A DNA stretch of 64,000 nt, from positions 73,829 to 137,828 of the forward strand of contig NZ_JAQOSO010000084.1 in the NCBI RefSeq assembly GCF_030068505.1, written 5' to 3'. This document shows positions 1 through 64,000 of the stretch, one piece after another. The notes beneath the pieces are model-generated. The model worked only from the letters and a program-made list of their open reading frames with translations, had not been told where the DNA came from and did no database searches. This DNA comes from Roseofilum capinflatum BLCC-M114 (GTDB lineage Bacteria; Cyanobacteriota; Cyanobacteriia; Cyanobacteriales; Desertifilaceae). A program made the position numbers and the translations under genes. Position 1 is the stretch's first letter; the number at the start of each line of letters is the position of its first letter.

Positions 1-210
1 TTCCCCGGATTGGAGTTGGGTTAAAATGTCTTCTTCGTTCTGAGTTTCTCCTAAGAGAAAAGATTCGGCAGCGTCTAGGGAAATTTCCCCGGATTGGAGT
101 TGGGTTAAAATGTCTTCTTCGTTCTGAGTTTCTCCTAAGGGAAAAGATTCGGCAGCGTCTAGGGAGAGTTCCCCGGATTGGAGTTGGGTTAAAATGTCTT
201 CTTCATCCGA
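1..210 (-). repeat. 84-bp in-frame tandem repeat in the ECH2 C-terminus
   Basis: The block beginning TTCCCCGGATTGG starts at 1, 85 and 169, a period of exactly 84 bp (28 codons). The copies are nearly identical; one difference is CTAAGAGAAA versus CTAAGGGAAA. On the minus strand each unit encodes EDILTQLQSGE, then a Ser-Leu-Asp-Ala-Ala-Glu-Ser segment and GETQNE. The array runs off the left edge, so the copy number is a minimum. Confidence 0.9.
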
Positions 211-1008
211 TGTTTTTTCCTGAACCAAGGATGCAGCGCTCGATTGATTTCCTTCCCCAAATCTGATATTAATCAACTCGGCAACTTCCGGTTGATGGAA
301 GGTAATCTCATGCATGGCAACTTCTTGGGCAATGAGTGGGGGGAGTTTGCCGCGAAGTTCTGCGGTGAGATGTTCTTTGAGGGTGATGAGGGATAAACGG
401 GGTTTTTCGGCGATCGCCTGCGCCATTTTTTGTGCATAATTTAATACTTTCTTTCGGGGCAAGACCGGAAACCCAATTCCGCGCTCTGCCAACTGCTTAC
501 CCCGATAATTCTCGGCCGTATACATCAGTTCTGCACCCAAACCCCCGCCCAATTTGTGGGGGACAATCAAGGTACATCCCATGCCTGGGGTAAACCCATA
601 TTTCATAAAATTGGTGGTATAAATACTTTCTTCACTCAACACCACCAAATCGGCATATAATCCCAACACAAAACCGCCGCCAATGCCATGACCTTGCATG
701 GCTGAAATAACGGGCAATTTACAATCGAGAGCAATTCTAAAAAAATCTAAGTCATCAAACTTAATTTCCCGTCGATGAATACGAATGAGTTCTTCCTTTG
801 TACCTCCAGAACAAAAATAGTTATCATAACCAGTTAAAATAACGACCTTGTAGGTTTCATTTTGGGCAATTGCACCAAAACACTCATAGAGTCCGTTAAT
901 CAAGCCGTGGGAAAAGGTATTGCGGTACTCCTGGTCTCTCATGGTGATTTGAACAACACCATTGCCCAATTCGGAGAGTTGAACGACTCCTGAATTTAGG
1001 TTTGCCAT
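1..1008 (-). CDS. ECH2 (PksI-type enoyl-CoA hydratase/decarboxylase), 3' end cut by window
   Basis: Crotonase-fold enzyme of an HMGS cassette. In this family ECH2 decarboxylates the 3-methylglutaconyl group on an ACP, leaving a beta-methyl branch. The frame starts at ATG 1008, beginning MANLNSGVVQLSELGNGVV, and stays open for 336 codons to base 1. The first ~255 residues resemble Bacillus PksI throughout, with ILTGYDNYFCSGGTKEEL, MQGHGIGGGFVLGL and NFMKYGFTPGMG all visible. After about residue 255 comes an unusual acidic extension that includes a 28-residue tandem repeat reaching the window edge. The start overlaps the end of the ECH1 gene by 13 bases, suggesting translational coupling. The identification is firm; the length and the role of the C-terminal extension are unknown. 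Confidence 0.9.
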   Translation of the reverse strand, partial: MANLNSGVVQLSELGNGVVQITMRDQEYRNTFSHGLINGLYECFGAIAQNETYKVVILTGYDNYFCSGGTKEELIRIHRREIKFDDLDFFRIALDCKLPVISAMQGHGIGGGFVLGLYADLVVLSEESIYTTNFMKYGFTPGMGCTLIVPHKLGGGLGAELMYTAENYRGKQLAERGIGFPVLPRKKVLNYAQKMAQAIAEKPRLSLITLKEHLTAELRGKLPPLIAQEVAMHEITFHQPEVAELINIRFGEGNQSSAASLVQEKTSDEEDILTQLQSGELSLDAAESFPLGETQNEEDILTQLQSGEISLDAAESFLLGETQNEEDILTQLQSGE

Positions 1009-1760
1009 GGAAACACCCCCTCTTTAACATAGCGTCTAATGGTTTCTTGAATCTGGCGATCGCTCACTAACCCGGAAATCGTATTTACGGCTAGATCCTT
1101 GGTTTCATCATCCATAATCCACAGCTTTTGAGTATACTGCTTTAACCGTTGAATTCCCTCAGTCGGCAAATATTTCAATCGGCGAAAATATTGGCGTACA
1201 TTCTTTTCAGCATCGGGGCTATATTCATCCACCAAACCCCATTGATGAGCCTCTGAGCTAGAAATTTCCTGGGTCGTTAATGCCAAACGATAGGCTTTAT
1301 GAAATCCGACTCTGCGAATCAGAAAAGGCAACACACAAGCGGGTAATAGACCAAATAATAATTCAGATAACACAAACGTGGCAGTTTCATCGGCAATCAC
1401 CAGATCGCTGGCTGCCACAAAACCCACTCCACCGGCTTGTACTTTTCCCCGTACCAATGAAATTACAACCTTACTATTTTCGGTCATGTAGCGGCAAATA
1501 TTATAGTAGTTTTCGGAACTTTCCTTGGGGTCATCAGTTGGGTTTTCTGCAACCTCTTGGAAATCCATTCCAGTACAAAAAACATCTGGTAAGCCTTCCA
1601 AAACAATAATCTTAATCGACTCTTCTTGTTCCGTGGCTTGCAGAGCAGATAATAATTCTTCAGTCAGTTGGCTATTAATCGTATTTTGAGCTTCGGGACG
1701 GTAAAGCTGAATGCGCTTCACCGCCGGTTGATACTTGATTTTTAGGGTTTGGTAGTTCAT
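996..1760 (-). CDS. ECH1 (PksH-type enoyl-CoA hydratase/dehydratase)
   Basis: Crotonase-family protein resembling Bacillus PksH. In HMGS cassettes ECH1 dehydrates the HMG-ACP intermediate to 3-methylglutaconyl-ACP. Visible signatures are IQLYRPEAQNTIN near the N-terminus, VLEGLPDVFCTGMDF, RGKVQAGGVGFVAASDL (oxyanion-hole region), LSELLFGLLPACVLPFLI and a C-terminal RRYVKEGVFPW. ATG 1760 lies two bases after the HMGS stop; an upstream in-frame start at 1772 would overlap HMGS and add only four residues. Length 254 aa is normal. It sits between HMGS and ECH2, the order of the Bacillus pks cassette. Confidence 0.9.
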   Translation of the reverse strand: MNYQTLKIKYQPAVKRIQLYRPEAQNTINSQLTEELLSALQATEQEESIKIIVLEGLPDVFCTGMDFQEVAENPTDDPKESSENYYNICRYMTENSKVVISLVRGKVQAGGVGFVAASDLVIADETATFVLSELLFGLLPACVLPFLIRRVGFHKAYRLALTTQEISSSEAHQWGLVDEYSPDAEKNVRQYFRRLKYLPTEGIQRLKQYTQKLWIMDDETKDLAVNTISGLVSDRQIQETIRRYVKEGVFPWQT

Positions 1761-1762
1761 GA

Positions 1763-3022
1763 TTACACCCACTCATATTCCCGGTGAAACTCTTTAATTT
1801 GTTTGAGGACTAAGCGACCTGTGCCCTCAAAATTTTGCCAAACTTCTGGGAATAATTGATAATCTAACTGTACATTCCGAGTGCCAAACGCAACTAAACC
1901 ACTATCGCGCAATAACTTTTCATATTGGTCAATATTTAAAGCGTATCGGTCAGATAAATGGGCCGCCATCCCCCGTTTAGATTGCAATTGTTGAGCTTCA
2001 GGGGTTACCACACCACTATAAAACTCGGAACAACATCCGGAACCATAGGAAAATAACCCAATGCGCTTAGGACTATGAAATTCTCCATTGTCAATGGTGC
2101 TGGCTAGGGATAACAAAATGGTGGCAGCAAGGATATTTCCCACCTGTTGACAATAGATTAAGCCCGGCATCACCCGACGTTGAAAATCGGCTTCAATAGC
2201 GGGTGGTTTTGCTCTTTTAAACTTCCGCATCATGCTCCGATGCGCTCCTTTAACCATTCCCCCAAAGGGAGCATGAAAACTGAGATAGCCAAAGCTGTTT
2301 TCATAATCCACATCTTCGACCCGTTCTTGATATTGAAGATAGGCATTTTCACAGCAATCTAAAAAGGAAAGGAGAGATAAATCTGCATCTCCGGCTTCTG
2401 AATCTGGGGTGGGTCTACAGGTGTCCATGACTTCATAACCATAGTAGCCATTACAGCCTATATCGACTTGAAAAACTTTGGGGTTATCGCTCACTAAAAT
2501 AGCAACCGCGCCAGAGCCATTACTCGGTTCTGCATAGGAAGCATCATCACTAAGTCCTTCTCCTCCTTCTTCGATAATAAATCGGGAGAGGTCTGTGGCG
2601 ATCACTAAGGCTTTGGCTCCGGGAGAAGTTTGGGCTAAAATAAAGTTTAAAGCCATCTGAAATCCAGCCGTACTGGAATAACAGGCTTGCTTGAGTTCAA
2701 ACATGCGACAATTGCGATTGAGTCCTAGATAATCGTGGATGTAGGTACTCATGGATTTACCGAAATCAATCCCGGATTCGCTGCAAGTAATGACTAATTC
2801 GATCCGTTTTTTTTCTGAGTCTGTTAACTCATCAATAATGGGTTTGGCGGCATTGACGGCAAAGGAAACTGGGTCTTCATAGGGCATGGCCACACTCTTT
2901 TCTTTCATGAGTAAATTCTCGAACCGAGTGGGGTCTAAATCTCTAGCTTTCGCTAAAATTGCTACATCTAATTGAGCGGCTCCTCCATAGATATTTAGAG
3001 CTTCAATACCAACTGATTTCAT
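1763..3022 (-). CDS. Polyketide HMG-CoA synthase (PksG/CurD-type)
   Basis: HMG-CoA-synthase homologue of secondary metabolism, 419 aa. The family adds an acetate unit from a donor ACP to the beta-keto group of the growing chain. The nucleophile Cys114 lies in ELKQACYSSTAG, and the general-base Glu82 in TCSESGIDFGKS. The conserved His region is LSFHAPFGGMVKGAHRS. The start ATG 3022 is preceded by a TAGGAAAA purine stretch. It is followed two bases later by ECH1. Its donor should be the free ACP at 4675-4914 and its acceptor the tandem ACPs of the PKS at 4924-8820 (inference from the cassette arrangement). Confidence 0.93.
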   Translation of the reverse strand: MKSVGIEALNIYGGAAQLDVAILAKARDLDPTRFENLLMKEKSVAMPYEDPVSFAVNAAKPIIDELTDSEKKRIELVITCSESGIDFGKSMSTYIHDYLGLNRNCRMFELKQACYSSTAGFQMALNFILAQTSPGAKALVIATDLSRFIIEEGGEGLSDDASYAEPSNGSGAVAILVSDNPKVFQVDIGCNGYYGYEVMDTCRPTPDSEAGDADLSLLSFLDCCENAYLQYQERVEDVDYENSFGYLSFHAPFGGMVKGAHRSMMRKFKRAKPPAIEADFQRRVMPGLIYCQQVGNILAATILLSLASTIDNGEFHSPKRIGLFSYGSGCCSEFYSGVVTPEAQQLQSKRGMAAHLSDRYALNIDQYEKLLRDSGLVAFGTRNVQLDYQLFPEVWQNFEGTGRLVLKQIKEFHREYEWV

Positions 3023-3134
3023 GGGTTTTCCTAGGACTTTTGCAATGATTATACTATATCGTTTGTACTTAGTGAAGATGATATTAGTCAGTTAACGATC
3101 GCCCAAATTTCTACTATTGAATATTCATAATCTC

Positions 3135-4490
3135 CTATTTCACCTCCTTGTGGCCAAAAACGATCGCCGCATTCATGCCGCCAAAGGCAAAACTGTTACT
3201 GATGGCGTACTTGATTTCCGCAGGTATAGCAGCCTCGGTTACCCAATTCAAATTGGGGTCAATGGGATGAATCAGATTGTGAGTACCATGACAGCGCTGT
3301 GCTTTCAGTTGTAGCAGAGTGGCGATCGCCTCAACAACCCCTGCACCGGTTAAACAATGGCCGGTTAAGGACTTAGTGGAATTCACTAAAGCATGGGATA
3401 AACCAACACCTTTTAGGGCGGCTGCCTCCGTTCTATCTCCCAGGGGAGAACTGGTTCCATGGGTATTTACATAATCAATTTGTTCGGGTTGCAAATTTGC
3501 CATCGTTAACGCTGCCTGCATCGCTCTTTCTTCTCCCGCTTGGGAGGGGTCAGTGGCGCGATTGCCATCTAGGGCTAATCCCCAGCCTAAGAGGGTTCCA
3601 TGCACCTTACAGCAGTTGTCAAGATCCCCCCAACCCTTACTAAGGGGGGCAGTCGTGAAAGTCCCCCTTTCTAAGGGGGATTTAGGGGGATCGGCGCTCG
3701 CAATCTCCTCTGCTGTAATCTCCCGCAGATTCGCCCGCTCTAGCACCAACACGCCGCAGCCTTCTCCATAAATAAATCCATCATGGTCTTGGTCAAAAGG
3801 GCGACAGGCTAACTCTGGCCGATCGCTAAACTTATCGCTGCCCATGGCTCCCAAATTTCTCAATCCCTGACATTCCCAGGATGACAAATCAAACAGCGCT
3901 CCCACAGCAATACTGACATCGGTTTCCCCCGTGAGAATCTGACGGGCGGCGTGGATAATGGCTAAGGCTCCACTGGCTGAAGCGCAACCGACGGTATAGC
4001 CTTCGCCTCGGATGGGAAAACATTGGGACAAAATGCCCACCATATCCGTATCCCACACCGTTAAGCCATAAGTGGGGCGGATAAATTGAGGTTTAGATTG
4101 ATACTTTTGCCAGAGTTCCTGCTGCGATCGCTGCTGAAAATTGGAGCCACCCACCACCAAGCCGATCCGTTCCGGGTTCACGATTCCAGAACTAATAGCT
4201 GTCTCTAATTTCGCATCCTGCCAAGCCTCAGAGAGCGCCAACGTTGCCACCTGGGAACTCCAACTCGCTGTTCGCAACAGTCCCCGATGCTCCGGGAGCT
4301 TGGACTGGATATCGAGATCCGGCAATTCCGCCCCCAAAAACGGCTCTGCTCCTTCCCTTCCAGGGCGTTTCAGATAGCCAAACGCCGTTTTCTGTTCAAA
4401 CAGAGCTTGAGTAAAATCGGGAATGGTTTGGGCGATCGCCGTTAAAACCCCCATTCCCGTAACATTTATTCGAGTCGGCAACTGCACCAT
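3135..4490 (-). CDS. Decarboxylating ketosynthase of the HMGS cassette (PksF-type, Cys->Ser)
   Basis: KAS-II-like protein, 451 aa, whose expected role is to decarboxylate malonyl-ACP to acetyl-ACP for HMGS. The nucleophile-elbow segment reads TVGCASASGALAI; aligned on the usual TVDTACSSSLVAI, the active-site Cys is Ser171. The two catalytic His regions are kept (VNTHGTSSPLGD and LTGHCLTGAG). Loss of Cys with retention of both His is the hallmark of decarboxylative KS enzymes. Around codons 250-280 there is an extra Pro/Lys-rich stretch encoded by a palindromic repeat (separate entry). Gap to the ACP gene is 184 bp, to HMGS 112 bp. Confidence 0.88.
   Translation of the reverse strand: MVQLPTRINVTGMGVLTAIAQTIPDFTQALFEQKTAFGYLKRPGREGAEPFLGAELPDLDIQSKLPEHRGLLRTASWSSQVATLALSEAWQDAKLETAISSGIVNPERIGLVVGGSNFQQRSQQELWQKYQSKPQFIRPTYGLTVWDTDMVGILSQCFPIRGEGYTVGCASASGALAIIHAARQILTGETDVSIAVGALFDLSSWECQGLRNLGAMGSDKFSDRPELACRPFDQDHDGFIYGEGCGVLVLERANLREITAEEIASADPPKSPLERGTFTTAPLSKGWGDLDNCCKVHGTLLGWGLALDGNRATDPSQAGEERAMQAALTMANLQPEQIDYVNTHGTSSPLGDRTEAAALKGVGLSHALVNSTKSLTGHCLTGAGVVEAIATLLQLKAQRCHGTHNLIHPIDPNLNWVTEAAIPAEIKYAISNSFAFGGMNAAIVFGHKEVK
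3623..3692. repeat. Palindromic repeat inserted in frame inside the decarboxylase KS gene
   Basis: About 70 bp bounded by GATCCCCCC and GGGGGATC. The inside is a second palindrome built from CTTACTAAGGGGGG and CCCCCTTTCTAAGGGGG. Read on the minus strand it yields DPPKSPLERGTF and APLSKGWGDL, the typical translation of a common cyanobacterial intergenic repeat. It stays in frame and extends a surface loop between conserved KS blocks. Confidence 0.8.
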
Positions 4491-4674
4491 TAGATCAATT
4501 AAAAATTAAAAATTAAAAATTAAAAAATTTCAGGTCGGCGACAGCCGAAGAAATTAGATCAAATTTGGTTAAACCCTTGTCATTGCGACCGAAGGGAAGC
4601 AATCGCTAAGATTCGGAGATAATCGAGATTGCTTCATTCCGCTTTGCTCCATTCGCAATGACATTGACAACACC
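4491..4674. repeat. Intergenic region with A/T tandem repeat and a GTCATTGCG...CGCAATGAC palindrome
   Basis: The 184-bp gap between the free ACP and the KS contains a short tandem run of AAAAATT units (about 4499-4527). It also contains an imperfect inverted repeat from 4579 to 4662 with outer arms GTCATTGCG and CGCAATGAC and inner GGGAAGCAATC/GATTGCTTC. This type of dispersed palindrome is common in bacterial intergenic DNA and could fold in the mRNA. Confidence 0.7.
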
Positions 4675-4914
4675 CTACAACTTCGCCACAAACAAATCAG
4701 CCAACTCACCAATATTCTTAGCGCCAGCCAACTCCACACGCGGAATATTCAGATCCAAATCCTCCATCACCATCATCAAAATTTCCGCCCGATTCACCGA
4801 ATCCACCCCTAAACTTTTCAAGCTATCCGTCGGCTCTAGGGGCGCATCTTCCAATTCTGGAGCCACTTCGCGGGTATACTTTCTAATCAAACTTAAAATT
4901 TTATCCTTATCCAT
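4675..4914 (-). CDS. Free-standing acyl carrier protein of the HMGS cassette
   Basis: 79-aa ACP (AcpK-type role inferred from context). The phosphopantetheine Ser is in LKSLGVDSVNRAEI (Ser39 from this start). It lacks the Trp found six residues after Ser in the branching-acceptor ACPs next door, as expected for the acetyl donor. An ATG also exists at 4920, but AGGAG directly abuts it; the same AGGAG lies six bases before ATG 4914, so 4914 is preferred. The AGGAG is at the very end of the preceding PKS gene (stop at 4924), indicating coupled translation. Confidence 0.88.
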   Translation of the reverse strand: MDKDKILSLIRKYTREVAPELEDAPLEPTDSLKSLGVDSVNRAEILMMVMEDLDLNIPRVELAGAKNIGELADLFVAKL

Positions 4915-4923
4915 AATCATCTC

Positions 4924-7900
4924 CTAAAGTTTAGCCTCTTGTTTTAAGGTTTGAATCATTTGATTGGCCACAGCAACTGATAGCTCTTTTCGAGCCACCT
5001 GATTTAAGATTGCTCGCAATTTCTGCCGCGCTTCTTCTGGAGAAGGTTTAGCCGCTACCGGAGCAGTTGCAGTAGCTATCGGCTTGACCTCTACTTGCGG
5101 TTGAGAAGGAGTCGGAGCAGGTTGGCTCGGCATCGGAGAAACCCTTGCTGCACTAGCCGAACCCGATCGCGAAATTTCTCCCCCAATATAAGTTGAAAAA
5201 TCGAGCAAAGTAGGATAATCATACAACTTCGTGGCCTTGATATCCAAATTGTAAGTTTTATTAATCGTGTTAATCCATTCCACACCCACAATGGAATCTA
5301 AACCCAAATCAATAAACTTCTGATCTTCCCCAATTTCATCCAATTCCAGATACAGAGCCTCCGCTAACTGGGCTTTCAGCGTCTGCATAATTTCCCCACT
5401 ATTCACTTGCACCGTAGGCGCGGGAGCCGTTGCTGGAATTGCTGGGGTTTCCGGAGTTGCCGGGGTTGCTGGGGTTTCCGTGGGAGCAACTCCCGTCTTG
5501 CCTAATTCCTGGCCAATATAAGCCGTAAAGTCGCGCAAGTTGGGATAATCATAAAGCTTAGTGGCCTTAATATTTAAGCCGTAGGTTTTATTAATTGTAT
5601 TAATCCATTCCACACCCACAATCGAATCTAAACCCAAATCAATAAAGGTTTGATCCTCTTCAATTTCTTCCGGCTCTAGATAGAGCGCTTCCGCTAATTG
5701 GTGTTTCAGTTTTTCTTTTAATTCAGTCATATCAATAGAAGGTTGGGGAACAGCAGGAACAGCAAGAGTTACCGGTTTAACCGTTTCCTCAGAAGCCGGT
5801 TTCGGCTCTAGATCTTGTGAGCTTATCGGCAGTAGAGATAACTTGATTTTGCGAGAAACCGGCGCTTCTTCGGGAGAATTTCTTTGCCATGAAGCCACCG
5901 TTTCCGGAGCAATTAACCGCAGTTTTCCCTTCTCCGATTTAGCCGCTAGAACCGGTTCGGGTTTGGGTTTGGGTGCAGGTTTGGGTGTGGTTTTCGCTTC
6001 AGCTACCGGTTCAGAAACTACTCTATCTTTAAACTCTTGTAAATCTGTAATCCAATAGCGCCGTCTTGTCCAAGCATAGGTAGGTAAGGTCACTTTCTGA
6101 TAACCATAACCTTGGTCAAAAGTCAACCAATCGACCTTAAATCCTTGTACATACAATTGGGCTAAACTTTGCAGCAACTGCACCCAATCCGGTTTACCGG
6201 GACGCAAACTAGGCAGCCAAGTTTTTTTCGACCCCATTAAACATTCCCGACCCATGCCCAATAAAATCGGTTTGGGGCCAATTTCTAGGAAGATTTCCAC
6301 CTCCTGTTCTGCTAACACTTTCATGCTGGGATAAAACTGCACCGGTTGGCGAATATGATCGACCCAATATTGAGCAGTGGTAATACTAGAGTCCGCTAAT
6401 TGTCCCGTGAGATTAGAAACCATGGGAATGCGCGGGGTTTGATAATTAATGCCTTTTGCCACCGCTTCAAATTCCCCTAACATGGGTTCCATTAGAGCCG
6501 AGTGGAAGGCGTGGGAAACTTGCAGCGCTTTGGTTTTAATTCCTTCCGCTTCTAGTTTAGAACTGATGGATTCTAAGGCTTCTTTTTCTCCCGAAATAAC
6601 CGTACTTTCCGGGCCATTGAGAGCGGCAATACTGACTTTTTCCCCAAACGACTCCACTAAGGGACGGACGTTCTCCTGGGAAGCCATCACCGACACCATG
6701 CCACCTCCAGCCGGGAGTTGCTGCATCAGTCGTCCTCGTGCCGAAATGAGCTTGAGTCCTTCTTCTAAACTCCAGACTCCGGCAAGGGTTGCGGCTACAT
6801 ATTCTCCCACACTGTGACCCATGACCACATCGGGTTCAATGCCCCAAGATTGCCAGAGTTTGGCTAAGGCATATTCGATGGCAAATAATACGGGTTGAGT
6901 GTAGGCGGTTTGATTGATTTCTTCCCCGGTTTCGGTGTCTGGATAGAGAATGGAAAGTAGGGGTTTTTCCAATTCAGAATTTAATAGCTCATTGCATTCT
7001 TGAATTACCTGCTGAAATACGGGAGAGGTTTCATAGAGTTCCCGTCCCATATTGATATATTGGGAACCTTGTCCGGTGAATAAAAAGGCGATTTTTGGGC
7101 CGCGTGTAATGTTGCCTAACTGATTACGATAAACTCCGGGAAGATCGTCTTCACCGGACTGTAATTTGTGCAGTTTTTTCACACAGTCTTCTTCACTTTT
7201 GACCACTAACGCCAAGCGATGATTAAATTCGGTGCGTCCGGTGTTGGCGGTATGGCAAACATCGCCTAATTTAAACTCTCGATTCGCTAAATCTTGGTGA
7301 TAGCGGCTGATGAGCGCGTCTAGGGATTTTTCGCTTCTGGCGGATAGGGTTAAAACTTGAGTGGGGCGCTTAAAGGGTGGTTCTTTCCCTTCGACTTTAC
7401 CTCGACTCCGCTCGGTAACCACGCTCAGGGAACTGAGTTGGGGGGCTTCCGAGAGAATTACATGGGCATTGGTTCCGCTCATGCCAAAGCCACTAATTCC
7501 GGCAATTCTTTCCTGTTCTCCGCGTGCCCAAGGAACTGATTTTGCTAATACTTTGAGGGGCATTTTATTCCACTCAATCCGGGGATTGGGTTGCTTAAAA
7601 TGGAGGTTGGCGGGGATTTCTCCGTGTTGTAGAGAGAGGATAATTTTAATCAGTCCAGCCACGCCAGCAGCCGCTTCTAAGTGGCCCACATTGGTTTTAA
7701 CTGCTCCCAACATCAGGGGGTTGTCTTTGTCGCGATTTTGACAGTAAACTTCATCTAATGCCTTGACCTCTAAGGGGTCACCGAGGGAGGTTCCTGTACC
7801 GTGACATTCCACATAACTGACCTGTGAGGGGTCAAGTTTGGCACTTTTCAGCGCTTGGCGAATCACCTTTTTCTGCGCTTGTTGGTTGGGAACGGTGAGG

Positions 7901-8820
7901 CCGCTACTGGGGCCATCATGGTTGATGGCGGAACCGCGAACTAGGGCTAAAATGCGATCGCCATCCCGAACCGCATCCCTCACTCGTTTTAATACCAACA
8001 TCCCGCAGCCTTCTCCGCGAGCATATCCATCTGCACTCGCGTCAAACGTCTTGCAGCGACTATCGGCAGCTAAAGCCCGTCCCTTACAAAATCCATGGGT
8101 TACGGAGGGATGGAGCATCAGATTCACCCCTCCCGCCAGGGCCAAGTTACATTCCCCTAGGCGTAAACTTTGGGCCGCCAAATGTACCGTAACCAAAGAC
8201 GATGAACAAGTGGTATCGAGGCAGAACGTCGGCCCTTGCAGTCCCAAAACATAGGCAATGCGACCGGCAGTAATATTCATGGCCGTCCCAGTTCCGAGAT
8301 AAAAATCCGGTAACTGATTCACGGAGATATCCGAGCCGACTCTAGCGTAGTCATTAAAACATTGACCCACATAAACCCCGGTCTCCGTATTTTTCAGGCT
8401 TCTGGGGGCAATTCCCGCATGTTCTAAGGCTTCCCAACTCACTTCCAAGAGCAGGCGCTGGGAAGGGTCCATTTTCGCCGCTTCTAATCCGGAAATCCCG
8501 AAAAAGGCGGGTTCAAATTGATCTACCTTTTGCTCTAGGAAATACCCTTGACGGACATACATTTTCCCCGGTACTTCTGGGTCTTCGTCATAGTAGCGGT
8601 CAATATCCCATCGGTCTTTAGGAATCTCACACCGGGCATCTTTGCCAGTTTTGAGCATGTCCCAATAGGCTTCTGGACTCTCTCCCCCTCCCGGAAATCG
8701 GCATCCCATGCCTATAATGGCGATCGCCTCGCTTTTGGATTCTTCAATTTGATTCAGTTTGGCGATCGCCTGGCGAACCGCTACGAGAAGGCGTTGTTCT
8801 TTAGAAAGTTGACTGTCCAT
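4924..8820 (-). CDS. PKS module KS-AT-ACP-ACP (beta-branching site)
   Basis: 1298-aa PKS. An N-terminal helix (~1-28) looks like a docking element. KS at ~30-455 has Cys205 in DTTCSSSL, His340 and His380. AT at ~575-880 has Ser670 in GHSVGEY and AFHS at ~771, the malonyl-CoA signature. No KR, DH or ER follows, so the beta-keto group is left for the HMGS cassette. Two near-identical ACPs follow a Pro/Ala/Glu-rich linker (Ser1066 and Ser1176). Both read [19 protein letters not shown], with Trp six residues after Ser, the motif reported to flag ACPs for beta-branching. The C-terminus ends in a helical tail ([20 protein letters not shown]). The cassette genes follow directly. Confidence is high for the domains and good for the role. 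Confidence 0.95.
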
Positions 8821-8847
8821 AAATTTTTAATTTTTAATTTTTAATTT
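8821..8847. repeat. TTTTTAA tandem run between two PKS genes
   Basis: The 27-bp gap between the KS-AT-DH-KR-ACP and KS-AT-ACP-ACP genes is filled by repeated AATTTTT units, the same motif seen at ~4499-4527. It leaves no recognisable Shine-Dalgarno sequence for the PKS starting at 8820. Confidence 0.7.
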
Positions 8848-11800
8848 TTAATTGATAAGTTGATAGAGTTCGGTTAGGGCTTGGTCAATTGAGCGGTCTA
8901 GATCTTCTCCTGATAATTGGCTAATTTCTAGCATTAACTGCTCCGTGTCAATCTCAGAAACCGCTTCTTCGGATTGAGTTTCCACCGCTTCGAGTTTGGG
9001 AATCACCCCATCCACATAACCGGCCAATTCTTGAATATTGGGATACTCAAATGTGGCCGTTGAGGACAGGGAAATGCCTAAATCGTTTTGGATTTTTTGG
9101 GCTAAATCAATGGTCATCAGGGAATCTAGACCCAGGTTAAAGAAGCCCTCTTCCGGGTCGGGCAAATCTTTGGGTCGCCTCAAAACCTTGGCCACCGTGG
9201 TGGTGAGATAGTCCAGAAGCATCAGGTGGCGGCGATCGCCCGATGCGGCTTTTACCTGCTCTAAAAATTCCCGTAACCTCGGGCCAGAGGACGTGCCCAG
9301 ATTTGCCAGATCGAATTGACCCGCAATTTCAGCCAGCATCGGAGGCAATTGATTAATCCCCATTTGGGTCAGGAATTGGGGCCAGTTCACCGGGAAAACA
9401 GCCATCTGCGTAGGTGCAGGTGTAAGGGCGGGTTCACTCAATTTTTGGTCTTCCGTAGGGGCGGGTTCACCCAATTTTCGGTCTTCCAAGCGAGATCCTT
9501 GTGTTTCATGTCGCGAAGCGAAACCCGCCCTTACAGAACCCATTCCTAATAATTCCTCAAATGCTTGCAGACCTTGTTCCGAGGGAATCATTTGAATCCC
9601 TTGATCTGCCAAACGATTTTGTTGCTGGGCCCCCATGCGAGCGGCCAGACCAATATTGGCCCACGGCCCCCAGTTAATACTCAGTCCCGGTAATCCTAGA
9701 CTACGACGATAGGCGGCGATCGCATCTAGAAAGCCATTGGCAGCCGCATAATTCCCTTGACCGGGGGAACCCAACAGGGACGTAATAGACGAGAAACAGA
9801 CAAAGAAATCTAACGGCAGATCTTTAGTAAATTGATGTAAATACCAAGCTCCCGCCACTTTCGGAGCCAACACTTGGGTAAACCGCTCCCAAGTCATTTG
9901 TTGCAACACCCCATCATCCAATAATCCAGCCGCGTGAATCACACCCTTGAGTGGGGGCAACTTTTTAATCTGCTTAAATAGATCGGCCACATCGGATTCT
10001 TGGCCCATATCGCCTAAGATTACGGAGACCGTGACCCCGGTTTCTTCTATGTTCTGAATCGTTTCCTGGGCAAGGTTGGAAGGGTTGGAGCGTCCGGTTA
10101 AGATCAGGTGTCCTGCTCCGTTGCTGGCTAACCATTGAGCCAGTTCTAAACCCAGCGATCCTAATCCTCCCGTAATCAGATAAGACGATTCTGCGGCCTC
10201 CGTAGGGGCGGGTTCACCCAATTTTTGGTCTTCCAAGCGAGATCCTGGTGTTTCATGTCGCGAAGCGAAACCCGCCCCTACAGAACCCGCCCTTACACCA
10301 AACGATAATTGGGTGAAACCGCCCGTACTGTCTACCTGTCCCCTCACCATCCGCATCACCTGACGCTCTCCATTGCGATAGGCGACCTGATTTTCTCCAT
10401 CTGCGCTTCCTGAGCGGAGTCGAAGGGCGGATAACAGCTCTGTAATTAAATCCGTTTCTGGACTCTTGGCACTGGGATCTAAATCCACACAGCGACAATT
10501 GAGTTCTGGATGTTCCATGGGAATGACCTTACCCAGACCCCACAACAGCGAAGATAAGGGAGCGACTAGAGATTCTTCTCCCACCTGCTGCGCTCCTTGG
10601 GTGATCAGCCAGAGGGGGGGCAAGTCATTGACTGATGGGGAACTTTGCAACAGGTGCAGAATACTGGCACAGGTTAGCTCTTGCATCTGAGCCATCCCAG
10701 GAGATGGAGATTTACCGCGCTTTTTCTTCTTCGGCAGTCCATGGGTTTCGGCTAAACTCCACAGATGCAGGATGCCCAGTAGGTTCTCCTCCTGAGCGCG
10801 AACCCCATCCAACCATTGGCGAAAGTCTTCTACTGCTGTTGGTTGCAGTTGATAATGATGGTCGTCGATTTGCTGATAGCTGTCTCCGGGATAGGCGAGA
10901 ATGGCGCTGTATCCGTTTTCGCTGAGGACTTTCGAGAGGCGATCGCCCCAAGTCTGATTGGGCGCTAACACCAAATAGGTTCCCGTTTTCTCCTGTGTCT
11001 CCACAGCCGGTTCCGTTACATCGGGGAGCGCCGCACTGAGCGCAGCCGAAGTGTCGGAGGGTTGCCATTGCACCTGATAGTACCACTCATCCAAATCCAA
11101 GCCGAAACTCTTCAACAGCAACTTACGGCTCAGTTCCCGGAAGTCAATACCGATATACTCCGCCACCACTTCACCGGTTGAAGTGAGTAAAACCGTGTTG
11201 CCGCGCAATTGTCCCGGACTCAGAAACTCATCAATTTTGGTGTAATACCACAATTGTTCATTTTTGTCAATAGTCCGCAAAAAACGAAAGCTGTCAGCAC
11301 TTGTAAACGCATAGGCAGCCGGTTGCGTGGACTCTGAACCATTCTCAGACTCTTTAGAAACCGAAAGCAGCGCCACGGGCACAATTCCCGCATCCACCAT
11401 TCCCGGATGGGGCCAATATTCATCCATCTCCGGATGACTCGATGGGGATTTGAGCTTAATTAACCCTTCTCCATCACCCAGATAAGCCTCTTCTGTCCAT
11501 TGGAAGGTTGTGCCTAATGTAAACTGTCCGTCTAAGGGGTCAAGGACAGCCGAGTAATACTCACTACTGGACAAATGGCGCGGACATCGGGATTTAATCG
11601 CCTCTAAATCCATCGCTTCCCGGTTTAATTCTGAGGGTTTAGGCGCTCTGATCTTAGCTTTGGTATGCACAATCCAATCGGCGGACGGGTCACTTTCACT
11701 ACCCGCAATGCAACTAATTAATTGATACTCATATTCACCAGGGTTACCTTGCAAGGCGACTTGCAGCGATCGCTCGTCATCTCCTCCCAAAATCTGCATA

Positions 11801-14799
11801 AACTCAATGTCATCTAAAACACAGGCTTCGCGCTTCAGAGAGTCTTGACCTGCCAACAAACCCATGACAATATGGGAGGCTCCCGCAACCACCACTTTGC
11901 CATAGTAGCGGTGATCTTTGACATAGGAGGGAAACTCCGGACTAAAGTAAGTTTGAAAACGCACCTGATCCGTCAACGGTAAGGGGAACTTTTGACCTAG
12001 GAGAGTGGGGGAATGGGGGAATGGGGGGATGGGGGAATGGGGGGATGGGGAGATATTGGGTAAACCCGCCCCATTATTTCCTCGGCTGGCGAAGGGTTCG
12101 ATCCAATACCGTTCCCGTTGGAAGGGATAGGTGGGAAGTACGAGCTTTTTCCGGCTGTATTCGGCATCGAATTCTACCCAATCAATGTTTACGCCTTGCC
12201 CATAGAGTTCGCCTAAACTGGATAGCATCTGCTCCCAGTCCTCGACTCCCGAACGCAGAGAGGGCAACCAAGTCCTGTTCCTTCGACTCCGCTCAGGAAC
12301 CTCTGGGGGTAAACATTTACGCCCCATGCCCAGGAGAATGGGTTGCGGCCCCACTTCGAGAAACAGGTCATATCCTTGTCGGTGCAAGGTTTGCATACTT
12401 TGGGCAAACCGCACCGGTTGACGCACATGATTGACCCAATATTGAGCAGTGGTAATACTGGCATCGGCTAGGGTTCCGGTGACGTTGGAGATTAAGGTAA
12501 GCTGCGGTTGCTCGTAGGTGAGTTCTTTCGCCACGGCTTCAAACTCGGCTAACATCGGTTCCATCAGGGGAGAGTGGAAGGCGTGGGAGACTTGCAGCGC
12601 TTTGGTTTTAATGCCTTCCGCTTCGAGTTTGGCGCTAATTTCGGCTAATGCGCCGTTGTCTCCAGAGATGACCGTACTTTCTGGGCCGTTGATGGCGGCG
12701 ATCGCCACTTTCTCCCCATATCCACTCAACAATGGCTCAATCTTCACCGTGGAAGCCATGACAGAAACCATACCACCGCCCGCAGGCAACTGTTGCATCA
12801 ACTGACCCCGCGCTTGAATCAGTTTTAACCCATCTTCCAGGCTGAACACGCCCGCAATGACCGCAGCCACATATTCTCCTACGCTGTGACCCATAACAGC
12901 AGAGGGTTCAACCCCCCAAGACTGCCAGAGTTTAGCGAGGGCATATTCCACCGCAAACAGGGCGGGTTGGGTATAAGCGGTTTCATCTATTGCAGATTTC
13001 TTGGGCTTTCTCCCCCGTTTTTTCTTATACAGATCGGGATACAGAACTTCGAGTAATGAGGGTTTTAGGTCGAGCAGTTCATTGCACTCATCCAGAGCAT
13101 CCCGGAATACGGGAGAATTTTGGTAGAGTTGCAACCCCATATTTTCTGCTTGCGACCCTTGTCCGGTAAACAAAAAGGCGATTTTGGGGGCGGTAGGGGC
13201 GGGTTTCAAACCCTCCCCTACACCATCATCGAGGGATAATTTTTCCGCTAACTCTTGGGTGTTGGTTGCAGTCACAGCCAAACGATAGGGGAAAGGAGCG
13301 CGTCCCGTATTGGCGCTATAGCAAACATCGGCTAGATTGACATCCGGGTTCTGTTGCAGATAATTCTGATAATTGGCGGCTGCATCTATCAAGGCTTGCG
13401 GAGTCTTTGCAGAAAGAGCCAGGAGATGTGCCGGTCTGTCGAGTTCATTCTCTTCTTTCTCCACGGGTGGCGGTTCTTGCAGCACCAGATGGGCGTTGGT
13501 TCCCCCGACTCCGAACGAACTTACCCCAGCGCGACGGGGAAGCTGTTCGGTTTCCCAGGGAGACAAAGCAGTATGGACATAAAAGGGACTATTGTCAAAG
13601 TCAATTTGGGGATTGGGGCGATCGAAGTTTAGACTGGGGACTAGGGTCTGATGCTTGAGACACAACGCTGTTTTAATCAACGAGACTACACCAGCAGCCG
13701 TGTTTAAGTGTCCCACATTGGTCTTCACTGAACCAATGGCACAAAACTGTTTTTCGTCGGTTTCCGCAGAGAACACGCGGGTGAGTGCTTCTACTTCAAT
13801 AGGGTCGCCGAGCTTGGTTCCCGTACCATGGCTTTCTAGATAGGATATCGTACTGGGATCGATATCGGCGATCGCCTGCGCTTCAGAAATGACGGCGGCT
13901 TGTCCTTCTACACTGGGCGCAGTATAGCCCAATTTTAACGAACCATCATTATTAATCGCCGATCCTTTAATCACCGCATAGATCGGATCGCCATCATCAA
14001 TAGCATCTTGTAACCCTTTCAACAGAACGACTCCAACCCCATTGGCAAACACCGTTCCTTGTGCCTTCTCGTCAAAAGCACGACAATGGCCATCGGGAGA
14101 TAACACCATCCCCTCTTGATACAGATAGCCCACTTCTTGGGGCACTTGAATCGAAACGCCCCCCGCTAAAGCCATGTCACATTCCCCATTGAGAATACTT
14201 TGACAGGCTAGATGAACCGCGACGAGGGAGGTGGAGCAAGCGGTTTGCACATTAATGGCCGGCCCGGTTAAATTCAGTTTATAGGCGACTCTAGTGGCCA
14301 AATAGTCCTTATCATTAGCCACCATCTGCTCAAAGGAACGACTGCTGAGGACAATAAAATCCTTTTCTCCTAAGTGGGACATCAGATAAGTCGGCAGTCC
14401 ACTCCCCGCATACACCCCAATCGAGCCATCATAGACTTCTGGATTATACCCCGCACTTTCGATCGCCTCCCAAGAACATTCCAGAAACAATCTCTGCTGG
14501 GGGTCGAGTTCTTCCGCTTCCCTGGGAGAATAGTTAAAAAACTGGGCATCAAAGCGATCGATATCTTCAATTGAACCACTCGCTTTAACATAGTTTGGGT
14601 TACTGAGCAAGTCTTTTTCAATGCCCGATTTTAACAGTTGAGATTCCGATAAAAAGGAAATCCCCTCTACGCCATGTTTTAAGTTGTGCCAAAACTCATC
14701 GATAGTTTTGGCCCCCGGAAACCGCCCCGACATGCCAATAATGGCTATATCATTTTCATCAATGGGATAGTCTTCAGTTTGATTTAAGTCGCTGGTCAT
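8848..14799 (-). CDS. PKS module KS-AT-DH-KR-ACP
   Basis: 1983-aa type I PKS module. KS has Cys188 in NVQTACSTSLVAVH, His324 and His364; this KS looks like those that follow NRPS-type carriers. AT has Ser639 in GHSVGEY and AFHS at ~740 (malonyl). DH at ~940-1230 keeps His963 in DHRYYG and Asp1136 in HPGMVDAG, but the Pro of HxxxGxxxxP is Ala (GKVVVAGASH). KR at ~1535-1720 has GGLGSLG, LDD (B-type, D-hydroxyl) and Tyr1684. ACP has Ser1893 in LGLDSLMT. No ER or methyltransferase is seen. In-frame repeat insertions occur near residues 527-536, 910-931, 1502-1534 and 1754-1799, all in linkers. The N-terminus is acidic. Confidence 0.95.
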   Translation of the reverse strand: MTSDLNQTEDYPIDENDIAIIGMSGRFPGAKTIDEFWHNLKHGVEGISFLSESQLLKSGIEKDLLSNPNYVKASGSIEDIDRFDAQFFNYSPREAEELDPQQRLFLECSWEAIESAGYNPEVYDGSIGVYAGSGLPTYLMSHLGEKDFIVLSSRSFEQMVANDKDYLATRVAYKLNLTGPAINVQTACSTSLVAVHLACQSILNGECDMALAGGVSIQVPQEVGYLYQEGMVLSPDGHCRAFDEKAQGTVFANGVGVVLLKGLQDAIDDGDPIYAVIKGSAINNDGSLKLGYTAPSVEGQAAVISEAQAIADIDPSTISYLESHGTGTKLGDPIEVEALTRVFSAETDEKQFCAIGSVKTNVGHLNTAAGVVSLIKTALCLKHQTLVPSLNFDRPNPQIDFDNSPFYVHTALSPWETEQLPRRAGVSSFGVGGTNAHLVLQEPPPVEKEENELDRPAHLLALSAKTPQALIDAAANYQNYLQQNPDVNLADVCYSANTGRAPFPYRLAVTATNTQELAEKLSLDDGVGEGLKPAPTAPKIAFLFTGQGSQAENMGLQLYQNSPVFRDALDECNELLDLKPSLLEVLYPDLYKKKRGRKPKKSAIDETAYTQPALFAVEYALAKLWQSWGVEPSAVMGHSVGEYVAAVIAGVFSLEDGLKLIQARGQLMQQLPAGGGMVSVMASTVKIEPLLSGYGEKVAIAAINGPESTVISGDNGALAEISAKLEAEGIKTKALQVSHAFHSPLMEPMLAEFEAVAKELTYEQPQLTLISNVTGTLADASITTAQYWVNHVRQPVRFAQSMQTLHRQGYDLFLEVGPQPILLGMGRKCLPPEVPERSRRNRTWLPSLRSGVEDWEQMLSSLGELYGQGVNIDWVEFDAEYSRKKLVLPTYPFQRERYWIEPFASRGNNGAGLPNISPSPHSPIPPFPHSPTLLGQKFPLPLTDQVRFQTYFSPEFPSYVKDHRYYGKVVVAGASHIVMGLLAGQDSLKREACVLDDIEFMQILGGDDERSLQVALQGNPGEYEYQLISCIAGSESDPSADWIVHTKAKIRAPKPSELNREAMDLEAIKSRCPRHLSSSEYYSAVLDPLDGQFTLGTTFQWTEEAYLGDGEGLIKLKSPSSHPEMDEYWPHPGMVDAGIVPVALLSVSKESENGSESTQPAAYAFTSADSFRFLRTIDKNEQLWYYTKIDEFLSPGQLRGNTVLLTSTGEVVAEYIGIDFRELSRKLLLKSFGLDLDEWYYQVQWQPSDTSAALSAALPDVTEPAVETQEKTGTYLVLAPNQTWGDRLSKVLSENGYSAILAYPGDSYQQIDDHHYQLQPTAVEDFRQWLDGVRAQEENLLGILHLWSLAETHGLPKKKKRGKSPSPGMAQMQELTCASILHLLQSSPSVNDLPPLWLITQGAQQVGEESLVAPLSSLLWGLGKVIPMEHPELNCRCVDLDPSAKSPETDLITELLSALRLRSGSADGENQVAYRNGERQVMRMVRGQVDSTGGFTQLSFGVRAGSVGAGFASRHETPGSRLEDQKLGEPAPTEAAESSYLITGGLGSLGLELAQWLASNGAGHLILTGRSNPSNLAQETIQNIEETGVTVSVILGDMGQESDVADLFKQIKKLPPLKGVIHAAGLLDDGVLQQMTWERFTQVLAPKVAGAWYLHQFTKDLPLDFFVCFSSITSLLGSPGQGNYAAANGFLDAIAAYRRSLGLPGLSINWGPWANIGLAARMGAQQQNRLADQGIQMIPSEQGLQAFEELLGMGSVRAGFASRHETQGSRLEDRKLGEPAPTEDQKLSEPALTPAPTQMAVFPVNWPQFLTQMGINQLPPMLAEIAGQFDLANLGTSSGPRLREFLEQVKAASGDRRHLMLLDYLTTTVAKVLRRPKDLPDPEEGFFNLGLDSLMTIDLAQKIQNDLGISLSSTATFEYPNIQELAGYVDGVIPKLEAVETQSEEAVSEIDTEQLMLEISQLSGEDLDRSIDQALTELYQLIN
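9422..9534. repeat. Palindromic repeat (GTAAGGGCGGGTT family), in frame between KR and ACP
   Basis: Outer arms GTAAGGGCGGGTT (9422-9434) and AACCCGCCCTTAC (9522-9534), with an internal second left arm GTAGGGGCGGGTT at 9455-9467, so the left part is duplicated. Translated on the minus strand it gives RAGFASRHETQGSRLEDRKL and further LGEPAPT/LSEPALT units. Confidence 0.85.
10202..10281. repeat. Palindromic repeat (GTAGGGGCGGGTT family), in frame upstream of KR
   Basis: Perfect 13-bp arms GTAGGGGCGGGTT (10202-10214) and AACCCGCCCCTAC (10269-10281). The interior is nearly identical to the copy at 9455-9534. It encodes a GAGFASRHETPGSRLEDQKL-type peptide in the linker before the KR nucleotide-binding motif. 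Confidence 0.88.
12003..12060. repeat. Low-complexity GGGGGAATGGGG repeat, in frame between AT and DH
   Basis: Runs of GGGGGAATGGGGGGATGGG encode the Pro/His/Ser-rich linker SPSPHSPIPPFPHSP of the PKS. The same kind of run lies between genes elsewhere in the window (near 52505, 53760 and 60530). Confidence 0.75.
13193..13221. repeat. Short GTAGGGG palindrome inside the PKS KS-AT linker
   Basis: Arms GTAGGGGCGGGTTT and AAACCCTCCCCTAC with almost no loop and one central mismatch. It encodes part of GVGEGLKPAPTAP just before the AT domain. Confidence 0.75.
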
Positions 14800-14848
14800 T
14801 TTAGTTTTTCTTTATATTTTTTCTATTGGTAGTTAGTAATTTTGGAAT

Positions 14849-14922
14849 GGGGAGAAACCGGGTTTCTAGCAAGTTTGGCTCCTATCCGAGATTCTGGAAG
14901 AAACCCGGTTTCTAGTCTCCCC
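14849..14922. repeat. Inverted repeat in the 138-bp gap between two cluster genes
   Basis: GGGGAGAAACCGGGTTTCTAG (in part, 14849-14869) is mirrored by AGAAACCCGGTTTCTAG followed by TCTCCCC (ending 14922). The element is a dispersed cyanobacterial-type repeat. In the minus-strand transcript it forms a long stem after the C/ligase/PCP gene and before the next PKS. It could stabilise the mRNA ends or act as a weak terminator; no clear U-run follows. Confidence 0.6.
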
Positions 14923-14937
14923 ATCCCCCCATCAGGT

Positions 14938-17900
14938 CTATTCCCTTGCAGAAGCCCGGTGTTTCTTCCTGGCGCTGCTGCGATCTTTTTTGGCTTTGGC
15001 TTTTTCTAACCGTTTGGTTAACCGTTTTTCGTTGCTCACTTTTGCAGTTTTAGCCGCCGTTTTTTCTGATCCACTGCTGCTCATATATTCGCTTAGAGCA
15101 TGGATGGTGGGATAGGCTAAAAGATCGACGACTTTTAAGTTCAGATTGAATTGCTCTTGCAATTTACTATAGACCTGAACCAACAACACCGATTTACCGC
15201 CCAATTCAAAGAAGTTATCATGAATACCCACGGTTTCCAACTGAAGCACTTCGCACCAAATTTTAGCAATGGTTTGCTCGATTTCATTGCCCTCTAGGGC
15301 GGCCGGACTGCTGGATTCTGGGGTTAGAGTTGCCAGGTTGCGGAGTTTCTTGCGGTCAATTTCGCCACTCTGGGTTAAGGGCAATTCCGGTAACTGAATG
15401 AGAGCGGAGGGGCTGATAAACGTGGGATGACCAAGGAGGTCGGGCACGTTCAAACCCTGTAAATGTAAGTCGGGAGTCTTAGACGTAAAATAAGCTGCCA
15501 ACTGATGCAAGGTGTAACATTCCCCATGGTCATCCTGGGGTTGATGCTCCGGTGTCTCTAAAATATACGTGCCGTCGCCTTTCTCCGTGGCGATGAAGGT
15601 ATGGGGGGCATCCTTGGCATTTTCCGGCATCTCTGGCAGTCCCAAGCGCTTACCCAGTCCAATGCGGGCGGGTTTGCCGGTGGCTCCTTTGGGAATCGAT
15701 TCCATCCACACCAAACACTCCGGCAACCACTGGAACTCAATCTCTTTTTGTTGCAAAACAAACTGACGCAGAGCGGCTAAGGAAGGGCGCTTGGTTTCAC
15801 CGGGAGCCAGGACAATGGCCGCGCCAACGACTTCTCCCCACAGTTCATGGGGTGCAGCAAACACCACCACCTGACCGACAGCCGGATGTTGTTGCACAAT
15901 ATCTTCAATCATCATCGGGCTGATCTTCTCGCCACCCCGGTTAATGATTTCCTTGAAGCGACCGACGAGATACACATAGCCGTCTTCATCGATGTAGCCC
16001 TTATCGCCCGTTCGCAGCCAACCGTCAATAAAGGCTTCTTCATTGGGGTTATAGTCCATCCAGTCGCGCAACTCGTACCCGGAGGTGACACAAGCGCCGC
16101 GTACCATGACTTCCCCTTCGGCGAAGGGGGGCAGGATCTTCAGTTTGGGTTTACCTTTGCCAGTTTCGTCTACTTCCCCGATAATCAGTTTTGGCCCAGC
16201 CGCTTGACCCACGGAACCCCGCCGAGACAAGCCCTTACCCACTTGGGGACTGCAAATGGGCATGGATTCGGTCATGGCGTAGGTGGGCAGAATTTCGCAG
16301 TTGAAAACCTCGGCCATGCGTTCGGCAATGGTAGGCAGGAGAGCCGCCGAACAGTTGCGGATCAGTTTCAGGGAATTGGGGGGAGGGCTGCCAGTTTTGG
16401 CGATCGCCTCTTCTGCATACTCTAAAATAGCCTGGTGCATGGTGGGAACGGCTGAATACCAGGTGGGTGCGGGTCTGCCATCCCCTGGCTTGAGCCACTC
16501 AAAGAAGCCTTCAACGCCGTTATCTGCGCCATAGAGTCCAGGGGTGCAAATGACACTCGCTCCCGCCAAGAAGGTGGCCAAAATATTCACGGATAAGCCA
16601 TGAATATGGAACAGGGGCATAACGTTGATACAGGTGTCTTCTGGGGTAATGGCGATCGTGCGGCTGATGGTGAGCGAGCCTGCGGTGAGGTTGCCATGGG
16701 TGAGGGGGACGGTTTTGGGCCGTTTGGTTGTGCCACTGGTGTGCAAGACGAGGGCAACATCATCCCGGCTCGGTTTTTTCGGTGTGACGGGTTTGACTTT
16801 GGTCTTTTTGCTGGTGACTTCTTCTAGGGTATAAAGTCCGCAAACGTCGGGGTCGGGAATGAGTTCGATGACGCGCACATTCACGCTTTCGGCACAGGCT
16901 TTGAGTTTGTCGTTCTCAGTTTCTCCCCGTTTGAGAATCAGGGCAACGGCGCTTAGGTCTTCTAGTTCAAAGAGGACATGCTTTTCGGTTAAGGCGGGGT
17001 TGATGGGGGCAAAGACGCATTCTTGAGCCATGGAGAGGAAGGCTAGAGCGGCTTCCGGCCCGTTGGGGAGGGCAGAACAGACGCGATCGCCTAATTTAAT
17101 CCCCAATGCACTCAGACTGGCATTTTCGGGCCGCTTCTGCACAAAGCTCTTGAGTTCTGCATGGGTGAGAGGCTGGCGGTTATCCGTGCTGAAAATGGCA
17201 GGGTTTTCTGTTCCGGGCAGTAAGTCCACCCAGGTGTCAAACTCCGTTGATTCAGCAATCTCATCAACTTCGCAGGTTTTGGGGGGGAGGGCGGGTTCAC
17301 CAAGATCTCGTTTAGGAGACGAAGATGTGGGTAAACCCGCCCCTACATCCCCCGCGTCTTCACGGGCGACGGTGTAGGTGGTGCGGGGTTGGGTAATGAC
17401 GGCAACTTGTTCGATGTCGGGATGCGATCGCAACTGTTCTTCCCAGCGAGCGATCACCTCAGCATCCAGGATTTCCAGTTGGCTTAAAGCGGCTTCATCT
17501 AAATCCCCAGATGGGGCTTTCGGTAGCGTAGAAACCGGCACATAGGCATCGGGCAGTAAAGTGAGAGCGGATTGATTCAGCGTAGAGCGGAGTTTATCCA
17601 CCACAAACGGGTCATCGACGACTACATAGGCAATTTTCTGGTTATCTTGGAATAAAACCGCACATTCTTTAACCTCCGGTTGGGCAGTTAATGCGGTTTC
17701 TAGGAGCGATCGCACCTTCTCTTGACTATGAATTTCCCCTTTATGAGTCTCTAGTGCTGGAGAGAGGAGGAAGTTTTTCAGAGCAGTTTCTGGTGCATTG
17801 AGGGCCGTTTCCAACATGAGGAGATAGGAATCAATGAAACCAGAAATAGTCTCTTCAGTAAATAACTCAGAGCTATAGGTCAATGACCCTCTCAACTCCC

Positions 17901-19278
17901 CTTCAATCTTAATAAGTGTAAAAAATAAATCAATATCAGCCGGTAATTTCTCCTCAATAGATGTGGTCGTAATATTGTTATAAGTGGGCGCTTCTTCACC
18001 CACATCAATATAGTCAAAAAACAGTTGAAATAAGTTCTTATAGCTTTGATTTCCTGCTGGCTGAATGAATTCGCTCACATAATTGAGAGGAATATGTTGA
18101 TGGGTATAACCTTCTAAAGTGGTCTCTTTAATATGAGCGAGTAAATTCTTAAAGGTCAACTTATCTTCAAGCTTGGCCCGCAATACCATGATGTCGGCAA
18201 AAAAACCGATCGCTTTTTGGGTTTTTGCTTGGGAACGACCTGATACTGGAAAACCGACAACAATATCTTTTTGCAGAGAATATTGATAAATAAGGAGATA
18301 AAAAACCGAGAGTAAAACAACAACCGGGGTAACATTATTCTCTTGAGCAAAATCCTGGAGTGAATTCGCAATTGAGGAGGGAGCTTGAAAATATTTTTGA
18401 ATTCCTCTGGTTTGCACAATGGTGGGTTGAAACACATCGATCGGAACCGGATAGAAGCTAGGAGGATCGGTAAGTTTTTGCTGCCAATAGGCTAATCCTT
18501 TCTCTAAAACTTCTCCCTGTAACCATTCTCGTTGCCAACTTGCATAATCAGCATATTGAATTTCTAATTCAGGAAGAGGGTTGGCTTCTTTTGATAAGGT
18601 AGCATCATAGAGTTTCAACAACTCTTGAGAGAATAAATCTTGAGATAAACCATCGGTAATAATGTGATGAAATACGCAAATTAATACCGCTTCTTTTTTG
18701 CCCAATTGCAACAGAGTAACGCAAAACAGAGGCGCTTGGGACACATCAAACGATTGACGAATTGCCCGATCGACTTGCTCTTGAATAACCGCTTGCTTCT
18801 TCGACTTGCTTAGTTTTTCATAGGTTTCGATGACCAGATTGACCTCTAGACTCGGTAAAATATCTTGCACCAAACTCCCTTCAACCCAGGCAAACTGGGT
18901 TCTCAGGGTCTCGTGGCGTTCCACCATTTGATCTAAGCTATACTGAAGTTTATCGGCATCAATTTTACCTTCAATCCGCAGGGCTTGGCAAAGGTTCAGC
19001 GCTGCACTATCGCTCATGAGCTGGCTAACCATCCACAACCGCTCCTGCTGATAGGAGACGGGAAGTTTACCCTGCCTCTCCCTGGGAACCAGGGGAAGGG
19101 AATTTTCTGTGGATTTCTTTTGCAGAAGTTTTAACAGATCTGGCTTATTTTCCGAGAGCAGTTCTCGCATTTCGGCTGTTAAGGCTCCTTTGGGGGCGCG
19201 GATTTTCAGCTCATCCCCTTCGCAAGAGAGTTTGATGCCCGCACTGTTCGCTTTTGATAAAATTTCTGTGAGATTCAT
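14938..19278 (-). CDS. NRPS-like protein: TubC docking - C - acyl-ligase - carrier
   Basis: 1446 aa. Residues 1-55 are a TubC-type docking domain (MNLTEILSKANSAGIKLSCE). A condensation domain at ~70-500 has HHIITDG at 204-210. At ~510-635 are fragments resembling A-domain C-terminal subdomains. The adenylation domain (~680-1240) has LHTSGTTKRPKTVPLTHGN, GWLRTGDKGYID, NRGGEKISP and a terminal ATGKPARIG. NRGGEKISP is typical of acyl-CoA ligases rather than amino-acid A domains, so a carboxylic acid substrate is likely. A carrier with FFELGGKS follows, then a strongly basic tail rich in Lys/Arg. The start overlaps the preceding PKS stop (ATGA). One repeat insertion lies near residues 643-663. 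The substrate is unknown. Confidence 0.9.
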   Translation of the reverse strand: MNLTEILSKANSAGIKLSCEGDELKIRAPKGALTAEMRELLSENKPDLLKLLQKKSTENSLPLVPRERQGKLPVSYQQERLWMVSQLMSDSAALNLCQALRIEGKIDADKLQYSLDQMVERHETLRTQFAWVEGSLVQDILPSLEVNLVIETYEKLSKSKKQAVIQEQVDRAIRQSFDVSQAPLFCVTLLQLGKKEAVLICVFHHIITDGLSQDLFSQELLKLYDATLSKEANPLPELEIQYADYASWQREWLQGEVLEKGLAYWQQKLTDPPSFYPVPIDVFQPTIVQTRGIQKYFQAPSSIANSLQDFAQENNVTPVVVLLSVFYLLIYQYSLQKDIVVGFPVSGRSQAKTQKAIGFFADIMVLRAKLEDKLTFKNLLAHIKETTLEGYTHQHIPLNYVSEFIQPAGNQSYKNLFQLFFDYIDVGEEAPTYNNITTTSIEEKLPADIDLFFTLIKIEGELRGSLTYSSELFTEETISGFIDSYLLMLETALNAPETALKNFLLSPALETHKGEIHSQEKVRSLLETALTAQPEVKECAVLFQDNQKIAYVVVDDPFVVDKLRSTLNQSALTLLPDAYVPVSTLPKAPSGDLDEAALSQLEILDAEVIARWEEQLRSHPDIEQVAVITQPRTTYTVAREDAGDVGAGLPTSSSPKRDLGEPALPPKTCEVDEIAESTEFDTWVDLLPGTENPAIFSTDNRQPLTHAELKSFVQKRPENASLSALGIKLGDRVCSALPNGPEAALAFLSMAQECVFAPINPALTEKHVLFELEDLSAVALILKRGETENDKLKACAESVNVRVIELIPDPDVCGLYTLEEVTSKKTKVKPVTPKKPSRDDVALVLHTSGTTKRPKTVPLTHGNLTAGSLTISRTIAITPEDTCINVMPLFHIHGLSVNILATFLAGASVICTPGLYGADNGVEGFFEWLKPGDGRPAPTWYSAVPTMHQAILEYAEEAIAKTGSPPPNSLKLIRNCSAALLPTIAERMAEVFNCEILPTYAMTESMPICSPQVGKGLSRRGSVGQAAGPKLIIGEVDETGKGKPKLKILPPFAEGEVMVRGACVTSGYELRDWMDYNPNEEAFIDGWLRTGDKGYIDEDGYVYLVGRFKEIINRGGEKISPMMIEDIVQQHPAVGQVVVFAAPHELWGEVVGAAIVLAPGETKRPSLAALRQFVLQQKEIEFQWLPECLVWMESIPKGATGKPARIGLGKRLGLPEMPENAKDAPHTFIATEKGDGTYILETPEHQPQDDHGECYTLHQLAAYFTSKTPDLHLQGLNVPDLLGHPTFISPSALIQLPELPLTQSGEIDRKKLRNLATLTPESSSPAALEGNEIEQTIAKIWCEVLQLETVGIHDNFFELGGKSVLLVQVYSKLQEQFNLNLKVVDLLAYPTIHALSEYMSSSGSEKTAAKTAKVSNEKRLTKRLEKAKAKKDRSSARKKHRASARE
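17288..17346. repeat. Palindromic repeat (GGGCGGGTT family), in frame before the ligase domain
   Basis: GGGCGGGTTCACC and GGGTAAACCCGCCCCTAC flank an unrelated interior. It encodes VGAGLPTSSSPKRDLGEPAL in the linker between the C-domain remnant region and the acyl-ligase domain. Confidence 0.8.
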
Positions 19279-22200
19279 AGAGTGATTTCCTCCATATCTT
19301 CTTCTGGGCTATCTTCAGTGAGCGAATGGTCTACAGCGCTAAGTTGCTCTAATAATAAGTGCTGAGTGACCCATTGGGCAATCTCAAGAATACTAATTCC
19401 TTCAATCAGTTTAGGAATGGGAATATCGACCTCCAGTTGTCGCTGGAGTAGGTTGCGTAATTCCACCGCCATCAGGGAATCAAGTCCCAACATGGTGAGG
19501 GGTTTTTCAGGATCGATTTTTCCGTCTTTCATGCCTAAAAGATGGGCAATTTTCGGTTCGAGTAGACTTAAGAGCAGATCCTCTCTTTCCGCGCTGGGGA
19601 CAGCTTGGAGTTGGTCGAGTAAGCGGTTTTCTTCGGCTTGGTTTTCTGCCTCGGTTTCCTCCTGACTTTCTTCATGGACGCGAGAGCTAAATTTCTCGAA
19701 GGTGGCGTGTTTTTGCTGCTCAGGCAGTTGGCGCAGGAAGTTGGGCCACTCCACGGGAACGACGGCCATTTGCGCTTCGCTGGCTGATAGGAGTTCGGAT
19801 ATGGCTCGCATTCCTTCTTCGGGGTCGAGCGATCGCAGTCCACTCTCTTCTAAACGCTGTTGCAGTTCTGCGCTTAAATTCGCGGCCATGCCCACTTTAC
19901 CCCAGGGGCCCCAGTTAATGGTAAGCGCAGGTAACCCTAATCCTCGCCGATAATGGGCGATCGCATCCATAAAGCTGTTAGCGGCTGCATAATTACTTTG
20001 TCCGGCCGATCCAAACAGGGAAGCAATAGAGGAGAAGCAGATAAAGAAATCTAGGGGTAATTCTTGGGTGAGTTGGTGTAAATGCCAGGTTCCCAGGACT
20101 TTGGGAGCCATGACTTTGGTAAATTGCTCCCAAGTCAGGCTTTGCAGTAGTCCGTCGTCTAAAACTCCGGCTGCATGGATAATGCCTTTGAGTGGGGGTA
20201 AGATTTGGGCAATTTGCTCTAGGAGTTGGCTGTTATCTTTGGCTGTGGAAATATCCGCCGCCACGGTGGTAATGGATGCGCCCATATTTTCAAGTTGGGC
20301 AATTTTCGCTTGAGCCGTTTCCGACGGTGAACGACGGGAGGTTAACACCAGGTGGGTGGCTCCTTCCTTAACCATCCACTCGGCAATTTCTAAGCCTAAT
20401 GCTCCTAACCCCCCGGTAATGAGATAGGTGGCTTGGGGTTTGATCGTCACTTCCCTGGGTTGTTCGGGTAGGGAAATGACCACTTTGCCGATATGCTTGG
20501 CCTGTTGCATATGGCGGAAGGCTTCTTTAATGTCTGTGCTGGCAAAGGTTTGGTGAGGCAGGGGGTTGAGGGTTCCGTTTTCCCATTGGGGAGCCAGAGC
20601 GTTGCCCAGTTGAGTGACAATATCCGGTTGCGCTGTCGCCACTTCTCCCAAGTCAAAGGGGAAGTATTGCACATCGGGGCGTTTGGCTTTGACTTCTTCG
20701 GCACTCCAAATGCCGATTTTACCAATTTCTACAAAGCGCCCCTTGGGGGCTAGGATCTCTAGACTTTTATCGATGAAGTCCCCATTCAGGCTATTGAGGA
20801 CGACGTTAACCCCTTTGCCTTGGGTTTTGTCCTGGATCTGTTGGGCAAAGTCGAGGGTACGGGAGTTCATAATGTGGTGAATGCCCAAAGATTTGAGGAA
20901 GTCCCATTTTCCAGGGCTGGCGGTGGCGAAAATTTCGGCTCCGGCAGCTTGGGCAATTTGTACGGCGGCTTGACCGACTCCTCCGGCAGCAGAATGGATT
21001 AAGATCTTATCCCCAGCTTTGAGTTTTGCCAATTCCTGCAAGCCATAGTAGGCGGTGAGGAAGGTTAAGGGCAGGGTCGCCGCTTGGGTGAAGTTCAGGG
21101 GTTTGGGTAGGGGTATCACCCGGTTAGCGGGGGTGGTCAAGTAGCTACTAAAGCCATCATTGAGTAAGGTGGCCATGACGCGATCGCCGATTTTCCATTC
21201 GCTCACCCCTTCCCCTACGGCAACAATGGTTCCCGCACATTCAAAGCCAAAGGTCAATTCATCGGCATGGGTGATGCCCAAATGTTCAGCATAGTAGTCT
21301 TTGAGCATTCCCAAGGCGTTGAGAACATCGCGGAAATTCAGTCCGACGGCTTTCACTTCAATTTCGACTTCTCCCGCGACTGGGGCACGACGTTCTAGGG
21401 TTTCCCAGGTGAGGTTGTCGATGGAGCCGTATTCAGAGAGTTTCAGTTGTACCGGTTGCCTGTCGTGGCTCTCTGGCGTTTTCCGGTGTTCCAACCGCGC
21501 CACATAGCGCTGTCCCTGACGCAGGGCAATTTGATCGTCGGGGTTCTCACTGAGCAACTCGGCCGCTAAACCGGGAATACTGGACTCGATGGCGGTATTG
21601 GGATCGAGGTCAATGCGCCGACAGTTGAGTTTGGGCTGTTCGAGAACGAGCGATCGCCCCAAACCCCACACTGTTGCATACTGAGGTTGAGTAACTTCCG
21701 TAGCATCAAGAACGTTTTGAGTTCCTTGGGTAACCAGCGACAGCAGGGGGTTGATTTTCGCTTGATTGAGAGCTTGCACCAGATGGAGGATACTAGCGAG
21801 ATGGGTAAGGGCGGGTTCACCCATTTTTTGGTCTTCCAAGCGAGATCTTGGTGAACCCGCCCCTACGCGGACTTCTGCTGTTGCCCACAAATGGACAATA
21901 CCGGTCACATCGGGATGATCCTGGAGCAATTTTTGATAGTGTTCCTTCTCCGTCGGGTTGATTTGATAGTGGGGGGTTTTGAACTTGCGGAATTTTTTAC
22001 CCGCCGAGATCCAAATACAGGTTTGTTCCTGGGGTTTGAGTGCTTTTTCTACGGCTTCGGCTAGTTGTCCATTGGGAGCAAAGACGAGCCATTTACCCGG
22101 TTGCGCTTCCGGTTGATATCTTAAGGGCATCTCTTCCCAACTGAGCCGGTAATAAATTTCGCCTAAACCGGGTTGCAAGCTCCGCAGGAGTGCTGAGGCC

Positions 22201-25200
22201 GTGGTGGCGACCAGGGTGAGTCCTTTGATCTCGACTAAGAGGGTTCCTTGGTCATCTGCTAGGTTAATGTTGCCTTTTCCGGTTTGAGGATCGAGTTCGG
22301 CGATCGCCCAGACCTTCGCCCCAGGACGATGATAGAGGGTAAGCTGGTCAATACCGATGGGTAGATAGGTAACATCGGGTTGGCTGCTCTCCATGGCTTG
22401 CCCCAGAACTTGGAAGGCCGCATCGAGCAGAGCCGGATGAAGATGATACTCTTTCAGGTCTTCGGTCACTTCCCCCGCCAGTTCAAGCTTGGCGCGGATT
22501 TTGCCGTCTCCTGTCCAGAGTTGCCGCACCCCTTGGAAGCTTTCGCCGTAGTCTAGACCCCTCTGTTGATACTGGTGGTAATGGTCTTGACAGGTGATTT
22601 CTGTGGTGCAAGTTTTTTCCAGTTCCTTGAGATCAACTTGACATTGAGAGGCTGATGTGCTATGCAGCAATTTCCCCTCGGTGTGCAATGTCCAGGTGGG
22701 ATCATCTCGATCGGCCGAGGTGCTGTAGATCTGGAACTGGTAGCGCTGTTTGCTGATCGGGGTAACAAGGGTTTGTACCCGCTTAACCTCGTTTTCCGGG
22801 AGTAGTAAGCCCTGTCTGATGGTCACTTCTTCGACGACTAAGTGATGGGCATTGAAGAGTTCTTTGGCGCAGGCGATCGCCATTTCCAGGTAACCGGTAG
22901 CGGGAAAAATGGCGCGATCGAACACTCGGTGATCTTTGAGATACCCTGGAGAAGTTTCTGCCAGGTAAGATTCAAAGCGCTGTTGATGGTCAATTCCTGC
23001 TAACAGAAGTTTCTCCCCCAGCAAGGGATGGAGGACTTTACCGGTAATGAGGTTTTGTTTGGGTTGGATGGGTTGGGATTCGATCCAATACCGTTGGCGA
23101 TCGAAGGGATAGGTGGGTAAAGAGATTTTTGTATACTGGTGTTCTGAGTAAAAGCTCGACCAATTCACGGAGCATCCTTGCACATAGAGTTCCCCTAAAC
23201 TGGCGAGAATTTGCTCTTCTTCAGCAACTTGCGGACGCAGAGACGGCAGCCAACTGCCCACTCCATCGGCTACGCACTGCCGCCCCATGCCCAGTAAGAT
23301 GGGTTTGGGCCCAATTTCCAGGAAGGTTTTACACCCCTGTTGCTCTAAGGTTGCCATGCTTTGGGCAAAGTAGACGGGTTGGCGAATGTGGGTGAGCCAG
23401 TAGTCGGCGCTGGCAATTTCTTGGGCGATCGCTTCCCCGGTAACATTAGAGATCAGGGGAATATTGGGTGAATGAAAGTCAATTTCTTCAGCAACTGCCC
23501 TAAATTCTGCCAACATCGGTTCCATGAGGACAGAGTGGAAGGCATGGGACACTTGCAGTTGTTTGGTTTTGATGCCCATTTTCTCACAGTGGGCAATAAC
23601 TGCTTGCACAGCTTTTTGTTCCCCAGAAAGCACGATACTATTGGGGCCGTTGTAGGCAGCAATTTCTACCGGTTTTTTGGTCTTCACTTGCGCCAGCAGT
23701 TCGCTTACCTCCGACTCTGTGGCTAACAAGGAAACCATTTCGCCCCCAGGGGGAAGTTGCTGCATTAACCGCCCCCGCGCAGCGATCAGTTTCAGTCCAT
23801 CTTCCAGGCTAAAGACTCCGGCGATACAGGCGGCCACGTATTCTCCCACACTATGACCCATGACCCAATCCGGTTGAATTCCCCAGGATTCCCACAGTTT
23901 AGCTAGGGCATATTCCACAGAGAACAAAGCAGGTTGAGTGTATTCGGTTTCGTGAAGTGTCTCCGCATACTTGGGGTTGTAAAGCAGGTCGAGTAAGGAG
24001 GGTTTTAGATAGGGTTTGAGGAGTTTGTTGCAGGTCTCTAAAGTATCTTTGAATACGGGTTGACTTTCGTAGAGTTCTTTACCCATGTTGGGGTACTGAG
24101 AGCCTTGTCCGGTGAAGAGGAAGGCGATCTTTGGGGCTTCGCCAAAAGCTTTCCCCCGAATAACGGCGCTATTATCGGGCTGTTTGAGGAAGAGGTTGAG
24201 TTGCTGTTGTAGTTCTTGGGGGGTTTTAGTGGCGATCGCCAATCGTTCCGGAAAGTTAGATTCCCGCCCTTGATGCAGGCTATAACAGAGGTCGGCTAAA
24301 GATGTTTTCGGATTCTTTTTCAGATAAGTTTGATAGCTTTTAACCAGGTTCTCTAGGGACGTTTTGCTGTGGGTCGATAAATTGAAAAGATGATAACCCG
24401 ATGAAGGTTTTACCAAATGTTTTAAGGGGTTTCTCGCCCGACGAGGAGCTTCTTCGACGATCACATGGGCATTAACTCCACCAATGCCAAAGGAACTGAC
24501 TCCGGCTCGACGGGGGATTTTTTTACCGGATTCAGTTTTCAGTTTCTTCCACTTCTGGGTTTTGTCAATGATATAAAATGGACTATCTTGAATTTTGATG
24601 CGAGGGTTGAGTCCATTGAAGTTGACAATTTTAGTTAGTTTCTTATGTTGAAGCGATAGCAGAATTTTGATAAATCCGGCGATTCCTGATGCTCCTTCTA
24701 AATGGCCAATATTGCTTTTAACCGCTCCTAAGCCACAGTAGAACTTTTGGGCTGGTACTTTATATTCCTGGTACAGTTGCCGAAAGCTGCGTTTGAGGGC
24801 ATTGATTTCAATGGGGTCTCCTAACGGGGTTCCTGTACCATGGGATTCGATGTAGGAAATGGTGTCTGGGGAAATATTGGCTTTACTATAGGCAGTACGC
24901 AGGACTTGGGCTTGGGCGTAGACGTTGGGCGAGGTGAGTGTCCGCGCTTTGCCTCCATGGTTAACTGCACTACCTTTGATGACCCCATAAATACGGTCTC
25001 CATCGGCGATCGCCTTATCCAAGGGTTTCAATAAGACCATCCCGGCCCCTTCTCCCCGTACATATCCATCAGCGTCTTGGTCGAAGGTTTTGCATTGACC
25101 TGTAGGAGACAACATGCCTTGTTGACTCATTTGTACATAGGTGGTTGGAGTAAACAACACACTAATTCCACCTACCAGAGCCATTTCACATTCTGACTCT

Positions 25201-25802
25201 TTAATGGCATTCATCGCATAATGAATGGCCACTAAAGAACTGGAACAGGCGGTATCTATCGGTATGCTTGGCCCATGAAAATTAAAGAAGGACGAAATCC
25301 GATTGGGAATCATACAACTCCAAGTGCCTGTTCCACTATGTCCCTCAATTTTTTCTTGGTTCTGATTCATTAAGAGGATTGAATCATAGTTACAAGCACC
25401 AATAAAAACACCGGTCTGACTTCCCGATAACTCTCTAGCCGAATAGCCAGCATCTTCTAGACAAGACCAGCTTAATTCTAATAACAGTCTCTGCTGTGGA
25501 TCGACGTTCTTGGCTTCCCTAGGCGAAATGCTAAAAAATTGAGTATCAAAGTCTTCAATCCCTTCTACAAACCCCCCCCATCGACTGATCGTTTTATTCG
25601 GCTCTTGCGGCGTAGGAGAATAATATTGATCGACATCCCACCTTTGCTTTGGAACTTCAGTAATGCTGTTAATTCCTTTCTCTAAATTTCGCCAAAACTG
25701 ATTGTAGTCGTTGGCTCCTGGAAATCTACAGCTCATACCAATGACAGCAATTTCAGCAGACTTTCTATTTTTTCTATATTTCATCTGTTTTGGGGTGAAC
25801 AC
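19275..25802 (-). CDS. Fully reducing PKS module KS-AT-DH-ER-KR-ACP
   Basis: 2175-aa module, first gene of the visible operon. KS has Cys186 in PIDTACSSSL. AT has GHSVGEY and AFHS (malonyl). DH has DHRVFDRAIFPATGYLEM and HPALLDAAFQ. ER has VGLNFRDVLNALG, FGFECAGTIVAVG and HSAAGGVGQAAVQIA. KR has GGLGALG, AAGVLDDG (B-type) and SNYAAANSFMDA. ACP has LGLDSLMAVEL. The module therefore gives a saturated two-carbon extension. The frame opens at GTG 25802; ATG 25784 is an alternative start and neither has a strong Shine-Dalgarno. The acidic C-terminus (SPEEDMEEITL) is a plausible partner for the TubC domain that starts the next protein. One repeat insertion sits before the ER. There is no loading domain, so the starter unit is unknown. 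Confidence 0.95.
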   Translation of the reverse strand: MFTPKQMKYRKNRKSAEIAVIGMSCRFPGANDYNQFWRNLEKGINSITEVPKQRWDVDQYYSPTPQEPNKTISRWGGFVEGIEDFDTQFFSISPREAKNVDPQQRLLLELSWSCLEDAGYSARELSGSQTGVFIGACNYDSILLMNQNQEKIEGHSGTGTWSCMIPNRISSFFNFHGPSIPIDTACSSSLVAIHYAMNAIKESECEMALVGGISVLFTPTTYVQMSQQGMLSPTGQCKTFDQDADGYVRGEGAGMVLLKPLDKAIADGDRIYGVIKGSAVNHGGKARTLTSPNVYAQAQVLRTAYSKANISPDTISYIESHGTGTPLGDPIEINALKRSFRQLYQEYKVPAQKFYCGLGAVKSNIGHLEGASGIAGFIKILLSLQHKKLTKIVNFNGLNPRIKIQDSPFYIIDKTQKWKKLKTESGKKIPRRAGVSSFGIGGVNAHVIVEEAPRRARNPLKHLVKPSSGYHLFNLSTHSKTSLENLVKSYQTYLKKNPKTSLADLCYSLHQGRESNFPERLAIATKTPQELQQQLNLFLKQPDNSAVIRGKAFGEAPKIAFLFTGQGSQYPNMGKELYESQPVFKDTLETCNKLLKPYLKPSLLDLLYNPKYAETLHETEYTQPALFSVEYALAKLWESWGIQPDWVMGHSVGEYVAACIAGVFSLEDGLKLIAARGRLMQQLPPGGEMVSLLATESEVSELLAQVKTKKPVEIAAYNGPNSIVLSGEQKAVQAVIAHCEKMGIKTKQLQVSHAFHSVLMEPMLAEFRAVAEEIDFHSPNIPLISNVTGEAIAQEIASADYWLTHIRQPVYFAQSMATLEQQGCKTFLEIGPKPILLGMGRQCVADGVGSWLPSLRPQVAEEEQILASLGELYVQGCSVNWSSFYSEHQYTKISLPTYPFDRQRYWIESQPIQPKQNLITGKVLHPLLGEKLLLAGIDHQQRFESYLAETSPGYLKDHRVFDRAIFPATGYLEMAIACAKELFNAHHLVVEEVTIRQGLLLPENEVKRVQTLVTPISKQRYQFQIYSTSADRDDPTWTLHTEGKLLHSTSASQCQVDLKELEKTCTTEITCQDHYHQYQQRGLDYGESFQGVRQLWTGDGKIRAKLELAGEVTEDLKEYHLHPALLDAAFQVLGQAMESSQPDVTYLPIGIDQLTLYHRPGAKVWAIAELDPQTGKGNINLADDQGTLLVEIKGLTLVATTASALLRSLQPGLGEIYYRLSWEEMPLRYQPEAQPGKWLVFAPNGQLAEAVEKALKPQEQTCIWISAGKKFRKFKTPHYQINPTEKEHYQKLLQDHPDVTGIVHLWATAEVRVGAGSPRSRLEDQKMGEPALTHLASILHLVQALNQAKINPLLSLVTQGTQNVLDATEVTQPQYATVWGLGRSLVLEQPKLNCRRIDLDPNTAIESSIPGLAAELLSENPDDQIALRQGQRYVARLEHRKTPESHDRQPVQLKLSEYGSIDNLTWETLERRAPVAGEVEIEVKAVGLNFRDVLNALGMLKDYYAEHLGITHADELTFGFECAGTIVAVGEGVSEWKIGDRVMATLLNDGFSSYLTTPANRVIPLPKPLNFTQAATLPLTFLTAYYGLQELAKLKAGDKILIHSAAGGVGQAAVQIAQAAGAEIFATASPGKWDFLKSLGIHHIMNSRTLDFAQQIQDKTQGKGVNVVLNSLNGDFIDKSLEILAPKGRFVEIGKIGIWSAEEVKAKRPDVQYFPFDLGEVATAQPDIVTQLGNALAPQWENGTLNPLPHQTFASTDIKEAFRHMQQAKHIGKVVISLPEQPREVTIKPQATYLITGGLGALGLEIAEWMVKEGATHLVLTSRRSPSETAQAKIAQLENMGASITTVAADISTAKDNSQLLEQIAQILPPLKGIIHAAGVLDDGLLQSLTWEQFTKVMAPKVLGTWHLHQLTQELPLDFFICFSSIASLFGSAGQSNYAAANSFMDAIAHYRRGLGLPALTINWGPWGKVGMAANLSAELQQRLEESGLRSLDPEEGMRAISELLSASEAQMAVVPVEWPNFLRQLPEQQKHATFEKFSSRVHEESQEETEAENQAEENRLLDQLQAVPSAEREDLLLSLLEPKIAHLLGMKDGKIDPEKPLTMLGLDSLMAVELRNLLQRQLEVDIPIPKLIEGISILEIAQWVTQHLLLEQLSAVDHSLTEDSPEEDMEEITL
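21805..21866. repeat. Palindromic repeat (GTAAGGGCGGGTTCACC family), in frame upstream of ER
   Basis: 17-bp arms GTAAGGGCGGGTTCACC (21805-21821) and GGTGAACCCGCCCCTAC (21850-21866) with one mismatch. The loop shares TTTTTGGTCTTCCAAGCGAG with the copies at 9.4 and 10.2 kb. It encodes RVGAGSPRSRLEDQKMGEPAL. Confidence 0.88.
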
Positions 25803-26201
25803 GATACAAGATCAGACCAACAAAATCAATCAAAGCCTCATCCTAGAATAGTAGAGATTAAGTTTAATCCAGGATGAGGTTGACGTTAGTTATAGAATAA
25901 GAAAATATAGATGAATGTATTTTTTCATTTTGATATACCCTGATTTTTGATTCCATAAAACCCTAATTCCATTCGATCGATTAATCGTAGAGAATTTGAT
26001 TTTACTCTCTAGAATTTAATTCTTGATCGATTGGGATTTTAGTGTACCATCTTATTATCAAGTATGGACTTCAGAACGCCGGGAGTAAAACCGTTTATGC
26101 TTGTCTTCTTTCTATACTTTGACTTTCTCCATAGATGGGTACTTGCTTGAGTGCCAAGCTCAAGGGCTAATCTATCATAAACATTAGGATTTTGCAAGAA
26201 C
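25803..26201. promoter_or_regulatory. Divergent 399-bp intergenic region with a nested inverted repeat
   Basis: Lies between the start of the PKS operon (minus) and the glycosyltransferase (plus), so it should hold both promoters. A 9-bp inverted repeat CCTCATCCT/AGGATGAGG (25836-25844 and 25871-25879) encloses a second palindrome GATTAA-GT-TTAATC. It falls in the presumed 5' leader of the PKS operon. It could be an operator or an RNA structure. The rest is A/T-rich and I see no gene or confident -10/-35 pair. Confidence 0.5.
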
Positions 26202-27347
26202 ATGAAAATTGTATTGGTTTGTACAGAAAAATTACCTGTACCTTGTGTTCGTGGTGGGGCAATTCAAACGTATATTGATGGTATCTTGCCTTATTTAAGC
26301 AAAGAACATGACATCACTGTTTTTTCCGTAACCGATCCGAATTTACCGGAACGAGAAGTCAAAAATGGTATTCGATATGAACGATATGCACCAGGGGATT
26401 CTGAGGCATATTACCAAGCAGTCGCTAACTTTGTGGCTAAAGAAACTTTTGATTGGGTTATCTTTTACAACCGACCGAAGTATTTACCCTTAGTTGCCGA
26501 TGCCGCACCTCAAAGTCGCTTTCTTTTGAGTATGCATAATGAGATGTTTCATGCTAAGAAAATCACACCTGAACTGGCTCATCGCTGTTTAAGTCGAGTA
26601 GAGTCAGTGGTTACAGTAAGTCAATTTATTGCTGATGGAATTGCGGATTTATTTCCCGATTATCAGCATAAGCTCAAACCTGTTTATGCGGGAGTGGATC
26701 TCAACCGCTTTCAACCGCGATGGTCATCCGGACTGCAAGAGCGTCGGTCAAGTTTGTTAGCTCAACACGGCCTAGAAGATAGAAAAGTAGTGCTTTGTGT
26801 CGGTCGTTTAACGGATAAAAAAGGGCCGCATATTTTACTCAATGCTTTTCCAAAAGTCTTAGAACAACATCCTTCTGCTGTGCTTTTACTCGTTGGTAGT
26901 AAGTGGTACGGTAAAAATGAGGAGAATGGCTATGTCCGCGATCTGAAAAAGCAGGCAGGAAAATTGGGTGATGCAGTCCGTTTAACGGGTTTTATTTCAC
27001 CAGATCGAGTTCAAGATTATTTCCTTTTAGGTGATATTTTTGTCTGTGCTTCTCAGTGGCAAGAACCCTTGGCTCGCGTTCATTATGAAGCGATGGCGAC
27101 GGGGTTATGTATTCTAACGACAGTGCGGGGTGGAAATGCAGAAGTGATCATTCCGGAAAAAAATGGCTTACTGGTGACGGATTACGAAAATCCCGATGCT
27201 TTTGCCCAGCCGATTAATTACCTGTTATCCAATCTGGATTTAGCGGAAGATATGGGGCGTAATGGCCGGCATTTAAGTGAGATTAATTACAGTTGGTCTA
27301 GGGTTTCCTCGGATATTTTGCACGTCCTAGAAAAGCCTTTTGTATAA
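26202..27347 (+). CDS. GT4-family glycosyltransferase
   Basis: 381-aa GT-B glycosyltransferase. The N-terminal half opens with MKIVLVCTEKLPVPCVRGGA, the acceptor-side Gly-rich motif. The C-terminal half has VVLCVGRLTDKKGPHILLNAF and the donor-binding segment QEPLARVHYEAMATGLCILT with its E(x7)E-like pattern. It most resembles spore-coat CotSA-like GT4 enzymes. It is probably cytosolic and uses a nucleotide sugar; acceptor unknown. It is a single plus-strand gene between the PKS cluster and the LamG group, with a bidirectional hairpin just after it. Whether it serves either neighbour cannot be told. Confidence 0.88.
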   Translation: MKIVLVCTEKLPVPCVRGGAIQTYIDGILPYLSKEHDITVFSVTDPNLPEREVKNGIRYERYAPGDSEAYYQAVANFVAKETFDWVIFYNRPKYLPLVADAAPQSRFLLSMHNEMFHAKKITPELAHRCLSRVESVVTVSQFIADGIADLFPDYQHKLKPVYAGVDLNRFQPRWSSGLQERRSSLLAQHGLEDRKVVLCVGRLTDKKGPHILLNAFPKVLEQHPSAVLLLVGSKWYGKNEENGYVRDLKKQAGKLGDAVRLTGFISPDRVQDYFLLGDIFVCASQWQEPLARVHYEAMATGLCILTTVRGGNAEVIIPEKNGLLVTDYENPDAFAQPINYLLSNLDLAEDMGRNGRHLSEINYSWSRVSSDILHVLEKPFV

Positions 27348-27400
27348 ACTCATTTTAATCAAGTTCTGTACATTGGAGACCATTCTATCGACGATATCTT

Positions 27401-27428
27401 GTAGGGGTTTTCTCCGGAAAGCCCCTAC
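27401..27428. terminator. Bidirectional hairpin between convergent genes
   Basis: GTAGGGG-T-TTTC and GAAA-G-CCCCTAC around a short TCCG loop. It lies between the 3' ends of the glycosyltransferase (+) and the LamG gene (-), and the stop codon of the latter (27425-27427) is inside the stem. There is no long T-run on either side. Confidence 0.6.
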
Positions 27429-28354
27429 AGCTTGGAAAGAGCTTTGGCAAAATCGTTGTAAACATTCCGAACCCATTTTATGGTTTGTTTTTGTTCGGAT
27501 TTTTTTTGCTTCTTTTTGGCTTTTCGACTGTAAATAATTTCTGGTTCTCCACCCAGTCCTTTCTTGCTTCTCAAGACTATAATTTGAGTAATTTCCCTGG
27601 GAATTTTGAGTTTAGGGTTTAATTTTAACTTGGGTTTGTTTTTTGACTGGATCTCGATTAGGGGAATATCGGGGGATCGAGAAGGTTCAGGGGGTATCCA
27701 AGTGGCTCCTTGGATGGTTCCAGGGTTGCTGTTTTCTGTGAGGTCTTGAATCTGAGTTCCTGATCCTTCATTCAGGGGCCAATACCCGATTAATCCGGGT
27801 TCATTACCGAGCAAACGGTGCTGACATTGGGTTTTAATTTCTGGGTGGGTTCGGGGTTGATTCCAAATGCGAATGTCGGCGATGTATCCTTTCAATCGGG
27901 TTTTACCAAAGAGTCGTCCGATTTGGAAGGGGACATCACTGGGGGGGTTGATGGGATCGGATAGGGGTTGGGAACCTTGGGGTTGAGCATCGATATAGAG
28001 TTCAACTTGCTGACGATCGATGACTAAGGCAAGATGATGAAATTGGCGATCGCCAATCTTCATCGAAGGTTGCCAAACGGCGGGAGATTCTGAGTATAAA
28101 AACTTGATTTGCTCGCGATTCCCTTTTAAGTTCTGATAGAGCAGGCCATAATTATAGTTATACTGACGAGTTCCTCGACCGAGAATATAATATCGGCTGC
28201 CTTCTTGCGGATCGGTGAGTTTCAACCAACATTCGATCGCCATCGGTTCAGTCAGATTTAACTGACTGCTATTACCACAGTCAATATAATCGTCTTTGCC
28301 GTCAAACTCTAGGATGCTTTCAGTGGGGTAAGGATAGTCCAAATTTTGGGTCAT
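27425..28354 (-). CDS. Single-LamG protein with basic C-terminal module
   Basis: 309 aa. Residues ~10-215 form one LamG/concanavalin-like jelly-roll domain (LEFDGKDDYIDCGNSSQLNL, AIECWLKL, YIADIRIWNQPRTH, GLIGYWPLNEGSG). After a linker, residues ~250-309 contain GLGGEPEIIYSRKAKKKQKK, then a helix ending WVRNVYNDFAKALSKL. That tail is a diverged, shortened version of the basic module in the neighbouring 845-aa LamG protein and the 94-aa protein at 33327-33611. No signal peptide or membrane segment is visible. LamG domains usually bind glycans or proteins; the ligand is unknown. Confidence 0.85.
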   Translation of the reverse strand: MTQNLDYPYPTESILEFDGKDDYIDCGNSSQLNLTEPMAIECWLKLTDPQEGSRYYILGRGTRQYNYNYGLLYQNLKGNREQIKFLYSESPAVWQPSMKIGDRQFHHLALVIDRQQVELYIDAQPQGSQPLSDPINPPSDVPFQIGRLFGKTRLKGYIADIRIWNQPRTHPEIKTQCQHRLLGNEPGLIGYWPLNEGSGTQIQDLTENSNPGTIQGATWIPPEPSRSPDIPLIEIQSKNKPKLKLNPKLKIPREITQIIVLRSKKGLGGEPEIIYSRKAKKKQKKSEQKQTIKWVRNVYNDFAKALSKL

Positions 28355-28385
28355 GAAATGGGTGGGTGAGGTTGAATGGGAAAAA

Positions 28386-28420
28386 GGTAATAGGGAACAG
28401 ACCTTTGTGTACCTATTACC
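28386..28420. repeat. Inverted repeat between the two LamG genes
   Basis: GGTAATAGG (28386-28394) and CCTATTACC (28412-28420), in the 96-bp gap. On the minus strand it lies after the 845-aa LamG gene and may modulate read-through. Confidence 0.5.
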
Positions 28421-28450
28421 TTATTACAGCTCAGGGACTAGAGAAAGGGA

Positions 28451-30988
28451 CTAGAACAGTTTTTCCCAACTCTTAGTTGTGTTTTTAACTAAATCCTTGA
28501 TCCAACCATTCTTTTTCTTGCGATTCGATCGCTTATGCCGTTCAACGTAAGTGTGAGTGGCTTTATCTTGCCGTTTAGCGACCTTACGCACGACTTTCTC
28601 GACAGGAGAAAGATATTTGTTTTGCTTTTTGCGTTTCTTGCGTTTTTTCTTCTGTTCTTTGCCGTAGATAGTTTTGGGTTTGCCTCCCAAATCATTGCTA
28701 CCTGTCAAAATAGTGACGCTGATTACGGTTGTGTCAAAGTCTAGATCTACATCAAGGTCTTGGGAGCGATCGGCTTTGGGTTGGACAGTGGCAGGGGTTA
28801 CCGGAGCGATCGCCGCAGTTGGTGCAGTGGCTTGAGGTGTTGCGGTTCCTTGAGCATCTGTTTGCAGGAAATACAGGTCTTGTTGTTCCCAGGTTCCTCC
28901 GTAAAGGATGGCTGTACTCTGTTTGGTGCGATCGCTGATTTGGTTATTCCCTTCATTCAGAGGCCAATACCCGACTAATCCCCCTTCTTGACCCGTCAAC
29001 TGATATTGACGCTGGGTTTGGATCTGTTCTGCTGACCGCTCTATATTCCAGATGCGGACATCAGCCACTTTTCCTTGGAAGTGGAAGATTCCCCCCTCTC
29101 CTGAATGGGGACGTTGAGCGCCGATCCGCAAGGGGAATGTGCTGGTTTTCCAGTCTATGGGTTGACTGGTTTCACATTGAGCTGCCAATGCTCCATTGAC
29201 ATACATCTCATGGGTTTTTCCGACTCGCTTAATGGCGATATGTGACCATTGGTGTTGAAGGACGGTTGATTTCAACAGATAACCCTGTTTTCCTTCCCAC
29301 AGTAGGGTATTGCCCGGCTGGTCTGAGAACATGAAGGCAAGGGTGTTTTTGTCTTGAACGAGTCGAAATTGATAGGCACTGACTCCATGTTTTTCCGCAG
29401 ACAGAATTACCCCCGATTGTCCGGTACTGTATACCCACGCTTCTAGGGTGAAGGGAGTTAGACCGAGGGAGAGTTGAGCGTTGGTTTCGATGTAGCTGTT
29501 GCCATCTAAACTGAGGATCGCTTGGGGTTGGGTGGGAACATCCATGAGTGAATCAATCTGTAGACCTTGACCCCCTTTTGACGGCAAATATTGCAGCAGT
29601 TCGCGTTCATCTCCCGTTAGTCCTAAGTGGGTGAGGTTGGCCATGGGGCGATCGCCAGCGAATCCAAATTCTACCGTTTCCTGTTCCCAGGTTCCGCCAT
29701 ATAGAGTAGTGTTGCTGTTTCCAGTGCAATCGCTCACTTCTCCATTGCCCTCATTCAGCGGCCAATAGCCGACTAACCCCGATTCTTGTCCACTTAAACC
29801 CCAATTTTTTTGAATCTGGATTTCTTCTGGCGATCGCTCTATATTCCAAATCCGCACCTCAGCGACTTTACCCTTAAAGTAAAAGATTCCCCCCTCTCCT
29901 GAATAGGGACGTTGAGCGCCAATACGCAAGTTTACCGTGCTATTTTGCCAATCAATGACTTGCTCGGTTTGACATTCGCTGGCCAGTTTTCCATCCACAT
30001 ACAGTTGATAGGTGGTTCCGATCCGTTTGACTGCAATATGTGACCATTCATTCTCAGCCACCGTGGACTGTAATAAATATCCCTGTTTACTGTCCCAAAG
30101 GAGATGATTTCCGGGGCGATCGGAGAACATAAAGGCGATCGTATTCTTCTCTTGAACCAGTCGGAATTGATAAGCACTGACTCCATGTTTTTCCGAGGAG
30201 AGAATCACCCCTGATGCCCCCGTGCTATAGACCCAAGCTTCCAGGGTAAAGGGTTCAGTGCCAAAGTTGAGCTTACAGTCCGTTTCAATGTAGTCACTTT
30301 CTCCATTGAAACTCAACACCCATTGAGAATGCTCCTCTCTAGTCGGAACTGCTGGTTTCATTTCCACTCCATCCTGTTGCCAAGTCGCACCATGAATCGT
30401 ACCTGGTTCAATCTTACCCGTGCGATCGCCAATCGTCTCTCCTGTACCTTCATCCAACGGCCAATAAGCGACCAATCCATCTTCATTACCCACCAAACGG
30501 CGATCCATAGCCGCTTGAATCTCTTCAGCCGTTAGCGCTTTATCCCACAACCGAACATCACTGAGTTCTCCACAAAAGTATTTATCCGCACTTCTACTGC
30601 GTCCTAGAGTATAATTCTTAAATATCGTTGGCATTGAAGCAATTGCTTTAGAGTATTGCAATTGGCCATTCAAATAGGTTTTGACTTCATTGCCATCATA
30701 AGTAATTGCTAGATGTTGCCATTCTAATTGGACTTTCCCCATGCGAACCTGAACATCGCTATGATAGAAGCGATAATAACCATTCATCACATCGATTTGG
30801 AAAGAATTACTAAATGGAGGATCATCACAACTGTTTATTAAACTGGCATAATTGACCTGCTTTTGACTAGCCTTAGCCCACAGTTCAACCGAAAAAACCG
30901 GCGTTTCCCACTCCGGAATATACATGACGATATAGTCTTCATCCCCATCAAACACCAAGGAAGGCCAAGAAAGTGTTAATTGACTCAT
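28451..30988 (-). CDS. Triple-LamG protein with basic C-terminal module
   Basis: 845 aa with three LamG-type domains at ~10-205, ~220-430 and ~490-700. Each ends in a VGYWPLNEG-like motif (VAYWPLDEG in the first). Domains 2 and 3 are much more alike than either is to domain 1, sharing for example GVSAYQFRLVQ and LRIGAQRP, and look like a recent internal duplication. Residues ~745-845 carry the basic module: NDLGGKPKTIYGKEQKKKRK, SPVEKVVRKVAKRQDKATH, then RSNRKKKNGWIKDLVKN. The last segment is almost identical to the 94-aa protein at 33327-33611. There is no signal peptide, so export, if any, must use another route. Function not recognised. Confidence 0.87.
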   Translation of the reverse strand: MSQLTLSWPSLVFDGDEDYIVMYIPEWETPVFSVELWAKASQKQVNYASLINSCDDPPFSNSFQIDVMNGYYRFYHSDVQVRMGKVQLEWQHLAITYDGNEVKTYLNGQLQYSKAIASMPTIFKNYTLGRSRSADKYFCGELSDVRLWDKALTAEEIQAAMDRRLVGNEDGLVAYWPLDEGTGETIGDRTGKIEPGTIHGATWQQDGVEMKPAVPTREEHSQWVLSFNGESDYIETDCKLNFGTEPFTLEAWVYSTGASGVILSSEKHGVSAYQFRLVQEKNTIAFMFSDRPGNHLLWDSKQGYLLQSTVAENEWSHIAVKRIGTTYQLYVDGKLASECQTEQVIDWQNSTVNLRIGAQRPYSGEGGIFYFKGKVAEVRIWNIERSPEEIQIQKNWGLSGQESGLVGYWPLNEGNGEVSDCTGNSNTTLYGGTWEQETVEFGFAGDRPMANLTHLGLTGDERELLQYLPSKGGQGLQIDSLMDVPTQPQAILSLDGNSYIETNAQLSLGLTPFTLEAWVYSTGQSGVILSAEKHGVSAYQFRLVQDKNTLAFMFSDQPGNTLLWEGKQGYLLKSTVLQHQWSHIAIKRVGKTHEMYVNGALAAQCETSQPIDWKTSTFPLRIGAQRPHSGEGGIFHFQGKVADVRIWNIERSAEQIQTQRQYQLTGQEGGLVGYWPLNEGNNQISDRTKQSTAILYGGTWEQQDLYFLQTDAQGTATPQATAPTAAIAPVTPATVQPKADRSQDLDVDLDFDTTVISVTILTGSNDLGGKPKTIYGKEQKKKRKKRKKQNKYLSPVEKVVRKVAKRQDKATHTYVERHKRSNRKKKNGWIKDLVKNTTKSWEKLF

Positions 30989-31053
30989 AAGCTAACATAA
31001 CTCCACAGAACATGGTAAATTTTTTAACGGTAAAATCCTTGACTTACGCCCTA

Positions 31054-32835
31054 CTATGGGAAAAATCCATATTCTTTACGCTCTAGAATAGAAGCAGAGG
31101 CTGATAACATTCTAATCGTTAGCAGCATAGCGATCAATATAGCAATCCATCCAATATAGGGAAGGATCATAATCTTATGAACGAAATCCTCTAAAGCTGA
31201 ATTGTGAATCCATTGAATCACTGGGAAATGGTATTGATACAGGAATGTATACAATACGAATATAGCTCCAAGACCTACCGCATAGGAAAAAGACCGGAAA
31301 ATAACCGCTAGAGCCAAAGCATAAGGATCGGCCGTTAATTCAAACGGTGTAGTCCGTTGTCGCAGCTCAGGCAGAATAATATTATTGTACTCATCTATAA
31401 TATTAAACAACTGATTCAATGAAGCTCTAATCACTTGAGGTTCTAAACTTTTCCTAAATGCTCGGCGATCGGCTTGTTTTTTATACTTATCAATCAGCTT
31501 AAAAATATTGAAATTTGGAGTTATATACTGAAGAGAGCCATCCAGCGTCAAGAACGATCGCGTGATTTTCAGAAAGATCCAGTTACTCGGTGTACCATAT
31601 TTGATTTGCACTTTAGACACTTCACTGGTAGCTCCCCCAAAGGATTTTTCCTGATAGTCTACCCCTTTCAGTCGTGCCTTAGATGCCCAAACCTCTATTC
31701 CTTGCGCCATCTCCGATCGCACTCTGGGCATATTCACCCTAGGTACATCTAAGGCAAACCGGATATAATAATCAGAAGCCTTAGCAAAATCCTCTTCTGC
31801 CAATCCATTAATATAATTCAGATATTTAATTCTTAAATCTCTATCTAATCTCCCAATACTACCCATATCAATTAAGGCAAACTTTGTATTCCGCAACAAG
31901 ATAATATTACCTGGGTGGAGATCGCCATGATACAAATTATCTTCAAAAATTTGTCTATACAAGGATAAAAACAGCCTTTCCCCTAGCTTTTCCGTATCCA
32001 TATTGTTTTCTACTTCCCATTGTTTGACTTTCTGTGGATCGGCTTGAGCAACTTTGATATAATCAGACATCAATACACCGTCAATAAATTCCATCACCAA
32101 CACTCTTCGTCTCGAATACTTATCATAGATTTTAGGTACATAGATTTTATGGGCCTTCAGAGACTTACGCATCCGGCGAGTATTCGAGGCTTCATAGCGA
32201 TAATCTAATTCTTCTCGAAATGTTTTTTCTAACTCGATAATGGCTTCATCTAATCGCAAAAAAGTAGCTATATTGAATCGGGTTAATAGATTCACTAGAA
32301 CTTTAATTAAGTTGAGATCTCTCTCAAATGATTCTTTAATTCCTGGACGTTGTATTTTTACAACCACAGGTTTCTGCTCATTCCGCAAAACTGCTTTATG
32401 AATTTGGGCAATAGAAGCGGCTGCGAGAGGATCGTCATCAAAATATTCAAATACTTTTTCGACAGGTTGACCCAGTTCTTCTTCAATTGTGGCGCGAACT
32501 ACTTTTGTCGGAAATCCCAAAGCTTCAAACTGTAAACGGCGTAACTCATCACAGACAACTTTAGGAAATAAATCGGTTCTTAAAGCCAAAACTTGTCCAG
32601 CTTTTACCCAAAATCCACCAAATTCTTCAAATATTTCCCGTAGGTCATTCGCTGTTTTTTGCAGGTCAGACTGTCGGGTAATCCGTCGAATTTGTATGCC
32701 TAAAAAATAAACTAGGAAGCGTCGGATAACGTAATAGATAGAAAAGCGGCGGGTTTCTAGTTCAGCAACAACTTTTACTTTTTTTTTGCTTTTCGCTTCA
32801 ATTAGCGGTGTAGGGATATCTTTACGTTTAACCAT
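31054..32835 (-). CDS. UbiB/ABC1-type atypical kinase, membrane-anchored
   Basis: 593 aa from ATG 32835 (TTG 32844 is also open). It shows the family signatures: VKAGQVLALRTDLFP (KxGQ), the Ala-rich loop DPLAAASIAQIHKAVL, a VVKIQRPG lysine, YHGDLHPGNIIL and FALIDMGSIG. Two hydrophobic segments near the C-terminus (SYAVGLGAIFVLYTFLY and IGWIAILIAMLLTIRML) should anchor it in a membrane. ABC1 family members are best known from quinone/isoprenoid lipid biology, but several act on unknown substrates. It lies inside the group sharing the C-terminal modules, 65 bp from the triple-LamG gene, which suggests a dedicated rather than housekeeping copy (inference). Confidence 0.88.
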   Translation of the reverse strand: MVKRKDIPTPLIEAKSKKKVKVVAELETRRFSIYYVIRRFLVYFLGIQIRRITRQSDLQKTANDLREIFEEFGGFWVKAGQVLALRTDLFPKVVCDELRRLQFEALGFPTKVVRATIEEELGQPVEKVFEYFDDDPLAAASIAQIHKAVLRNEQKPVVVKIQRPGIKESFERDLNLIKVLVNLLTRFNIATFLRLDEAIIELEKTFREELDYRYEASNTRRMRKSLKAHKIYVPKIYDKYSRRRVLVMEFIDGVLMSDYIKVAQADPQKVKQWEVENNMDTEKLGERLFLSLYRQIFEDNLYHGDLHPGNIILLRNTKFALIDMGSIGRLDRDLRIKYLNYINGLAEEDFAKASDYYIRFALDVPRVNMPRVRSEMAQGIEVWASKARLKGVDYQEKSFGGATSEVSKVQIKYGTPSNWIFLKITRSFLTLDGSLQYITPNFNIFKLIDKYKKQADRRAFRKSLEPQVIRASLNQLFNIIDEYNNIILPELRQRTTPFELTADPYALALAVIFRSFSYAVGLGAIFVLYTFLYQYHFPVIQWIHNSALEDFVHKIMILPYIGWIAILIAMLLTIRMLSASASILERKEYGFFP

Positions 32836-32872
32836 CCTTAACAAGGGTAGAGATGCTCAGGTCAATAGTTAA

Positions 32873-32916
32873 TAATCCACCCAGAAACCATAGTAACATA
32901 GTTTTTGGGTGGATTA
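32873..32916. repeat. Inverted repeat upstream of the UbiB-type gene
   Basis: TAATCCACCCA (32873-32883) and TGGGTGGATTA (32906-32916), perfect 11-bp arms extended by AAAC/GTTT. It lies just 5' of the kinase gene on its transcript, so it may be an operator or leader hairpin. Confidence 0.55.
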
Positions 32917-32956
32917 ACAGCCACACATAACTTTTATTGACAAACAGAAAATCTGT

Positions 32957-32982
32957 GTAAATACTTGAGAAAAAGTATTTAC
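32957..32982 (-). terminator. Hairpin directly after the 68-aa module protein gene
   Basis: GTAAATACTT and AAGTATTTAC, 10-bp perfect arms with a 6-base loop. It begins four bases past the stop of the gene at 32986-33192. It is A/T-rich without a strong U-tract. Confidence 0.5.
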
Positions 32983-32985
32983 AGA

Positions 32986-33192
32986 CTAAAATTTGTTGTC
33001 TGATTTTTTGGGAACGATCACCACAATAGGCTGTGCATTCTCTTCAACTTGACCAGAGTCTTTTAACTCATCAATAGTTTTGGCAAGTTTTTTGAACAGT
33101 TTACCTTCTCCACGTTTTAAATCTTCGATATCATCCTTTTTGGCACTAGGCATTTCAAGGATGATTGTGTTTGCAGTTTGTGCTTTCGGCAT
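32986..33192 (-). CDS. 68-aa stand-alone copy of the lipase C-terminal module
   Basis: Small protein, start ATG 33192 with a TAGGAAG Shine-Dalgarno-like stretch. Its residues align almost end to end with the last ~66 residues of the lipase at 33720-35342. Both contain SAKKDD, DL, RGEGKL, LK, QV, NAQP and a final KK...KF. Pattern: beta strand, SAKKDD[VI][DE]DL, a helix, NAQP, a hydrophobic strand, basic end. I recall uncharacterised DUF6200-like small proteins of this appearance but cannot confirm membership. No signal peptide. Function unknown; the context suggests a scaffold or partner for tagged proteins. Confidence 0.82.
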   Translation of the reverse strand: MPKAQTANTIILEMPSAKKDDIEDLKRGEGKLFKKLAKTIDELKDSGQVEENAQPIVVIVPKKSDNKF

Positions 33193-33272
33193 AGATTTGT
33201 CTTCCTAGGTATTGAAAGAAATGGTTTTAGAGGGTGGTTTTAGAATTCAATAGCTTCCGGATTCTTAAGAAC

Positions 33273-33306
33273 TTCAATTAGCTTAATGAGACTTAAGCTA
33301 ATTGAA
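33273..33306. repeat. Perfect 14-bp inverted repeat between the two small module genes
   Basis: TTCAATTAGCTTAA (33273-33286), loop TGAGAC, TTAAGCTAATTGAA (33293-33306). It lies after the 94-aa gene and before the 68-aa gene on the minus strand. It may be a terminator, a processing stem or an operator. Confidence 0.6.
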
Positions 33307-33326
33307 AGACGATCAAAGAACTAAAA

Positions 33327-33611
33327 CTAGAACTTAAGTAGCTTACTAGCTGCTTTAGTATAGTTTTTCGGAAGGTCTTTTATCCATCCATTTTTTTTCT
33401 TCTCATTGGACTTCTCATGGCGATCGCGATACTCACTTGTTGCTTTATCAAATTGCTTCGCCATTTTGAAGACCATCTTTTCAGGCCCCTTTAAGTCTTG
33501 TTTTTTCTTTTTCTTTTTCTTTTTCGGACTTCGCCCTTCGAGAGTATGAACTTCACCACCAAAATCTTCATCGCTCTCAAGGACGACTACGCTTTTCGCT
33601 TTTTCAGCCAT
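33327..33611 (-). CDS. 94-aa stand-alone copy of the LamG C-terminal basic module
   Basis: ATG 33611 has AGGAG eight bases upstream; a longer frame to 33680 is open but lacks such a site. Sequence layout: SVVVLESDEDFGGE, an eight-lysine run after RSP, GPEKMVFKMAKQFDKAT, EKSNEKKKNGWIKDLPKN, and KAASKLLKF. The same order and the KKKNGWIKDL core occur at the C-terminus of the 845-aa LamG protein. It is very basic and probably mostly helical. I recall DUF6312-like proteins of this look but cannot verify. Function unknown. Confidence 0.82.
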   Translation of the reverse strand: MAEKAKSVVVLESDEDFGGEVHTLEGRSPKKKKKKKKQDLKGPEKMVFKMAKQFDKATSEYRDRHEKSNEKKKNGWIKDLPKNYTKAASKLLKF

Positions 33612-33719
33612 GTTTTTTACTCCTGTCAATACAGTTGTTGGTTGAGGTAAAAGTTGTCGCCAGTCCTTTGAGTATAACACATCTAGCCACGAAGATCAAG
33701 TTTTTTGGTCTCTCGGCCA

Positions 33720-35342
33720 TCAGAATTTGCCGCTATCTTTCTTCTTCTGAACGATAAAGATAACGGGTTGGGCATTTTGACTAACTTGATCGGCTTGTTT
33801 GAGCTGTTCCATAACACTGGAGATGCTCCTCAACAGCTTGCCTTCCCCACGCAATAAATCATCTACATCATCTTTCTTCGCACTACCATAATTGACAATC
33901 ACAGTGTTTTGAGTTTGAACTTTGCTTTCTTCAACTTTCATCTTCGATGCAACTTGGGCAGTGAGTTCTGCTCTTCTTGCATCAAACTCTGTGAATTGGT
34001 AGTGTCTACTATAACGCCAGACATGCTGAAAAAGAACTTGTAAGACGAAATTGATCAAGCGAACAACCTGTCCTGTAGATAATAATTCCTCTAATTCATC
34101 AGGTATGGGAAATAGAAACAAGTTGACATCAACACCACAAATTTTACTGATGATGCCGTTTAAAGATTCTTTCAGTAACTCTTCTGAGCTGGCATTATTA
34201 GTAACAACATCATCGAGAACGGCTCTGACTTCCTCAGAAAATTCTTTAACCAAATCTGTCACATAATCTTTGGTCACATCTCCGACAAGTGGAATACTTT
34301 GGAGTTGCAGAATAATAGGATAGGCCATGAACTCTGTACAAACATCTAAGACTACCTCTTTTAGGTCTGAATCGTTAGGTAGATTATCAATCATGAAACC
34401 AGGATTAAAATCACTGGCAAAACCTTCGGTAGTGCGTTTTATATGAGTATAGTTCTGATCTTGACTCGATAGCTCTAAGGCTTTCAATGCAATATCGACT
34501 GCTAAAATCGGAGGAATATCGGGTGTATAAATTCTGGGAATTTTTCTGAGTCCTTCAACTGCCCAAACGTTAGGAACGATATCCATCTGATTCCACAGCC
34601 TTTCGGTTTTATCCCCTAAAGTTTGGTCATAATAACGAGCAAATGCTTCATTTCCTGGAGAAAAACCGGCTAAAGATACAACTTTTATGTTAGTTGTGTG
34701 TTTAGCATCCCACTCCGCCTGTCGATCGACTAAGGATAAGGCAAGAGATGGAGCCATTGCACCGGCAAGACTGTGACCTGCAACGGTAATTTCTACAGGT
34801 TTGCTTGCATTCATGGTGATTTCTCTGAGATGATCGAAGAGGAGTTGATCGCCATCCCACATGGCTGTGGTTAAATCTTTTAGAGCTTTGGTAATTCCAG
34901 CCGAAACAGCCGGTTCACCGTTGTCTTTGGTCAGTCTTTCTGCTGTCTTCCAGGGTTGGCCTTGATTCCACGGGGAAGCGGTGGCCACATTGACATCCTC
35001 AAGCAAGAGGTTTTGTAGAGAGAAGGGATTGGTTCCAGCTAGAGCAATGACATATTGATCGAGATCGGGGTTATCCATGTATTTAGCTATATACATGGTA
35101 TGGTCATTAACATTTGAGGAGGACGATCCTTTCTTAATTTGGTAAACAGCACATCCCCAGGTCAGTTGCCATGTACCGATGAGACTGCGAATTTGCGGAT
35201 CAGCAAAATTGGCTTTGACCGCTTTTGTAGCAAAAGTCTGTAAATATTCTTGAGAACCAAAGTAAGTTTTGGGAATAGAAATACAATAAGTCAGCCAGAT
35301 TAGGCAAAGAATTTTTTGCTGCCAACTATATTGACTGGACAT
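33720..35342 (-). CDS. Class-3 lipase-like hydrolase with C-terminal module
   Basis: 540 aa. An alpha/beta-hydrolase domain (~40-320) has YVIALAGTN before the nucleophile elbow TVAGHSLAGAMAPS with Ser191 (GxSxG). The Asp and His of the triad are likely in the region up to residue ~330 but I cannot assign them. A helical region follows, and residues ~475-540 are the module shared with the 68-aa protein (SAKKDDVDDLLRGEGKLL, QNAQPVIFIV). A moderately hydrophobic N-terminal stretch (ILCLIWLTYCISI) is not a clear signal peptide. Expected activity: lipid or ester hydrolysis. It heads the module-sharing group of genes. Confidence 0.84.
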   Translation of the reverse strand: MSSQYSWQQKILCLIWLTYCISIPKTYFGSQEYLQTFATKAVKANFADPQIRSLIGTWQLTWGCAVYQIKKGSSSSNVNDHTMYIAKYMDNPDLDQYVIALAGTNPFSLQNLLLEDVNVATASPWNQGQPWKTAERLTKDNGEPAVSAGITKALKDLTTAMWDGDQLLFDHLREITMNASKPVEITVAGHSLAGAMAPSLALSLVDRQAEWDAKHTTNIKVVSLAGFSPGNEAFARYYDQTLGDKTERLWNQMDIVPNVWAVEGLRKIPRIYTPDIPPILAVDIALKALELSSQDQNYTHIKRTTEGFASDFNPGFMIDNLPNDSDLKEVVLDVCTEFMAYPIILQLQSIPLVGDVTKDYVTDLVKEFSEEVRAVLDDVVTNNASSEELLKESLNGIISKICGVDVNLFLFPIPDELEELLSTGQVVRLINFVLQVLFQHVWRYSRHYQFTEFDARRAELTAQVASKMKVEESKVQTQNTVIVNYGSAKKDDVDDLLRGEGKLLRSISSVMEQLKQADQVSQNAQPVIFIVQKKKDSGKF

Positions 35343-35565
35343 GGTGTTACCTCATTATAGGTTGATTAATGACGCTGATGTTATGATTTTTGTTCTTATG
35401 TCATCATAATGATAGCCATGATACTGAAGAATTTTTCAGTGTTAGCTTTCAGCTTTTCTTCGGTTAGCCTGGGATTCCGATTGGAGAATAGCCGATCGCT
35501 GAGTTAGAGTCAAGAGTTTTTGCCAAAAATAACAAAACTGTAACCCTCACTACTTTAAAAAAATC

Positions 35566-36627
35566 ATGGATAGAGATCTACTTTTTCAGTGCCTTCTGGG
35601 TAAAAACCAGCAGACTAAAGTAAAAGAAGAATGGCTTAAAAACTTAGAGCAAGAGAATCCAGATCAGTGGTTAAAGTTTGATTTTACTCCAGATAAACAA
35701 AAATGCCAATCGGAGCTTAAAATTGAGTTATTCAAAGCGTTAGTGCCAGATATTCTATCCGTTTTTTCCTCTGTTTCTCCTGAAGGTCTGTATCAAACTT
35801 TATGGGAGTTTTGGTTACCTTTGGCACTGTGGTTAGCAGCATCTCAAAAAGAGCTGAGGCGACCTCTGATTCAAGGCATTCTAGGCGGTCAGGGAACGGG
35901 GAAGACTACGTTAGGCGCTGTTCTGAACTTGATCTTAGCAAAACTGGGCTATACATCAGCGAGTTTATCTTTGGATGATTTATATAAAACCTATCGGGAT
36001 CGGCAAATTCTCAAGGCTCAAGACCCCCGTTTTGTTCGCCGAGGGCCTCCAGGAACCCATGAGGTTGAGTTAGGGATTGAGGTGTTGCAACGGTGTCGTA
36101 ATGCCCAGTATCCGGTGGAATTTCCTCGATTTGATAAGTCGGCCTATGGGGGAGAGGGCGATCGCACAAAACCAGAGATCATTACGGATGCCGATATTGT
36201 CTTTTTTGAAGGGTGGTTTGTTGGGGTACAACCCATTTATCCCGATCGGTTTGCCTCTGCTCCTGCTCCAATTCATACTGAGGCGGATCGAAACTTTGCC
36301 CAAGAGATCAATCAACGATTATATGAATACTTACCTTTGTGGAAATGCTTAGATCAATTGATTATTTTATCGCCCATTGATTATCGTTGGTCTAAACAGT
36401 GGCGATGGGAAGCAGAACAGGAAAGGATGGCAACTGGGAAAGGGGGCATGAGTGAATCGGAAATCAGTGATTTTGTGGATTATTTTTGGCGGAGTTTACA
36501 TCCTGAACTGTTCATTATACCCCTGACCCAGAACTCAGAGTTAACGGATTTAGTGGTGGAAATTAATCGAGATCATTCTGTGGGTCGTATCTATCAACCC
36601 AGGGGAGAGGGGGGAAATCTTAAATGA
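35566..36627 (+). CDS. D-glycerate 3-kinase (plant/cyanobacterial type)
   Basis: 353-aa P-loop kinase. The Walker A sequence is ILGGQGTGKTTLGAVLNLIL (~105-120). Further motifs are LSLDDLYKTYRDR, RRGPPGTHEVELG, FPRFDKSAYGGEGDR and VFFEGWFVGV. This is the GLYK family, which phosphorylates glycerate to 3-phosphoglycerate as the last step of photorespiration. It is a single plus-strand gene after a 223-bp gap and is followed by argD 155 bp downstream. Confidence 0.88.
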   Translation: MDRDLLFQCLLGKNQQTKVKEEWLKNLEQENPDQWLKFDFTPDKQKCQSELKIELFKALVPDILSVFSSVSPEGLYQTLWEFWLPLALWLAASQKELRRPLIQGILGGQGTGKTTLGAVLNLILAKLGYTSASLSLDDLYKTYRDRQILKAQDPRFVRRGPPGTHEVELGIEVLQRCRNAQYPVEFPRFDKSAYGGEGDRTKPEIITDADIVFFEGWFVGVQPIYPDRFASAPAPIHTEADRNFAQEINQRLYEYLPLWKCLDQLIILSPIDYRWSKQWRWEAEQERMATGKGGMSESEISDFVDYFWRSLHPELFIIPLTQNSELTDLVVEINRDHSVGRIYQPRGEGGNLK

Positions 36628-36782
36628 TTATGAACTCCCGTGGGTGTTAAGAACAACTGACAGATCGGATAGGGGGACAAATTTCAACGCTAAGATAGAA
36701 TATTTGGGATGACCTGTAGAGAACGGAAAGTTATGCAAGTTCCCGAATGATCCTGTGTCTTTTTAATCGAGAGGAAGCAATT

Positions 36783-38048
36783 GTGAGTCCAGAAACTTTA
36801 ACCCCAACGGATGCGCCCCAGGTTACAGAGAGTGCTTACGATCCATCGGAGTTTAACCAGTATGTGATGTCTACTTATGGGCGGTTTCCGATCGCCCTCA
36901 AACAAGGAAAAGGCTGCTTGGTTTGGGATACTCAAGGTCGCGAATACTTAGATTTTGTAGCCGGAATTGCCACCTGTACCTTGGGCCATGCCCATCCCGC
37001 TTTAGTAGAAACGGTAACCCAACAGATTAGCAAGCTCCATCATGTCTCCAATCTGTACTATATCCAAGAACAGGGGGATTTAGCTAAATGGTTAGTCGAG
37101 CATTCTTGTGCCGATCGCGCCTTTTTCTGTAATTCGGGGGCAGAAGCCAATGAAGGGGCGATTAAATTGGCCCGCAAATATGCCCATACGGTATTGAACA
37201 TTGAAGACCCAGTAATCCTGACGGCAAAAGCAAGTTTTCATGGTCGTACCTTAGCCACGATTACCGCAACCGGCCAAGCCAAGTATCAAAAAGGGTTTAG
37301 TCCCCTAGTTCCAGGCTTTGCCTATGTGCCCTATAACGACTTTGAAGCCGTCAAAGAGGCGATCGCCTCCCTGGATAGCTCAGAGCGGCGCGTGGCGGCG
37401 ATTTTACTTGAAGCCTTACAGGGTGAAGGGGGCGTGCGTCCAGGAGAATTGGAGTATTTCCTGCGCTTGCGTCAGTTGTGCGATCAAATGGGAATTTTAC
37501 TGATCCTGGATGAGGTGCAAGTGGGCATGGGACGCACGGGCAAACTCTGGGGTTACGAGAATTTGGGCATTGAACCCGATATCTTTACCTCAGCTAAGGG
37601 GTTAGCGGGCGGTATTCCCATCGGTGCGCTGCTCTGTAAGCAGTTCTGCGATGTGTTTGAGCCGGGAAATCATGCCAGCACGTTTGGCGGTAACCCCTTT
37701 GCTTGTGCGGCAGCCCTGACGGTGTGCCAAACCGTGGAGCAGGATCGGTTGCTTCAAAATGTACAAGAGCGGGGCGAACAATTGCGGAAAGGCTTGCGGG
37801 CGATCGCCACCAAGTATCCCCAACTGATTGCTGAGGTGCGCGGATGGGGGCTAATTAATGGCATGGAACTGCAAGCGGAGATTCCCTTAACCTCCATTGA
37901 AATTGTCAAAAAAGCGATGGAACAAGGGGTGCTACTGGTTCCCGCAGGGCCCAAGGTGGTGCGGTTTGTGCCGCCGTTGATTGTGTCTGCGGAGGAGATC
38001 GATCGGGCAGTTGCGGAGGTGGAAAAGGCGATCGCTAGTCTTACCTAA
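36783..38048 (+). CDS. argD: Acetylornithine aminotransferase
   Basis: Class-III PLP aminotransferase, 421 aa from GTG 36783, which has GAGGAAG seven bases upstream; an earlier frame start at 36747 lacks a site. Visible: FVAGIATCTLGHAHP, NSGAEANEGAIKLARK, FHGRTLATITATG, LLILDEVQVGMGRTG (cofactor Asp) and SAKGLAGGIPIGAL with the PLP lysine, then HASTFGGNPF. It makes N-acetylornithine in arginine synthesis; related 4-aminobutyrate enzymes cannot be fully excluded, but the motifs favour ArgD. Confidence 0.9.
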   Translation: MSPETLTPTDAPQVTESAYDPSEFNQYVMSTYGRFPIALKQGKGCLVWDTQGREYLDFVAGIATCTLGHAHPALVETVTQQISKLHHVSNLYYIQEQGDLAKWLVEHSCADRAFFCNSGAEANEGAIKLARKYAHTVLNIEDPVILTAKASFHGRTLATITATGQAKYQKGFSPLVPGFAYVPYNDFEAVKEAIASLDSSERRVAAILLEALQGEGGVRPGELEYFLRLRQLCDQMGILLILDEVQVGMGRTGKLWGYENLGIEPDIFTSAKGLAGGIPIGALLCKQFCDVFEPGNHASTFGGNPFACAAALTVCQTVEQDRLLQNVQERGEQLRKGLRAIATKYPQLIAEVRGWGLINGMELQAEIPLTSIEIVKKAMEQGVLLVPAGPKVVRFVPPLIVSAEEIDRAVAEVEKAIASLT

Positions 38049-38060
38049 ACCGAATCACCC

Positions 38061-38088
38061 GTAGGGGCGAAGGGCCCTTCGCCCCTAC
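38061..38088. terminator. 28-bp perfect palindrome after argD
   Basis: GTAGGGGCGAAGGG followed at once by its exact reverse complement. It belongs to the same GTAGGGG repeat family as the insertions in the PKS genes, here in its usual intergenic place between argD and the miaE-like gene. It may terminate or stabilise transcripts. Confidence 0.65.
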
Positions 38089-38111
38089 AGTTATGTATAA
38101 TTTTGATTATT

Positions 38112-38705
38112 ATGGAAGAACTACCGAAAATCAAATTTCTGCAACAGCCGACATCTGAGGCTTGGGTTGAACAGGCGATCGCCAATCTCAATACCATCCT
38201 CCTAGATCATTCCCACTGCGAGCGCAAAGCAGCCGGAGTCGCTCTAAACCTGATGTTTCGCTATCCCTCCAGTCAGGTGCTGGTGAGGAAGCTAACGGCG
38301 ATCGCCCGTGAAGAACTCGAACACTTTGAACAAGTCAATCAATGGTTAGAGCGCCTCAATATTCCCCTCGCTCCCCTCTCGGCTCCTCCCTACGCTGCCG
38401 GATTAAAAGCCCAAATTCGCCCCACTGAACCGGAACGAATGCTCGATTCTCTGTTGATTTCTGCCCTCATTGAAGCCCGTTCCCATGAGCGTCTCGGACT
38501 GCTCGCCAACCACCTGCCCCAACCCCAACTCGCCCAATTTTATCGCTCTTTGATGGCTTCTGAAGCTCGCCATTATGGGGTCTACTGGATCTTAGCCACC
38601 ACTTATTTCGATCCGGCGATCGTCCAAGCTCGCCTAGAAGCTCTGGCGCAAGTTGAAAGTAATTTACTCTCTACCTTGCATCCAGAACCGCGCATTCATA
38701 GTTAA
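38112..38705 (+). CDS. miaE: tRNA-(ms2io6A)-hydroxylase-like protein
   Basis: 197-aa MiaE family di-iron protein, start ATG 38112 (a TTG nine bases earlier is open). Ferritin-like four-helix fold with Glu/His ligands visible in HCERKAAG, REELEHFEQV, LIEARSHERLG and ASEARHYGVY. The family hydroxylates the isopentenyl group of a modified adenosine at tRNA position 37. It is monocistronic, followed by a GGGAGCA hairpin. Confidence 0.88.
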   Translation: MEELPKIKFLQQPTSEAWVEQAIANLNTILLDHSHCERKAAGVALNLMFRYPSSQVLVRKLTAIAREELEHFEQVNQWLERLNIPLAPLSAPPYAAGLKAQIRPTEPERMLDSLLISALIEARSHERLGLLANHLPQPQLAQFYRSLMASEARHYGVYWILATTYFDPAIVQARLEALAQVESNLLSTLHPEPRIHS

Positions 38706-38963
38706 TATCCAGTCCAATTAAATACCCTAATTAAAAAATCCAGGGAGCAAGATGCTCCCACTCCAGATTACCAATCATCGTAGGGTGGGCAGGACGAGGG
38801 AGCGACATCATTCAAATTCGACAAACAGACCCTGCCCACCCTGCCCGCTTCTTAACCCATTAACCGGATTTGATATATAGCAAACCTAAATTCTATAGCT
38901 AGTCTAAATGAGTCGTGCAACTGGAAATGCCCTCTCCCTTTCATGATGACAGATTCAAAAACC
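38706..38963. other. Intergenic region between convergent genes, with hairpin and repeat
   Basis: GGGAGCA-AGA-TGCTCCC at 38743-38759 is a compact hairpin after the miaE-like gene. It is followed by GTAGGGTGGGCAGG and a partial reverse copy CTGCCCACCCTGCCC, a dispersed repeat. No gene is seen. Confidence 0.6.
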
Positions 38964-39341
38964 CTATATCCCTAAAATTTCTATAGCCTTTTCGAGTAGC
39001 TCATCCGGATCAAAAGGCTTTGTCATATATAAATTCGCCCCCACTTCCTCCCCTTTTTTCTTATCAAACTCTTGACCTTTTGCTGTTAACATGATAACGT
39101 ATATTTTTTGTAAATTTAGTTTCTTTTTAACCTGATAACACACATCAAACCCATTCATTCTGGGCATCATCACATCTAAAAAGACTAAATCGGGCTGTTG
39201 TTCCTGGATCAAACCCAAGGCTGTTTCTCCATCTCCAGCCGATAACAGTTCCACTCCTTCATCTTCTAATTCCTCTAGGGTTTGTTCTAGAAGGATTCTG
39301 ATATGAGTTTCATCATCGACAATTAAAACTTTTTTGCCCAT
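38964..39341 (-). CDS. Single-domain response regulator
   Basis: 125-aa CheY-like receiver. It has the acidic pair in VLIVDDETH, phospho-Asp in LVFLDVMMPRMNG, Thr in VIMLTAKG and Lys in MTKPFDPDEL. There is no output domain. ATG 39341 is two bases after... the cyclase stop codon region (GTG 39344 is also open), so it is co-translated with the adenylate cyclase and is likely phosphorylated by the adjacent hybrid kinase or a partner. Confidence 0.88.
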   Translation of the reverse strand: MGKKVLIVDDETHIRILLEQTLEELEDEGVELLSAGDGETALGLIQEQQPDLVFLDVMMPRMNGFDVCYQVKKKLNLQKIYVIMLTAKGQEFDKKKGEEVGANLYMTKPFDPDELLEKAIEILGI

Positions 39342-39343
39342 CA

Positions 39344-40747
39344 CTAATATAAGACCTCAAAGATTTCCACGGTTTGAGCTTTACCTTTAACGTTCACTAA
39401 TCCTACCTCTTTGAAATTAAACTGGTCAACTGTGCGATCGTAGATGGTGCGATCGACTAAAATTTGCCCTCCTTCAGCCATGGATTGCAACCGAGATGCC
39501 GTATTCACTTTATCCCCAATTGCCGTATAATCCACATGCTGACGAGCGCCGATATTACCCACGACAACCTCACCAGAGCTGATACCGATACCCGTTTTGA
39601 AGTTGTCCCGAATCCAAGGAACCGGTATAGATTGTAGACACTGTTGCATGGCGATCGCCGTTTCAATCGCTTTCTTTTCACTCTCTGCCAACGGAGCAGG
39701 TGCGCCAAACATACAGACAATCATATCCCCCACGAACTTATTCACCGTCCCCCCATAGCTAAAAATCACATCCACCATATGAGTAAAATAAATATTCAAA
39801 TATTCCACCATGGTTTCCGGTTCCAGCATTTCGCACTGAGCGGTAAAATCACGAATATCGGAAAAAAGCATAACCAGCTCTTTTTTCCCCGTTTTCAACA
39901 AGCTTTCTTCCTTATTCTCAATAATCGCTTTCACCAACTGGGGAGACATATACCGCTCTAAATTACTTTTGATCCGTTCCTCTTGCAACTGATAATTATG
40001 CAAGCGAGCGTTTTCCATTGCATTAGCCGTTTGAGAGGCTAAGGCAGTCAGTAACTTTAAGTCTGCGGCTCGATAATTAATGGGTTCAGAATGACCGATC
40101 CAAATCACCCCAAAAGCCTCATGACGACTTTTGAGGGGGGCACAAATCAAGGCTTGATTAAAGCGATCGCTTTCCGTTAACCGTGAATCATGTTCTACAT
40201 CATTAATGACTTCAGCCACGCCTGTAGTTAAAATATAACCCACGATTCCATCATCTATGGATAAATCTCGTGAAGGAGAATCACCAAATTTTGCCAGAGT
40301 TTTAAATCTCTGATGTTCAGGATCGACTAATAAAACTTCACCCTGGGTAGACTCAATAATATCTCGTGCTTCTTTGAGTACCAACTCAGCAATTACTCCC
40401 ATATCTAAGCAAGCACTCATATCCTCAGAAATACGATATAAGAGATTAATTTCCTTGTATCGTTCTAGGGTTTCATTAACTAAGGATTTTTGAGAGAGCG
40501 TCTCATTCACCAGATGATTTAATAAACTGCATACGGCAGAACTTCCTCGATCTCCACGCACCCAACCAATCACTTCTCCTTCAGCTTTGATCTCATATTC
40601 TTGAGGAAAGAACGGTAGGGCGCTACCCATTAACAAATTCCTCTTTCGATCAAAAACACCGATCTTTCCGGGACATAGATCGATCCACTCTTGAATTAGG
40701 ATTTTAGTTTTTGATTTATTAATTAATGACTTCAGTTTAATTACCAT
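39344..40747 (-). CDS. GAF-domain class III adenylate cyclase
   Basis: 467 aa. Residues ~100-250 form a GAF domain. The catalytic domain (~285-460) has metal-binding Asp297 in FSDIRDFT and Asp341 in KFVGDM, Lys337 in VNKFVGD (adenine recognition in ATP cyclases) and DYTAIGDKVNTASRL with the transition-state Asn/Arg. It should make cAMP in response to a GAF ligand or to signals from its neighbours. Its start overlaps the hybrid kinase end by 11 bp. No membrane segment. Confidence 0.88.
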   Translation of the reverse strand: MVIKLKSLINKSKTKILIQEWIDLCPGKIGVFDRKRNLLMGSALPFFPQEYEIKAEGEVIGWVRGDRGSSAVCSLLNHLVNETLSQKSLVNETLERYKEINLLYRISEDMSACLDMGVIAELVLKEARDIIESTQGEVLLVDPEHQRFKTLAKFGDSPSRDLSIDDGIVGYILTTGVAEVINDVEHDSRLTESDRFNQALICAPLKSRHEAFGVIWIGHSEPINYRAADLKLLTALASQTANAMENARLHNYQLQEERIKSNLERYMSPQLVKAIIENKEESLLKTGKKELVMLFSDIRDFTAQCEMLEPETMVEYLNIYFTHMVDVIFSYGGTVNKFVGDMIVCMFGAPAPLAESEKKAIETAIAMQQCLQSIPVPWIRDNFKTGIGISSGEVVVGNIGARQHVDYTAIGDKVNTASRLQSMAEGGQILVDRTIYDRTVDQFNFKEVGLVNVKGKAQTVEIFEVLY

Positions 40748-43700
40748 TCTGCATCGGGGGATTCTCTAATAACAAGACAATGATTTGATCGTTACCTTTT
40801 TGAAAGTTTAAGGTTTGTACTAATTTAGAGCTATTAGACATATTAACATCAGTAATGACCAAATCAGGATGGGCTGCAAACAGTGCATCTTCCGTATTCA
40901 TCACCTTCATTTGATACCCCTGAGATTGAAGGAGATGCGATAACATTTGTGTGTTTGAAGATTGTTGATCGAGAACTAAAACTCGTTTAGACGAGTATTT
41001 TTGCTCCAGTAGCGTCTGCACCCTCTGTAAAAATTGCTCTGAGCTTATGGGTTTGGTGAGATACTGATCCACCCCAATACGATAACCTCTTTCGGAGCGA
41101 TCGTCAGCCGAAATCATCAGAATGGGAATCTGCATGGTTTCCGGATCGTTTTTGAGAATGGCAGCGACATCAAATCCATTCAACTTTGGCATCAAGACAT
41201 CTAAAACGACTAAATCCGGTTTTTCTTGTTTAATTTGGGCGATCGCCTCCTGTCCGTTTGCTGCTTGTCGCACTTCATACCCTTCTATATCCAAATGCTG
41301 ACTGAGCAGCTCTCGAATATTGGCATCATCATCAACCACTAAAATCACCCGGTCTTGTTGCTGCTGATCCTCTGAATCTTCCGTACACACATGGGTTAAT
41401 TTTTGCACCAAATGTTGCCAACCCATATCCCCATGGCTTTCTGGCATAGGCAACCAAAAGGCAAAGGTACTGCCCACACCCATTTGACTTTCAACCCAAA
41501 TATGTCCCCCATGATGCTCAATAATTTCCTTACAAATGGGTAATCCTAATCCCGTTCCTTTCGGTTTATTAATCAAGGTATCCCCCACTTGCTTAAACTT
41601 CTCAAAGACTTTGGGTAAATCCTCCTCAGCAATGCCAATCCCGCTATCTATGACTTGCACCAGCACCGTTTCCCCTTGCTTTTGTGCTTTACAGGTGACG
41701 GTTCCTTGCTCCGTAAACTTAACGGCATTAGAAATCAAATTAATGACTACCTGCATTAATTTATCTTCGTCTCCGCGAATACTGGGCAGATTCTCGTCAA
41801 CATCAACCACTAATTCCACTTGATTCTGATCGAACAATGAGGCTGTTGCAATTGTTGCTCGTTCAATCAGTTGGGCGATCGCCACCGGTTCATCTTTCCA
41901 GTCCACCTTCCCCGCTTCCATCTTGGCGATGTCCAAAACATCATTGATTAAAGCCGTTAATCGCACCCCTTCAGAAACAATAATATCTAAGTTCGTACTG
42001 ACTTGATTAACCGCCCGTTCCACTTTTTTATCCGTGATATCAATCTTCGGTAAGAGAACATCTTCTAGTTTTTTCCTAATCAGCTTCGCAAACCCTAAAA
42101 CCGAAGTCAAAGGCGTTCTCAATTCGTGGGAAACCGTCGAAATAAACTCAGTTTTCATCCGATCGACTTCCTTATCTGCGGTAATATCTCTGACCAAGAA
42201 AACACACCCTAAAAATTGTTGACCTAACTGGGGATCGGTTTTGGAAACTCCTGTGGCCACAATTTTGCCAATCCGATTTTCTGATAAGTCAATTTCTGAC
42301 TGAAAAATATTTTCAGGATTTTGTTTGACCTTGAATCCTAATTCAGAAAAAATACCGCCAAAAATATCTTCACTATTTCTGTTGAGCAAACTTCCCGTTT
42401 CTAAGTCAAACAACTTAAATAAAGCTTGGTTCGTTTGCGTGATTATTCCCTCAGCATTTGTGACCAACAAACCATCAGCAATATTATCAATAATTGAAGT
42501 TAAATTTGCTAAAGTTTCTTGTAGAGATTGAGTGGCAGATTCCACCTGATTTTCTAAATCATTTTTAGATTCTTGCAGTTGATTAATCATCTGATTGAAC
42601 GCCTGTGCTAAAGTCCCGATCTCATCTTCGGTCAGCACCGGCGCTTGTGATTTTAGGTTACCCTCACGCACTTGAATTGCTGTTTCCGTAATGCCTAGAA
42701 TCGGTTGAGTAATACGACGGGAAATTAGATAAATAATAATTAATAAGAATAAAGCAGCACTTAAGCCAATTTGCAAAATTTCCTTTAATAGTCTTTGGGC
42801 AGGAGCAAAAGCTTCTGCCTGACTCATTTCTGCTAACAAGGCTAAATTTTGATTTTCCATCCAAACATAAGCGCCAATTACTGGAGTGCCTTGATAATTT
42901 CTATAAAGACCTACCCCATCAATTCCTTCAGTGGCTTGTTGAATTCCAAAGCTATTGACTTCTGTTAATTCCTCTGAATTTTCCGAGTTTTCACTCTCTT
43001 CTTCTTCTGGAGTTTCTTGCTGAGAAATAAATACATTGCGATTTCCTAAGCGACCAATCAGATAGGTTGCACCGGTTTCACCTAGGCCAGTTCTTTCGCG
43101 AATAATATCATCAATCCCTTGTAGATCGAGATCGACCGCTAAGACCCCCAGACGTTGACCGGATCGATCGAGGATAGGGGTAGCAAAGGTAATGGCTGAT
43201 TCGCGAGTAATGGGGGAAGTATAAAAGGTAGGGATAACAGTGGTAGATTGATCTTCAGTAAAATAGGTGGTGGTTGTCCCTAATGGTTGATAGGTTTTTT
43301 CTTTGGTTTTGTTGGTCGATAAGGCAACAATTCCTCCTGTCGTTAACAGAGAAATTTCTTGTAAACTGGGTTTAACCTGGGCAAATTCTGCCAATTCTTG
43401 AGAGATACTTGTATAGGCAATTAAGGTATTGAGTGTGCTTAAGGTTAAGGGAGTATCCGGGTCTAGGTTTTGATCGCTCTGGAACTCGGCGATCGCCGCT
43501 TCTGTGCCACTGCCATAAACACCGTCGATCGCGCCTTGATAATACCCCAACTTTTTTAGCTGCTCTTGGGCAATTACGACATCCTTGGGATCTGAATCGG
43601 TGGTGAGAGGGGAAGATTCAGAGCTTGACCGGAGTAAATATTGCCCTTGGTTGAGAAGGGTGGAGGATTTGGCTAGTAGTAGCACATCTTGGTACTGGGT

Positions 43701-43892
43701 TTGCACCCAATCATCCAATTGATATTCTTTGAGGGACGTAGCTACCTGTAAGCGATTATATACTGAGTCTCTCAAGGAATCTCTCGCCCTAACATAGGCA
43801 GCGATCGCCACTACACTAACTGTGACTAAGGACAAGAGCGAAAAAGAAGTCACCAACTGAGACAGGAGACTTTTTCGGAGAAACTTGAGCAT
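40737..43892 (-). CDS. Hybrid histidine kinase with peptidoglycan-binding insert in the sensor domain
   Basis: ATG 43892 follows a GGAGGGAAG site. An N-terminal membrane helix (~12-35) and a second near residue 385 enclose an extracytoplasmic Cache-like sensor. Within it, ~108-165 is a PG_binding_1-like unit (EQLKKLGYYQGAIDGVYGSG, TEAAIAEFQSDQ). Then HAMP, a PAS-like domain, HisKA (STVSHELRTPLTSVLG), HATPase (VINLISNAVKFTEQG, GTGLGLPICKEI), a receiver (VVLDVLMPKLNG, YLTKPI) and a second receiver-like domain with LVITDVNMS that lacks parts of the consensus. It is co-transcribed with adenylate cyclase and response regulator. The cell-wall sensing role is inference. Confidence 0.87.
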   Translation of the reverse strand: MLKFLRKSLLSQLVTSFSLLSLVTVSVVAIAAYVRARDSLRDSVYNRLQVATSLKEYQLDDWVQTQYQDVLLLAKSSTLLNQGQYLLRSSSESSPLTTDSDPKDVVIAQEQLKKLGYYQGAIDGVYGSGTEAAIAEFQSDQNLDPDTPLTLSTLNTLIAYTSISQELAEFAQVKPSLQEISLLTTGGIVALSTNKTKEKTYQPLGTTTTYFTEDQSTTVIPTFYTSPITRESAITFATPILDRSGQRLGVLAVDLDLQGIDDIIRERTGLGETGATYLIGRLGNRNVFISQQETPEEEESENSENSEELTEVNSFGIQQATEGIDGVGLYRNYQGTPVIGAYVWMENQNLALLAEMSQAEAFAPAQRLLKEILQIGLSAALFLLIIIYLISRRITQPILGITETAIQVREGNLKSQAPVLTEDEIGTLAQAFNQMINQLQESKNDLENQVESATQSLQETLANLTSIIDNIADGLLVTNAEGIITQTNQALFKLFDLETGSLLNRNSEDIFGGIFSELGFKVKQNPENIFQSEIDLSENRIGKIVATGVSKTDPQLGQQFLGCVFLVRDITADKEVDRMKTEFISTVSHELRTPLTSVLGFAKLIRKKLEDVLLPKIDITDKKVERAVNQVSTNLDIIVSEGVRLTALINDVLDIAKMEAGKVDWKDEPVAIAQLIERATIATASLFDQNQVELVVDVDENLPSIRGDEDKLMQVVINLISNAVKFTEQGTVTCKAQKQGETVLVQVIDSGIGIAEEDLPKVFEKFKQVGDTLINKPKGTGLGLPICKEIIEHHGGHIWVESQMGVGSTFAFWLPMPESHGDMGWQHLVQKLTHVCTEDSEDQQQQDRVILVVDDDANIRELLSQHLDIEGYEVRQAANGQEAIAQIKQEKPDLVVLDVLMPKLNGFDVAAILKNDPETMQIPILMISADDRSERGYRIGVDQYLTKPISSEQFLQRVQTLLEQKYSSKRVLVLDQQSSNTQMLSHLLQSQGYQMKVMNTEDALFAAHPDLVITDVNMSNSSKLVQTLNFQKGNDQIIVLLLENPPMQNGN

Positions 43893-43944
43893 CAGACTTC
43901 CCTCCAAGAAAAGTTAGGAGCAATGTACCTATGTACCAGGAAAG

Positions 43945-45318
43945 TTACTGCCAATCCTGAAAAATGGTTTTAATCGCTGCGATCGCCCGATCGGTTGCAT
44001 CTTGAGCTGACAAATCCTCAGTCACCATCTCAGTAATCACTTTCCCCCAAACATTCTGGTTTTGCACCTCACTATAAGCCGGATTCAAAGCTTGTGCAAA
44101 GGGACGAGTCCGATAAAATTGTTGAGAAGCAGTTGAAATGTGTGGATCGGTAGAATCTTGCCAAAACGGATCTTCCAACAGTTGAGGCATCACTGGGAAA
44201 AAGCGCCCTTGAGACCCTTGAATATAGAGTTTTAGATTATCCGGTTCAATCAAATAGGATAAGAACTGCTTCGCTTCATTCTTATATCTTGAAGATTCAA
44301 AAATTACTATTTGTTTAATCGAAACTACTGAATCCATTGGATCGCCATTCGGTTTATTGGGCCAAAGAGTTGTGAACAGTTGCTCCTCATACGTGATTTT
44401 ATCTTGTCGTTGCGAGCCAGGGATAGAGAGGGTAGGATTAATGGTCATCAACGTAGAACGACTCAGAAAAGTTACATTATTATCCGCATTTCCCCAGTCG
44501 ATCGCTTCTGGAGGAACATATTGTTGTTGATAAAACTGGGTATAAGCCTCTAGTGCTTGTGTAATTCTCTCACGAACTGAAGCGTTGTCTACTTGCAAGT
44601 CCCCCGCTTGACTGACAATTTCGACATCAAAAGCCGCCAAAAATTGCTCGAACACAAAGAAGGTATCCGAGGCTGAAGCAGACATGGGTAACCCCATACT
44701 ATAAAAATTACTTTGCCCTTGATTTCGTATGGACTCTTGGGCCGATTCCCAAAACTGCCAAAATTCATCCCAATCTTCAGGAATCTCTTCTTCTCCTATA
44801 CCAATGGAAGAGAGCAACGGTTGCCAATAATGGATATGATTCGTGGTTTGAGTGATGGGTGCAGAATAATAGCTCCGTTGTCCCGTTGTTTCGTTTAAGT
44901 ATTTAACCGCATTCAGAATGGTCGGAGTATAGAAGGATTGGGCGGCTTCGATCACATCGGACACATCAGCCAATTGATTATTCCAAGCCAGTTTAGGAAT
45001 AAAGGTTAAATCGGCATCATGACTATACAGAATATCGGGAGGATTACCAGCCGCGATCGCCCGTTCAGCCTCTTGCAGAATATCTCCTTCACTATAAAGG
45101 GTCAGTTCCACCGGTAACCCACTATCTTCCTCCCATTGTTGTACTAACCGACGGATAGCCTCCGTTTCCTCTGGATAAAAGCCCTGACTCCACCAAATCC
45201 GAACACTATCACCCCCACTACTGGTCACTGTCGTCTGAGAATCTGGCCTTTGACCACAGTTTGTCAACGTCAGACCCAGTAAAAATAGAGATAAATTTGT
45301 AAACTGCCGCCGTTTCAT
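43945..45318 (-). CDS. ABC-transporter substrate-binding lipoprotein (sugar type)
   Basis: 457 aa with a lipoprotein signal: MKRRQF, a hydrophobic core, and LTLTNC with Cys21 as lipidation site. The body is a family-1 extracellular solute-binding protein (VRIWWSQGF, AAGNPPDILYSHDADLTFI, and WGKVITEMVTE near the end). No permease or ATPase gene is nearby. It precedes the hybrid kinase by about 50 bp in the same direction, so it may be a sensor partner or an orphan transporter component. Confidence 0.85.
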   Translation of the reverse strand: MKRRQFTNLSLFLLGLTLTNCGQRPDSQTTVTSSGGDSVRIWWSQGFYPEETEAIRRLVQQWEEDSGLPVELTLYSEGDILQEAERAIAAGNPPDILYSHDADLTFIPKLAWNNQLADVSDVIEAAQSFYTPTILNAVKYLNETTGQRSYYSAPITQTTNHIHYWQPLLSSIGIGEEEIPEDWDEFWQFWESAQESIRNQGQSNFYSMGLPMSASASDTFFVFEQFLAAFDVEIVSQAGDLQVDNASVRERITQALEAYTQFYQQQYVPPEAIDWGNADNNVTFLSRSTLMTINPTLSIPGSQRQDKITYEEQLFTTLWPNKPNGDPMDSVVSIKQIVIFESSRYKNEAKQFLSYLIEPDNLKLYIQGSQGRFFPVMPQLLEDPFWQDSTDPHISTASQQFYRTRPFAQALNPAYSEVQNQNVWGKVITEMVTEDLSAQDATDRAIAAIKTIFQDWQ

Positions 45319-45469
45319 AATTTGATTCCAACACTACTCATGCATAGGCAAGATCGATGCCATCATAGCGTATCATGCTCCCTTCAAAACGGCTGATCGT
45401 CTGTCTCTATACAGATTTCTAATTCATTCCTGATTTTAGCTATTCTTTATACTGGTGAAACCCAAATAT

Positions 45470-47524
45470 TTAGTATAAACATTGAGCCGTAATCGATAAG
45501 CGATAAACTGAAGGATTGTTCTCAGGATCAATAATGTAAAATAAATCTTTTTTGGCTGTCTCATCCACTTCCCTCGCTGAAAAGGCCAGACGAAAAAAAT
45601 AGCTGTTGGCAATTCGTTGAGCAGTCACCATACCCAATAAAGCAGCTTCAGCCTTATCAAGAGTGACCTGGATCTGGTGATAGCGATCGCCTAAAATTAC
45701 TTTTCCTTCCGTTACCCCTAAGCCACACATGGAAGAAACCATTGAAGAAACAGTCCGATGGTGATCGAAACACTTATCATCTAACGGAAACCTTTCTAGC
45801 TGGTTTCCACCATTATGAGTGGCAAAACATAAACTGTCTAATTCAAACGCCTGGGGATTTAACATAACATATCCACAGCGTAAATAACCCATAATATCTT
45901 TCGGAAAGTCCAACTCATACCCTAAATCGACTTGATCGGAGGTTATCCCGATACCCACCTGTTTTTGAATCGTCCCTAATTCAGTTTTTATACGACCTGT
46001 TACCCAAATTTTTTGTTCATCCGCATCAAACTGTATCACTGGATTAACCGGTTTTAAATCATCAATACACCGACTTCCAGGAGACTGAAAGATTAGATGA
46101 CCACAAAAATGCTCATCCACCCAATCAATATCATCATAATAACCATGGTGTAACGTGCCACATAACCAATTGGAAGAAACCCTCTTAAACCATAATCGAT
46201 CGATAAATAAACCACGATCGCAATTAAGCCGTAGTTTAATCGTCTCTGTTTCCAAGGTTAACCACCGATTTAGGCGCTCTACCTTTAACTGAGGAGGTAA
46301 AGCACTATGCCAATGTCCAGACTTTAACTGAGGAGTCACAAAAACAATTCCTAGCTCATTTGCTAGGCTTCTTAACCTCTGGTCATAATCGATCAAGCGT
46401 TTAGCAGTAATATGAGTGCGAAAATCGCTACTCCATAGATAACATAACTCCTGCCAAACTGGATCGGTATAACTGACTCGATCTTTGAGATAATTATAAA
46501 TTGACCAACATCGGCTATTAATCTCTAAATCTGTCCCCGTGACTGCCCATCGAGTAATATTATACTTTCTTTGTTTTTTAACGGGAATTGGATCTTCTGA
46601 AGACTCCAAAGATAAATCATGACCTCCTAGAGAGGATGATAATCTCTCTAATACATTGCTGACAGGAATAAACTCAAATCGACCATCTGCTTGTAAGTTC
46701 TTAAATAAATCAGATATTTTTTGCCATTCATCTGCTTGAACTTTGGCTTCAGTTGTGTAGCGACCAGGACGGAAGTTAAACACTTCGGCATCATTGCCAT
46801 ATACCATTAATACTCGGTCTTTCGTTTCCAGATGACTCACTAAATACTCATCCACATATTCATACTTTTCTAATTCGCCATGAATATATTGCTGGAATTT
46901 TTGAAACGCAATAGAATTATTCCAAATAACGGGGATTTTTTCGCCCATCTGACTACAAGCATATTGAGGATAATAACGCCATTCCGGTTTCCATTCTGCA
47001 TGATATCGATAGGGATTATTCCATTCCATAACAATCCCTTGATATCCTGCTCTTAAGTAATGAGAAACTAAACTAGCAGAATACGCTTGTTCGTTCACTA
47101 AGGCTATTTTTGGACAAATTCCTAAGAGTTTCTCATAGACTTTATGCCCCCAGTATAGATTGGCAGTATTCACTTTTTCGGGAACAATAGGGCCAATAAT
47201 TTGGGCATATCCACTGCCAATTAATTCACACTTCCCTTCATGAATTAAACTTCTTAATTGATCGATCCATTGAGGATCGAGTTCAGCCACTACTTCTAGG
47301 GTATAACCGGTCGCTTCAATGGCTACAGGTAGATTCAATTCAGACGCTAATCTGAGAACTGGCCAATAACACCGTTCCAGGACTAGGGGACGCTGCTCTA
47401 TCTCAATTGATGAAAAGGCAATATTGAGATGAAAGAGAACCATCAAGGAGAGACAATGAGAAGATTCTGCTGGATCAGAGGTTAGAGGGTTTGTAGGCGA
47501 TCGCTTCGAGGGTTCGGAAACCAT
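45470..47524 (-). CDS. GH57-like glycoside hydrolase/deacetylase-fold protein
   Basis: 684 aa. Residues ~28-330 resemble the GH57 catalytic barrel: MVLFHLNIAFSSIE, PVAIEATGYTLEVV, GKCELIGSGYAQIIGPIVP, ALVNEQAYSASLV (possible nucleophile Glu) and VLMVYGNDAEVFNFRPGR. The C-terminal half is a beta-rich region with no family I recognise. ATG 47524 gives a polar 27-residue lead; ATG 47443 (MVLFHL) is an alternative start. Family members act on alpha-glucans or transfer glucan branches. Substrate unknown. No signal peptide. Confidence 0.75.
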   Translation of the reverse strand: MVSEPSKRSPTNPLTSDPAESSHCLSLMVLFHLNIAFSSIEIEQRPLVLERCYWPVLRLASELNLPVAIEATGYTLEVVAELDPQWIDQLRSLIHEGKCELIGSGYAQIIGPIVPEKVNTANLYWGHKVYEKLLGICPKIALVNEQAYSASLVSHYLRAGYQGIVMEWNNPYRYHAEWKPEWRYYPQYACSQMGEKIPVIWNNSIAFQKFQQYIHGELEKYEYVDEYLVSHLETKDRVLMVYGNDAEVFNFRPGRYTTEAKVQADEWQKISDLFKNLQADGRFEFIPVSNVLERLSSSLGGHDLSLESSEDPIPVKKQRKYNITRWAVTGTDLEINSRCWSIYNYLKDRVSYTDPVWQELCYLWSSDFRTHITAKRLIDYDQRLRSLANELGIVFVTPQLKSGHWHSALPPQLKVERLNRWLTLETETIKLRLNCDRGLFIDRLWFKRVSSNWLCGTLHHGYYDDIDWVDEHFCGHLIFQSPGSRCIDDLKPVNPVIQFDADEQKIWVTGRIKTELGTIQKQVGIGITSDQVDLGYELDFPKDIMGYLRCGYVMLNPQAFELDSLCFATHNGGNQLERFPLDDKCFDHHRTVSSMVSSMCGLGVTEGKVILGDRYHQIQVTLDKAEAALLGMVTAQRIANSYFFRLAFSAREVDETAKKDLFYIIDPENNPSVYRLSITAQCLY

Positions 47525-47709
47525 GGTTTTTTCTATACAGAAAATCAGGGAAAATTGGCTAATGAGAAAGAGTTAAACAGGGTCCCCTCCTATCATGCAG
47601 TTTCTTGTTGCTATTATAGCTGAATTATACGATTGATTTCAGAAGAATTCCGGAAATTTTGTATCTTTGGTGCTATCTTAAACCAGATAACCTTCAGTCC
47701 TCAACGTTT

Positions 47710-48729
47710 ATGACTCAAGTTTCTATCTTTCGGTTAGGGATTATCGGATTAGGTAAGGTCACCGAGTATTATTGGCCGGCCTTAGATCGGGTAGAAGGTT
47801 TGACGGTGGTTGGAGTTAGCGATCGCGATCGCCAGAAAGTCGATACCTGGAATCATCATTATCCCAATACTCCTGCCTTTACTCATCTTCACGACCTGTA
47901 CGAGCAAGTCAATCCTGATGCTGTCATCATTGCCACCAGTTCCCCCAGTCACTATACCGTAGCCCAAGAAGCCCTCTCCTGGGGGAAACCCATTCTCTTA
48001 GAAAAACCCGCCACCTCGTCCCGAACTGAGTGGGAAACCTTAATTAAGCAAGCCTCCCAAGCTCAGGTTCCCCTGGCGATCGCGTTTCATGCTGCTTTTG
48101 GCGCTGAGGTCTTATGGTTTCTAGAACATCAACCCGAATTAGAGACAACTTACGGCCCCATAACGGGATTTTTTGCCCATTTTTATGATCCCTATTGGGT
48201 CGAGGGAACCTTAAAACCTCATGCCCATAGTCTGATTTCGAGTTGGATGGATTCCGGAGTCAATGCCTTAAGCGTAATCAGCAAACTGGTTCGCGCTTTA
48301 GAACCAACCGAATCCTATTTTACTCCAAATTTAACTCCCTTTAATGAAGTGATTCATAGTCAGGTCGGATTTAAATTTTCTACAGCAGAAAATAATTGTG
48401 CGGGTCGAGGATGGATCGAAACCCATTGGGGGTTAGGAATAAAAAGTAAAACCACTCACTTACAATTTGCCCAAACCGGTCATCAACTGCTTTTAGACCA
48501 CGATCGCCAAAGACTGATCTTAACCGATCCTCAAGGAGCGTCCAGTATTCTGGCTGATTGTGCCACCGAACACCCCCGCATGGTCACCCATTATCAAGGA
48601 GTTTTTGAGGACTTTTATCACCATTTACAACAAGGAACCGATAATTTAGAGTTTGCCCAAACTGTACATCATTTATTATATTCAGCTTACGAAGCTCCCC
48701 ACAATATTCAATTGAAACAGCAAATCTAA
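47710..48729 (+). CDS. Gfo/Idh/MocA-family oxidoreductase
   Basis: 339 aa from ATG 47710 (an in-frame start at 47659 would add 17 unlikely residues). Rossmann motif LGIIGLGKVTEYYWPAL, then VVGVSDRDRQK, and PDAVIIATSSPSHYTVAQEA with EKPATSSRTEW (the EKP motif of the family). It should be an NAD(P)-dependent sugar or cyclitol dehydrogenase; substrate unknown. Its TAA overlaps the TAG of the convergent transporter gene by three bases. Confidence 0.85.
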   Translation: MTQVSIFRLGIIGLGKVTEYYWPALDRVEGLTVVGVSDRDRQKVDTWNHHYPNTPAFTHLHDLYEQVNPDAVIIATSSPSHYTVAQEALSWGKPILLEKPATSSRTEWETLIKQASQAQVPLAIAFHAAFGAEVLWFLEHQPELETTYGPITGFFAHFYDPYWVEGTLKPHAHSLISSWMDSGVNALSVISKLVRALEPTESYFTPNLTPFNEVIHSQVGFKFSTAENNCAGRGWIETHWGLGIKSKTTHLQFAQTGHQLLLDHDRQRLILTDPQGASSILADCATEHPRMVTHYQGVFEDFYHHLQQGTDNLEFAQTVHHLLYSAYEAPHNIQLKQQI

Positions 48730-49754
48730 GCGCCAAATAACCATACCCAAATGGGCAAAGTACATAACAAGACAATCGAGCCAAGGGCTAAACTGGTTAC
48801 GGCTAGATCCTGGTCTAGATGGTAGGCTTGGGCAATCACCAAAGTCGCAAAGGAAGGAGGCATTGACATTTGTAGCACCATCACTAATCGGGGAGGGCCA
48901 TCGATACCAAAAAACATTAATCCTGTTCCTACTACCAGGGGAACCAAGAGCATTTTAATTAATAAACAAGTCGAAGCTTTTTTGAGCTTGCCTAGGGTTT
49001 TGAGTTCACTGAGCTTAATGCCAATTAACACCAAAGAAATCCGCACAACTGTCCAAGCGGCATTATATAAGGTGGTTTCGACAGTATCCGGAAGGGGAAC
49101 ATAGCGAAATCCTAAACCGAATAAAAGGCTCCAAAATGCCGGATTATTGCGGGTGGCTTTGAAGGTTCTTTGCAGAACCGATTCTTCCTGCTTATCGCTA
49201 CTGCCAAAATGGGATGCAAGGGCAACGCCAACCACATAAACAGCGATCGCCGATCCGAGCAGATCGTAAAATAAAGCCCAGCCAAAATAGTCTTCTCCCA
49301 CCAACCCCAAAACACAAGGAAATCCCAGGTAACCCGTATTGCCACACATCATCGCCAGCATAAAGCTGCCTTGGGTGGGTTGACTCCATTTACTCTCGCT
49401 TGCCGGTACATTTTGAGGCCCTTCTAGGGCTGGATTTAAGCCCCGTGCAATGGATCGCAACCGTTCATCACTCACCCCCAGATCGATCCAAGTCCAGGCA
49501 AAGGCTGCCCCCACCGCGATCGCGATCCAAGCCGTTAACGGTGCAATCCAAATGCCCCCCGAAAGATCCGTTTTCCGCAGAAACGCCACAATACTAATGG
49601 GCACGCCAAACATAAATAAGGTTTTCCCTAAATAAGCACTAATATTCTTGGGTAAAAGTGTACCAATCAGAAATTTGCTGATACTCCATCCCAGTAGCGT
49701 CCAGCCAATTAAAGGAATATAGAGCTTGATTAAGTTTTCAACTAAGGGACTCAT
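48726..49754 (-). CDS. AEC-family (auxin-efflux-carrier-like) permease
   Basis: 342-aa membrane protein with about ten hydrophobic segments. It has the family's CGNTGYLGFPCVLGL motif in the middle and MPPSFATLVIAQAYHLD near the end. AEC permeases move small organic anions or related metabolites. It is divergent from the GNAT gene, with only 14 bp between the nominal starts. Confidence 0.85.
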   Translation of the reverse strand: MSPLVENLIKLYIPLIGWTLLGWSISKFLIGTLLPKNISAYLGKTLFMFGVPISIVAFLRKTDLSGGIWIAPLTAWIAIAVGAAFAWTWIDLGVSDERLRSIARGLNPALEGPQNVPASESKWSQPTQGSFMLAMMCGNTGYLGFPCVLGLVGEDYFGWALFYDLLGSAIAVYVVGVALASHFGSSDKQEESVLQRTFKATRNNPAFWSLLFGLGFRYVPLPDTVETTLYNAAWTVVRISLVLIGIKLSELKTLGKLKKASTCLLIKMLLVPLVVGTGLMFFGIDGPPRLVMVLQMSMPPSFATLVIAQAYHLDQDLAVTSLALGSIVLLCTLPIWVWLFGA

Positions 49755-49768
49755 GATCGCTTAAAATT

Positions 49769-50281
49769 TTGGTGAACATATCAATCTATACAGCCGTGAG
49801 ACAGCTTTACCGTAATTATTTAATTCGAGATTGGCAACCGAGCGATCGCCAAGATGTTGCCACTCTCATCAGCTCTGTTTTAGCCGAATATGGTCTCGCT
49901 TGGGAACCCCAAGGAACAGATCGCGATGCTCTAGAAGTCGAAAGCGCCTATCTACAAACCGGGGGAGAATTTTGGGTGATTGAATCAAATCAACAACTCG
50001 TCGGTACAGCAGCCTATCATCCCATCTCCAAAGGGCACAAAGCCGTAGAAATTCGCAAAATGTATCTTTTGCCCTCCGTGCGCGGACAAGGACTCGGCTC
50101 TTTTCTCCTGCAAACCTTAGAATCCAGGATTCAAGCTCAAGGTTATGAACAAATTTGGGTCGAAACCGCCTCCATTCTCCAAGAAGCCATTTGGCTCTAC
50201 GAACGCCGGGGATATGAACAAGCCACCGGAGTCCAAACCCCTCGCTGCGATCGGCTCTACATCAAAACCCTCTTGAACTAA
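49769..50281 (+). CDS. GNAT-family N-acetyltransferase
   Basis: 170 aa. The acetyl-CoA site is seen in KMYLLPSVRGQGLGSFLL (R/QxxGxG/A) and the C-terminal part in WLYERRGYEQ. Substrate unknown. The frame opens at TTG 49769; GTG 49772 or GTG 49796 could be the true start, and none has a clear Shine-Dalgarno. Confidence 0.82.
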   Translation: MVNISIYTAVRQLYRNYLIRDWQPSDRQDVATLISSVLAEYGLAWEPQGTDRDALEVESAYLQTGGEFWVIESNQQLVGTAAYHPISKGHKAVEIRKMYLLPSVRGQGLGSFLLQTLESRIQAQGYEQIWVETASILQEAIWLYERRGYEQATGVQTPRCDRLYIKTLLN

Positions 50282-50349
50282 CTTAACATTCTCCCAGTCC
50301 CCCATCCGGCACAATAAAAACCTGTACCCACCCTCTTAAACTTCTTTCA

Positions 50350-51267
50350 ATGACCACAGCCGGACTCACTTCTACCCTTATTAACAGCATTCTCTCCATT
50401 AAACCCCTCGCCACCTTCGCCAAACACCAAGCCCGGCAAATGATCATTAAACGCGCCGAAAAAATCGGCGTACCTTGGCGAGCAGAAGTCCAAACCCTGC
50501 AAACCCTTGATTGGACTCCCCGACTGCAAACCATCCAAAACCCCAACATCAGCTACCCCGACTATTACCTGCAACCCTTCCATGCTTACGACAAAGGAAA
50601 TCTCAGTTGGGAAGCCGCATTAGAAGTCGAAGTTGCCGCTAAAGCCGTTCATGCCCAACTCTGGAAAGATGCTGGAGCAAAAGGAGACGAGCGCTTACGC
50701 CAAACCTATCATCAAATTCTGCTAGAACAGATCACCCCTGCACCCCAAGATATCCTCGATGTGGGCTGTAGCATTGGCATGAGTACCTTTGCCCTCCAAG
50801 ACATCTATCCCAACGCCACCATCACCGGACTCGATTTATCCCCCTACTTCCTTGCCGTAGCTGGATATCGAGCCGAACAGAGACAGAACCAGCAAAAAAC
50901 GCCCAACCGTTGGATTCATGCCCGCGCAGAAGAAACCGGACTGCCTGACACTTCCTTCGATCTGGTTTCCCTCTTTCTAATTTGCCATGAATTACCCCAA
51001 GCAGCCACCCAGCAAATTTTCCGCGAAGCTCGGCGGCTGTTACGTCCCCAGGGTCATCTGGCGATTATGGATATGAATCCCCAATCCGAAGTGTATCAAA
51101 CCATGCCACCCTATGTGTTTACCCTCCTCAAAAGCACGGAACCTTGTATGGATGAATATTTCACTTTAGATATTTCTCAAGCCTTAATCGATGCCGGGTT
51201 TCAGACTCCCACTATTCAACCCAACACCATCCGCCATCGCACCATTATCACCCAATGTGCAGAATAA
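50350..51267 (+). CDS. Class I SAM-dependent methyltransferase
   Basis: 305 aa. SAM-binding motif I is DILDVGCSIGMSTFALQ, followed by ATITGLDLSPYFLAVAG, FDLVSLFLICHELP and RRLLRPQGHLAIMDMNP (post-II). An N-terminal ~110 residues of helices precede the Rossmann core. The acceptor is unknown. It is the second gene of a short plus-strand run (GNAT, methyltransferase, CDF). Confidence 0.85.
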   Translation: MTTAGLTSTLINSILSIKPLATFAKHQARQMIIKRAEKIGVPWRAEVQTLQTLDWTPRLQTIQNPNISYPDYYLQPFHAYDKGNLSWEAALEVEVAAKAVHAQLWKDAGAKGDERLRQTYHQILLEQITPAPQDILDVGCSIGMSTFALQDIYPNATITGLDLSPYFLAVAGYRAEQRQNQQKTPNRWIHARAEETGLPDTSFDLVSLFLICHELPQAATQQIFREARRLLRPQGHLAIMDMNPQSEVYQTMPPYVFTLLKSTEPCMDEYFTLDISQALIDAGFQTPTIQPNTIRHRTIITQCAE

Positions 51268-51313
51268 GAGATCTATAATTAAGACCCTAGGTAAACCCAG
51301 AAGATTTTTGAGT

Positions 51314-52255
51314 ATGTCCAACAGCCATATTTTTGAAGAAAAAGCGATTAAGTTAGGGATGATCGGAACTCTAGGTATGGCAGTCCTGGGGTTTGGATTC
51401 TCTATTCTAACCCAGTCAGAAGCCATTCTTCTGGATGGTTTATTTTCATTAATCAACTTTATTGTCACCTTTTTGTCCTTGCATGTTTCCCGTTTAATTC
51501 GGCGACCGGATGACCAATATTATCCCTTTGGGTATGCCATTTTTGAACCCATTTTTAACATGAGTAAGGGATTACTCATGTTGGTAATTTGTATCTTTGC
51601 TCTGGTTTCCGCCATAAGTGCGATTGTGGATGGGGGATATCCCGTATCTGCTGGCATAGCCATTTGGTATGCTTTAATTGCAGCAACCGGCTGTATGGCG
51701 ATCGCCGTTATTCAACGCAAGCTTGCCCAAAAAAGTGGCTCTCCCTTATTGGAAGTGGATGCGAAAAGCTGGTTTATCGATGGCTTACTCAGTGGAGCCG
51801 TCGCTTTAGGGTTTATTATCGTCATGTTTGTGCAAAAAACGCCCCTGGCTCCATTTACTCCCTATGCTGACCCCACCTTGGTGATTATCCTGGTTCTAGC
51901 AGCAGGTTCTATGCCCATAGGTATCATTAAATCCAATTGGTATCAAGTCGTGGGTAGAGTCGATGAGAGCAATCTTCAGGCTCAAGTTCTCAGGTTAGTC
52001 AATCCCATTTTAGAAACAGAATCAATCACAAACTATCATATCCGTCAAGGTTGTTTGGGGCGATTAGTTTATGTACAATTCTATTTCGTTTTTCCCTCAA
52101 CTCAAGAACTTCATTTAATGGAACAAGATCGTCTTCGCACTCTCCTTTATAATACATTGAGGGCAGAGTTTCCTTATCTTGCTGCCGATTTTATTTTTAC
52201 CACAGATCCAATTTGGCTCAGACGGGCTATTACACCAGACGATCGTCAGTATTAA
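51314..52255 (+). CDS. Cation-diffusion-facilitator transporter
   Basis: 313 aa from ATG 51314; the longer frame from 51191 overlaps the methyltransferase and is unlikely. It has six hydrophobic segments, with the family motif SEAILLDGLFSLINFI in TM2 and a matching LLEVDAKSWFIDGLLSGA in TM5. The metal Asp residues are present in both. It exports divalent cations in exchange for protons; specificity unknown. The cytoplasmic C-terminal domain is present. Confidence 0.85.
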   Translation: MSNSHIFEEKAIKLGMIGTLGMAVLGFGFSILTQSEAILLDGLFSLINFIVTFLSLHVSRLIRRPDDQYYPFGYAIFEPIFNMSKGLLMLVICIFALVSAISAIVDGGYPVSAGIAIWYALIAATGCMAIAVIQRKLAQKSGSPLLEVDAKSWFIDGLLSGAVALGFIIVMFVQKTPLAPFTPYADPTLVIILVLAAGSMPIGIIKSNWYQVVGRVDESNLQAQVLRLVNPILETESITNYHIRQGCLGRLVYVQFYFVFPSTQELHLMEQDRLRTLLYNTLRAEFPYLAADFIFTTDPIWLRRAITPDDRQY

Positions 52256-52530
52256 ACCTATATTGGTTTAGAAAGTCTGATTGAGCCAGTCATTTGTCTA
52301 TTAAGCATCATTGTTTCTTTAACAATACCTTCGCCAAAACCAAAAATGCCTTGATTCATAGGTTGGGTTGAGGAACGAAACCCAACAAACCTGATTCTTT
52401 CGTTAGCGATAAAACTCCGTTTTCGGCTGTCGCCGACATGAAACGCTTCGCGATCGCGGGCTGTAACAACGGAAATTCGTTAGAATTTCCAAGAGTGACA
52501 GAAGAGGGCTATTCCCCATTCCCCATTCCC
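52256..52530. other. Intergenic region with two inverted repeats
   Basis: Between convergent CDF and accB genes. GTTGGGTT...AAACCCAAC at 52362-52386 is a common cyanobacterial dispersed repeat. GGAAATTC-GTTA-GAATTTCC at 52471-52490 is a perfect 8-bp hairpin. CCCCATTCCCCATTCCC lies close to the accB stop. No gene seen. Confidence 0.6.
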
Positions 52531-53019
52531 TTAACTCGCTTTCACTCGCATCAACACCTGTCCAAACTCAACCGGTTGGGCATTTTCCACCAAAATTTCC
52601 ACCACCTCTCCAGAAACTTCCGCCTCCAGCTCATTCATCAACTTCATCGCCTCAATAATACACACCGTATCCCCCACCCGAATGCGAGCGCCCACCTCTG
52701 TAAATGGCGGCTCATCCGGAGCTGGAGCGCGATAGAACGTACCCACCATCGGCGACTTAATCTCTTCTAACTTTTGCTCTAGAGGAGGAGGAGACGGTTC
52801 ACTCGCTGGAGAAACGACTGGAGCCTGTTCTGTAGGGGGAGGAACTGGAGTTTGGACGACTGGGGGAGAGACTGCAACCTGAGATACACTCTGTAGAGTT
52901 CCCGTTTCTCCCTTACGAACCGTCAACTCAAAGGTATCACTCTTTAAGGTCAATTCAGCAATATCTGTTTGACCTAAAGTAGTAATTAATTCACGCAGTT
53001 CGTCAAAGTTCAAATTCAC
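52531..53019 (-). CDS. accB: Biotin carboxyl carrier protein of acetyl-CoA carboxylase
   Basis: 162 aa. The N-terminal ~35 residues are helical ([19 protein letters not shown]), then a Pro-rich linker, then a biotinyl domain with [17 protein letters not shown] and the biotinylation motif EAMKLMNE. It carries the carboxyl group for malonyl-CoA synthesis, also the extender supply for the PKS cluster. It follows efp by 57 bp, a usual cyanobacterial pairing. Confidence 0.95.
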
Positions 53020-53076
53020 AGTTTCTTCACCCTTTCTCTAGATGTTTAGAATATAATATGGCAACCACAAAGGCGA

Positions 53077-53637
53077 TTATTTTTCTCTACCTAAATAGCT
53101 ATCGTCGCGGGTATCGATTTTAATTTTTTCACCAATAGAGATAAATAAAGGAACCATCACCTGAGCGCCCGTTTCCACAGTGGCCGGTTTCGTTCCTCCT
53201 GTGGCTGTATCTCCTTTCACCCCTGGGTCAGTTTCAGTCACTTCTAAAACCACCGAATTCGGCAATTCGACTTCTATAACTTGCTCGCCCCAAGAGACGA
53301 CATTAACATCCATACCTTCTTTGAGATACTTAACGCGATCGCCAATTTGATCTTCATTCAGGCGACTCTCTTCATAGGTCTCCATATCCATGAACACAAA
53401 CTGATCCACATCTCGATAAGTAAATTGCTTTGTCCGCTTCTCCAGATTCGCTTGAGGAACCGTTTCACCGGCGCGAAATGTGCGCTCAACCACACTTCCG
53501 GTTTGAGCATTCTTCAGCTTAGTGCGTACAAAGGCAGATCCCTTACCTGGCTTAACGTGCAAGAACTCGACCACCCGCCACACACTGCCATCAAGTTCAA
53601 TGGTCACGCCCGTTCTAAAATCATTGCTCGAAATCAT
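53077..53637 (-). CDS. efp: Translation elongation factor P
   Basis: 186 aa, normal length. The loop lysine is Lys32 in [15 protein letters not shown]. The middle domain has [20 protein letters not shown] and the C-terminal domain [20 protein letters not shown]. It relieves ribosome stalling at polyproline. It is upstream of accB in the same direction. Confidence 0.97.
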
Positions 53638-53783
53638 AAAACGCTGGGTTGATATAGATTATGCGATCGTTGGCATCCTATTTTAACCTCCGTTGGGCCA
53701 TTTCCCGATCTTCTTTTTCTTTAGAGAGGGGAAGAGGGGCTGATGGGTGATGGGTTCTTCCCCATCTCCCCATCTCCCCATCC

Positions 53784-54974
53784 CTAACGGGTGACTCTAG
53801 GCAAACGATGCTTAAAGCTACATAAAATTTCCCAAGAAATCGTTTCTAGAATTGTGGCCCAATGATCGGCAGTAAACTGATGGCCTCCATCTTGTCCTAA
53901 AAGGGTGACGACTTCACCGACTTGCAGATCTTGAACATTGCTCACATCAAGCATTAATTGATCCATGGTGATGGCTCCCACTTGGGGAATGCGTTGCCCT
54001 CGAATGCCGACTTGTAGTTTATTGGAGAGGTTGCGGGGAACACCATCGGCATAGCCAATACCGACGACGGCAATCGTCATATCCTGGGGCGCAATATATT
54101 GATAGCCATAACTCACTCCTGTACCCGCAGGAATTGTTTTAATTTGAGTCACTCGCGCTTTAACTTGCATGACGGGTTTGAGGTTGAGAATTCCTTGTAG
54201 ATGGGGCGCGGGATAGAGTCCATAGGTAGCGAGTCCGACGCGCACCAGGTCATAATGACAGGTGCGATCGCATAAAGTAGCCGCAGAATTGGCTAAATGG
54301 AGTTTCGGTAACGGTAACCCCATGGCTTGAATTTCGGCGATCGCCGCTTCAAAGCGCTGATGCTGTTGGTTCATAATCTGGGGATCTGGACTATCGGCCG
54401 TTGCCAAGTGGGAATAGACGCTGCCAATCTGGAGATAGGGAAGATGGGAAACCCGTTGGTAAAATTCAGCCCCTTCTTGCCACGAAATCCCTAAACGGGA
54501 CATTCCCGTATCCAGTTTTAGGTGAACCGTGAGGGTTTGTTGCAGTGCGCTCAGGGTTTCCGAGACAATTAAGGCTTGTTTGGCACTACAGAGAGTCGGT
54601 TGTAACCCCCAATGGGCGATCGCCTGGATTTGTTCAGGAGTATTAACCGCGCCTAAAATCAGAATCGGGGCTTCGATTCCCGCTTCCCGTAATTGTATCC
54701 CCTCTGGAATAGTTGCCACTCCTAACCAACTTGCCCCCGCTTCCAGAGCCGTTTCTGCAACGGCGATCGCCCCATGACCATAGGCATCAGCTTTCACAAC
54801 CGCCATTAACTGGCACTTCTGGCTCAAATGCTGTTTCAGTTCTCGCACATTATGGGCGATCGCCCCTCGATCGATTTCCACCCAAGCCCGTTCTCGTAAA
54901 GGAACACTTAGCCCGCTCTCTGGTAACGATGAATCCTTCCATTTCAGGTTGACCGACGATGTTTGATTATGCAT
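53784..54974 (-). CDS. alr: Alanine racemase
   Basis: 396 aa from ATG 54974, which has GGGAG just upstream; the frame is open to 55112 but that adds 46 residues without homology. PLP lysine Lys61 lies in AVVKADAYGHGAIAV. Further motifs: LKLDTGMSRLGI, HLANSAATL, RVGLATYGLYP and the C-terminal AITMDQLMLDVS. It makes D-Ala for peptidoglycan. Confidence 0.95.
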   Translation of the reverse strand: MHNQTSSVNLKWKDSSLPESGLSVPLRERAWVEIDRGAIAHNVRELKQHLSQKCQLMAVVKADAYGHGAIAVAETALEAGASWLGVATIPEGIQLREAGIEAPILILGAVNTPEQIQAIAHWGLQPTLCSAKQALIVSETLSALQQTLTVHLKLDTGMSRLGISWQEGAEFYQRVSHLPYLQIGSVYSHLATADSPDPQIMNQQHQRFEAAIAEIQAMGLPLPKLHLANSAATLCDRTCHYDLVRVGLATYGLYPAPHLQGILNLKPVMQVKARVTQIKTIPAGTGVSYGYQYIAPQDMTIAVVGIGYADGVPRNLSNKLQVGIRGQRIPQVGAITMDQLMLDVSNVQDLQVGEVVTLLGQDGGHQFTADHWATILETISWEILCSFKHRLPRVTR

Positions 54975-55148
54975 ATCTACTCCCACAGACCACACCAAAT
55001 TTATCCCACACTGTATCCGGAGTTCCGGATTCCTACAAGAGGAAATGGGTGAGGATGAACTCAGGATCTTAACCCCGGAAAAAAATTTGGGATCGGGGGT
55101 TGACAGATCCAAAAACCTTAGTTAGGATAATTAAGGTGAATAAAACAA

Positions 55149-55221
55149 GCCCCCATCGTCTAGAGGCCTAGGACACCTCCCTTTCACGGAGGCGACAGGG
55201 ATTCGAATTCCCTTGGGGGTA
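55149..55221 (+). tRNA. tRNA-Glu (anticodon TTC)
   Basis: 73-nt cloverleaf. The acceptor stem is GCCCCCA with TGGGGGT and discriminator A. The anticodon loop CTTTCAC has TTC at 55183-55185 between stems CCTCC and GGAGG. The T arm is AGGGATTCGAATTCCCT. No encoded CCA. The precursor for tetrapyrrole synthesis as well as translation. Confidence 0.96.
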
Positions 55222-55234
55222 TAGAGAATATCAT

Positions 55235-55270
55235 AAAAAGGAGAGAGTCGTAAACAGCTCTCTCCTTTTT
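55235..55270. terminator. Bidirectional rho-independent terminator
   Basis: AAAAAGGAGAGAG (55235-55247), 10-base loop, CTCTCTCCTTTTT (55258-55270). The T-run serves the tRNA on the plus strand and the A-run serves the CHAT gene on the minus strand. Confidence 0.88.
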
Positions 55271-55293
55271 GCGTCAGATGAGTCAACAATCGA

Positions 55294-56703
55294 TTACCAG
55301 GGACTACTAATCATCGTAAAGGCAGCCCAATAATAGGGAGCAGAAAAATCCCGAATCTCCTCATCCGTTAATTCTGGTGGCAAAGGAACAGAACCACGGG
55401 AGAGCAGCAGGCGATCGCCTTCAATTTGAATCTCCCCTCGCAGCATTTTTAACTGGGCTTGTCGTAGAGCCTCTGCCTTCGTCGGAGCCGTTCCTAATTG
55501 CCGATAAAATTCACCCATCAGAGCCAACGTGGCCGAATCATTGACATTCCACAAACTTCCTAGAGCCGATTTTACCCCTGATTTCAGAGCTAACCCAGCA
55601 AAACCCAATTCTGCGCGATCGTCGCCGATCGCCGTGCGGCAAGCACTCAGTACCAGTAACTCTAAAACCGAATCCCCCCAATTCACCCCACCCATCTCAT
55701 TTAACCCCAGTTTGCCATCCCAAAATTGAATATAAGACTCCTTGGGTTCACCCGGACGGAATACCGCATGGGTGGCTAAATGCACCACATTCGGTTGTAA
55801 AGAGGCAATCTCTTGCTCTAACTTATAACGGGTAAACTCTTGATTGAGAAAAGAGTGTCCGTCCCATTGGTGTTGGGGCGATCGCTCAACCCGCAGTTCC
55901 TGCAAAATCGTTTCCAATTCCGTCGGCACAGCAGGGAGAGGATTGAGTTCTTCAAACTCAGAAGCCCCCATAGCCAGAATATCTCCAGGCTGAAAATCCA
56001 CATACTCCGCCTGAATTAAATTGAACGCTGGAATCCGAGTAGAACTATAGTTCTCTAACAGGAACTGCTCGCCATCGTAAAGGGCTGATAACGGTAGACT
56101 TCGCACTCCATTCCCCAAACAAAACAGGATGGTATCAATCCCTTCAGCTTGCAAATAATCGGCCTCCAACGGTTCGATTATCCATTCATGAAGCTGCTTG
56201 GCTGCTCGCAAACTTCCTAGAGTCGGTGAACTGTGTATTTCTAGATGAAACCGAGTGACTACACGACGCAGAACGTCATCGGGAACTTCATACAAGTCTC
56301 GGACGACCGGTTCTCCTTTTGAGGTAATTAATACCAAGTGTAGATGATCGCCTTTAGGAATCACCCAGAGAACAGCAGGATTCGTTCCCGTTTCTTCTCC
56401 AATTCGTGCCAAAGTTAAAGCAATGTCTTCAGGAGGTTGGGTGACCTCAGCGAGATCTTCACCAAAATAGGTCTCAAATTCTTGTTCTAAACCCCGTTCC
56501 ATAGAGAGAATTTGATCGCTCAAGGTTTGAGCTACTGCCGGTAGAGCGCTCAAACTAGCAATAGCCAACGCCAACCCGTAACCGGTAACTCTCCTGAGCC
56601 AGGGCGCAAACCTTGAAAAGTTGGTATCGATTGAAAGGGTTTTAATCAAGTGTGACATACATAAATTGTTAATTGTTCTGCTTTTACGTCCGAGTAACAC
56701 CAT
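55294..56703 (-). CDS. Exported CHAT-domain protease-like protein
   Basis: 469 aa. A hydrophobic segment GLALAIASLSALPAVAQ at ~45-60 looks like a signal peptide, so the true start may be ATG 56658 (MSHLIKTL). The C-terminal ~250 residues are a caspase-like CHAT domain, with catalytic His in VVHLATHAVF and Cys in LVLSACRTAIGDD. The final EEIRDFSAPYYWAAFTMI is typical of CHAT proteins. It lies four bases after the CHASE2 gene. Protease activity is likely; the target is unknown. Confidence 0.88.
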   Translation of the reverse strand: MVLLGRKSRTINNLCMSHLIKTLSIDTNFSRFAPWLRRVTGYGLALAIASLSALPAVAQTLSDQILSMERGLEQEFETYFGEDLAEVTQPPEDIALTLARIGEETGTNPAVLWVIPKGDHLHLVLITSKGEPVVRDLYEVPDDVLRRVVTRFHLEIHSSPTLGSLRAAKQLHEWIIEPLEADYLQAEGIDTILFCLGNGVRSLPLSALYDGEQFLLENYSSTRIPAFNLIQAEYVDFQPGDILAMGASEFEELNPLPAVPTELETILQELRVERSPQHQWDGHSFLNQEFTRYKLEQEIASLQPNVVHLATHAVFRPGEPKESYIQFWDGKLGLNEMGGVNWGDSVLELLVLSACRTAIGDDRAELGFAGLALKSGVKSALGSLWNVNDSATLALMGEFYRQLGTAPTKAEALRQAQLKMLRGEIQIEGDRLLLSRGSVPLPPELTDEEIRDFSAPYYWAAFTMISSPW

Positions 56704-56706
56704 TCC

Positions 56707-59211
56707 CTATTCCCTGGAGCTGCTATATTGCTGTTGCAAAAGCTCTGTTGCTCGATCGCTCGGCAAAGGTTTAGCCCAGAAGTATCCTTGACCCAATTCA
56801 CAGTTGAGCAACCTCAAGGCTTCTGCGTCTTCTTGGGTTTCCACTCCTTCGGCGATGATATCCATACCTAAAGTATGACCGAGGGAAACAATCATGCGAA
56901 CAATCTCCCGGTCTTCGTGACTCGCTCCCATTTTCTGTACAAATGACTTATCGACCTTGAGAGTATCAATGGGAAAACGACGCAGGTGACTTAAAGATGA
57001 ATACCCCGTGCCAAAATCGTCCAGGCCGAGTTTACAACCGAGAGATTTAATTCGCAACATCAAATCGATCGCCTCTTCCACATCTCCCATCACCATACTT
57101 TCGGTAATCTCAAATTTAAGATTTGACCCCTCAATTCCCACTTCTCTAATGATTCGCGCCAGGTCTTGAGATAAATTGGGTTGCTCAAATTGGCGACCTG
57201 AGAGATTAATACTAACCATGGGCGGATGTTGGGGACATAGCTGTTGCCAGTATGCAGCTTGATGGCAGGCTTGTTGACAAATCCATTCACCCAAGGGCAG
57301 AATCAATCCGGTTTCTTCCGCTAAGGGAATAAACTTAAAGGGAGAAACAAAGCCTTGGCGCGGATGTTGCCAACGGATCAGCGCTTCAAATCCGGCAATT
57401 TTTTCAGTTTTCAGGTCAACAATCGGCTGGTAATAGAGGACAAATTCCTGAGCAGCAATTCCCTGACGCAAGTCGCTTTCCAAGGTAAAGCGATCGACGA
57501 CTTCTTCAAGCATTCCTGCCGAAAAAACTTGGTAGCGCTCTTTTCCCAAGGCTTGAGCGCGATACATAGCTGTATGGGCATCCCGGAGTAAGTTTTCCGG
57601 GGTGTAGTGCTGCTCCCTTTCGGTCATGGCAATGCCAATACTGAGGGTAATGGCGACGGATTGTTGATGGAGGAAAAAAGACTCTGACAAGGCCTGTTGC
57701 AGGCGATCGGCCAAGTAAGTTAATTCCTGTTGTTCTGAAGACTGAAGGATTACGGCAAATTCAGCATGACTCACCCGTGCCAGTTGGGCCGAGCGGGGTA
57801 AGGCTGCCTTTAAGCGCGTGGTGACCTTGAGTAATAGACGATCGCCTATCAACGGCCCTAAACTCTCATCAATCCTCTCAAAGCGATCGAGGCTCAGAAA
57901 CATTACCCCTACAGTTGAGGGCATGTTTAGGGTGCGAGTGAGCGATCGCCCTAGATGATGCAAAAATGCTTCTCGATTGAGTAATCCGGTTAAGGAGTCA
58001 TAGTGGGTGACATGGAGCAACCGATACGCTAGGGTTAAGCCAAAGGCTGCTACCAAGGCCAAGCCTGGCTCAACCACGGGAATCCAGATGGTTGTCAGGG
58101 TAAAGAGTCCCCACCCCACTGAGCCAATAATGGCCAGTCCTAGCATGGCAGACCCTGCTAAGGTTAGAGGATGGGGCGATCGCCAAGCCAGCAAGGTTCC
58201 CGTAACAATCCAAACCCATAGCCACAGCAGTTCTACCCACTGCGGCCAAAAGCGAAACCGCCGTTCTCCACCCAAGGCAATATCCAACAGTTGACTGGTG
58301 ATTTGGGCATGGATCGTCACCCCAGACATCTGGAAAGTGTCCTCATCGGCGCTATAGGGGGTGTAGACCTGATCTTTTAAGCTGGCGGCGGCTGTCCCCA
58401 CCAACACTACTTTATCGCGCACCCAGGCTGGATCGACCTCCCCTGAAAGCAATTGGCTCAAAGAGAGGGTAGGAGCGACCCGCCTCCGGCCTCGGTAGTC
58501 GAGTAGTATTTGATAGCCTCGTGTATCTGCGGTTTGATAGCCTCCCGATGTTGGCTCTAAGGGAATCAGGGGAATTTCTCCTAGAAACAGGGCATCAGAG
58601 CTATAGCGAAAATGAATGTCATTGGGTTTGAGATAAGCCAGACTCACCCGCAAGGCAAATGAATAGTAATCTTGTTCTGGCGTAGGCACAAATAACAGTC
58701 CACGCCGAAGTACGCCATCGATGTCTAATGTTAAGTCGTTAAACCCAATTCGCTCTGCTTCAACGTTGGGTGGGGCTGGAATGCCGCCGACAATTTCAGT
58801 AATAGCAATTAAGTTAGGCGCTTGCAGTTGAGTTTCTAGCTTAGAAGTTCCTGGTGGTGTGGGCAGATCCCGATACAGATCGAGACCAATGACCCTCGGT
58901 TGGTATGTCTGAAGTTTGGCTAAAGTTTGGGCTAAAATTTCATCGGATAAGGGCCATCGATAACGATGTAAATCTTCTTCGGTGATGCTCACAATCGCCA
59001 TCCGTGGATCGGGAACCGCATCGGCTTCCAGGCGTGTGAAGCGATCGAAAACTGCTAACTCTAACAATTCTAGCCCCCCCCATTGTTGGAGTCCAACAAA
59101 CAGAGTGGTCAAAATCGCACTGGAGATGATCACAGAGTGCCCCATCACCCGAACGATATAGGGCTTGGTGCTAGTTATGGCTAAACCGTTTTTTGCCTTG
59201 AGCTTCCCCAT
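56707..59211 (-). CDS. CHASE2 - degenerate GGDEF - EAL protein
   Basis: 834 aa. The N-terminal TM helix is followed by an extracytoplasmic CHASE2 sensor (~50-310) and three TM helices (~315-395). The GGDEF domain (~400-570) has SHAEF where GGDEF is expected (ARVSHAEFAVIL), so it should not make c-di-GMP. The EAL domain (~575-825) keeps GFEALIRWQHP, ITESMVMGD, LGLDDFGTGYSSL and DKSFVQ, so phosphodiesterase activity is plausible. The middle gene of the DUF928/CHASE2/CHAT operon. Confidence 0.92.
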   Translation of the reverse strand: MGKLKAKNGLAITSTKPYIVRVMGHSVIISSAILTTLFVGLQQWGGLELLELAVFDRFTRLEADAVPDPRMAIVSITEEDLHRYRWPLSDEILAQTLAKLQTYQPRVIGLDLYRDLPTPPGTSKLETQLQAPNLIAITEIVGGIPAPPNVEAERIGFNDLTLDIDGVLRRGLLFVPTPEQDYYSFALRVSLAYLKPNDIHFRYSSDALFLGEIPLIPLEPTSGGYQTADTRGYQILLDYRGRRRVAPTLSLSQLLSGEVDPAWVRDKVVLVGTAAASLKDQVYTPYSADEDTFQMSGVTIHAQITSQLLDIALGGERRFRFWPQWVELLWLWVWIVTGTLLAWRSPHPLTLAGSAMLGLAIIGSVGWGLFTLTTIWIPVVEPGLALVAAFGLTLAYRLLHVTHYDSLTGLLNREAFLHHLGRSLTRTLNMPSTVGVMFLSLDRFERIDESLGPLIGDRLLLKVTTRLKAALPRSAQLARVSHAEFAVILQSSEQQELTYLADRLQQALSESFFLHQQSVAITLSIGIAMTEREQHYTPENLLRDAHTAMYRAQALGKERYQVFSAGMLEEVVDRFTLESDLRQGIAAQEFVLYYQPIVDLKTEKIAGFEALIRWQHPRQGFVSPFKFIPLAEETGLILPLGEWICQQACHQAAYWQQLCPQHPPMVSINLSGRQFEQPNLSQDLARIIREVGIEGSNLKFEITESMVMGDVEEAIDLMLRIKSLGCKLGLDDFGTGYSSLSHLRRFPIDTLKVDKSFVQKMGASHEDREIVRMIVSLGHTLGMDIIAEGVETQEDAEALRLLNCELGQGYFWAKPLPSDRATELLQQQYSSSRE

Positions 59212-59225
59212 GGTGAAGGGTTACC

Positions 59226-59942
59226 CTATTGCATTTCATTCGCTACGGATTGCTCGATCAACATTTCCAGTTCTAGAGCTTGCAAAAGGTCGATCCATCG
59301 GTTCTGAACATCGGGGTTTTCTGGATACTGTTGCTGTAACTGAACTAGGCCTGCGATCGCATCATTCCAAAGTTCAGAGTCTTGATAAGAGTCTATCTGA
59401 GCCAGACGAGTATTGAGATTAGCTGCTTCATCAGTGTCTACAGGTAAGTCTGAAGCGACTTGGCGCAGCCATCCTGATAACACGATACTTTGGGAGGGAT
59501 CGGCCGGATTGCAAGCGAAGGCGAAATACCAGCGATAGTCTTGACCCACTTCTAAGGTTCCTTCTGGTAACTGAATGCCGAGCAACTGTTGGGTATTTTC
59601 GGTTTCTGTTGTCGTTTCGTAAACGGGATTTCCGGCTTCATCCTGCAAGAAAAATTGCACTGGATAGGAACTCTCAAGAGGGGGAATTGCAAAGTAGAGG
59701 GAGGGACGAGAGCTGGCAGTCATCCCCAGGTTGTTGGTTGGGTTCAATGCGATTAGAGATTTAGCTTTGGCTGCACAGGCGCTGCGAGTCCCTCCTCCAA
59801 TGCGCCGCCCTGGGAATTCAGCACGATCGCTGGGGATGTCTTCTGCTAGGGCAGGGGCGATCGCCAAGGGTGAGAACAAACTAATTACCAGACTTACTGA
59901 TGAGGCAATTTTTTTCAAGCTACTGGTTAAGGAGATCATCAT
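59226..59942 (-). CDS. DUF928 exported protein
   Basis: 238 aa from ATG 59942 (a TTG at 59957 is also open). Signal peptide: MMISLTSSLKK, hydrophobic core, cleavage probably after APALA. The body has PGRRIGGGTRSAC, typical of cyanobacterial DUF928 proteins, and YRWYFAFACNP. The C-terminus is helical. Function unknown in the family. It heads the operon, 14 bp before the CHASE2 gene. Confidence 0.85.
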   Translation of the reverse strand: MMISLTSSLKKIASSVSLVISLFSPLAIAPALAEDIPSDRAEFPGRRIGGGTRSACAAKAKSLIALNPTNNLGMTASSRPSLYFAIPPLESSYPVQFFLQDEAGNPVYETTTETENTQQLLGIQLPEGTLEVGQDYRWYFAFACNPADPSQSIVLSGWLRQVASDLPVDTDEAANLNTRLAQIDSYQDSELWNDAIAGLVQLQQQYPENPDVQNRWIDLLQALELEMLIEQSVANEMQ

Positions 59943-60187
59943 ATCTAGGTGATTCAACTTCTGAATATTTCTGAAAACATGACATACAACTCTTGAGATC
60001 TCACCGGATTAAAAAGATAGTTTAATAAGTTATTTTACTTATTTTTTGCGTTAAATAACCGGTGATTTGCATAAGTTGCGATCTTTAAGATAACTTTTTT
60101 TTCCCGAGTTAGGCCAACCGTACAGCTACGGATATTAGCATAAAATTTTCATAAAGATCCAGGAATACAACCGAGTCTAAATCCCCA

Positions 60188-60631
60188 TCAATCGTCACTT
60201 TCGGGTTCAGTTTCAGAAGATTTCAGTGCTTTGAGTTGGGTTTCGAGTTGTTCAATGCGCTCTAGTAACTGTTGATTGGTTTCTTGTAGTTGTTTGTGCT
60301 GACTGCTCAGATAAGGATCGCTCTCCCACCAGTTAATGCCAATTTCTTTGGCTTTATCTACGGAAGAAATTAAGAGGCGAATGCGAATATTAAGCAGTTC
60401 CGTTGAACCGACAGAAACGGAGATATCACCAGCAATAACGACCCCTTTATCTAGCACTCTTTCGAGGACATCAGCAAGGGTGGAACTTTGGCTTGAGGTT
60501 ATGGGACGGGAGTTAGCAGGCACGGGAATAGGGGAATGGGGGAATAGGGAATGGGAAATAGGAAAAACTGAGCTTTTCCCTGATCTTGAATCGCCCCTTG
60601 AATTACTGGGCAATATATTTGCGCTCTTCAT
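60188..60631 (-). CDS. gvpJ: Gas vesicle protein GvpJ
   Basis: GvpA-related minor protein. The conserved core is [20 protein letters not shown], then [20 protein letters not shown] and NWWESDPYL, with a C-terminal coiled-coil-like tail. The ATG at 60631 overlaps gvpN by 29 bp and adds about 36 residues. Those residues are largely encoded by a GGGGAATGGGGGAAT-type intergenic repeat. GTG 60523 (protein begins [10 protein letters not shown]) gives the usual GvpJ length of ~111 aa and is a good alternative start. Confidence 0.9.
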
Positions 60632-61712
60632 TGAGCCGGATTTTGCCTTGTTCCATTAAATGGCGCAAAATATTCACGGTTTCTACCCGATTTAATCCGA
60701 CAGCACTTTCGATATCAGAAAGCTTGGCTCCTTCACTTTGGTGTAAGAAGGTGTAAACTTTTTGCGCGGGTTGAGAAGGTTCGGGTGCAGCTAAGGCAGG
60801 AGTCGGAGAGGGGAGAGCGCTTTGAGTCTTGAGACTCTGAGGATCAAATAGGGTCTGAATGACCCGGTTTGCTCCTGAAAGGTCTAAGTCGGTACGCGAG
60901 AGCAGGATATCTTCGCAGATTTCCTGAAAGGCTTCTTGGTCAAGAGCGATCGCAATTTCATGTTCATGGCAAATTTTAGCGATCATCAGTCCCGATCGCA
61001 AACCGATAGTTTTCTGGTTTCCCGTTTTGTGCTGAAACGCCATCACAATATCGACGATAGTTTGCGCCTCTTCTGGAGTAATGCCGATTTTTTCCACTAA
61101 AATAGCCGTTTGGGTTTCAGCTTCTGGGTCAGGCATATTCAAGGTTACCAGACGGTCTAATAGCGCATCTTGGGTAGCATGAACTCCACAATATTCTTCT
61201 GGGTTGCTGGTAAATATGGCCCGAAATTGGGGATGAACCCGGATATATTCAGTGCGGCTATTATTAGGGGGAAGAACCAGCAATTTTTCTTCTAAGGTCG
61301 ATAACAGGACATTATTGACCTCTGGGCGGGAGCGGTTAAACTCATCGTAAACCAGGGTAAACCCTTCTTTGGCCGCTAGAGTCAGTCGGGAGTCTACCCA
61401 GTTTTTCCGCAGTTCGTCTTCGAGTTTAATCACGCTGTGGATATAGTTATCGACCACTTTTTTACGGGTGTACCCAGATTGGTTGCCGATCAGATCTGAG
61501 GTTTTCAGTTCATCGTCCCCAAAAATCAGCATAATGGGACGACTGAGTAAATCTGCTAAGTGTAAGGCGAGGGTCGTTTTTCCCGTTCCGGCGGGGCCGC
61601 GCAAATGCACAGAAAACCCAGACTGAAGATAGCGTAGGGCGCGGTTCGTCAGTCGCTCGATGGTGGGCGTATTGACAAAGCCCCTAGAACGGGCGTTGAG
61701 TAAGGTGGGCAT
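60603..61712 (-). CDS. gvpN: Gas vesicle protein GvpN with C-terminal winged helix
   Basis: 369 aa. AAA+ ATPase of the MoxR-like type: Walker [15 protein letters not shown], Walker [15 protein letters not shown], sensor [12 protein letters not shown]. GvpN helps gas-vesicle growth. After ~residue 290 there is a Pro/Ala linker and a winged-helix domain (~315-369) with [20 protein letters not shown] and [20 protein letters not shown]. This extension is homologous to the small frame immediately upstream. Confidence 0.93.
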
Positions 61713-61723
61713 GGGGAGTTAAG

Positions 61724-61933
61724 TTAGAGTACAGAGTACAGGCGATCGCGCTGAGTCACCATGCCTTTTTTGATCAAGGATCTCAGAGTATCTACTGCTT
61801 GCACGCGGTTAATCCCTAGGGCTTCTTCAATGACCGTTAATCGCGATGAGGGTGACTTGCGTAAGAAATTATAAACCTGTTCTTCTTCCGTCGATAGATC
61901 GTTTACATTTTTTTTATCCCCTTTTTCCGTCAC
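61724..61933 (-). CDS. Winged-helix module after an in-frame stop in gvpC
   Basis: GTG 61933 opens a 69-aa frame containing QVYNFLRKSPSSRL, LGINRVQAVDTLRSLIKKGM and a short basic end. It is clearly homologous to the GvpN C-terminus. The same frame continues upstream for 23 more codons, all Pro/Ala-rich, up to the gvpC stop TAA at 62003-62005, with no other interruption. It may therefore be the detached end of a longer GvpC, a read-through product, or a separate small protein. No clear Shine-Dalgarno is seen before the GTG. Confidence 0.6.
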   Translation of the reverse strand: MTEKGDKKNVNDLSTEEEQVYNFLRKSPSSRLTVIEEALGINRVQAVDTLRSLIKKGMVTQRDRLYSVL

Positions 61934-62002
61934 CGGTTCCGGGGCTGGAGGTGGACTGGGAGGGGTTGCTGCTGTGGGCGCAGGTTTGGGCGCAGGGGCA
62001 GG

Positions 62003-62749
62003 TTAGGGGGCTGGAGCTGCTTGGGGTTTAGCTTTTGGCCGCTTGGTTTTCAACGCCGGTTTGGGTTTCGCGGCTGGTGTAGCAACCGCCACAGGTGTAT
62101 CGCCCCACACAGCTTGGTAGAGGCTCTGGCGATAGTCTCGCAAGCTCTGGATAAAACTATCGAGTTCTACTTGCAGAGCTTGGGCACTTTCTTGGTGCTG
62201 TTGACGAGTGCTAGAGAGAGTTTTTTTTACCTCTGTTTGGCGAATCTGGATCTCGGCTATCCGCTCTTGGCGCTGTTGCTCTAGCTGTTGACGATAGCTG
62301 TCCATTTGCAGATGCAGATCTTCGATAAACTCGGCTAGATCTTCCTGAAGTTCCCCATAGCGCTGTTGACGACTTTGGCGAGCGACGCTCAAAAAGTTTT
62401 GGGTTTCCGTTTGCAGGCGCTCCATGGTCTCCTGGAGACTTGTGGCTACCTCATCGCTCATCAGAAACCGTTCTGTGGTTGCAGTTTCTAAAAAATCTTC
62501 GATTTCTTCTCGTAATTCTTGGGCGTAGGTTTGCAGATCTGCCTGTTGCTGCTGCCCTCTTAAACGCCGATCCGCTTCAGCTTGGGCTAATTCTGTCCGA
62601 AACTGCCGCAGGTGGTCTTGCAGTTGGGCTGTTGCTGCTTGACGTTGGTCATTTAGGTTCTGTATCTGAGTTTGGACTTCCTCCGAACGCTCGCGTGTTT
62701 GGGTTTGGCGTTCTTCTCTTTGCGATCGCCACTCATCTTTAAGCGCCAT
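62003..62749 (-). CDS. gvpC: Gas vesicle outer protein GvpC
   Basis: 248 aa, Gln/Glu/Arg-rich and almost fully helical, with imperfect ~33-residue repeats. It ends in the family-like segment LRDYRQSLYQAVWG before a basic Pro/Ala/Lys tail. GvpC wraps the GvpA shell and stiffens it. The TAA stop interrupts the tail rather than a natural domain end: the 23 codons beyond it keep the same composition and frame. Its position right after gvpA is usual. Confidence 0.85.
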   Translation of the reverse strand: MALKDEWRSQREERQTQTRERSEEVQTQIQNLNDQRQAATAQLQDHLRQFRTELAQAEADRRLRGQQQQADLQTYAQELREEIEDFLETATTERFLMSDEVATSLQETMERLQTETQNFLSVARQSRQQRYGELQEDLAEFIEDLHLQMDSYRQQLEQQRQERIAEIQIRQTEVKKTLSSTRQQHQESAQALQVELDSFIQSLRDYRQSLYQAVWGDTPVAVATPAAKPKPALKTKRPKAKPQAAPAP

Positions 62750-62825
62750 AGTCTTTTCTTCCCCCTTCCCTAGAAGCTTTGTTTCTCAGACCGCAGTCCT
62801 GTACCTGGTTTAACACTTCCTCAGA

Positions 62826-62851
62826 GGAAATAGAAAGGAGTTCCTATTTCC
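62826..62851 (-). terminator. Stem-loop between gvpA and gvpC
   Basis: GGAAATAG (62826-62833), 10-base loop, CTATTTCC (62844-62851) in the 146-bp gap. It is a good place for partial termination that would leave much more gvpA than gvpC transcript, as known for gvp operons; no U-run is seen. Confidence 0.55.
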
Positions 62852-62895
62852 CCCAAGATGGAAATACCTTATCGAAAGCCAGTCTAATCCTGAGA

Positions 62896-63114
62896 CTAAA
62901 CTGCCGGAACAGCCGCTTGAGCGGTTAATCCAACTGCTTCGGCATATTTAAGGTAAGTTTCAACTGAAGCAATGACCACACGGGCTTCAATGGCCAGCAA
63001 TTCAATTCCCACTAAGGAGACCCGAACCCAAGCATCAACCACAATTCCTTTATCGAGGATGCGATCGACCACTTCTCCGAGACTCGATGAAGAGTTTACT
63101 TTTTCAACAGCCAT
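62896..63114 (-). CDS. gvpA: Gas vesicle structural protein GvpA
   Basis: 72 aa from ATG 63114, which has AGGGG nine bases upstream; the frame to 63240 is open but not needed. [40 protein letters not shown] and [15 protein letters not shown] are nearly identical to GvpA of other cyanobacteria. It forms the rib wall of the gas vesicle. First gene of the operon. Confidence 0.97.
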
Positions 63115-63316
63115 AATAATTTTCCCCTGTTTTGATTGGGCAATTGGAGGTGCAGAAGAGCCAAGTGTATACCTATCAGGTGAGGATATTTTTGATCGAT
63201 CGCCAATGTATCGATCTCTCCTTGCCTGACTTTGGCTCATAGTCTTCTATTTTATCGGAAAATGGAGTCATCTTAGTCAAATCTTGCCTACACTTTACTT
63301 AAATTCATCTTAATTT

Positions 63317-63323
63317 GAGGAGG
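63317..63323 (+). promoter_or_regulatory. Strong Shine-Dalgarno GAGGAGG
   Basis: Five bases before ATG 63329; it fixes the start of the cysteine hydrolase gene. Confidence 0.8.
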
Positions 63324-63328
63324 CTCCC

Positions 63329-64000
63329 ATGACTCGTGCCCTCAATCCTCTGGGTACTCCACCCAACGCTTGGCAAGTCAATGCCGATACTGCCGATATT
63401 ACCCGTCCTCCCATTTCTCCCCAACCCATTACCCTCACCACAGCCACCAAAACCTTGCGGTTAGATTTGGCTAAATCTGCCCTATTGGTGATTGATATGC
63501 AAAATGACTTTTGTCATCCCCAGGGTTGGTTAGCCCATATTGGGGTCGATGTTTCGCCCGCGCGATCGCCCATCGATCCCTTAAATCAGCTTTTGCCCCG
63601 CTTACGCGCTGCCCAAGTCCCCATTATTTGGCTTAACTGGGGCAACCGTCCAGACTTACTCAATATCAGCGCCGGGTTAAGGCATGTGTATAATCCGACT
63701 GGCGAAGGCATTGGATTAGGCGATCGTCTACCGGAAAAAGATGCACAAGTCCTCACCGCAGGCAGTTGGGCTGCCGCCATTGTAGAGGAACTCGTCCCCC
63801 AACCGGAAGACATTCACATCGCCAAATATCGCATGAGTGGCTTTTGGGATACTCCCCTCGACAGTATTCTCCGCAACCTCGGCAAAACCACCCTCTTTTT
63901 TACCGGAGTCAACGCCGATCAATGCGTTCTCTGTACCTTACAAGATGCCAACTTTCTCGGCTACGACTGTATTTTAGTTCAAGACTGTAGCGCCACCACC
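63329..64000 (+). CDS. Isochorismatase-like cysteine hydrolase (RutB-like), 3' end cut
   Basis: 224 codons are visible, still open at the edge. Catalytic triad candidates: Asp in LLVIDMQNDFCHP, Lys in HIAKYRMSGFWDTPLDS and Cys in GVNADQCVLCTLQDANF. The overall order resembles RutB/biuret hydrolase-type amidohydrolases of pyrimidine or urea-derivative breakdown. It is divergent from gvpA across 214 bp. Substrate unknown. Confidence 0.85.
   Translation, partial: MTRALNPLGTPPNAWQVNADTADITRPPISPQPITLTTATKTLRLDLAKSALLVIDMQNDFCHPQGWLAHIGVDVSPARSPIDPLNQLLPRLRAAQVPIIWLNWGNRPDLLNISAGLRHVYNPTGEGIGLGDRLPEKDAQVLTAGSWAAAIVEELVPQPEDIHIAKYRMSGFWDTPLDSILRNLGKTTLFFTGVNADQCVLCTLQDANFLGYDCILVQDCSATT

Follow-up and report, generated by a model that had tools for sequence, protein, structure and literature searches.

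What could bring a lipase, two LamG proteins, a UbiB-family protein, and two very small proteins together is the question raised by six adjoining genes of Roseofilum capinflatum BLCC-M114. The window in which they lie is a 64,000-nt stretch of contig NZ_JAQOSO010000084.1 (73,829-137,828), and coordinates are positions in this window. The six genes span approximately 8 kb (27425-35342), and are all on one strand, with 66 to about 140 bp between adjacent genes. They are given here with the adjacent glycosyltransferase gene, which is a conserved neighbor in cyanobacterial loci only.

33720..35342 (-): predicted class 3 lipase with a C-terminal DUF6200 tail, 540 aa (Pfam; tail at ~33735-33935, residues 470-536)
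33327..33611 (-): stand-alone DUF6312 protein (module Y), 94 aa (Pfam, E=3.4e-31)
32986..33192 (-): stand-alone DUF6200 protein (module X), 68 aa (Pfam, E=2.9e-22)
31054..32844 (-): UbiB/ABC1-family ATPase or atypical kinase of a dedicated subfamily (Pfam, E=7e-65; motifs; tree)
28451..30988 (-): triple-LamG protein with a C-terminal DUF6312 tail, 845 aa (Pfam; tail at ~28460-28732, residues 753-843)
27425..28354 (-): single-LamG protein with a degenerate DUF6312 tail (Pfam, iterated profile; tail at ~27464-27601)
26202..27347 (+): glycosyltransferase (Glycos_transf_1, Pfam)

Two protein modules and their carriers

The original prediction described two modules, X and Y, each occurring as a whole small protein and as the tail of a larger one, and profile searches bear this out. 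Module X is DUF6200 (PF19702) and module Y is DUF6312 (PF19831), both Pfam families without known function. Against gathering cutoffs of 26.9 bits for DUF6200 and 27 bits for DUF6312, DUF6200 matched both the 68-aa protein (78.6 bits) and the lipase tail (60.8 bits, E=1e-16), and DUF6312 matched both the 94-aa protein (107.8 bits) and the tail of the triple-LamG protein (109.2 bits, E=1.2e-31). The tail of the single-LamG protein, which had been proposed to carry a diverged module Y, aligned with the first half of DUF6312 only, at a score under the Pfam cutoff (23.2 bits, E=8e-5). An iterated DUF6312 profile recovered it at 3e-15 and its homologs in other Roseofilum retain more of the domain, so the diverged copy is real. 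A search of the whole genome found 2 copies of DUF6200 and 3 of DUF6312, every one within the 8-kb group and none elsewhere, and the clustering is therefore not a matter of chance.

The domains first named in the larger proteins were likewise found in Pfam as Lipase_3, Laminin_G_3 (3 copies in one protein and 1 in the other), and ABC1/UbiB. The predicted lipase scores 47.9 bits against a Lipase_3 cutoff of 22, has a nucleophile region reading GHSLAG as opposed to the GHSLG type, and shows no obvious signal peptide when judged by eye. Orthologs bearing the tail are found in other Roseofilum and in Trichodesmium, and tail-less relatives adjoin UbiB in Okeania.

The AF2 model of DUF6200 has a beta-alpha-alpha-beta arrangement (pLDDT 82). 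DUF6312 has a strongly basic composition and predicted helices, and its AF2 model is of low confidence, with a helical C-terminal half in a protein that folds poorly alone. Foldseek had no match for DUF6312, and its best one for DUF6200 was not significant (E 1.5); profile searches of solved chains with the modules gave nothing convincing. A likeness of DUF6200 to 4-oxalocrotonate tautomerase-like proteins, the top VIA-align rows, was set aside as too weak for use (Z 3.6). The names DUF6200 and DUF6312 do not appear in the open-access literature searched, in which no function, partner, or gene context is described for them. A DUF6200 protein of Symploca opens with a signal-like stretch, which hints at another compartment. 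A defense system was considered and rejected, as PADLOC gave only weak kinase-fold matches on the UbiB protein, and so was a phage origin, since a scan of viral contigs found zero relatives; a viral scan with the PKS also gave no match.

A dedicated UbiB subfamily

The label of ABC1-type kinase given earlier to the product of 31054..32844 was right as to the domain, and UbiB is the more exact family. Membership was assigned from an ABC1 match over cutoff together with the motifs KxGQ, an Ala-rich loop, HxDxHPGN, and DxG; here, the ABC1 domain scores 219 bits and the motifs are retained as KAGQ, AAASIAQI, HGDLHPGN, and LIDMG. The C-terminus is hydrophobic. At 266.5 bits, the protein falls under the cutoff of 487.55 for TIGR01982, the equivalog for ubiquinone 2-polyprenylphenol hydroxylation, and is thus not UbiB proper. 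Its best solved-structure matches are bacterial ABC1 proteins of the MABP-1 type, with a score against the MABP-1 model NF050082 (119.8 bits) that is far under the equivalog cutoff of 800.

Phylogenetic analysis placed 29 UbiB proteins linked to the modules in a single clade (support 100/99) together with the UbiB of L103/L120, a seeming exception that sits within a trans-AT PKS cluster, while 25 others from the sampled genomes, without this linkage, fell outside. The linked UbiBs are a dedicated subfamily. Among 339 cyanobacterial genomes, the 6 that contain this UbiB are exactly the 6 with DUF6200 above the Pfam cutoff. Distances among DUF6312, DUF6200, and UbiB sequences are correlated (r=0.73-0.87, equaled in 0 of 5000 permutations), part of which is species-tree signal. 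Some second UbiB copies are without the ATPase motifs.

Association with polyketide synthase genes

The gene group borders a PKS/NRPS cluster that occupies 1-25802 of the window, 1.6 kb from its last PKS gene.

19275..25802 (-): PKS module, KS-AT-DH-ER-KR-ACP
14938..19278 (-): NRPS module, C-A-PCP with a TubC_N docking domain
8848..14799 (-): PKS module, KS-AT-DH-KR-ACP
4924..8820 (-): PKS module, KS-AT-ACP-ACP
3135..4490 (-): stand-alone KS of an HMGS (beta-branching) cassette
1763..3022 (-): HMG-CoA-synthase-like beta-branching enzyme
996..1772 (-): enoyl-CoA hydratase of the HMGS cassette
1..1008 (-): second, ECH-like cassette protein (translation read by eye; extends past the window edge)

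Beyond the window, the cluster closes with KS-AT-ACP-TE and a Lipocalin_5 protein. With its KS-AT-ACP modules, stand-alone KS, HMGS, ECH, and TE, this is a modular PKS-NRPS cluster with an HMGS cassette, and it is the only modular PKS/NRPS cluster of the genome, whose five strong modular KS domains all lie in one stretch (72.8-99.6 kb in contig coordinates). The first PKS protein starts with an extending KS, and the cluster stretch examined contains no loading domain. The cluster resembles cyanobacterial HMGS-branched clusters in being a PKS-NRPS hybrid; clusters annotated as malyngamide have been reported in 9 of 9 Roseofilum MAGs examined (PMC9967302). The original prediction made no mention of this neighboring cluster.

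On a single contig, a Trichodesmium genome contains a collinear PKS-NRPS-PKS...KS-AT-TE-lipocalin cluster with homologous accessory genes at both ends: DUF6312, two DUF6200 genes, and a glycosyltransferase at one, and the lipase-DUF6200 fusion and UbiB at the other. The gene group of R. capinflatum very probably belongs to the PKS-NRPS cluster beside it.

The wider distribution was taken from one DUF6312-based genome scan, which yielded 40 named loci, including those outside cyanobacteria. In 43 of 44 distinct loci, DUF6200 is found no more than about 1.1 kb from DUF6312; UbiB is near DUF6312 in 26 of 47 survey rows, and PKS KS or AT domains were found in 31 of the 47 within the DNA examined per locus. 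Outside cyanobacteria (Pseudomonadota, Acidobacteriota, Myxococcota, and one unplaced MAG), PKS or trans-AT genes occur within about 12 kb in 18 of 19 loci. UbiB is present at 15 of the 19, and several of these non-cyanobacterial loci have further recurrent families in common, one of them RND efflux-like by eye. UbiB is absent near the DUF6312/DUF6200 pair in many cyanobacterial loci and in 4 of the 19 others. Nor is PKS linkage of the pair universal: in the complete Moorena bouillonii genome, the nearest KS is >1.7 Mb away, and module copies in Symploca and Okeania SIO2C9 have no PKS nearby. The conserved core is DUF6312, DUF6200, and UbiB, usually adjoining polyketide synthase genes, and in no fewer than four bacterial phyla the modules and their dedicated UbiB travel together beside such synthases.

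Stand-alone copies of the modules are near-universal at these loci, and tails occur occasionally on unrelated proteins, which elsewhere include carbohydrate-binding-like and other LamG proteins. The lipase and LamG fusions are confined to few cyanobacteria. Scattering of the modules away from such neighbors was not seen for the kinase and was partly seen for lipase and LamG, because these are local additions. The emphasis originally placed on a hydrolase and glycan-binding proteins was thus too narrow, since these fusions are rare while the DUF6312, DUF6200, and UbiB core is conserved. Partners expected to meet hydrophobic ligands (class 3 lipase, patatin, and Lipocalin_5) recur at the loci.

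A possible membrane-side complex and its alternatives

The explanation that we propose is that the group is an accessory arm of the hybrid PKS-NRPS gene cluster. Its core would consist of DUF6312 and DUF6200, as small adaptors, together with the dedicated membrane ATPase of the UbiB family, and we are fairly confident that these three are a functional unit. They may form a membrane-side complex next to the polyketide assembly line, in which ATP hydrolysis by UbiB would serve to extract a hydrophobic polyketide or its acyl precursor, to present it, or to shield it, as proposed for UbiB/Coq8 and ubiquinone intermediates; such handling of a hydrophobic polyketide we consider about evenly balanced. 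Adaptor copies fused to C-termini would tether clients to the complex, in this genome the class 3 lipase and the LamG proteins, and elsewhere carbohydrate-binding-like or other LamG proteins, a role for the tails that we lean slightly toward. The suggestion of docking or assembly tags, with the small proteins forming the core, fits the near-universal stand-alone copies, the occasional tails on unrelated proteins, and the co-occurrence and co-divergence of the module pair with one UbiB subfamily. Taken as a whole, the explanation of a trio-centered accessory complex with tethered clients has an even chance of being correct.

Extraction of CoQ precursors from membranes, in concert with Ubi/CoQ complexes, has been proposed for UbiB relatives, and the Escherichia coli Ubi complex (UbiJ, UbiK) and the yeast CoQ synthome (Coq8) resemble the trio in combining a UbiB-family ATPase and small accessory proteins around hydrophobic intermediates (PMC8854274). 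Here, in contrast, the UbiB subfamily is a different one, the gene surroundings are polyketide rather than quinone, and modules X and Y have no Pfam match to SCP2, the UbiJ domain. MABP-1 (Rv3197), a mycobacterial protein with the ABC1/UbiB fold, binds macrolide polyketides (PMC6208485), but it is without transmembrane regions, no partner modules are described for it, and the window UbiB matches it in a general way only. The modules also recall PKS/NRPS docking domains such as TubC_N, small terminal modules that join assembly-line proteins, but they have no Pfam match to these and sit on non-PKS proteins; none was seen on a PKS protein in the surveyed loci. In line with the original statement, no described system with this layout was found in the open-access literature searched, which gives no account of such a cassette for AarF/UbiB/ABC1 proteins with polyketides; the modules exist as Pfam DUF names.

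An unlikely alternative is self-protection or export, with UbiB binding the finished polyketide and either sequestering it with the small proteins or passing it to an exporter, while the cell's own membrane or envelope would be the target of the lipase and LamG proteins. In favor of this, MABP-1, itself a UbiB-family ATPase, binds erythromycin and reduces susceptibility (PMC6208485), its type gives the best structural matches, and the RND efflux-like family recurs at several non-cyanobacterial loci. Against this, the match to MABP-1 is at the general family level, resistance genes rarely need two conserved adaptors and fused tails, and the trio is found without PKS in some cyanobacteria. Those PKS-free copies (Moorena, Symploca, and Okeania) suit the earlier idea of a hydrolase and glycan-binding complex independent of PKS, in which the modules would be sorting tags, as do the tails on LamG and carbohydrate-binding-like proteins and the glycosyltransferase that is a steady neighbor in cyanobacteria. 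The small number of genomes with LamG, carbohydrate-binding-like, or lipase fusions and the presence of PKS near most loci, and outside cyanobacteria near almost every one, make that idea quite improbable.

Two further readings were considered. The modules might coat or target a lipid-droplet- or plastoglobule-like inclusion of a lipophilic product, with UbiB, lipase, and patatin as residents and the tails as granule-targeting signals; ABC1 kinases occur in plastoglobules, and for one of them an association with lipid droplets has been proposed in Nostoc (PMC7660261). The basic, helical character of DUF6312 would fit, as would the occurrence of the modules on or beside lipases and patatins that show no evident signal peptide. 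The Pfam search gave no phasin or fibrillin match, however, and trans-AT PKS hosts among the Pseudomonadota are not known for such inclusions, so that we regard a storage granule as rather improbable. Alternatively, the lipase would release a membrane-lipid acyl chain, to be passed by the UbiB-adaptor complex to the first KS, whose protein has no loading module. The recurrence of lipase_3 or patatin beside UbiB is in keeping with this, but the trio is equally conserved at the non-cyanobacterial loci, which have no lipase, no enzyme that activates free acids turned up, and genes for the starter may lie elsewhere; such starter supply is very doubtful.

Returning to the accessory complex, its broadest form is offered tentatively, at somewhat under even confidence: DUF6312, DUF6200, and UbiB would be an undescribed ATP-driven polyketide-handling complex of at least four phyla, a counterpart of the ubiquinone biosynthesis complex, with fused adaptors as plug-in recruitment tags. 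If this is true, two Pfam families of unknown function and a UbiB ATPase subfamily with unknown substrates would gain a function, or failing that a partner set and pathway that can be tested. Co-occurrence of the modules with UbiB offers a usable marker for locating such clusters, and the tails could serve as tags by which enzymes are recruited to these. The proposal also suggests that some polyketide assembly lines need a dedicated membrane ATPase complex, a need that could matter for the heterologous production of cyanobacterial and trans-AT polyketides.

The six-gene group and the adjoining cluster

The original prediction described two shared modules clustered with a lipase, LamG proteins, and a UbiB-type kinase. 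According to a Pfam search, module X belongs to DUF6200 and module Y to DUF6312, both of which are families that have already been named. DUF6200 occurs as a stand-alone 68-aa protein and as the C-terminal tail of a class 3 lipase, and DUF6312 as a stand-alone 94-aa protein and as the tail of a triple-LamG protein, while the single-LamG protein ends in the first half of DUF6312 only. Among these genes is a UbiB/ABC1-family protein with intact ATPase motifs. A whole-genome search found 2 copies of DUF6200 and 3 of DUF6312, every one within the group, so their clustering is not due to chance. The family identities and this confinement bear out the modules and clustering as predicted. What had been overlooked is a hybrid PKS-NRPS cluster that adjoins the group, with one glycosyltransferase gene between them.

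27425-35342, minus strand: the group, six genes separated by 66 to about 140 bp
26202-27347: glycosyltransferase
Cluster genes from the group side: KS-AT-DH-ER-KR-ACP, C-A-PCP, KS-AT-DH-KR-ACP, KS-AT-ACP-ACP
Cluster, continued: stand-alone KS, HMG-CoA-synthase-like gene, enoyl-hydratase genes
Cluster end, past the window edge: KS-AT-ACP-TE and a Lipocalin_5 protein
1-1008, minus strand: ECH-like protein

All five strong cluster-type KS domains of the genome lie in this PKS-NRPS stretch, and by arithmetic from their positions about 1% of the genome is within 12 kb of one. The ECH-like protein carries C-terminal repeats, each about 22 residues long (ETQNEEDILTQLQSGEISLDAAESFLLG), which may serve in docking or as a linker.

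The module pair and its UbiB in other genomes

A genome-wide scan with the DUF6312 alignment as query returned 40 named loci, in cyanobacteria (Okeania, Roseofilum, Symploca, Moorena, Trichodesmium, Tolypothrix, and others) and in Pseudomonadota, Acidobacteriota, and Myxococcota. DUF6200 lies within about 1.1 kb of DUF6312 at 43 of 44 loci (three duplicates removed). At 18 of 19 non-cyanobacterial loci (including the locus designated L061), KS or AT genes lie no more than about 12 kb away; UbiB is present at 15 of the 19, and trans-AT, PfaD, and HMGS genes at many. The pair also occurs next to PKS genes on two plasmids, from Azospirillum and Methylosinus. The Trichodesmium cluster has DUF6312, two DUF6200 genes, and a glycosyltransferase at one end and lipase-DUF6200 and UbiB at the other. 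The KS nearest to the pair, UbiB, and glycosyltransferase of Moorena bouillonii is over 1.7 Mb away, and no PKS lies nearby in Symploca or at one Okeania copy; PKS linkage is therefore strong, not obligatory.

The glycosyltransferase accompanies the pair in the window and in cyanobacterial loci even without PKS nearby. In Nostocales-type loci, DUF6208, a further family of unknown function tied to the module set, adjoins DUF6200/DUF6312 and the glycosyltransferase (in stretches from other genomes, L031:11246-12238, L057:9803-10780, and L058:13900-14889).

We compared UbiBs near the pair with other UbiBs from nine of the carrier genomes and records and from the window's genome. All 29 linked UbiBs and one other form a single clade (support 100/99), and the 25 remaining unlinked UbiBs fall outside it. 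The extra member is in a trans-AT PKS cluster of a genome whose DUF6312 genes are on another PKS contig. The linked UbiB is a dedicated subfamily. With the window UbiB as query against 339 cyanobacterial genomes, the six carriers were exactly the six with DUF6200 over the cut-off, an agreement whose probability by chance would be about 5e-13 for independent genomes; these, from four genera, are not independent. For DUF6312, DUF6200, and UbiB, pairwise distances are correlated (0.73-0.87; 0 of 5,000 permutations as high), and shared species history contributes to this. Some loci pair an intact UbiB-like ATPase with a degenerate second copy lacking the KxGQ, Ala-rich-loop, and HGD motifs (L068:8270-10072, L072:9240-11141, and L073:3839-6046).

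Tailed proteins

Stand-alone modules are found in nearly every locus, and tails were seen in cyanobacteria only, where they sit on proteins of unrelated kinds: lipase, LamG, and carbohydrate-binding-like proteins. Roseofilum and Trichodesmium share the lipase tail; Okeania has two lipase relatives without it, beside UbiB and a Lipocalin_5 gene. A cyanobacterial genus distant at class level encodes a LamG-DUF6200 protein beside patatin, UbiB, DUF6200, a weak DUF6312 relative, and AT/FabD genes. That otherwise neighboring proteins are fused suggests, without proving, that tail and client protein act in one place. By eye, no signal peptides are evident on the tailed proteins compared, except for a short hydrophobic stretch near the lipase N-terminus. 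One Symploca DUF6200 protein (L124:8508-8873), unlike other DUF6200 proteins, has a hydrophobic signal-peptide-like N-terminal stretch.

Lipocalin_5, another family of small hydrophobic-ligand proteins met in this context, recurs beside terminal PKS or lipase/UbiB genes (L077:14091-14570, L034:4692-5180, L122:204-653, L042:4066-5261, and L045:4351-5409).

Possible roles

The literature searched, mostly open-access papers, yielded no described function for DUF6200 or DUF6312. The AF2 model of DUF6200 is beta-alpha-alpha-beta (pLDDT 82), that of DUF6312 is of low confidence (pLDDT 67) with a helical second half, and structure searches gave no convincing match to either. The group's UbiB scores below the cut-offs for ubiquinone UbiB and MABP-1, and the modules match neither UbiJ nor known docking domains.

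The data are compatible with several roles for DUF6312, DUF6200, and UbiB. They could serve self-protection or export, or, with the lipase, supply a lipid-derived starter. The modules could instead belong to a lipid-droplet-like inclusion, as was proposed for an ABC1 kinase in Nostoc, held to be lipid-droplet associated (PMC7660261), or to the glycan-binding complex of the original prediction.

The role we propose is that the three proteins would form a membrane-side complex, by analogy with the E. coli Ubi complex, which has the small accessory proteins UbiJ and UbiK (PMC8854274), and with an ATPase related to UbiB that binds macrolide polyketides (PMC6208485). The group would work like a UbiB-type accessory complex, one that may handle either a hydrophobic polyketide or an acyl precursor; the fused tails would recruit extra enzymes to it.
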